A stretch of 25,710 bases of DNA from a virus. Position numbers and translations under genes: made by a program. Location: positions 518 to 26,227 of the IMG/VR virus record IMGVR_UViG_3300030106_001960. One strand, 5' to 3'. Positions 1-25,710 of the stretch are shown one piece after another; position 1 is the first letter of the stretch, and each line of letters opens with the position of its first letter. The notes beneath the pieces are model-generated. The model did not search any database, had not been told where the DNA came from, and saw nothing but the letters and a program-made list of their open reading frames with translations.

Positions 1-73
1 TAATATTTATTTTAGGAGTACCTGCTTGGCTACCTGGAATTTCCTGTATCACATAAACTTTTCTTTCTAACAT
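1..73 (-). CDS. 5' end of a leftward hypothetical gene, cut by window edge
   Basis: Only the first 24 codons are inside the window; the frame reads MLERKVYVIQEIPG and stays open to base 1. I do not recognise the family. The start ATG (73-71) overlaps the stop of a four-codon mini-ORF as TAATG. The nearest good Shine-Dalgarno (AAGGA, 98-94) is 20 bases away from this ATG but only 6 bases from the mini-ORF ATG at 87-85. An in-frame TTG at 82-80 is an alternative start 11 bases from that site. The gene is divergent from the helicase and is probably the first gene of a separate leftward unit. The frame looks real because of its varied, non-low-complexity composition, but the fragment is short. 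Confidence 0.55.
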   Translation of the reverse strand, partial: MLERKVYVIQEIPGSQAGTPKINI

Positions 74-75
74 TA

Positions 76-104
76 TTGACAAATCATATAACATCCTTTA
101 TATA
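76..104 (+). promoter_or_regulatory. Sigma70-like promoter for the helicase operon
   Basis: A perfect -35 TTGACA (76-81) is followed after exactly 17 bases by TATATA (99-104). Transcription would begin near 111, giving a roughly 20-base leader that contains a purine-rich weak ribosome site before the ATG at 131. The site lies in the gap between divergent genes, where a promoter is expected. This is pattern recognition only; in AT-rich DNA chance matches occur, but the exact -35 and ideal spacing make this the best promoter in the window. Confidence 0.6.
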
Positions 105-112
105 GAAGTCAA
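83..112 (-). promoter_or_regulatory. Possible opposing promoter for the left-edge gene
   Basis: On the minus strand TTGACT (112-107) and TATGAT (88-83) are separated by 18 bases. If used, transcription would start near 76, only a few bases before the ATG at 73, giving an almost leaderless message that lacks the AAGGA at 98-94. It overlaps the rightward promoter, so the two could interfere. The conflict with the ribosome site lowers my confidence. Confidence 0.3.
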
Positions 113-130
113 TAGAAAGAAGAAAATAAA

Positions 131-1561
131 ATGAATTATAAATTTAAAACAAAACCATATAAGCATCAATTGAATGCTTTAAAAAAGTCATGGAACAAAG
201 AAAACTTTGCCTATTTTATGGAAATGGGCACAGGTAAAACAAAAGTGTTAATAGATAACTTAGCTATGCTTTACGACAAAGGTAAAGTAGATGCAGCTTT
301 AATTATTGCACCCAAAGGTGTTGTTAAAACTTGGTATGAACAAGAGATACCTACACACTTACCAAATCACATTGAAAATGTGATGATATTGTGGCAGGCA
401 AACATTACAAAAAAACAACAAGAAAAGTTAGATTCATTGTTTGAAAACAGTAGTGATTTACACATATTAATTATGAACGTAGAAGCTTTGTCTACAGATA
501 AAGGTGTAAAATTTGCATCTAAGTTTTTAAACTCACATAAAACTTTGATGGCGATAGATGAGTCTACTACAATAAAAAATCCATCTGCTAAGAGAACCAA
601 AAATATTATTGCTCTTGGTAAACAAGCTAAGTACAGACGTATTATGACAGGTTCTCCAATTACAAAAAATCCATTAGATTTGTATAGTCAGTGTGAGTTT
701 CTTGATCCATACTTATTAGACTTCACCTCATACTATGCTTTTCGAAATAGGTATGCAGAAATGAAAACCATGCATCTTCATGGTAGGTCGATACAGGTTG
801 TTAGTGAATTTAAAAATCTTGATGAACTATCTGACACTGTTAAAACATTTTCAGATAGAGTATTAAAAGAAGATTGTTTAGATTTACCTCCTAAAAATTG
901 GATAAAAAGGCATATTCTGCTTACAGCAGACCAAAGAAAAATATACGAGCAAATGAAAAAAGCAGCTATGGCTGTGCTAAATGGTAAAGTTACAACTACA
1001 ATGACAGTGTTAACTCAACTCATGAGATTACATCAAATAACTTGTGGTCATTTTACAGCTGATGATGGCACTACACAATTGATAGATAATAATAGAACAA
1101 AAGAGTTGATGAACATATTAGAAGAAACAGAGGGTAAAGCTATCATATGGGCTAATTATCAAAGAGATGTTACACAGATAATTAACAATATTGTAAAAGA
1201 ATATGGTCCGGGGTCCGTGGTCGATTATTTTGGATTAACACCACAAGAAGAAAGACAAGATAACATACGTAAATTTCAAAATGATTCTAAGTGTAGATTT
1301 ATCGTAGGCACACCACAAACTGGTGGTTATGGAATTACACTTACACAAGCAAATACTGTTATTTATTTTTCTAATGGTTATGATTTAGAAAAAAGATTAC
1401 AATCAGAAGATAGAGCGCACAGAATAGGACAAAAGAAAAACGTAACCTATATTGATTTGATTGCTGAAGATACAGTCGATGAAAAAATAGTAGAGGCCTT
1501 ACGTAAAAAAATAAATATTGCATCTGAAGTTTTAGGTGAAGAGTTAAGAGATTGGATTTAA
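131..1561 (+). CDS. SNF2-type DEAD-like DNA helicase/translocase
   Basis: A 476-residue superfamily 2 ATPase, expected to translocate on or remodel DNA during replication or recombination. Visible motifs are Walker A GTGKT at 33-37 (Lys36), a DES-type motif II at 143-145, TGSP motif III at 173-176, and motif VI within QSEDRAHRIGQ at 424-434, whose RAHRIGQ wording is characteristic of SNF2/RapA-like proteins. The N-terminal YKHQLNAL acts as a Q-motif-like segment. Length matches the compact two-RecA-domain phage versions with no accessory domain. It is first in a short rightward unit behind a good promoter and is followed after 4 bases by the oxygenase-like gene. Its role in DNA replication is inferred from family and position; no polymerase or primase is in the window. 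Confidence 0.93.
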   Translation: MNYKFKTKPYKHQLNALKKSWNKENFAYFMEMGTGKTKVLIDNLAMLYDKGKVDAALIIAPKGVVKTWYEQEIPTHLPNHIENVMILWQANITKKQQEKLDSLFENSSDLHILIMNVEALSTDKGVKFASKFLNSHKTLMAIDESTTIKNPSAKRTKNIIALGKQAKYRRIMTGSPITKNPLDLYSQCEFLDPYLLDFTSYYAFRNRYAEMKTMHLHGRSIQVVSEFKNLDELSDTVKTFSDRVLKEDCLDLPPKNWIKRHILLTADQRKIYEQMKKAAMAVLNGKVTTTMTVLTQLMRLHQITCGHFTADDGTTQLIDNNRTKELMNILEETEGKAIIWANYQRDVTQIINNIVKEYGPGSVVDYFGLTPQEERQDNIRKFQNDSKCRFIVGTPQTGGYGITLTQANTVIYFSNGYDLEKRLQSEDRAHRIGQKKNVTYIDLIAEDTVDEKIVEALRKKINIASEVLGEELRDWI

Positions 1562-1565
1562 AATA

Positions 1566-2129
1566 ATGTATAATCAGATAATACATAGTGTATCATTTAA
1601 TCGAGGCTATATACCTGGAATTAACAATGAAAAATTTAAGGAAATAATATTAAAAAATCAAAAACCATTTTTAGAGGATACCTCTAATATTGAGCATGTT
1701 TTAACTAGGTATGAAGATACTTCATTTCCGATGAATCCGGAGTTTGAAAAAATTTTGTATTATATTAAAGGTCAATTTAGATATTTACATAATAAAAATT
1801 TAAAATTAATTAACTTTTGGTCTCATATTCATGAAAAAAATATGAGCACCATGACTCATAGTCATACTTTAACAGAAGATCCTGAAGGAACAAAGACTCT
1901 TTCCGGTGTGTATTATGTCCAAGTGCCTGAAAAATCAGGGCACTTTGTTCTTCATTACCCTTTAAATACCCATAGTGTTACTAAAAAATTTGCTTTAATG
2001 CCTAGAGTAGGTGAATTTTTTTTATTTTCTTCTCCTATGGAACATCATGTTACGCGTAATTTAAGTAATGAATTGCGTATTTCTGTTTCTTTTAATTTTA
2101 AAGTAGAAGAAATAATGGATTTAAATTAA
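1566..2129 (+). CDS. Putative 2OG-Fe(II) oxygenase (TIGR02466/PF13759-like)
   Basis: A 187-residue protein. Its C-terminal half fits the phage-associated family usually described as TIGR02466, in the 2-oxoglutarate/Fe(II) oxygenase superfamily. Visible elements are HSH at 98-100, then LSGVYYVQVP, a glycine turn before a phenylalanine strand, His160-His161, and Arg171 in a strand ending SVSFNF. These would supply the double-stranded beta-helix iron ligands and the 2OG-binding arginine, although HSH in place of the usual HxD/E motif leaves activity uncertain. The substrate is unknown. It starts 4 bases after the helicase and is probably cotranscribed with it. Its last 9 bases overlap the tail end of the opposing endolysin gene. 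It is the only oxygenase-like gene here outside the leftward cassette. Confidence 0.78.
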   Translation: MYNQIIHSVSFNRGYIPGINNEKFKEIILKNQKPFLEDTSNIEHVLTRYEDTSFPMNPEFEKILYYIKGQFRYLHNKNLKLINFWSHIHEKNMSTMTHSHTLTEDPEGTKTLSGVYYVQVPEKSGHFVLHYPLNTHSVTKKFALMPRVGEFFLFSSPMEHHVTRNLSNELRISVSFNFKVEEIMDLN

Positions 2130-2597
2130 GTCGGTTGCTTTACCAATAACAGGTTTATATTTTGTTTTACCTTCAGATTTAAAAGCATGTAAGAACTGTG
2201 CACGTCTGCCTTCGGGCACATAGCTACAGTGGATCCACCCTGAGTTAGGTTCCCCTGGAGTATAGAACTCAAGAATCATTTGGTCATACGGAAGTTCTCT
2301 TTTAATCCAATCAGCTAATTCAGCATTGTCCACTCCCAGACATTCGAAATCGGCCGCTTCAGCTTTTGCATGTTGCGAATTTGCAGAGCTATTTATGGCT
2401 ATACACAGCTCAGGTGAACGGAAACAGCTAGTCACCTTGACTCTGCCGAAGTGATCACGCACCGGCTGTAAAATATTTTCACAAAGATCTTTTAATTTTT
2501 CTATTTGATCTGCATTAGGATTATTATCAATCCCCATACGAATAGCTGTGTCTGATTTAATTAGTTCTTGAAGAGTAAAATTTCGTGAAAGATTCAT
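2121..2597 (-). CDS. Endolysin: M15-family zinc peptidase
   Basis: A 158-residue protein of the D-Ala-D-Ala carboxypeptidase-like M15 group (PF08291-like), used by many phages as a single-domain endolysin to cut peptidoglycan peptides. Zinc ligands are readable as SQH (His76), Asp83 in the AADF segment, and His123 in WIHCSY; Glu110 is the likely catalytic acid. The CFRSPELC stretch at 58-65 is also typical. I start at 2597, not at a longer in-frame ATG at 2651, because ATG 2597-2595 overlaps the stop of the upstream holin candidate as ATGA. No signal peptide is seen, so export would depend on the holin. The middle of the gene is clearly richer in GC than its neighbours (45-52% in the lines counted versus about 25% in part of the next gene), suggesting recombination. 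It is the last gene of the late operon. Confidence 0.92.
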   Translation of the reverse strand: MNLSRNFTLQELIKSDTAIRMGIDNNPNADQIEKLKDLCENILQPVRDHFGRVKVTSCFRSPELCIAINSSANSQHAKAEAADFECLGVDNAELADWIKRELPYDQMILEFYTPGEPNSGWIHCSYVPEGRRAQFLHAFKSEGKTKYKPVIGKATDLI

Positions 2598-2770
2598 GCT
2601 ATATCCGTTAGTAAAATTAATAGTACGGCTCCCATACCGCCAACAATCCAATACTCCAATCTTTTAATTCGATCTTGCATTTCTTTTATTTGTTCAAATG
2701 TTTGCTTTTGCATTATTCTGCAAAGCTTTTCATGAGATTCTATTTTTTGTAGTGCCGATTTTCTCGCCAT
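2594..2770 (-). CDS. Small single-TM protein, holin candidate
   Basis: A 58-residue protein beginning MARKSALQKI. It has a charged, helical N-terminal region with coiled-coil character (about 10-39) and one hydrophobic C-terminal segment, YWIVGGMGAVLLILLT (40-55). This layout resembles XhlA-type holin-associated proteins and other class III-like single-TM holins. Its ATG overlaps the stop of the 1395-codon gene as TAATG, and its TGA overlaps the endolysin ATG as ATGA, so it is translationally coupled on both sides. Position immediately upstream of the endolysin supports a membrane-permeabilising lysis role. It could alternatively be a spanin-like or accessory membrane protein. The reading frame is well supported; the function is inference. 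Confidence 0.8.
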   Translation of the reverse strand: MARKSALQKIESHEKLCRIMQKQTFEQIKEMQDRIKRLEYWIVGGMGAVLLILLTDIA

Positions 2771-5700
2771 TATATTCTTCTCCTACTAGCAATAACTTGT
2801 TCCTCTGGTGATAGTAACGCAGTTTGCACTCGTGTCAAGTTAGTATTTGGAATAACATTTGCTCTTGTTGGTTGCACTATTGGCATAGGTGTGTTTGGCA
2901 GTGGTGGTGTTCTTATTTCTGTTTGTTGAACATTAGTTTCTGTAGGTGCCTGACTAAATAAATCTTTAATACTATCTAAACTTCTATCAATTATACTTGG
3001 TTTTTGTTCCTCAGGTTTTAAAGATCGTTTCTTATACTCTCTAAGTATTTTTCTAAATAATCTTTTTGGATAGAAGTATTCTTTGTTTATTGTTTCTCCT
3101 CTGTCTTTTGCTAACTTCTTAGCATCTTGAACTCTTTTTCTCATACGACCATCATAACCTGTGTACGGAATGTTTTTACCTTTAAGCAAGAAGTTTGCAT
3201 TTCTAGCAGACACTCCTCTTTTTCTCATAATCTTTTTTAAATCTTTTTCGCTTACACCCATTGTTTGTGCGTCTTGTAATACCTGATAAAATTCTTTGTT
3301 AACTTTTAAATTTTCATCTTGTATATCTCTAAACTCTTGTCCCATAACTTCAGGGCCTCTTTGTCTAAAATCCTCCAAACTAAAAAATTTTTCTGTTGCT
3401 GTAACACTTCTTTTGTTTCTGTTGTACTCAGTAATTTTATATTGCATGGTTCGTGGCACATCTATGTTGATTATTCTAACTCCTGATAATAATGCAAGTA
3501 TCTCATCTCTTAGATTTGCAGGCACACCTCCTCTTGATACATCTTCTTGTGCACCCTGTAATATTTTTCTACCAGTTGTAACAGCTCCAGGTTCTACACC
3601 TTTTAATATATGCACAAAACTTTTTGCTATCTTGTCTCCAGCACTGTCCGTATCAGAATAAACTTTTGCACCTGTCTTTGTTACACCACCTCTGTTACCT
3701 AATCCAATCTCTGCTGGTAATACATCAGTAAATCTTTCAAGAGCAATTGATTGTGTAATAAACGGATCTAACAATGTTCTTATGGGTCCACCTTCACCAA
3801 GAACTTGAGCCATTAGTTTAGTGTCAACACTATCTCCTCTTGCGGTTCCTTCTTGCCATTCTTTAAACATAGACTCTATTGGTTTCGTTATAACTTCGTA
3901 CGGACTAAAATATGAAAAGTTTACAGCTTTTCCAATACCATCTTTCCATTTGTTTATTGGTATAAGTTGTGCTCTTTTCTCCCACGGTGCCGATAAACTT
4001 CTTTTGTATGCCTCTATCTCCTCTAAAGTTACACCTGTTAGAGCTTCTGCTGTTGCACCTACAGCTTTACCTGTGCCAACTAATGTAACATACGCACCTA
4101 ATAATCTTCTAAGACCCATTTGTCTTAATTTTGGATTAGAAGAAGTTGCTTCTTTCATACCTATTGATACTATGTTTGTAGTTGTTCTAATCATTTCTGC
4201 AGGAAACGATACGAAATTACCAAATGGTAGTTTTCTAATGGACTGTATAAACTCAGGAACTTTACTGTATGTTGGATATGTATTTCTAATATACCATGCA
4301 GCTGCTTCATCAATTGCATCATCAAATGTTTTTACTTTTCCTGTAAATGTATTAATAGGATCAAACTCTCTACCAATAACTTCTCTAGTCCATTTAGCAA
4401 TATCACTTGTCTTACCATATACTCCTCTTAACTGTGACTTTACATATTCGTGACCGTACCACTTCCAAAGATTATCACCACCTGCGTATACTCTAGCAGC
4501 ACCTTTACCAAATTTACTAACCGTTTCTGCTGTAGCTTGTAATGCTTGATCTGAAAAAGCAAATTTACCATCAGATAAAGATCTAATAATTCTATCTACA
4601 CTTGTTAAACCTTTTGTATTTTTTATTTCTTGTAATACTGCTTTTAATTCTGATGCTACAATGTTTTCATCAATTACACCAAGACGTATTTTATTTTCTA
4701 AGTTTTTTACAAATGCTTCTTCGTCGATAACTTTACCTGCACCAAATATATCATCTATAACCATCTTTAATGATTCTGATACAGATGCTCTGCCACCTAT
4801 GTGTCCGTTTGCTAACGGAAATAAACTTGCAGATGAAACGTTACGTACTTGTGTTACCGGTGATAATACTGTTTTACCATACTGTGCAGCTACTTTTAAT
4901 TGTAGTATATTTCTGTACACGCTGTTTTGTATCCAAGTATCTAAACCTTTTCTTGTCTGTCTAAATATTTGTGTAAGCTCTGGTGTAGCATACAACTTAG
5001 ATATATTACTTTTTAATATGCCTAAACTTTTTACGTCACCTATTTTTTCTGCATTAAAAAATCTTCTAGCATTTGCAGCCTCTTTACTTCTAAATAACCA
5101 CCCTTCATCTAAACCTATCTTTGCTAGTTTATCAAAAGCTTGTTTGTTAGTTGCATGTGTAATTGCATGTGATGTTGTAGTTAACACAGATGCTTTTAAG
5201 TTATCTTCTTGTCCTAATAATTTTTTAATTGCGTCAGGTAATTCATCACCAGTTCTTATAATTGTTTCAATTCGTAAGTCCTTTTTAGCTACATTTTTTA
5301 AAACTTGTAATGGGTCTGCACCATCTTGCTTACCTGCTTTTAATATTTTATCAGTCAAAGACTCTGCAAATTCATCGTATGCTTGATTGTTTGTCATCTT
5401 AGCTGTTTTTAATTTTAACGCTTCTTCTTTTAAATCTTTGTTTTTTGTAACAACATTTTTTAAAATAAAATTTTTTGCACCATCATATATTTTTTGATCT
5501 GGTTGATAGTTAGGGTTAGTAAATACAGCAAAAGATTGTCTCATATATGTTTTTAAATTGTCTAACATAAAATTTTTAAGATCACCTTTTGGCAATAAAT
5601 CTGCAAACTTTTCTTTTATTTGTAACATTTCATCATTTAAACTTTTTGCGCTTTTTTGTAATTCAGTTGGCAATGCTTTTAACTTTACATTACCTTTTAA

Positions 5701-6957
5701 ATATCCAAGCACTTGATCTAAATAATAATCTTGACTTGCTTCAGATGTAGTTTTTGTATTGTGTTTTGTTTCAAAATCTTTTGCTAGATTGTATGTTTTT
5801 TTTTCAATAGATTCTAAATACTTTTCTATTGTTCTTGATCTTCCTTTTATTTGTCTTCTTGCTTCAGAAGATATCTGATAACCAAGACCAGTTTGTTTAC
5901 CCACTGATCTAAATCTTGCTAAGAATTGATCTAATGATTTTAATCTTCTTTGTAATGGATCTTTACTATCTTTAGAAAACAACCTCCATTGTGAAAACTC
6001 TGGTAATTGTTTTGCACCTGTTCCTACTTTTAATGGTGCAAGTGCTTTGTTTACTACATACGAACTAGCATTTCTTAGTCCTTTACCAACAGGTGCTGGT
6101 ATTGCTTTTGATCCAATAATCGTGAGCGGTGATACTACAGCCTTGTCTACTGCTTTTAATCCAATACCTGCTACTTTTGCACCAGGTTTAAAAATACCAT
6201 ATTTAAAACCAAGAGCCATTGGTTTTCCAATTAAAGAAAAACCTAAACCAAACAAAGCTCCCTCTCCTCCAAATCTAACTCTATTTCTAAGTCTTGCTAA
6301 TGCAAGATCTCTTCCCTGTAACCCTTCTGTTTTTTCTTCTTTTATAAATAAATTTTCTCTATCAGGTGTAGATGCAATAAAATCTGTTGCACCAATAGCA
6401 GTTGACATATACCCAACTCTTTTTGCAATCTGTGATGTTTTTTGTAATTTTGTTCCTGTATCTGCTAATTTTCTATTTCTTTGAAATATTTTAAATCTAT
6501 TTAGTATTTTAAACGATGCACCACCAGGTATACCGTATTGTGTTAATACTTTTGTAACTAATCCTGTAAGTGTTTCAGGATCCTCTATTTTGTTTTCTTC
6601 GTAAATCTCTGTTAGTTTTTCCGATAGATCTGTATCTGCAGCAGCATCAATACCTGAAGTTAATAGATCACCTATAGAATAACCAAGATCTTGTAGTCCA
6701 CCTGTTACACCTTTTTCTATATCTTCAAAAAAATCTATATAGTCTTTTTCTTTTTCTTTTGCTCCACCTGTAAGTTGTTTTAATCTATCTATTTTTAATT
6801 TATCAAAAGGGTTTGTTGTAAATAAACTTGTGGATAAGTTAGCTAGACCTTTCCATGTAAACTTTACAGGTTTTTTCTTTTTGTTTAGTGTATCTCTAAT
6901 GATAGCTTGAAGCTCGTCCGCCTCTACTTGTGGGTCTTTTTTCTTAAAAGGGTCCAT
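2770..6957 (-). CDS. Giant virion-associated protein, probable ejection/internal protein
   Basis: The largest gene in the window, 1395 residues. I cannot assign a named domain. The protein is Lys/Arg-rich and mostly helical, with a Gly/Ala/Ile-rich stretch around 230-310 that could interact with membrane, a segment near 700 reading KTVLSPVTQVRN, another near 912 reading PFGNFVSFPAEM, and a disordered Pro/Asn/Thr tail ending LSPEEQVIASRRRI. No signal peptide, transglycosylase or protease motif was found. Size and location, last of the structural genes and just before lysis, match the giant internal/ejection proteins of podoviruses such as T7 gp16, which enter the host envelope with the DNA; no sequence similarity to gp16 is claimed. 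It starts one base after the end of the 381-codon gene. Confidence 0.85.
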   Translation of the reverse strand: MDPFKKKDPQVEADELQAIIRDTLNKKKKPVKFTWKGLANLSTSLFTTNPFDKLKIDRLKQLTGGAKEKEKDYIDFFEDIEKGVTGGLQDLGYSIGDLLTSGIDAAADTDLSEKLTEIYEENKIEDPETLTGLVTKVLTQYGIPGGASFKILNRFKIFQRNRKLADTGTKLQKTSQIAKRVGYMSTAIGATDFIASTPDRENLFIKEEKTEGLQGRDLALARLRNRVRFGGEGALFGLGFSLIGKPMALGFKYGIFKPGAKVAGIGLKAVDKAVVSPLTIIGSKAIPAPVGKGLRNASSYVVNKALAPLKVGTGAKQLPEFSQWRLFSKDSKDPLQRRLKSLDQFLARFRSVGKQTGLGYQISSEARRQIKGRSRTIEKYLESIEKKTYNLAKDFETKHNTKTTSEASQDYYLDQVLGYLKGNVKLKALPTELQKSAKSLNDEMLQIKEKFADLLPKGDLKNFMLDNLKTYMRQSFAVFTNPNYQPDQKIYDGAKNFILKNVVTKNKDLKEEALKLKTAKMTNNQAYDEFAESLTDKILKAGKQDGADPLQVLKNVAKKDLRIETIIRTGDELPDAIKKLLGQEDNLKASVLTTTSHAITHATNKQAFDKLAKIGLDEGWLFRSKEAANARRFFNAEKIGDVKSLGILKSNISKLYATPELTQIFRQTRKGLDTWIQNSVYRNILQLKVAAQYGKTVLSPVTQVRNVSSASLFPLANGHIGGRASVSESLKMVIDDIFGAGKVIDEEAFVKNLENKIRLGVIDENIVASELKAVLQEIKNTKGLTSVDRIIRSLSDGKFAFSDQALQATAETVSKFGKGAARVYAGGDNLWKWYGHEYVKSQLRGVYGKTSDIAKWTREVIGREFDPINTFTGKVKTFDDAIDEAAAWYIRNTYPTYSKVPEFIQSIRKLPFGNFVSFPAEMIRTTTNIVSIGMKEATSSNPKLRQMGLRRLLGAYVTLVGTGKAVGATAEALTGVTLEEIEAYKRSLSAPWEKRAQLIPINKWKDGIGKAVNFSYFSPYEVITKPIESMFKEWQEGTARGDSVDTKLMAQVLGEGGPIRTLLDPFITQSIALERFTDVLPAEIGLGNRGGVTKTGAKVYSDTDSAGDKIAKSFVHILKGVEPGAVTTGRKILQGAQEDVSRGGVPANLRDEILALLSGVRIINIDVPRTMQYKITEYNRNKRSVTATEKFFSLEDFRQRGPEVMGQEFRDIQDENLKVNKEFYQVLQDAQTMGVSEKDLKKIMRKRGVSARNANFLLKGKNIPYTGYDGRMRKRVQDAKKLAKDRGETINKEYFYPKRLFRKILREYKKRSLKPEEQKPSIIDRSLDSIKDLFSQAPTETNVQQTEIRTPPLPNTPMPIVQPTRANVIPNTNLTRVQTALLSPEEQVIASRRRI

Positions 6958-6958
6958 A

Positions 6959-8104
6959 TTAACCCTCCTGTGGTATTGTCAAATTTACGTTGTATCTTTG
7001 ATTAAATTCGTCAACATCCTGTTGATCTCTAATATTTGCAAAATCTAATAATGCTTGTTTGCTATTTGCTAATATGTTTACAACATCATTACTGATTGAT
7101 TCTGGTAATCTAGATCTTAACTCTGAGTAAGATAGATCTTGTACTTGTGCGTTTGCTTGTGTTGTAGCTATTGGATTTGTCATACCACCTACATTGTAAC
7201 CTGCTCTACCACCTTTTGCCATTGGTTCTGGTAATTTAAAATCTGGTCCAAGTATTTCTTTATAGTTTGGAAAGATTTGAGATATCGCATTAAATATATT
7301 TGTAATACCTTCTTGATCTTCTAGATTACCTGCTGTTGATGCACCTTGTAATATTTTTAATATTACATCTCTGTTAAATTCAGTATCAGTTTGTTGTCCT
7401 AAATATATAGATTGTTGACCTCTTATAATTTTATTTAATAAAGCATCTTTTTGTAATTGATATTGTGAACGTAAATCAGGATCTTCTGTATCATTTATCA
7501 AACCATTTAATCTTTCTAACTCAGGTGAGAATGTTGCTTTATAAGCATCTGCTGCTTGTTTCTTAGCATATGTAGTAGCATCACCTGTTCCAAGTTTTGC
7601 TTCTAATTCTATTTTTTCTATTTCATTTGCATGTTCTTGATCTATTGCTGCAATATCAGCATCAATTAACATCTGTGTTTTTTTCATAGATGCATCAGCT
7701 GCATCTGCAGTTTGTTTCATTTTAAAGGCTTGATCGATTGCAGCTCTATTTAGTGCTGCTCTTGTGTCACCTCTTTGTGCAACACCTCTTTGAAATTGTT
7801 TAAATGGTTCTTGAGCCGCGGTCGCTGCTGTTTGAAATATGTTTCCTCTTGGTGTAGCCGATACTAAATTTAAACCAAACTGTGTTAAGAATCCTGGTAG
7901 TGTTCCAGCTGCAAGCGGTGACTGTGTTGGCATCGCACCCATTCTTGCATAAGTTGCTTTTACATCTCTAACAAAGGGATCTAAGTCTTGAGTAACTCTT
8001 TTTCCATTTTGATATTGTTTTCTTGGTTGGTCCAATCCTGATGTAATACCAGTGCCTGTAGATCCACCCATTCTAAACATTGGTCTATTTAAAATTCTAT
8101 TCAT
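6959..8104 (-). CDS. Probable virion/ejection-module protein with GGRAG motif
   Basis: A 381-residue protein of no family I recognise. The N-terminus reads RPMFRMGGSTGTG (7-19) and is followed by a long Ala/Gln/Lys-rich helical region (about 95-240), likely coiled coil, then a short AKGGRAGYNVGG motif (296-307) that recalls the ADGGRIG motifs of the 690-residue protein two genes upstream. The C-terminus ends in an acidic helical segment. Its ATG overlaps the stop of the 349-codon gene as TAATG. Lying between two other helical, low-complexity proteins and ahead of the giant 1395-residue protein, it is probably a minor internal virion component. The function is inferred from context alone. Confidence 0.82.
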   Translation of the reverse strand: MNRILNRPMFRMGGSTGTGITSGLDQPRKQYQNGKRVTQDLDPFVRDVKATYARMGAMPTQSPLAAGTLPGFLTQFGLNLVSATPRGNIFQTAATAAQEPFKQFQRGVAQRGDTRAALNRAAIDQAFKMKQTADAADASMKKTQMLIDADIAAIDQEHANEIEKIELEAKLGTGDATTYAKKQAADAYKATFSPELERLNGLINDTEDPDLRSQYQLQKDALLNKIIRGQQSIYLGQQTDTEFNRDVILKILQGASTAGNLEDQEGITNIFNAISQIFPNYKEILGPDFKLPEPMAKGGRAGYNVGGMTNPIATTQANAQVQDLSYSELRSRLPESISNDVVNILANSKQALLDFANIRDQQDVDEFNQRYNVNLTIPQEG

Positions 8105-9153
8105 TAACTTCTACCTAAATATAGTCCTCCAAGTGTCGTACCAATACCAAGAGCTGTTTGTAAAGGTGTTGGGTTAGGTGTAAATGTTTGTTGTGTTACA
8201 CCTGGATAACCACCTAAAATTCCTGTTCCTAATGTAGCATACCTAGCTAAGTTTTCTTGTGGTAACATTGCAGCTTGTCTGTTTGCTTCTCTTTGTGCAT
8301 CTGCCTCTGCTTGAGCTTGCGCTTGGTTGATTGCGCCCAATGAACCTAAACGTCCTATATTACTTCCTAAAATTCCTGCTTGCGCTTGACCTAAACCTAC
8401 TTGTTGTCCACCTAATCCAGATCTAAATGCACCTAAGCCTTGAGCCGCTTGTGATATTCCAAATCTATTTTGTATATCTTGTTGTCTTGCAGCTTGCGCT
8501 TGTTGAAAACCTTGTTGCAAGAGACCGGCTTGTAATAATGCTCGTTCTCTCGCAGCCCCTGTGCCAAACTCTGCGAGTTGCACTCCCGCTCGACCACTGC
8601 CGAGCGCACCCAAAGCTGTTTGTTGATCTCGTATACCTTGTTCTTGTATAGCTTTGTTACGATCAAATTCTGCTAATGTTGCATCAATCACTTGTGATTG
8701 ATATGGGGACATAAATTGTTGAGTTTGTGTAGCAGTCATCGGACCTGTAGAAATACCAGCTAATCCTGTTTCGGCTGCTCCTGCTAATCTTGCTGCTTCT
8801 CCTGCTTGTGTTTGTGCTGCAGTTAAAAAAGGTTGAAAAGTTCCTAAACCTTCTTGTGCTGTTCCAACACCTGCTTGCTGTGAAGCTATTCTTTGTGCTG
8901 CTGTTTGTAAAGCTGTTTGTCCTGCAACTGTAGGAGCAAGTCCAGCTATACTTTGTTTTCTAACATCAAATTCTTGTGCAGCTTGTTGTCTTTTTGCAAA
9001 GTCTTCAGCTGACTCACCTGCTAACTGTGCTATACCACCTGTTCCTGGTGCAACTGTTGGTCGACCAGATTGTGCTATTAATTGAGTTGCTAAATCTGTT
9101 CCTAGTTTTTCTACAAATGGTGCAGGTAATGTTCGTGTTTCTTGTATGGCCAT
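8104..9153 (-). CDS. Ala/Gln-rich probable ejection protein
   Basis: A 349-residue protein dominated by Ala, Gln and Gly, predicted to be largely helical, with dense AQ/QA repeats from about 70 to 300 and a hydrophobic Gly/Leu-rich C-terminus (GIGTTLGGLYLGRS). Such composition is typical of podovirus internal or ejection proteins (P22 gp7/gp20 and T7 gp14/gp15 are functional analogues, not demonstrated homologues). The segment around residues 181-201 (LGALGSGRAGVQ) is encoded by an unusually GC-rich patch at 8551-8610. TAATG overlaps couple it to both neighbours (9153 and 8104). No enzymatic motif is visible. Confidence 0.83.
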   Translation of the reverse strand: MAIQETRTLPAPFVEKLGTDLATQLIAQSGRPTVAPGTGGIAQLAGESAEDFAKRQQAAQEFDVRKQSIAGLAPTVAGQTALQTAAQRIASQQAGVGTAQEGLGTFQPFLTAAQTQAGEAARLAGAAETGLAGISTGPMTATQTQQFMSPYQSQVIDATLAEFDRNKAIQEQGIRDQQTALGALGSGRAGVQLAEFGTGAARERALLQAGLLQQGFQQAQAARQQDIQNRFGISQAAQGLGAFRSGLGGQQVGLGQAQAGILGSNIGRLGSLGAINQAQAQAEADAQREANRQAAMLPQENLARYATLGTGILGGYPGVTQQTFTPNPTPLQTALGIGTTLGGLYLGRS

Positions 9154-11225
9154 TATAATACTTCCTCTAATCTTTGTGATGTTTGAAACATTTTACGTGC
9201 GCCATCCATGCCTTGCGATTCTTCAGATACGTCACCTCCGGCTTCTAGGTTCTTCATCATGTTATACATAACTTCTGCGCCTTTGTCTACATCTCCGTCG
9301 CCCGCGTTTCTGACTGCATCTGCTGTAAATACAAACTCATTCTTGGATAATCTAGCAGGAACATCATCTGCTTTTTCCATACGTCCAATAGGCACAAACC
9401 CACCTTCAGCTCTTAAATCCATTTCTTGTCCATCCATATCTAATAGTGGCATTGTTTTTTTAGCTACTGGCTCTGGTCTACCACCATCAGCTACAAAAGC
9501 TCTAGCCATATAGTCTCTATATTTATTTCTTATATCAGGTATGGGTGCTGGTAATTGTCCACCAACTCCACGTTGTGCTAAGAATTTTTGATATTCATCT
9601 TCTTGATCATCTTCTTGAAATAGTAAAGGGGCTGCTGATAACACTGATCCCAAAGCAAACATACCACCACCTGTTAAACCACCTTCCGGTTTAATAAAAA
9701 AATCTTTAAAACCTTGACTTCTTAAGAAACCAGATCCTAATCCTGCAAGTTTACCACCTGATGCAAAAGGTCCTAAACCTAATCCATAAGCACCTAAACC
9801 TGCAAACAATGCAGCTTTACCTATTGGTGATTTGACTATCTTCTTAACAGCTCTAGTTGCTTTCTTAACTAACTTACCTAAGAAATACATCTGTCTTCCT
9901 GATTCAAGGTCCATGATTCCACCTTCAACATTACCACCATCTGCGTAACCTGCTGCTGGTATGCCACTTATTGGTGTTTGCATTGCGACTGGTATTTCAG
10001 GTGGGGTGAATTGGCGAAGAGAAGAATACGGTGCATCTGTACCAGAAATATTTCCAGGTCTCGCAAAAGAAGGTGGATCGATTTGTTGAGGAGTCCCAGT
10101 AAATACAGGTAATTTCATACCACCACTGGGAAAAGTAGTGCCTTCAGGAAATAAAGGTTTACCATTTAAAGTTCCACTTGCTTGTACAACCTCGGTTCCA
10201 CCACCTTCACCTAAAGTAGATTTAGCTGATTCTAATCTTTGATTGATACCTTGTAACATTTGTTCTGCAGAAGATACACCACTACCTAGTTGATTTAGTC
10301 TAGGCATGATACCACCTTCTTGTGCTTCTATTCTACCACCATCTGCAAGAGATTGTGTTTCATCATCATCTATTGTTATACCTTGGCTTCTTCTAGAATC
10401 TCCCATTTTTTTTAAAATAGCTCCTATTGCTATAGGTCCACCTATAGACGCTGCAATACTTTTTAAACCACCGCCTTGAATTATATTTCTTGCAAGATTT
10501 AAATCTGACGCAGCATTTAAGGCTTCTTTTAATTTTGTTTTTTCGTTTCTTCTACCCATAACTTGCATCATTTGATTTGTATTTTGTTGAGCACTACCCA
10601 TATCAACAGGTCCACTAGTATCACCATAACCTTTATCAGCTCTTTCTTGTGCTTTTTCTGGAGCACCCATGTCAGCTCCACCACCTTTTAATCCAATTCT
10701 ACCGCCATCAGCTCTAAATGCTATTCTTAAATCGTCATCTTCTTCTTGTATTCTATCTGTTTTCATATTTTCTTTTGCTGCTAGTGATGCTAGATATTCT
10801 TCTTCGCTATTAAAACCTAGTTGTGCCCAGTATGGAATAGTTTCAATTCCTCCTTCGCCTCCAGGCATTAATGGAGGTGGCCGTAAGCTTCTAAGACTTC
10901 TATTAAATTGTGTTGCAAATTCATTACCTCTTGGAACTTTTATTAAATTTAAAAGTTTTGTAGAAAAAAAAGGTAGGTTTGATAAACCTGCTTTATCTGC
11001 TAAACCTATTTTGTCTTCTCTTCTTTTTAATTCTCTTTGTGCACGTTCTTTTTCTTCTTTAGTTCCTGTAAATTGTGCCATTGGATTTCTACCAACAACT
11101 GCTGCTGGTGTATCACCAGCTTGAACAATGTTACCAGGTCCTCTTCTTGGACTTTGACCACCAACTCCAGGAGGTCCGCCATTTTGTAACATTTGTCTGA
11201 ATTGTTGTGCTCTAGTTATAGCCAT
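9153..11225 (-). CDS. Virion-associated protein with repeated ADGGRIG motifs
   Basis: A 690-residue modular protein. Short motifs recur between low-complexity linkers: ADGGRIG at 172-178, ADGGRIE at 294-300, ADGGNVEGGIM at 428-438, ADGGRPE at 579-585 and AEGGFVPIG at 606-614. A Lys-rich then Gly/Leu-rich hydrophobic stretch covers about 450-535 and could be membrane-active. The C-terminal domain (about 606-690) is well ordered, reading PIGRMEKADDVPARLSKNEF followed by an acidic helix. The function is unknown. Position after the nozzle-like gene and small proteins, and before the Ala/Gln-rich proteins, suggests a minor structural or ejection protein. Its start lies 20 bases past the upstream gene's ATG-stop region, with AAGATGG as ribosome site. 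Confidence 0.85.
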   Translation of the reverse strand: MAITRAQQFRQMLQNGGPPGVGGQSPRRGPGNIVQAGDTPAAVVGRNPMAQFTGTKEEKERAQRELKRREDKIGLADKAGLSNLPFFSTKLLNLIKVPRGNEFATQFNRSLRSLRPPPLMPGGEGGIETIPYWAQLGFNSEEEYLASLAAKENMKTDRIQEEDDDLRIAFRADGGRIGLKGGGADMGAPEKAQERADKGYGDTSGPVDMGSAQQNTNQMMQVMGRRNEKTKLKEALNAASDLNLARNIIQGGGLKSIAASIGGPIAIGAILKKMGDSRRSQGITIDDDETQSLADGGRIEAQEGGIMPRLNQLGSGVSSAEQMLQGINQRLESAKSTLGEGGGTEVVQASGTLNGKPLFPEGTTFPSGGMKLPVFTGTPQQIDPPSFARPGNISGTDAPYSSLRQFTPPEIPVAMQTPISGIPAAGYADGGNVEGGIMDLESGRQMYFLGKLVKKATRAVKKIVKSPIGKAALFAGLGAYGLGLGPFASGGKLAGLGSGFLRSQGFKDFFIKPEGGLTGGGMFALGSVLSAAPLLFQEDDQEDEYQKFLAQRGVGGQLPAPIPDIRNKYRDYMARAFVADGGRPEPVAKKTMPLLDMDGQEMDLRAEGGFVPIGRMEKADDVPARLSKNEFVFTADAVRNAGDGDVDKGAEVMYNMMKNLEAGGDVSEESQGMDGARKMFQTSQRLEEVL

Positions 11226-11234
11226 CGTACCATC

Positions 11235-11405
11235 TTATTTTGTTTTGCTTAAAAAATCAAGGCTTGGCATTATAACATTTACGTCCTGTGCCATGTTTTC
11301 TTGTTTATATCCTTTAGCTTCCCAGTCTTTTCTTTCCTTAAAAAGCTCCCCTGTTTCTTTGTGTCTATACGTTGTTTCTACTTTTGCTGGTTTTAATTCT
11401 ATCAT
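11235..11405 (-). CDS. Small hypothetical protein (56 aa)
   Basis: A 56-residue charged protein starting MIELKPAKVETTYRH and ending SLDFLSKTK. The frame is supported by a TAATG overlap with the stop of the 113-codon gene at 11405 and by filling the gap before the 690-codon gene, leaving only 9 bases. It has no membrane segment, Cys cluster or motif I recognise; Lys/Glu-rich composition suggests a compact helical protein. It belongs to a run of three small genes between the nozzle-like protein and the 690-residue protein and may be an assembly factor, but nothing in the sequence shows that directly. Confidence 0.72.
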   Translation of the reverse strand: MIELKPAKVETTYRHKETGELFKERKDWEAKGYKQENMAQDVNVIMPSLDFLSKTK

Positions 11406-11746
11406 TATGTTGTTACCTCTCTTGGTTTAATTTCTAATATTGAAGCTATGACGTGTAGCTCATTTGCGTCACTTGCTTGTACTTTTAATATCTCACTTTC
11501 CTGCATTACTAAAGGTTGAGTCAAAAGTTCTGTTGTAGTGTTACTAGATATGGATTTTGTTTTAAACAAACTAAATATATTAGAACTAGCGTCTACTAAA
11601 GTTATTGTTATATTTGCTCCTGATCCAGCGTCTTCAGATACTAACAATGATTTAACTACAGCTGTTCTTGCTGTAGGCACCGTGTACAAAGTTGTTAGAT
11701 CTGTAGTTGTTAGATCTGCTTTTTTATTTATAAAACTGTTAGCCAT
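11405..11746 (-). CDS. Small beta-rich virion protein, resembles the 121-aa protein at 19314
   Basis: A 113-residue Ser/Thr/Val-rich protein predicted to be all beta. Its body reads VVKSLLVSEDAGSGANITITLVDAS, ends with HVIASILEI, and follows a plan shared with the protein at 19314-19679: a strand of type K.(L/N)(L/I)LV, a loop with Gly/Asn/Ala, a strand of type ITLVDAS/SVFITKS, a Ser/Thr segment, and a C-terminal strand. That suggests a common fold. The small beta-sandwich style suits a decoration or tail-surface role, but this is inference. Both ends are TAATG overlaps with small neighbours at 11746 and 11405. Confidence 0.8.
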   Translation of the reverse strand: MANSFINKKADLTTTDLTTLYTVPTARTAVVKSLLVSEDAGSGANITITLVDASSNIFSLFKTKSISSNTTTELLTQPLVMQESEILKVQASDANELHVIASILEIKPREVTT

Positions 11747-11910
11747 TATTGCATAAAGAAGTTAAATGCTTCTACCTCATCTTTTAAATCTTGTTGATAC
11801 GTAGTATTAAGTTTTTCAATAACACCATCTAAATCTCTTGTTTGTGCTTCAGCCACTGTGTAATCATATTCTTTAGCTGGTCTTGTTAATACTTGTGTTA
11901 TTTTTGCCAT
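11746..11910 (-). CDS. Small hypothetical protein (54 aa)
   Basis: A 54-residue acidic, helical protein beginning MAKITQVLTRPAKEYDY and ending EAFNFFMQ. It exactly bridges two confirmed genes: its ATG at 11910 overlaps the stop of the 728-codon gene, and its TAA overlaps the ATG of the 113-codon gene, both as TAATG. That tight coupling is the main evidence that it is real. I recognise no family. Heptad-like hydrophobic spacing in the second half (VIEKLNTTY) suggests a coiled coil and oligomer formation. A small chaperone or tail assembly role is possible but unsupported. Confidence 0.74.
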   Translation of the reverse strand: MAKITQVLTRPAKEYDYTVAEAQTRDLDGVIEKLNTTYQQDLKDEVEAFNFFMQ

Positions 11911-14096
11911 TATCTTCTTCCATCTGGTTGTATGTCTAATCTAAAAGTCCCTAGCTTCCAACTTTGATCAACCGCAGTGTTTTCTATTTTTAACGCTATT
12001 GCTCTAGCCCTAGCTCTAGTATCAACTTTTTTAGTGCTAGTTGTAACATCAAAAGGACCTAGTGAAGAACTAGCCTGAGTGTCATTAGGAAAATTTCTTA
12101 ATTCTAAAGTTACTCTTGTTGTTCCTGTTTGAGATATAAAATCAGGTATAAATCTTCTTATCTTCATTAAAAACTCACCATCTCCTCTAAGGGTTGCAAT
12201 ACCTGTTTGTTGACCGGTTGGTGCTCTTTGTGCCGTAATGTCAAAATCTCCAGATGATATGTTTGATAACACAGCTGTTATAGTACCATTTTTATTTTGA
12301 TCTGTTCCTGTTTCATGTTCATAGTATGCAGTTCTACCCTCTGTGTTGCCCACAACATCAAAAGATGTGTCTGTACTTGCATCATATTCTAATGCATGTG
12401 GTAATCCAAAGACAGCTGAGTCTTTCCACATTGTTCTAGATAAAGTTCCAACTGTCCATACAGGTCTTTGTGGTGACGAATCAAAATAGTTATAAGTAAC
12501 TTGTTTATTAATTACATCTGATGTAGCAGATGGATAAAACCAAATTACTTCACCAAACAAATTATTTAAACCTGCAGACACCATTTGATTACCAGAAGCT
12601 AAATTTATATCATCATAAACATGATCTTCTACTAAACATGGTAATGATTCTAATTTACCACCATATCTAAAAAAACCATTCTCTGACATCCAATACGCTG
12701 CACCATCAACTTCAACACAAGCATTCTGTCCAACCAATCCGCAGTTAGTTCCAACTTGTGAAAAAGCAAATGTAAATGGTGATCCTACAAAACGTTGAGT
12801 AAATAATGCAGTATCGGTCCAAATGTATAAAGCATCTCTACCTCTAATGGCTCCTCTAATTTGTGAGCCATCGGCTAGTCTTTGTGTACCAGCTGTATTT
12901 GTTGCTGTTGGTGCGTATGTGTTTATATCTTCTTGATCAGAAAATCTTATAAACATATCATCTTGTGTAGAAGTATCACCAATAGTTGTTTCTGTTCCAT
13001 AAAAAACTAAGTGTCTATCAGGTGTTGATACAACCATGTGTCTTGATGCAGTTGGTGCACCACTAATAATTGTGGCTCTTGTTTCTGTTGCATTTCCTAA
13101 ACTAGAGTCCCATTCAAAACATGCGCTGTCGTGAATTAAACAAATTGCTTTATCACCAAAATTATCAATAGACCACATACCTGGGTCCAATGCTAAACCT
13201 TCGGCTGTTTGTTGGTTCCATGCTGCGTAATCACTGGCATCTGTAACAGTTACACCATCACTGTGCGAAGCTGCAGTTGTTCCTCTAGCTCCTCTTGTTA
13301 CACCTGTTAAAGTGTTACTGCTGATACCTGTATATTGAATCATTTCTGTTCCTATTAAAACAAAATTAGTTCCTGTATTTGGAAACTGAGATGCGTTTGT
13401 TAAAACTATTGTAGTGGTAGATGCATTAATTGCTCCATTTAAAGTTGTTGTTACAGCAGATGTATCTTTACCTCCCCATGATCCTAGTCCCCAACCAAAA
13501 CCTTTTTCTTGAACTGCAGTGCCTACAGGATAATAATGTTGAACTCTAATACCACCAGACGTTGTTGCTCCAGATCCTGATTCGTTTGATGGCATTGTAA
13601 TAGTTAAAGTTGTTCCAGTAGGAACAGAAGTTACCATAAATTTTTTGTCATCAAAATCTGATGATCCAAAATTAGAACCTGTTATAGTTGTAAAGTTGTC
13701 TAATAAAATTATATCATTAGGCGATATACCATGAGCTGTAGGAAAAGTTATTGTTACAATAGGTGATCCATTGGTCGTGGTAAAAGCGCTTGTTAAAGTA
13801 GTAGTCGTTTTTATTGGGTGTATGTCATAGAATACGTTACCAGAAAAAGCATATAATATTCTATTAGTGCCAATAATTGCATATCTTCTACCAGCACTAT
13901 TTACGTAATGATGTAATCCTCTTCCTGCACCAGTTAATTCATTAGAACTTAAAGGTCCTAGTTGATTCCAACCACCTATTTTTTCAGGTATCCCATATCT
14001 AAATCTTACATTATCGCAATCTACCCACTGGCCCTCTGCTCCAGTTTCTGAAATTTGTTTATTGATACCTGGCTGAAATCCTATTTTTTGTAGCAT
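11910..14096 (-). CDS. Large tail protein, probable nozzle / tail tubular protein B-like
   Basis: A 728-residue structural protein. The N-terminus (21-43) reads GQWVDCDNVRFRYGIPEKI, a signature shared by phage proteins often annotated as tail nozzle or packaged-DNA stabilisation proteins (P22 gp10 / T7 gp12 functional class). A small domain lies around 97-185, and an inserted beta domain at about 217-288 carries FPNTGTNFVLIGTEMIQYTG and GVTRGARGTTAASH, a pattern common in marine phage tail proteins. The remainder is Ser/Thr-rich beta, with a repeated tyrosine/tryptophan propeller-like texture. A role in closing the tail tube is inferred from signature and size. It is preceded by a 49-base gap (14097-14145) with AAGG as ribosome site and followed by a TAATG junction. 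Confidence 0.82.
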   Translation of the reverse strand: MLQKIGFQPGINKQISETGAEGQWVDCDNVRFRYGIPEKIGGWNQLGPLSSNELTGAGRGLHHYVNSAGRRYAIIGTNRILYAFSGNVFYDIHPIKTTTTLTSAFTTTNGSPIVTITFPTAHGISPNDIILLDNFTTITGSNFGSSDFDDKKFMVTSVPTGTTLTITMPSNESGSGATTSGGIRVQHYYPVGTAVQEKGFGWGLGSWGGKDTSAVTTTLNGAINASTTTIVLTNASQFPNTGTNFVLIGTEMIQYTGISSNTLTGVTRGARGTTAASHSDGVTVTDASDYAAWNQQTAEGLALDPGMWSIDNFGDKAICLIHDSACFEWDSSLGNATETRATIISGAPTASRHMVVSTPDRHLVFYGTETTIGDTSTQDDMFIRFSDQEDINTYAPTATNTAGTQRLADGSQIRGAIRGRDALYIWTDTALFTQRFVGSPFTFAFSQVGTNCGLVGQNACVEVDGAAYWMSENGFFRYGGKLESLPCLVEDHVYDDINLASGNQMVSAGLNNLFGEVIWFYPSATSDVINKQVTYNYFDSSPQRPVWTVGTLSRTMWKDSAVFGLPHALEYDASTDTSFDVVGNTEGRTAYYEHETGTDQNKNGTITAVLSNISSGDFDITAQRAPTGQQTGIATLRGDGEFLMKIRRFIPDFISQTGTTRVTLELRNFPNDTQASSSLGPFDVTTSTKKVDTRARARAIALKIENTAVDQSWKLGTFRLDIQPDGRR

Positions 14097-14145
14097 ATAA
14101 TACCTTTTTTATGTTTTTTATCACAGATAAATTAAATTTTAAACT

Positions 14146-14622
14146 CTAAATATTTATGTCTAGCACTAGAGTTATGCGGTTTTCCTTGCTAGAATAGACC
14201 GGTGTCCTGTGTTTGAGTCTTGAATCAAATATCAATATACTATTTTGTTTAGCCTTTTTTAATCCGTAAAGTTCAAACTCTGTACCACTATTCACTTTTT
14301 CTGTTGTTTGTAAATAATAAACTACAGAATAATTACACTCATCATGGGAGTGAAATTTAAATTTTTTACCGTTTGTTTTGGTTAACCATGCATTTGATAT
14401 CTTTAAATCTTTACCTAGTTTTTGTTCTGTTAACTTTAATAGTTTATCTAAAGCAAATTTAAAGTGAGGTATTTTTCTAACATCAGGAGACCAATAATCA
14501 TCTGCCTCATTAACAGGAGCACCATGTTTTTTAGCAACTTCTTTAGTTACTATAACTCTATTAGAACACTCCAATAAATATTTTTGTTCTTTCTCTGTAA
14601 ATATATTATCAATGCTTTGCAT
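14146..14622 (-). CDS. Putative 2OG-Fe(II) oxygenase-like protein A
   Basis: A 158-residue protein, the last of a cassette of five related-fold genes. Visible motif residues are HSHD at 91-94, a conserved strand SVVYYLQT, then Phe132-Asp-Ser, His138 and Arg149 (ENRITLVLDI). That spacing suits the iron and 2OG binding sites of the double-stranded beta-helix fold, but HSH rather than HxD makes this one of the weaker members; it resembles the HSH arrangement of the gene at 1566. Its start overlaps the previous gene by 14 bases (14609-14622). A substrate cannot be assigned; protein or glycan modification is expected from the cassette. Confidence 0.75.
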   Translation of the reverse strand: MQSIDNIFTEKEQKYLLECSNRVIVTKEVAKKHGAPVNEADDYWSPDVRKIPHFKFALDKLLKLTEQKLGKDLKISNAWLTKTNGKKFKFHSHDECNYSVVYYLQTTEKVNSGTEFELYGLKKAKQNSILIFDSRLKHRTPVYSSKENRITLVLDINI

Positions 14623-15268
14623 GTGTTCTAAACCAAGAAGGTAGTCCTAAATGAGGTCTTCCATCGTATGGAACAGCTTTGGGATTTCTTATATCATTAT
14701 AATGTAAAAAAACTTGAACACATTCTTTTCCTGTAAAAGGTTCTCTCCAATGTTCCAAATCCATTCCTCTATATATCAACATGTCTCCAGGATTTAAAAT
14801 AACTTTAAGTCCTGTTGTGTTAGCAGGCACATAACAAGAATCTGTTTGTTTTCCTAAAGAAGAATTTGGTTCTATGTATATAGGCCAAGAGTCTCCACCT
14901 AAATTTAAAGTAGTTGAGATCTCACAAGAATTTCTATCTTTGTGTCTTTTTAATTCATTTCCTGTTTTATAGATTCGTGCATAAGAATAATTAGGTGTTA
15001 AAGTAAGTCCTGTTTTTTCTTGCATAAGTTGTTGTAAGTTTACTAACAACATGTCCATCATAATATCTCCATAACAAGAAAAAGCTCCAGTAACTTGAGG
15101 ATCAAACACAGTTCCAAATTCACTTTGATAACGAGATATAAAAGTATGTTTTAACATTGTTTCGTATGTTTGATTTTTGTTTCTAAAATATTCTGCAAAA
15201 AGATGACAGTAATCTTCAGGCAATACTTTTCTTAAAACGTCATATTTATTTTTTTCAAAATTAAGCAT
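14609..15268 (-). CDS. Putative 2OG-Fe(II) oxygenase B (prolyl 4-hydroxylase-like)
   Basis: A 219-residue protein with readable dioxygenase motifs: KRHKD giving His109-x-Asp111, the strand EISTTLNLGG, a Pro-Gly-Asp-Met strand (160-163), then His173 (EHWRE) and Lys181. A lysine in the 2OG-binding position is normal for prolyl 4-hydroxylase-like members, where arginine is used by other subfamilies. This makes it a credible active enzyme. It uses Fe(II), oxygen and 2-oxoglutarate to hydroxylate an unknown substrate. It overlaps the sulfotransferase stop by 8 bases and the next gene by 14. It belongs to the cassette that follows the Gly/Pro-rich fibre gene. Confidence 0.85.
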   Translation of the reverse strand: MLNFEKNKYDVLRKVLPEDYCHLFAEYFRNKNQTYETMLKHTFISRYQSEFGTVFDPQVTGAFSCYGDIMMDMLLVNLQQLMQEKTGLTLTPNYSYARIYKTGNELKRHKDRNSCEISTTLNLGGDSWPIYIEPNSSLGKQTDSCYVPANTTGLKVILNPGDMLIYRGMDLEHWREPFTGKECVQVFLHYNDIRNPKAVPYDGRPHLGLPSWFRTHAKH

Positions 15269-16043
15269 ATATATTAAAGTCTTTAAATTTATTAATTATT
15301 TCTTTATTTAAATAATCCTCTACATTTATATCTTGTTTTTTAATTCCGTCTGTTCTGATTGAATGAAGATCAAAATCTAAAACATTGTCATCATAACTTA
15401 TATTATTAAATGTAAACTGTTTTATATTGTCATAATCGTGTTCAAATTTTGGTAAATTAAAATGTTCATATATTTTTTGTATGGAAGATTTTGTGTCGCT
15501 AACTAAATTATCGTAATCTATCATTAAATGTTTTTCTTTACGTTTAACAATATTTCTAGCCGATCTAATATCTTGAGTTAGTTTACCATGATTTTCATCA
15601 AATAAATTTCTAGAAATACTTACAAAATCATTCGCCTCTAAATTTCTTTTAGATCTTACAAAAGAAGCAACTATTTCTAATATAGGTCTGTTAAGAATTA
15701 AAAAATTAGGTTTTGGATCAAAGTATTTTTTTAACACCATAAGATTAGCTGGTGTTCCCCAACAACTTCTTTCAAATATAACCTCCGCATCTATATGATT
15801 ATAAAAATTTTTAAAAATATTTATAATAACATTGTCTAAACTTTTATGATCTGGAAAGTTTTCAAACACTTTGTTTTCTTTAAGACAAAAAAGATTCCAT
15901 GTTATTGTTGATAAAATACTATTAGCACTTACTTTAACTTTAGGATTTTGATTTAATATAGAACTTAACAGCGTGTTACCTGCTCTTGGCAAACCTGCTA
16001 GATAAAATATTTTTTTTGTTTTATGAGTATGTAATAATTGCAT
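15261..16043 (-). CDS. Sulfotransferase (PAPS-dependent)
   Basis: A 260-residue protein with the hallmarks of the sulfotransferase P-loop family (PF00685/PF13469-like). Near the N-terminus, FYLAGLPRAGNTLLSSIL (13-30) is the 5'-phosphosulfate-binding loop, with Arg20 where the canonical motif often has Lys. The 3'-phosphate-binding elements are Arg119 (LNRP) and Ser127 (ASFVRSKRN). IDYDNLVSD near 175-183 matches the usual Y-D/E-L-V strand. It would transfer a sulfuryl group from PAPS to a hydroxyl or amine of an unknown acceptor. It lies between two oxygenase genes, starts as a TAATG overlap at 16043, and is probably cotranscribed with them. PAPS must come from host metabolism; no PAPS synthase is here. 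Confidence 0.9.
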   Translation of the reverse strand: MQLLHTHKTKKIFYLAGLPRAGNTLLSSILNQNPKVKVSANSILSTITWNLFCLKENKVFENFPDHKSLDNVIINIFKNFYNHIDAEVIFERSCWGTPANLMVLKKYFDPKPNFLILNRPILEIVASFVRSKRNLEANDFVSISRNLFDENHGKLTQDIRSARNIVKRKEKHLMIDYDNLVSDTKSSIQKIYEHFNLPKFEHDYDNIKQFTFNNISYDDNVLDFDLHSIRTDGIKKQDINVEDYLNKEIINKFKDFNIYA

Positions 16044-16564
16044 TAATCTTCCTTTGTTAAAAAATAAGTTAGCGTTAATCTTCCATCTTCTATATTATTA
16101 CCATGATTATTAATAGCCATATGAAAAGTTCCATTTGAAAAAAAGACAGCTCTGTTTTGAACATATCTAGCTATACCTGTTTCTTCATATTTATCTTCTC
16201 CTATTTTTCTATAAAAAGCTGTGCCAGATTTTAAATTAGTTGGTGATAAATATATTAAAATTGTATCTCCCCAGTCTCTATGTATCCAATCCTCAGCTGC
16301 GTGTTTAGATAATCTTAATTGAGCGTGTGCTCTAATCCTGTCATAGTTTTTTAAATCTATGTCAAATTTGTTTTTTATATAACCCAAGACTGAATAAAAT
16401 AAGAAAGGATATTTTCTATCTAAAAAATCTGTTCTAACACCAGGATACTCGTTTCTTTCTTTTGTTAATTTTTCAAAATCATCAGGATTATAATATTGTA
16501 AAGTTTTACAAAGCCTATAATATTCTTGGTTAAAATCTAAAAAATTATCTATAATTTTAATCAT
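16043..16564 (-). CDS. Putative 2OG-Fe(II) oxygenase C
   Basis: A 173-residue protein of the cassette. Readable Fe/2OG elements are WIHRD (His95-x-Asp97), followed by a strand ILIYLSPTN, then SGTAFYRK, and NGTFHMAINN with His148, and GRLTLTYFL with Arg162. That is a complete iron facial triad plus 2OG arginine, so catalytic activity is likely. The family is the prolyl/aspartyl beta-hydroxylase-type 2OG dioxygenase superfamily; the subfamily is not resolved. Its start overlaps the stop of the preceding gene as ATGA (16561-16564) and its TAA overlaps the sulfotransferase start as TAATG. The substrate is unknown. Confidence 0.86.
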   Translation of the reverse strand: MIKIIDNFLDFNQEYYRLCKTLQYYNPDDFEKLTKERNEYPGVRTDFLDRKYPFLFYSVLGYIKNKFDIDLKNYDRIRAHAQLRLSKHAAEDWIHRDWGDTILIYLSPTNLKSGTAFYRKIGEDKYEETGIARYVQNRAVFFSNGTFHMAINNHGNNIEDGRLTLTYFLTKED

Positions 16565-17124
16565 TTTTGTAAATACCCATACCAGCCAGTTACAATGTAT
16601 TTAGTTTCATTTGGTGATGGATATCCTTTGTGTGTATGTGTCCAAGCAACAGGCCACATTAAAGTTAATCCTTTCTCAGGTTTTATTTTTAAGTCTTGAT
16701 AAAAAAACCCTGTTTCTCCTCCATTGTCTACATCATTTAAATAAGTCATAAAAACTAAATGTCTATTTATAGATAATGGTGATCCTTCATTTTCTGCGTG
16801 CCATATATGATATCCTTCAGTAGGTTCATACTTTTGTATTTTAGATCCTATCCAACCCCAAGGCTGTTGTTGAATATCTGAATAAATATATTTATTTTTA
16901 TACGCTTCACAAACTTTATTTAATTCTTTTATATATTTTTCAAAAATATATCCGTCTTCAGGTCTAAATGTTATTTCAGTGCTTTGTTTAAAAGTTGGAT
17001 TTTGTGTAGCCTCAGCACCAAAAGTTCCTTTAAATTTATTAGAACTTTTTTCATAATAATTAATTAATTCATCGCATATGTTTTTATCAATAAATTTTTT
17101 ATAAATAAAATTGTCTATTTCCAT
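16561..17124 (-). CDS. Putative 2OG-Fe(II) oxygenase D (prolyl 4-hydroxylase-like, HxE)
   Basis: I choose the ATG at 17124 (187 residues) over an upstream in-frame ATG at 17142 because AGGA sits 5 bases before it; overlap with the preceding gene is then 10 bases. Motifs are KYEPTEGYHIWHAE with His109-x-Glu111, the strand HLVFMTYLND, GGETGFF, then WTHTHKG (His163/His165) and Lys175 (KYIVTGWYGYL). The lysine and the YLND strand look like prolyl 4-hydroxylases. Glu in the usual HxD position is a variant that could still coordinate iron but might alter activity. It sits within the cassette and is coupled to the next gene by ATGA. Confidence 0.85.
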   Translation of the reverse strand: MEIDNFIYKKFIDKNICDELINYYEKSSNKFKGTFGAEATQNPTFKQSTEITFRPEDGYIFEKYIKELNKVCEAYKNKYIYSDIQQQPWGWIGSKIQKYEPTEGYHIWHAENEGSPLSINRHLVFMTYLNDVDNGGETGFFYQDLKIKPEKGLTLMWPVAWTHTHKGYPSPNETKYIVTGWYGYLQK

Positions 17125-17741
17125 GGTTGTCCTAAGTGCCAAGTAACTAAAGAATATCTAGTTCCTTCTGTAACTGGCTTTACTTGATGCCAAACAAAAG
17201 AAGGAAAAACAATTATAGATCCTTTTAATTGTGCTTCAGTCGCTGTTATAACTTCATCATCTTCTACATTGTTTCTTAAATTAAATTGTAGTTCTCCACC
17301 TTTATATTCGTGAGGGTGGTTTAATAGAATAGAACAAGATAACTTTCTTATTTTACCTACAAAGTTTACAGGACTTTCTTTGTTATAAGGAGCAGGATTA
17401 GCGTCTTGATGCCAGCCATAAAATTGTCCAGGTTTATATTCTGTAAACTGTGATGTTTCTGTCCAATCCCATTGAAAATTCCAACCAGCATTTTCATTAG
17501 CTTCATCTATAAAAGGATGTATAATTCTATAAATCCAATTATAGTTTAACCACAATACTTTAGATTGTCTTTTTTTATTTAAATTTTGATAATCTTTTGA
17601 TGTTAGTTTTTCTTTCCTATCTCCCATGTTACCAATATACGCTGTATTTCTTTGCTGAACTAACCCTCTTCTTAAAACTAAATCGCAAAATCTTTCAGGT
17701 AAAACACCATTAAAGTACCAATATTGATATTTTAAATTCAT
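17115..17741 (-). CDS. Putative 2OG-Fe(II) oxygenase E (PKHD-type)
   Basis: A 208-residue protein and the first of the modification cassette in transcription order. It has the cleanest motif set: FTEYKPGQFYGWHQD (His111-x-Asp113), the strand KLSCSILLN, a GGELQF turn, FPSFVWHQ (His185) and GTRYSLVTWHLGQPW (Arg195), matching PKHD-type hydroxylases that act on amino-acid side chains in proteins. It is therefore a strong active-enzyme candidate. It follows the Gly/Pro-rich fibre gene after 45 bases, a gap holding a possible promoter, and overlaps the next oxygenase. Substrate assignment would be speculation. Confidence 0.92.
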   Translation of the reverse strand: MNLKYQYWYFNGVLPERFCDLVLRRGLVQQRNTAYIGNMGDRKEKLTSKDYQNLNKKRQSKVLWLNYNWIYRIIHPFIDEANENAGWNFQWDWTETSQFTEYKPGQFYGWHQDANPAPYNKESPVNFVGKIRKLSCSILLNHPHEYKGGELQFNLRNNVEDDEVITATEAQLKGSIIVFPSFVWHQVKPVTEGTRYSLVTWHLGQPWK

Positions 17742-17749
17742 AACTTTCT

Positions 17750-17776
17750 AGTATAGACTTATCAAAAATAAGTCAA
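17750..17776 (-). promoter_or_regulatory. Candidate promoter before the oxygenase cassette
   Basis: On the minus strand TTGACT (17776-17771) and TATACT (17755-17750) are 15 bases apart. The -10 matches consensus in 5 of 6 positions, but the spacing is short for sigma70. It occupies one of the few intergenic gaps of the operon, at the fibre/cassette boundary. A near-leaderless transcript would begin close to the ATG at 17741. Weak evidence. Confidence 0.35.
17756..17774. repeat. Short inverted repeat at fibre/cassette boundary
   Basis: GACTTAT (17756-17762) and ATAAGTC (17768-17774) form perfect 7-base arms around a 5-base loop. No T-run follows on either strand, so it does not look like a standard terminator; it lies in the spacer of the candidate promoter and could be an operator or an RNA processing hairpin. 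The stem is AT-rich, so chance is possible. Confidence 0.4.
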
Positions 17777-17786
17777 AAAGCAACAA

Positions 17787-18773
17787 TTAGCTTGGCCAGT
17801 TACCGTCAATAATTGCAGTGTATTGAGCTTTTAAAGTCCACATTCCAGAAGAACTTGAAGGACCTGCACCTGCTTCAGAAACTACAACTACACCATCTCC
17901 TCCAGCTCCACCCGGATTTGAATATTGAGTTCCAGCTCCGCCGCCAGTTCCATCAACGCCATCTACACCTGGATTGTTTCCAGTTTTTCCACCGCCACCT
18001 TTTCCTCCAACTTGAGGATTTGGTCCGGTTCCGCCGCCACCACCGCCAACCCAGTAGCCGCCGTCATCTTCTAATTTTCCTATATCTGATGGAAATAAAT
18101 TTGTAACTTCTAAACCGTCTCCACCTTGAGATCCTATGTCTTCTCCTCCGACACCTGCTTGACTGTAGCCTCCGCCACCGCCACCACCGGCTGAAGGGTC
18201 AGGGTTTCCTGTTCCTCCTGGATTTCCTTCAGGTGGATTGTATCCTCCTGCATTACCACTTCCTGGTCCATTGTTAGGTGTAGGTGTGTTTTGGAATCCT
18301 CTTCCTCCTCCACCACCAGATCCCCCTGGTTCTCCTGGACCTCTAGGGTTTGTATTTTGTCCTGGCGGGTAAGGTCTATTTCCACCTCTTCCACCTCCAG
18401 TAGCAGCAATTGGAGTTGCAGATCCAAAAGTAGATCCACCTCCACTTGAATTTGTATATGGGTATGGTCCATCTCCTGCTCCACCAGATCCAACACTTAC
18501 TGGAACAGAACTTGCTGGTAGAGGGTGAGATGCAAAATATCTAACACCGCCTGCTCCGCCACCACCACTTTTGGTAGCTGCTCCTCCGCCTCCAGCGACT
18601 ACTAATAACTTACATGTTGTTGCAGTTCTATTAAAAGTTCCTGGTGAATTAAAAGTTGTTACTAAATCATTAATGACAGGATCATTATCTGGTCCTACTA
18701 GTCCACCTTGATTATCAAGATTGTTTTGACCTGTTTTATTAAAACCTGATACTAAAAAATTTCTGTTACTCAT
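17787..18773 (-). CDS. Gly/Pro-rich tail-fibre-like protein
   Basis: A 328-residue protein. After an N-terminal anchor-like region (1-55) comes a Gly-rich domain of the type found in phage fibres and adhesins (KLLVVAGGGG, GGGAGGVRY, PVSVGSGGAG, then ATGGGRGG), resembling glycine-rich domain PF21722, where runs of Gly form packed polyglycine helices. A Pro/Gly-rich central part (132-195) contains X-Pro-Gly tripeptides; I count eight in the protein. It ends with a short ordered peptide, MWTLKAQYTAI...WPS (311-328), after a Ser/Gly linker. It is likely a receptor-binding or fibre component exposed on the virion. A good ribosome site (AAGGAG) lies in the end of the upstream gene. High GC of the gene follows from Gly/Pro codons and need not mean transfer. 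Confidence 0.88.
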   Translation of the reverse strand: MSNRNFLVSGFNKTGQNNLDNQGGLVGPDNDPVINDLVTTFNSPGTFNRTATTCKLLVVAGGGGAATKSGGGGAGGVRYFASHPLPASSVPVSVGSGGAGDGPYPYTNSSGGGSTFGSATPIAATGGGRGGNRPYPPGQNTNPRGPGEPGGSGGGGGRGFQNTPTPNNGPGSGNAGGYNPPEGNPGGTGNPDPSAGGGGGGGYSQAGVGGEDIGSQGGDGLEVTNLFPSDIGKLEDDGGYWVGGGGGGTGPNPQVGGKGGGGKTGNNPGVDGVDGTGGGAGTQYSNPGGAGGDGVVVVSEAGAGPSSSSGMWTLKAQYTAIIDGNWPS

Positions 18774-18776
18774 ATT

Positions 18777-19295
18777 TTATTCTGGTTCTCCTTCCCAAAC
18801 TATCCAAGTATTAGTTGAATTATCATAATACTTCTTTACATCTACTCCGTCAATAATTCTGTGACCTTGATAACGATTTCTTTCTGGAAAAAATCCCCAT
18901 ATTACACGATCTGCAGGAATACTATCTTCTGGATAAGGTAAACTTCTACCTTGATCATCGACTATTGGTTCAGGTACGTTTGGAATCCAAAAATTATTTT
19001 CATCTAAATGAAATAAGTTTGCATATCCTTCTGGAAGTTCACCAAGAAATTTATCTGCAGTAGAGTGACCCATCCAATCTTCAGTGTAATATTTTGCGCC
19101 TGCTCCTGCGTATCTACCTCTTTGAGAAGAATCTTTCCAAGTTTGTTTCCAAGAAACACCATCGGTAGTATGAGTTAAATTAGATTCACACCAAGCTTCA
19201 TTAGTTGCATGATCGCCTGGAACTACATTATCATCGTTTACAATTTGAACTTGTATTACGATATTTTCAGAGTCTAGTTCAGCAAAATAAGCCAT
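18777..19295 (-). CDS. Conserved marine-phage structural protein, tail-associated (172 aa)
   Basis: A 172-residue protein. The N-terminus reads MAYFAELDSENIVIQVQIV, and the body contains AWCESNL, SWKQTWKD and RGRYAGAGAKYY, a sequence style I associate with proteins seen near tail-fibre genes of marine cyanophages and pelagiphages; no biochemical function is known to me. It is mixed alpha/beta with many aromatic residues and lacks a signal peptide. It lies between a small beta-rich protein and the Gly/Pro-rich fibre in the tail-fibre set, so a tail-surface role is likely. The assigned start is 18 bases after the upstream stop. Confidence 0.84.
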   Translation of the reverse strand: MAYFAELDSENIVIQVQIVNDDNVVPGDHATNEAWCESNLTHTTDGVSWKQTWKDSSQRGRYAGAGAKYYTEDWMGHSTADKFLGELPEGYANLFHLDENNFWIPNVPEPIVDDQGRSLPYPEDSIPADRVIWGFFPERNRYQGHRIIDGVDVKKYYDNSTNTWIVWEGEPE

Positions 19296-19313
19296 AATCT
19301 CTATGACCTCTCA

Positions 19314-19679
19314 TTAACTTAACTCTTCGTAATTTATTGTAATCACTAAGTCTGATGCTGCGCTAGCTCCACCTTCGATATTGTCTCCCTCTTCTAAATA
19401 AAGAGCAGAGTTTTTATCAATTACTACTAGTGAAGAATCTGCTGGCACGTTGATTGTGCTAGCAAGAGCTATAGGTGAACCACCACTTTTAGTTATAAAT
19501 ACTGAAGTAGTTGCAGCGTTTGTTCCATCGATATTGGCTACAAGAATATTATTTATTTTAAATACTTTTCCTGAAGATGAACCATTTGCAAGAAGTTCAG
19601 TTGTTAAAGTTGTAGTCAATGCTGCTTGAGCAGACTTTGCAGTTATTGTTGATATGTTAGCTAGATTTGGTGCTGCCAT
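19314..19679 (-). CDS. Small beta-rich virion protein (121 aa)
   Basis: A 121-residue Ser/Thr/Ala-rich protein, likely a small beta-sandwich. Its strands read KVFKINNILVANID, SVFITKSGG and LVITINYEEL, with an LYLEEGDNIEGG loop near the C-terminus. The fold plan recurs in the 113-residue protein at 11405-11746. Proteins of this type are frequent in the tail regions of marine phages, where they are presumed virion surface proteins; experimental roles are not known to me. A strong ribosome site, AAGGAG (19693-19688), is 8 bases before the ATG. It belongs to the fibre-gene group and probably works as a spacer, decoration or attachment subunit. Confidence 0.84.
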   Translation of the reverse strand: MAAPNLANISTITAKSAQAALTTTLTTELLANGSSSGKVFKINNILVANIDGTNAATTSVFITKSGGSPIALASTINVPADSSLVVIDKNSALYLEEGDNIEGGASAASDLVITINYEELS

Positions 19680-19702
19680 AATTTATTCTCCTTAATTTCC
19701 TT

Positions 19703-20608
19703 TTACCCGAAAATGAAAGCCATTGCAATAGCTTTTCCTACGGTTGATATTTGTTGACCACCAGCTTGAACTTGACCAGAGCCATTTGGTGCTAAATTTA
19801 TATTACCATTTGCACCATCCGTAATAGTAATACTTCCTGAGTTAGTCCCAGAATTAGTGTCTAAAACAAGGTCATGTGCACCACTTGATGTTAATGTAGC
19901 TGCAGCTGCACCTGTACCGATAACAGTCTCTCCAGATCCTTTTGGAACAAGGACCATGTTAATATTAGTATCTCCGCCTGTAGCTGAAATTGAAGGTGAG
20001 TTACCTGTTGCAGCATTTGTAATATCAAATTGGTTTACTGCAGATCCAGTTGTTTGAAATATTATTTGTTCATTACCATTTTCATCATTGATTCCATGTG
20101 CGTCATCAAATGCAATATTAAAATCGTTTGTATCTAAATCACCACCAAGTTGTGGAGAAGTGTCATCTACAACATCACCACCAAACTCAACAGTAACTAT
20201 GTTTGGATTTGTTCCATCATCTGCTTTTGCATAAGCGATAACAGTTTTACCATTTGCAACAGTTGCACTTGTTCCTGAACCACTAACATATTTAAATACT
20301 ACGTTTTGAGATCCAGAAGTTCCATTTTTTAAAAGATACATTTGTTGAACGTCTAAAGGTATTGTAACGTTTCTTGATGCTGTAAGTGTACCAGTAAATT
20401 CTATTACTCTGTGTGCAAGAGTTGCACCAGTTGATCCATCTGAAACAGATAGAGTTGTGTCTCCTGAATCAGATACAGCTTGTGAAGTAGTACCACCAGC
20501 TATTTGTTCAATAATTTCTAAATTAGTATTAGTTTTAGTTCCCCATGTACCAGCGTTTTCACCGGTTGCTTGTTTCTCTATTCCTAGAGGTGTATATGTT
20601 GAAGCCAT
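19703..20608 (-). CDS. Tail fibre / virion fibre protein with GTWGTKTN N-terminus
   Basis: A 301-residue Ser/Thr/Gly/Asn-rich protein. N-terminal ENAGTWGTKTNTNLEII (18-34) is typical of phage fibre attachment domains, and the middle carries DDTSPQLGGDLDTN, a sequence seen in many marine phage fibres, followed by beta-helical repeats such as TITDGANGNINLAPNGSG and a hydrophobic IAMAFIFG end. It is likely a trimeric fibre shaft. The ribosome site ATAGGAGATAAA is shared nearly identically with the gene at 22106, and its AGGAG overlaps the stop TAG of the upstream gene. Location beside the repeat protein and the 121-residue protein supports a tail-fibre assembly. Confidence 0.9.
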   Translation of the reverse strand: MASTYTPLGIEKQATGENAGTWGTKTNTNLEIIEQIAGGTTSQAVSDSGDTTLSVSDGSTGATLAHRVIEFTGTLTASRNVTIPLDVQQMYLLKNGTSGSQNVVFKYVSGSGTSATVANGKTVIAYAKADDGTNPNIVTVEFGGDVVDDTSPQLGGDLDTNDFNIAFDDAHGINDENGNEQIIFQTTGSAVNQFDITNAATGNSPSISATGGDTNINMVLVPKGSGETVIGTGAAAATLTSSGAHDLVLDTNSGTNSGSITITDGANGNINLAPNGSGQVQAGGQQISTVGKAIAMAFIFG

Positions 20609-20616
20609 AATTTTAT

Positions 20617-20622
20617 CTCCTA
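20617..20622 (-). promoter_or_regulatory. Stop codon fused to ribosome site (TAGGAG)
   Basis: The TAG stop of the 344-codon gene (20622-20620) supplies the first bases of the Shine-Dalgarno TAGGAG for the 301-codon fibre gene, which starts 8 bases after it. Termination and re-initiation would be close-coupled. The same arrangement occurs at 22119-22114 and 24762-24757. Confidence 0.7.
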
Positions 20623-21654
20623 TGCTACGTCACTATAACTTGTATTTGACCCAGTTGCAACATTTGTATACGATGAATTTGAACCAGTGTCAATGTTTGA
20701 ATATCCTTGAATTCCAAAGCCTGAAGCAGTGCCAAATGCAGCAACAGAGGCTGTTGCAGATTGTCCTGTTAATCCCATTACATCTGCAGGAGCTATTGAT
20801 CCTACAGAAAATGTGCCTGTTACACCAGCTAATCCTACAGCCATATCAGCGACAGTTACTGATCCAACAGATAATGTAGATGAAACTCCGGTTATATCAA
20901 TAAGTTCTACTGGAGCAACATCAACATCTCCAACACTAGCTGTTGCAGATACACCTGATATACCAACTACATCTGCAGGAGTTATTGTTCCTACACTAAA
21001 TGATGCAGATTGACCTGTTAATCCTACGGCTATATCATCAACGGTTACTGATCCAACAGAAGCTGTTGCAGATTGTCCAGATAAAGTTCCTGTAAAATCT
21101 ATTTTTGCAGTTGGAGAATCAAGAGTAGATGTAATAGATTGTCCTGTTACTCCAACAACATCAGCAGGCGATAAAACAAAAGTATTCCAAGCTTGTGGTT
21201 CTCCCCATGCACCATTATTCCAAGCACTACCAGTTCCAAGGAATGAATTTATTGCATCAGGAGCTGTTATTTCAAAAGTTATCCCTGATTGTCCCCAGTT
21301 TTCATCTCCCCAACCATCTTGTCCCCAACCTGCTGCTATTTGTGCAGAAACAGAAACAGTTCCTAAAGATAAACTTGCGGATTGTCCAGTTGGTTTTACA
21401 ACTGGATCAAAACTTTCACCCCATGGTTCTTCACCCCATTCATCTCTACCCCAACCTTGTTGAGCTGCAGCAATAGGTGTACCAAGAGAAAGTGTTGCGG
21501 ATTGTCCAGTTAATATTACTAATTCATCAGTAGCCTGGCCCCATGAACCACCAGTATTCCAAGCATCAGCGCCCCAACCACTTGCAATAGCGTCAGTTGT
21601 TCCCCAACGACCAGTTCCCCAGGTAGTACCTGACTCGTTCCAAGAATTAGCCAT
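20620..21654 (-). CDS. Tandem-repeat Gly/Ser/Thr-rich virion protein
   Basis: A 344-residue protein. The N-terminal half interleaves Trp-Gly motifs (GWGRDEWGEEPWG, GWGQDGWGDENWG, AWGEPQAW) with repeat units; from about 163 to 305 seven further units of roughly 20-22 residues follow, each carrying a TGQSATASVG core with a V-DV/ADV linker, nine in all. The C-terminus repeats a Ser/Asn motif: TGSNSSYTNVATGSNTSY. Such repeats form extended beta structures suited to fibre or capsid-surface roles. The start codon and a 9-base TAAGGAGGT ribosome site lie in a small hairpin (21652-21673). It precedes the fibre protein. Confidence 0.88.
   Translation of the reverse strand: MANSWNESGTTWGTGRWGTTDAIASGWGADAWNTGGSWGQATDELVILTGQSATLSLGTPIAAAQQGWGRDEWGEEPWGESFDPVVKPTGQSASLSLGTVSVSAQIAAGWGQDGWGDENWGQSGITFEITAPDAINSFLGTGSAWNNGAWGEPQAWNTFVLSPADVVGVTGQSITSTLDSPTAKIDFTGTLSGQSATASVGSVTVDDIAVGLTGQSASFSVGTITPADVVGISGVSATASVGDVDVAPVELIDITGVSSTLSVGSVTVADMAVGLAGVTGTFSVGSIAPADVMGLTGQSATASVAAFGTASGFGIQGYSNIDTGSNSSYTNVATGSNTSYSDVA
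20731..21533 (-). repeat. Protein-level tandem repeats, nine TGQSATxSVG-type units
   Basis: Within the 344-residue protein the segment repeats with period of roughly 20-26 residues; the conserved core is (L/I)(T/S)G(Q/V)S-A-S/T-SVG followed by V/I-T-V/P-A-D. The DNA copies are diverged (for example gcagattgtcctgttaatcc recurs with changes), so it is an old duplication maintained by selection rather than a recent expansion. Unit boundaries are approximate. Confidence 0.75.
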
Positions 21655-21673
21655 AAGGACTTACCTCCTTATG
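21652..21673 (-). promoter_or_regulatory. Start-codon and Shine-Dalgarno hairpin
   Basis: Perfect 8-base arms (CATAAGGA at 21652-21659, TCCTTATG at 21666-21673) enclose a 6-base loop. On the leftward RNA the hairpin contains the stop TAA of the upstream 145-codon gene, the near-perfect Shine-Dalgarno TAAGGAGGT, and the AUG of the 344-codon gene at 21654-21652. The geometry would hide the start until a ribosome finishing the upstream gene opens it. Confidence 0.6.
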
Positions 21674-22106
21674 CTAATCTTATGATTGCGTTAGTTGCGT
21701 CAGCTGTTGGAAATTGAATTGTAAAAGTACCAGATGATACAGTTTTGTCACTACCAAAAGCAATTACTGCAACTGCTTTGTTAGATGCCGATGAATTATA
21801 AATTAATGCACCATTAGCTGTAAAAGATGCGTCTGTGAAACTTACATCAGAAAAATCACAAAGCGCAGTTGTTCCAGAAGTTGTTGGAGTTACGCTTGTT
21901 AATGTTGCACCACCTGATGTGTATGCAGTCCCAGATGAATTTGTAATTTCATTAGTAGATGAAAAAGCTGTTGTGCTAGCTCCTAATGTAGCTGAACTTG
22001 TGTACAAAGCTATTTTAAAAGTATTTCCTGTAGTTGCTGTAAAGTTGTGTGTTCCAACTAAAAGCTCTTGTTTAAAACTTGTGCATACTGCCGATGTTAT
22101 TGCCAT
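21669..22106 (-). CDS. Small beta-rich structural protein (145 aa)
   Basis: A 145-residue Ser/Thr/Ala-rich protein, typical of small structural proteins in marine phages. Beta strands FKIALYTSSA, ALCDFSDVSF and GTFTIQFPTADATNAII can be read; there is no signal peptide or catalytic motif. A head-fibre, decoration or tail-associated role is suggested by its place between the second adaptor-like protein and the repeat protein, but I cannot choose among these. Its ribosome site TAGGAG reuses the stop of the preceding gene, and ATAGGAGATAAA is shared with the fibre gene. Its own stop overlaps the hairpin that covers the next start. Confidence 0.84.
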   Translation of the reverse strand: MAITSAVCTSFKQELLVGTHNFTATTGNTFKIALYTSSATLGASTTAFSSTNEITNSSGTAYTSGGATLTSVTPTTSGTTALCDFSDVSFTDASFTANGALIYNSSASNKAVAVIAFGSDKTVSSGTFTIQFPTADATNAIIRLA

Positions 22107-22113
22107 AATTTAT

Positions 22114-22119
22114 CTCCTA
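22114..22119 (-). promoter_or_regulatory. Stop codon fused to ribosome site (TAGGAG)
   Basis: The TAG stop of the 234-codon gene (22119-22117) is also the start of the TAGGAG ribosome site for the 145-codon gene, 7 bases before its ATG at 22106. The surrounding ATAGGAGATAAA block is almost identical to that before 20608. Confidence 0.7.
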
Positions 22120-22821
22120 TGGGTTTGCCGAAGTTACCGGTATTCTAACAGTTCCATCAGTATAGTCATCTCTTCGTCTTCTACCGACTTGTTCATTAGC
22201 AAACTTTTGTACTTCTTGTTTATATTTATTTTCATATAAAGTCAACATATCTATGGGCCCTTTTAAAAACCCATATGTCTCCGATAAACAACAATATAAT
22301 AGCCCATTTGGAAAGTTAAGGCTAATATAATTTGTATCATCATTTTCTAATAAAGCTGGGGCAGCATTATAATGAACCCTAAATTTATAAGTTGTATCAG
22401 GCACAGGAGCAAACATCATTCTTCCTGATGTGGTATCAGATTCTCCTGTAGCACCACCAAACATAGCATAATATTTAGGTTGTCCCCTTTTAGCCGATGC
22501 TGTTGATGATATGTATTCTTGAAGATAGGTAACATCTTTTTTTTCCAACCATACATTAGGTCCAGTTATTGCTGAAGTAGAATCATACACTTGTATTCCT
22601 CTAATAAATACAGCACCCGCTGGAGCGTTAATTGTTTCTTGCCCCGTAACTAAATTACCTGATTGTTGTTTTCTATCAGCATCTATGGGCACATCTCTGA
22701 ATATTCTGTATTGTGCATTTAATATTATGTTTTCTAAAACACTGTCTGATAACACAGTTGAATCTACCTCTGTATAACTTCTAATTTGTGTTTTTAATCC
22801 TGATGCACTTAATCCAGCCAT
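22117..22821 (-). CDS. Head-to-tail adaptor-like protein (second of two)
   Basis: A 234-residue protein. I start at 22821, not 22851, because ATG 22821-22819 overlaps the upstream stop as TAATG; the start is then MAGLSASGLKTQIRS. It resembles phage adaptor/connector proteins: an N-terminal helical region with VLENIILNAQYRIFRDV, a central beta part with KKDVTYLQ, KRGQPKYYAMFGG and FAPVPDTTYKFRVHY, and C-terminal helices with YGFLKGPIDMLTLYENKY and a basic RRRRDD segment. The layout parallels the protein at 23999-24751. It should sit between portal and nozzle. Assignment is by style and context, not by a decisive motif. Confidence 0.82.
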   Translation of the reverse strand: MAGLSASGLKTQIRSYTEVDSTVLSDSVLENIILNAQYRIFRDVPIDADRKQQSGNLVTGQETINAPAGAVFIRGIQVYDSTSAITGPNVWLEKKDVTYLQEYISSTASAKRGQPKYYAMFGGATGESDTTSGRMMFAPVPDTTYKFRVHYNAAPALLENDDTNYISLNFPNGLLYCCLSETYGFLKGPIDMLTLYENKYKQEVQKFANEQVGRRRRDDYTDGTVRIPVTSANP

Positions 22822-23018
22822 TACGCCACTATCTCCTGACAAAGAGCACAACTTTTCTTAAATCTCTTATGTCCAGAACAATGTTCTGGTTTATGAACAG
22901 GGATTTCTGGTTCTGGCACTTTAAGATATAACTCTGCATGTTCGTCCATATCCTCTGGACACTGACATGCTTTAATACCAATTATCTTACAAAATAAATT
23001 TTTAATCCATTTAATCAT
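22821..23018 (-). CDS. Small Cys/His-rich protein, possible zinc binder (65 aa)
   Basis: A 65-residue protein with Cys10, Cys18, Cys20, Cys47, Cys57 and Cys60 plus His42, His46 and His50. The HCSGH(x6)CALC arrangement near 46-60 could bind zinc like a small treble-clef or knuckle. The N-terminus MIKWIKNLFCKIIG is amphipathic and could associate with membrane or protein. Not a family I recognise. It sits inside the connector region, overlapping its upstream gene by ATGA (23015-23018) and the next by TAATG (22821). A structural or assembly role is likely only from position. Confidence 0.76.
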   Translation of the reverse strand: MIKWIKNLFCKIIGIKACQCPEDMDEHAELYLKVPEPEIPVHKPEHCSGHKRFKKSCALCQEIVA

Positions 23019-23605
23019 GCGCTTAATGTAATTGGCCCTACTGAACAGCCAACTCCTCCTCCTTTAATATTACCAATTGTAGCAGTATCTGTGTCAACTG
23101 TAAAATGAAAAAAATTTGCAGTTGAATAGTCTGTTGTAACTCTTGCACCATCTTTGTATTGACCTGTAGTTATTGCATAACCAGCCGCTTTTGCAATGTT
23201 AGCACCTGTAATACCATCAAAACTTCCTGGATTATTAAATTGAAAAGTCCCACCTCCAGATGTAGTCAAGGCAGATGGACCTCTAAATCTGTATGTTGTT
23301 CCATTTGTTAAACCATGACCTGGTGCAGTTACATTTATTATTCTTGATCCTGATGAAAGAGTTTCAAATGGATTTTCTGGTAAAGCATATGGAACAGAAC
23401 TTTCTGTTCTATCAGGTCTAACATTACGTAAAGATATAGAATCACCGTTCATTGGTTTTGGTTCTAATTGTGGTTGCTTTGGTTCAAACTCAGATACATG
23501 CACAAAGGACCCATTCCATTCTCTTACCATTTCTCTGTAAGGAAATTCCATACCAGATCTATCTGATATTGCTTTTGCGTATTTACCTGTTGCGTATTTT
23601 GCCAT
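23015..23605 (-). CDS. Conserved marine-phage virion protein, connector region (196 aa)
   Basis: A 196-residue protein with an N-terminus MAKYATGKYAKAISDRSGME and the following FPYREMVREWNG, a highly recognisable stretch found in several marine phage proteins of unknown function. Residues 35-75 contain acidic and Pro-rich linker (EPKQPQLEPKPM); the C-terminal half is beta-rich with APGHGLTNGTTYRFRG, a small domain like that in the 728-residue protein (PTAHGISPND). I infer a connector or neck-associated virion protein. It starts 2 bases after the upstream stop and is coupled to the Cys-rich protein by ATGA. Confidence 0.82.
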   Translation of the reverse strand: MAKYATGKYAKAISDRSGMEFPYREMVREWNGSFVHVSEFEPKQPQLEPKPMNGDSISLRNVRPDRTESSVPYALPENPFETLSSGSRIINVTAPGHGLTNGTTYRFRGPSALTTSGGGTFQFNNPGSFDGITGANIAKAAGYAITTGQYKDGARVTTDYSTANFFHFTVDTDTATIGNIKGGGVGCSVGPITLSA

Positions 23606-23607
23606 TA

Positions 23608-23829
23608 TTAATCCTTTAGCTGACCTTTCATGTAAGATAAGTCAGGGTTTTTATCTAATTTTTTCATCATCTTTTTATGTCTTTTATGAAAGTCTGATTT
23701 TCTATATTCTCTTAATCCTTTAGCTATACCTTTTCTAACATTAGGATCTGTATCCATATAGCCTTTAGTTTTTTTAGGATTTAGTCTTCCTTTTAATATT
23801 GCTCCCATTCCTTTAGTTAATATTGTCAT
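23608..23829 (-). CDS. Small basic hypothetical protein (73 aa)
   Basis: A 73-residue, strongly Lys/Arg-rich protein (KGYMDTDPNVRKGIAKGLRE, HKRHKKMMKKLDK), likely helical and nucleic-acid or acidic-protein binding. No known family. Its ATG overlaps the stop of the 56-codon gene as TAATG (23829), and it ends 2 bases before the 196-codon gene. Such small basic proteins in structural operons can be assembly factors or DNA-associated, but nothing decides this here. Confidence 0.78.
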   Translation of the reverse strand: MTILTKGMGAILKGRLNPKKTKGYMDTDPNVRKGIAKGLREYRKSDFHKRHKKMMKKLDKNPDLSYMKGQLKD

Positions 23830-23999
23830 TATTTCCTTGTAAATATTTTATAACCTTTTCTTACTGCTTCATCATCTAAAGGTTTATTTTTATATCGATC
23901 TATTAATTTTTTAAATTTTTTTTTTGCATCTACCAGTTCCGGCGATAGTTGTATTTTTCTAATTGGTTTATTGCTGCCCATGTTAAATTTTTTTCTCAT
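23829..23999 (-). CDS. Small basic hypothetical protein (56 aa)
   Basis: A 56-residue basic protein beginning MRKKFNMGSNKPIRKIQ and ending GYKIFTRK. Both ends are TAATG overlaps (23999 with the 250-codon gene; 23829 with the 73-codon gene), and without it a 169-base gap would be left in a gapless operon; these are the main supports. An internal ATG seven codons in is an alternative start but lacks the coupling. The Lys/Arg-rich helical character resembles the following protein. Function unknown. Confidence 0.75.
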   Translation of the reverse strand: MRKKFNMGSNKPIRKIQLSPELVDAKKKFKKLIDRYKNKPLDDEAVRKGYKIFTRK

Positions 24000-24751
24000 T
24001 ATGATCCTGGGTAATATGCTTTAGGCGTAATGTGTGTGCTTGAAGCTGACCCGTCCTCCGCTAGTGCTCTTGCTAATTCATCCTCATAAACTAATTTCAT
24101 GGGTTGAATTAACTGTGGTTGATATTTTTGTGATAAATAATATGCTAATCCTGATACCATGCAAGGCACAAATCTAAATGGTACGTCTGTTGCATTTGTA
24201 TAATCACCAGCATCTTGTATTCTTTTTATAAAAAAGAAATGCATATCTTTAGATGCATTTGTTGAGTCTGGTGTTGGATAAATGTGTATTGTAACTTTAT
24301 CTATAAATCTCTCTACCCAATATTGATTAGGAGTTCCTTTAGATAATTTGTTTGAAAATCCCGCATAAGTAGATCTATCTACTTTTGTCATCGGACTGTC
24401 TGATTGTGTTGTTTGAGTTCTATTGGATCTTAATTGTGCTTCAAGAACATCGGATATACCAAATACACTTGCTGGACTTGTAGTTGTTGCAGAAGTGCCA
24501 TCATCACTAGATCTAAAAAAATCATAATCTGCCTGACCTTCTATAAGATCTAAATTAGTTGAACCTACTTCCCAATAGTGAATACCTCTATTACCCCATT
24601 CTTGAAACAAGATATTAAGAGTTCTTCTTGCATTTTTTAATTGATATCCAGCAACATTCTGTTGACCTATACGTTCAAAAGCTTCTTCTATTATTTCATC
24701 AATAGCAAAAGTTTTGTCGAACGTTACTGTTCCCGAAGTAGTATTAGCCAT
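23999..24751 (-). CDS. Head-to-tail adaptor-like protein (first of two)
   Basis: A 250-residue protein. An N-terminal helical block reads DEIIEEAFERIGQ, YQLKNARRTLNILFQEWG and NRGIHYWEV, a pattern common to marine phage tail-adaptor proteins (gp4/gp11-type connectors). The middle part is beta-rich with KGTPNQYWVERFIDKVTIHI; the C-terminal helices include LAYYLSQKYQPQLIQ and YEDELARALAEDG. It should attach below the portal. The layout parallels the 234-residue protein at 22117-22821. The start lies 8 bases after the upstream gene, with TAGGAG from its stop codon as ribosome site. It is coupled downstream by TAATG to the 56-codon gene. Confidence 0.85.
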   Translation of the reverse strand: MANTTSGTVTFDKTFAIDEIIEEAFERIGQQNVAGYQLKNARRTLNILFQEWGNRGIHYWEVGSTNLDLIEGQADYDFFRSSDDGTSATTTSPASVFGISDVLEAQLRSNRTQTTQSDSPMTKVDRSTYAGFSNKLSKGTPNQYWVERFIDKVTIHIYPTPDSTNASKDMHFFFIKRIQDAGDYTNATDVPFRFVPCMVSGLAYYLSQKYQPQLIQPMKLVYEDELARALAEDGSASSTHITPKAYYPGS

Positions 24752-24756
24752 TTAAA

Positions 24757-24762
24757 CTCCTA
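24757..24762 (-). promoter_or_regulatory. Stop codon fused to ribosome site (TAGGAG)
   Basis: The TAG stop of the 135-codon gene (24762-24760) supplies TAGGAG for the adaptor gene, five bases before its ATG at 24751. Same logic as at 20617 and 22114. Confidence 0.7.
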
Positions 24763-25167
24763 CGATTCGTAAACTTTAATCCATTCACAAACAATTGTAC
24801 CTGTATCTCCCGCTGCACAAGCTGGTAAAACGACGTTTACATCACCAGTAAATCCACTAGCTTCCGTGTTTTTTAATCCACCAAAACTAGAGTAATCATA
24901 TTCCATTTCACCTGCTAAAGTTTGAAATACAACATCTGATGTTGCATCCCATTGCATTCTAATTGCATCAGCTGGTGCTGTTACTGAAACGTTAAAACTA
25001 ACTTTGTTTAGTCTTACAGTTTTGCAAGTTTTACCATTGTTTGATGCTAATGCAGAAACATCAACTATTTTAGTTGTGCTTCCAGAGTTATCAGAAACTA
25101 CGTTGTAGTGAGTGATAAGTTTTTTTGCCCCGTCAAATACAGTTGTATTTAATACTGTGTCTGCCAT
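24760..25167 (-). CDS. Small structural protein near capsid region (135 aa)
   Basis: A 135-residue beta-rich protein starting MADTVLNTTVFDGAKKLITH, with RLNKVSFNVSV, MQWDATSDVVF and a C-terminal CEWIKVYES strand. Proteins with this opening are common in marine phage structural modules; I infer a capsid decoration or head-associated subunit. It has one of the strongest ribosome sites in the window: AAGGAGG (25181-25175), 7 bases before the ATG. A GC-rich hairpin sits just upstream of that site. Function is not shown by any motif. Confidence 0.84.
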   Translation of the reverse strand: MADTVLNTTVFDGAKKLITHYNVVSDNSGSTTKIVDVSALASNNGKTCKTVRLNKVSFNVSVTAPADAIRMQWDATSDVVFQTLAGEMEYDYSSFGGLKNTEASGFTGDVNVVLPACAAGDTGTIVCEWIKVYES

Positions 25168-25186
25168 GTGTTGTCCTCCTTTTAAA

Positions 25187-25210
25187 GAGCGCCTGCATTA
25201 CCAGGCGCTC
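25187..25210 (-). terminator. GC-rich hairpin between capsid-region genes
   Basis: Perfect 9-base arms GAGCGCCTG (25187-25195) and CAGGCGCTC (25202-25210) flank a six-base loop; on the leftward strand TTTAAAA follows. It is one of the most GC-rich stems in an AT-rich genome and lies in the 58-base gap between two structural genes. The T-run is short, so it may be a partial terminator, or an mRNA-processing or stabilising stem, rather than a full stop. Confidence 0.6.
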
Positions 25211-25225
25211 CGAGTTTATTATTAA

Positions 25226-25687
25226 TTACGCTGCAAATACAAATGCACCAGTAGTAGCGTCTGCTGCGCCACCCATTTTAGATGCAATGTGCCAAGTTCC
25301 TTTTTCATAACAAATAAAAGCAATCATGCTTCCTGTTGTGAATAGATTTGTTGCTGCGTTAGCCGGTGTAAAAGTCAATTTAGTTTCACTAGCTGCTGAA
25401 GTATCAAAAGTAACCTCAGATGAACCTCTTGATTCAATTACTGAACCAGTTGCCCAAACATCAGAACCTGCTGCATCAAACACTAAAGTGTTTGTTCCAC
25501 CAGTTGTATCTTTTGCTTGTGCGTAAACTACTATAGTTCCTTGCGTTGCTGCAGGTAACGTACAAGTTGCAGCTGCTGCGCCTGTGTAGTTTATTACAGA
25601 AATAGTGTCTGCTGCTAGTGTAATACTAGTAGCTGTTGCTACATCTGATACCGATAAACCAGTTAAGTCAGGCATACCTGAACTCAT
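25226..25687 (-). CDS. Small structural protein near capsid, start possibly outside window
   Basis: A 153-residue Ala/Thr/Ser-rich beta protein if the ATG at 25687 is the start. The frame remains open upstream to the window end (reading TGAITTR before the Met), so a longer gene is possible, and no clear ribosome site supports 25687. The body has ISVINYTGAAAATCTLPAA, GTIVVYAQAKD and MIAFICYEKGTWHIASKMG strands, typical of small phage virion proteins. I infer a head or tail surface protein. The next upstream gene, probably capsid-related, is not visible. Confidence 0.75.
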   Translation of the reverse strand: MSSGMPDLTGLSVSDVATATSITLAADTISVINYTGAAAATCTLPAATQGTIVVYAQAKDTTGGTNTLVFDAAGSDVWATGSVIESRGSSEVTFDTSAASETKLTFTPANAATNLFTTGSMIAFICYEKGTWHIASKMGGAADATTGAFVFAA

Positions 25688-25710
25688 TCTAGTTGTAATT
25701 GCTCCCGTAG

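Follow-up and report, generated by a model that had tools for sequence, protein, structure and literature searches.

Clustered 2OG/Fe(II) oxygenases and a PAPS-type sulfotransferase beside fibre-like genes in a lineage of SAR11 phages

We analyzed a 25,710-nt stretch of the IMG/VR virus record IMGVR_UViG_3300030106_001960 (hereafter, the window), which comes from an ocean phage belonging to the lineage that includes the most abundant SAR11 phages known. Six overlapping late-strand genes at 14146–17741 encode five 2OG/Fe(II)-oxygenase-like proteins (A–E) and a PAPS-type sulfotransferase (ST) placed between C and D (Table 1). All six ORFs were recovered on the minus strand, and their families were backed by Pfam, PHROGs and motif alignments, in agreement with a preliminary description of the cluster made from the sequence alone. 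Its overlaps of 1–14 bases hold provided that B starts at the ATG at 17124: the overlap is 28 bp for A/B (10 with that start), 4 for B/C, 1 for C/ST, 8 for ST/D and 14 for D/E. The cassette sits in a slot bordered upstream by fibre-like genes and downstream by a nozzle/stabilisation gene; its placement "among tail-fibre genes" was correct for the upstream neighbor but not for the downstream one, which is no fibre. Promoter and terminator scans of the window yielded sites no more numerous than in shuffled sequences, and we therefore claim no transcript boundaries. A sixth oxygenase gene lies outside the cassette, at 1566–2129 on the plus strand.

Table 1 Features of the cassette and its neighborhood in the window
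Feature	Coordinates	Strand	Assignment and evidence
121-aa structural-region gene, upstream edge of exchanged block	19314..19679	-	76% identical to L006 (53% for the next gene)
phrog_7759 protein, recurrent partner of glycine-rich gene	18777..19295	-	78% identity to L006
Glycine-rich fibre-like virion protein, directly upstream of cassette	17787..18773	-	PF21722 2e-9; phrog_2295
A	17115..17741	-	2OG/Fe(II) oxygenase, PKHD/P4H-like; PF13640; HQD...H...R
B	16561..17142	-	2OG/Fe(II) oxygenase, prolyl-4-hydroxylase-like; PF13640; HAE...H...K; likely ATG start 17124
C	16043..16564	-	DUF6445 (PF20043) oxygenase-like protein; invariant HxD...H...R
ST	15261..16043	-	PAPS-type sulfotransferase, TPST-like fold; PF13469
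D	14609..15268	-	2OG/Fe(II) oxygenase (predicted fold), HKD...H; phrog_2954, mislabelled 'ferrochelatase'
E	14146..14622	-	2OG-FeII_Oxy_5-type (PF13759); HxH...H...R instead of HxD
Nozzle/stabilisation-type virion structural protein, downstream slot border	11910..14096	-	phrog_3287 1.4e-95

The enzyme identities of the cassette are well supported. Four of the oxygenase-like proteins scored above their Pfam cut-offs (A, PF13640, 1.3e-15; B, PF13640, 1.4e-9; C, PF20043, 5e-7; E, PF13759, 9.6e-8), and against the PDB, A matched the PKHD-type hydroxylase 3dkq (3e-5) and B the P4H 5hv0 (1e-4). The 2OG-dioxygenase motifs earlier read in all five genes were borne out by alignment, with one variation. 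A 2-His-1-carboxylate motif is present in A, B, C and D: HxD/E was found in 108/108 A/B-type sequences, and H95, D97, H148 and R162 were invariant in 11/11 C-type sequences. E lacks the carboxylate and carries HxH...H, as do 7/7 E sequences and the slot families related to it (80/81 and 15/15), its assignment being supported by Pfam. As the basic residue that binds 2OG after the distal His, C has the invariant R162, and visual inspection gave one each in A, B and E; the equivalent site varies among D sequences (K in the window), and R175 and Q185 of D are invariant.

D had no match in the Pfam search and matched phrog_2954 (1e-48), a family that PHROGs and published annotations of HTVC023P-type pelagiphages call 'ferrochelatase' (PMC9599517). 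Its H109, D111 and H173 were invariant among 46 aligned D sequences, and HxD...H occurred in 72/72 D-type sequences. Structure prediction, which the preliminary description had proposed as a check, gave an AF2 model (pLDDT 95.1) with a double-stranded beta-helix and, as best PDB match, the Pseudomonas putida prolyl-4-hydroxylase 4j25 (E 1e-9). By its predicted fold, D is thus a prolyl-hydroxylase-like 2OG/Fe(II) oxygenase. We ruled out a ferrochelatase identity, given the lack of a Pfam match and the fold of 2OG oxygenases.

The same check yielded a sulfotransferase fold for ST (AF2, pLDDT 92.5), in which the best 18 Foldseek matches in the PDB were sulfotransferases and the top 13 tyrosylprotein sulfotransferases (TPSTs). 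ST exceeded the Pfam cut-offs of both Sulfotransfer_3 (PF13469, 4e-10) and Sulfotransfer_1 (4e-7), and its sequence retains the PAPS site, namely a PRxGxT 5'-phosphosulfate loop and a 3'-phosphate site at R119/S127. G17, P19, R20, G22, T24, R119 and S127 were invariant across 8 aligned sequences, and R20, G22 and S127 across 49. The residue aligned to what we take to be the catalytic Glu of TPSTs is Asn in the window and Asp or His in some relatives; membership of the TPST family was rejected because this Glu after the PAPS loop is absent.

We then compared the slot across relatives. In 80 related IMG/VR loci, a sample that includes close relatives and in which the search E-values apply to candidate stretches only, 335 oxygenase genes lay inside the slot and 3 elsewhere on the same contigs. 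Complete slots (n = 54) held a mean of 4.6 oxygenase genes, with none in 2/54. The order A-B-C-ST-D-E recurs in three loci (L002, L005 and L006, the last with two inserted genes) and A-B-C-ST-D in L181. Because the gene order recurs and the slot count is so one-sided, the cassette is not a chance assembly. A scan with an ST profile, not conditioned on the slot, retrieved 78 new loci, with oxygenases in 71/78 and a slot marker in 73/78. Gene turnover between related islands is high, yet most classifiable cargo is an oxygenase or a group-transfer enzyme, some slots carrying a tryptophan halogenase, a NodU-like carbamoyltransferase or a sulfotransferase. In place of a glycine-rich fibre, some islands have kelch-like repeat proteins or other genes as neighbors. 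The term "late operon" fits the window, where all six genes lie on the late strand, but does not generalize: in HTVC027P, L045, L054 and L062 the oxygenase genes run on the other strand, and the island is partly inverted in L150, L160 and L196. HTVC027P gp72–74 have this reversed orientation, and transcriptomes of HTVC027P infection are available (PMC12753301).

Downstream of many ST genes in relatives lie genes for a small APS-kinase-like protein (KIN) and a HIGH-motif nucleotidyltransferase (NT), which probably form a mini-PAPS synthase. The pair occurred in 22 ST loci compared with 0/76 ST-less loci of the lineage (Fisher, 1.3e-7), and L181 carries it together with A-B-C-ST-D and one more oxygenase. 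KIN is a P-loop kinase; one copy (L098) exceeded the PF01583 cut-off (22.3 versus 21.1), and two (L102 and L113) fell just under it. Against the PDB, the KIN profile matched the APS kinases 2yvu, 3cr7 and 1d6j and PAPSS1 over residues 3–80 (1e-5 to 6e-4), and full-span matches were mostly APS kinases. NT belongs to the HIGH-type nucleotidyltransferases (PF01467); it is nearer in sequence to NMN adenylyltransferases than to ATP sulfurylase, which was matched by one copy only (0.0076). This resemblance would suit an NR-kinase/NMN-adenylyltransferase pair for NAD salvage, a reading we disfavor since nearly all adequately flanked NT loci carry a sulfotransferase, of three different kinds. When we scanned with NT alone, 64 loci were adequately flanked (>2 kb upstream), and ST was present in 58; among those without it, 3 carried another sulfotransferase family (PF03567 above cut-off) and 3 a probable sulfotransferase. 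From this linkage, NT is taken as the ATP-sulfurylase step. The KIN/NT module is absent from the window record (27-kb fragment searched). The SAR11 strain HTCC1062 lacks cysDN/sat and has cysC and cysQ (PMC5069961).

Related genomes also supported the proposed co-occurrence of cassette and fibre, in addition to the enzyme identities and their clustering. Genes from 19314 through E are 76–93% identical between the window and L006, compared with 50–53% in the flanks; on this sequence comparison, the fibre genes and A–E travel as one block. In L181, the cassette is 64–74% identical and the nozzle gene 44%. With the nozzle gene controlled for, the enzyme set covaried with the glycine-rich fibre across fibre classes (partial Mantel r 0.46/0.29). 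This relation was lost inside the main fibre class (r about 0), so the evidence that we retain for a fibre link consists of the signal between classes and the L006 block.

Our preferred explanation, with a probability of roughly 0.5, is an exchangeable fibre-plus-tailoring module that would hydroxylate and sulfate a virion adhesin. Starting from the observed enzyme families, slot, linkage and co-transfer, we infer a substrate, an order of steps and a biological benefit. Late in infection, the cell would make the fibre-like proteins (17787–19679) alongside the cassette enzymes. To judge from fold and motif, the oxygenases would hydroxylate side chains using O2, Fe(II) and 2-oxoglutarate, and ST would transfer sulfate from PAPS onto a hydroxyl or phenol; where host PAPS is too low, related phages would make up for it with the two genes KIN and NT of their islands. 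Such multi-step hydroxylation and sulfation, suggested previously, gains likelihood from the linkage of the PAPS module in relatives. The most likely substrate is the adjoining virion adhesin, with the glycine-rich protein as candidate, and the combination of hydroxylase, sulfotransferase, carbamoyltransferase and tryptophan halogenase within a single slot would fit a peptide with hydroxyl and aromatic side chains. The binding surface of the adhesin could thereby be altered or protected without sequence change. Since enzymes are freely exchanged in a block that moves together with its fibre genes, recombination could give lineages a new surface chemistry. Against this explanation we count the absent co-variation within the main fibre class, the islands with neighbors other than a glycine-rich fibre, the opposite-strand islands, the lack of a PAPS module in the window record (a 27-kb fragment), the resemblance of NT to NMN adenylyltransferases and the loss of the TPST Glu.

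It is unlikely that the late-infection targets of the enzymes are instead glycans or lipids of the host surface (LPS, exopolysaccharide), modified to block superinfection or to release progeny from receptors. NodU- and NoeE-type enzymes decorate Nod-factor sugars; the carbamoyltransferase of sister islands is NodU-like (5e-34; phrog 'Nol-like'), ST has a weak NoeE match, and a related ST in cyanophage S-SRM01 sits among glycosyltransferase and epimerase genes. However, several of the oxygenases are similar to PKHD enzymes or to prolyl-hydroxylases that act on protein, a tryptophan halogenase requires an aromatic substrate, no glycosyltransferase gene is part of the window cassette, and the block travels with fibre genes. 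We consider it distinctly improbable that the slot is a recombination hot spot for unrelated accessory genes with separate metabolic ends (iron/2OG, auxiliary metabolism), as the high turnover and the published view of auxiliary metabolic genes (PMC9599517, PMC12753301) might suggest. A passive collector should hold all gene types, whereas only 3/338 oxygenase genes lie outside the slot, the cargo is mostly of two kinds, and the kinase/nucleotidyltransferase/sulfotransferase linkage is specific. Less probable still is tailoring of a small diffusible molecule or peptide, such as a toxin or signal: oxygenase, halogenase, carbamoyltransferase and sulfotransferase are the usual natural-product tailoring set, and ST also resembles the CurM sulfotransferase, but the genes sit among virion genes, and no scaffold-building enzyme or precursor peptide was recognized in any slot. 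Hypermodification of phage DNA or RNA bases (TET-like hydroxylation, then carbamoylation or sulfation) is highly improbable. In its favor, the only PDB sequence matches of the D profile were Naegleria Tet-like dioxygenases (E 0.018), PMC8670742 describes a carbamoyltransferase acting on cytosine-derived bases of phage DNA and RNA, and HTVC023P-type phages carry DNA hypermodification genes (PMC9599517). Against it, D is predicted to fold most like prolyl-4-hydroxylase, the 50 matches listed include no Tet enzyme, neither a base methyltransferase nor a hydroxymethylase was recognized in the slots, the genes lie on the late strand among virion genes, and a halogenase does not fit.

If the island tailors adhesins, enzyme swapping would be one way to diversify receptors or evade resistance, and this question can be put directly to the test in cultured isolates. 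Oxygenase clustering in this lineage was previously published (PMC9599517); the linkage of ST to the KIN/NT pair is new here and gives phage sulfotransferases, whose function is said to remain unclear (PMC10580990), a probable co-substrate source.

The closest known systems are the oxygenase clusters of HTVC023P-type pelagiphages (HTVC023P gp65–67 and gp71; HTVC027P gp73; PMC9599517), which share with the window the lineage, the slot beside the nozzle gene and several non-orthologous oxygenases, their 'ferrochelatase' neighbor being family D. In that account, the oxygenases are nearby, not adjacent, with ferrochelatase partners, and sulfotransferase, halogenase and carbamoyltransferase are not mentioned; we correct the partner's identity and add the predicted oxygenase fold of D and the sulfotransferase/PAPS linkage. 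Among solved structures, TPST1/2 lie nearest to ST both in sequence profile (7.9e-10) and in fold (8.5e-8), with shared PAPS-binding signatures, but the TM-score is only ~0.5 and the Arg after the catalytic Glu is not kept. A, B and D resemble prolyl-4-hydroxylase/PKHD hydroxylases by sequence or fold, and the P4H of Chlorella virus PBCV-1, as cited in PMC9301287, is a precedent for virus-encoded hydroxylation of a viral protein. Unlike those systems, the window holds several divergent enzymes of predicted activity in one operon, next to a glycine-rich protein without collagen repeats. Finally, the marine phages S-SRM01 and S-SKS1 and OM43 phages (PMC10580990) have enzyme families in common with the islands, and a marine viral flavin-dependent halogenase was described by Gkotsi 2019 (cited in PMC10452541). 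Whereas these earlier sulfotransferases and halogenases were reported without a linked role, those described here belong to an island linked to fibre genes, in which a probable source of PAPS is often present.

The six-gene cassette lies in a single late-strand structural region on the - strand (the window covers 25.7 kb of a 27,358-base IMG/VR record). The preliminary description had proposed five 2OG/Fe(II)-oxygenase-like genes (A–E) and one sulfotransferase gene (ST) in a single run, and their overlaps, order and families were confirmed; successive overlaps along A/B/C/ST/D/E measure 28 (10 from the ATG of B), 4, 1, 8 and 14 bp. The cassette is on the late-gene strand, has a G+C content of 28% (35% for the window), and contained nothing conspicuous in a promoter/terminator scan of the window. 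It is bordered by a glycine-rich fibre-like gene and by a nozzle or stabilisation gene, homologues of which carry the annotation "stabilization protein" elsewhere among phages. At the left end, a helicase gene and, directly downstream and outside the cassette's slot, a sixth oxygenase-like gene occupy the + strand.

Features in the window and in related loci
Feature	Locus	Coordinates	Match or remark
A	window	17115-17741 (-)	
B	window	16561-17142 (-)	
C	window	16043-16564 (-)	
ST	window	15261-16043 (-)	
D	window	14609-15268 (-)	
E	window	14146-14622 (-)	
Glycine-rich fibre-like gene	window	17787-18773	PF21722; one border of cassette
Nozzle or stabilisation protein, 728 aa	window	11910-14096	phrog_3287, 1.4e-95; other border
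Sixth 2OG-oxygenase-like gene	window	1566-2129 (+)	phrog_81, 2e-22
Kelch-like repeat protein	L075	2234-4102	
Kelch-like repeat protein	L191	350-2152	
Opposite-strand oxygenases	HTVC027P (L087)	10295-11956	
Fused kinase/nucleotidyltransferase + Sulfotransfer_4 genes	Bhz60 (L171)	5992-6732 and 4969-5547	
Fused kinase/nucleotidyltransferase gene	DLP_6 (L172)	5599-6330	phrog_10255; outside pelagiphage lineage

Beyond what had been described, the cassette belongs to a larger pattern across related loci. In 80 IMG/VR loci retrieved with the 728-aa protein as query, the same slot holds a variable run of small genes, which group into families, the majority with an oxygenase motif; tested representatives matched PF13759, PF13640 or DUF6445. 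By profile count, 335 oxygenase genes lay inside the slot vs 3 elsewhere; the profiles derive from slot genes, and the count elsewhere may therefore miss divergent oxygenases. The 54 complete slots carry a mean of 4.6 oxygenase genes, and two (L058 and L061) carry none, encoding other proteins, one a DUF7483 member (1e-119). Further cargo in some slots includes a tryptophan halogenase (PF04820, 4e-110), a NodU-like carbamoyltransferase (PF16861, 8e-58), and a methyltransferase or cupin/JmjC protein; L110, L121, L124 and L127 each combine two sulfotransferases, a carbamoyltransferase, a tryptophan halogenase and several oxygenases. Oxygenase clustering in this lineage is already known. In the open-licence papers searched we found no account of the island as a tailoring system, and none of the corrected identity of D or the sulfotransferase/PAPS linkage described below, though earlier reports may exist.

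Both A and B passed the PF13640 cut-off and resemble PKHD and prolyl-4-hydroxylase structures; E passed that of PF13759. C is a DUF6445 member, with H95, D97, H148 and R162 kept in 11/11 aligned sequences. Two larger slot families (80/81 and 15/15) share with E (7/7) a His in place of the metal-triad carboxylate. D had no match in a Pfam search and was assigned to phrog_2954, labelled "ferrochelatase". This identity was rejected on the fold of its AlphaFold model (pLDDT 95.1), which is that of a 2OG oxygenase: the model matches prolyl-4-hydroxylase 4j25 (E 1e-9), further 2OG oxygenases are matched as well, and the 50 structural matches listed include no ferrochelatase. In D, H109, D111 and H173 are invariant across 46 aligned sequences. 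The oxygenases of these phages have been described as paired with ferrochelatases (PMC9599517). Since HTVC023P gp67, annotated as a putative ferrochelatase, is a homologue of D, this pairing is better understood as oxygenase with oxygenase. Between them, B, C, D and E match families labelled "ferrochelatase" (phrog_2954), "DNA endonuclease V" (phrog_274), "DNA endonuclease" (phrog_2297) and "minor coat protein" (phrog_1644); because oxygenase-motif proteins match them, these labels may be misassigned.

The island is linked to the fibre genes. Between the window and L006, proteins from gene 19314 to E are 76-93% identical vs 50-53% in the flanks; fibre genes and enzymes were thus transferred together in L006, where two inserted genes interrupt the cassette. 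The corresponding figures for L181 are 64-74% for the cassette and 44% for the nozzle gene. In a comparison of 50 slots, the glycine-rich protein was the better correlate of island content (r 0.45, or 0.46 as a partial correlation controlling for the nozzle gene); r was 0.17 for both the nozzle and upstream gene 19703. The correlation with the glycine-rich protein is absent within the main fibre class and stems from between-class differences. The link itself is real, at a level above one-to-one matching of enzyme and fibre sequences. Judged by eye, some other islands adjoin kelch-like repeat proteins (~600 aa), which replace the glycine-rich fibre in L075 and L191.

A search with the ST profile as sole query yielded 78 new loci, with oxygenases in 71/78 and slot markers in 73/78. 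A 129-aa P-loop protein (KIN), usually directly downstream of ST and usually followed by a 114-118-aa HIGH-motif nucleotidyltransferase (NT), occurred in 22 ST loci vs 0/76 ST-less loci of the lineage (Fisher 1.3e-7), many of these loci being close relatives, so that counts are not independent events. The KIN profile matches APS kinases across most of its length, and one copy passed the APS_kinase Pfam cut-off; NT by itself is nearer to NMN adenylyltransferases. With NT as sole query, 79 loci carried NT, with KIN in 76/79 and ST in 65/79. Among 64 NT loci with >2 kb upstream, six lacked ST: three (L177, L220 and L241) had Sulfotransfer_2 above cut-off, L178 had sulfotransferase matches below threshold, and L195 and L221 had a similar-looking protein. 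Outside the pelagiphage lineage, Stenotrophomonas phage Bhz60 encodes KIN and NT fused in a single "kinase" gene (phrog_10255), with a Sulfotransfer_4 gene two genes upstream; DLP_6 has the fused gene too, and the single neighbour examined there was not recognised as a sulfotransferase. The common factor at NT loci thus appears to be sulfotransferase activity, not a particular protein family, and given this constant association we read the KIN/NT pair as a probable minimal PAPS synthase.

The pair is absent from the window record, and L181, a rearranged relative, has A-B-C-ST-D, one further oxygenase and then KIN/NT. In L150, L160, L196 and L201, part of the island including ST and KIN/NT lies opposite the late genes, as do oxygenases in HTVC027P, L045, L054 and L062, an arrangement resembling the inversion of a block. 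The cultured relatives, Pelagibacter phages HTVC023P and HTVC027P, and the uncultured phage 023Pt_psg01 point to a probable SAR11-type host. Because neither cysDN nor sat is present in HTCC1062, a cultured SAR11 strain that does have cysC, cysQ and aprA (PMC5069961), phage help with PAPS in such hosts is plausible.

ST itself passed the Sulfotransfer_3 and Sulfotransfer_1 cut-offs and conserves the PAPS-binding residues. The 13 best PDB matches of its model (pLDDT 92.5) are all tyrosylprotein sulfotransferases (TPSTs), followed by CurM-type and heparan 3-O enzymes. However, the catalytic Glu of TPSTs aligns with Asn in ST, which is therefore not assigned TPST activity.
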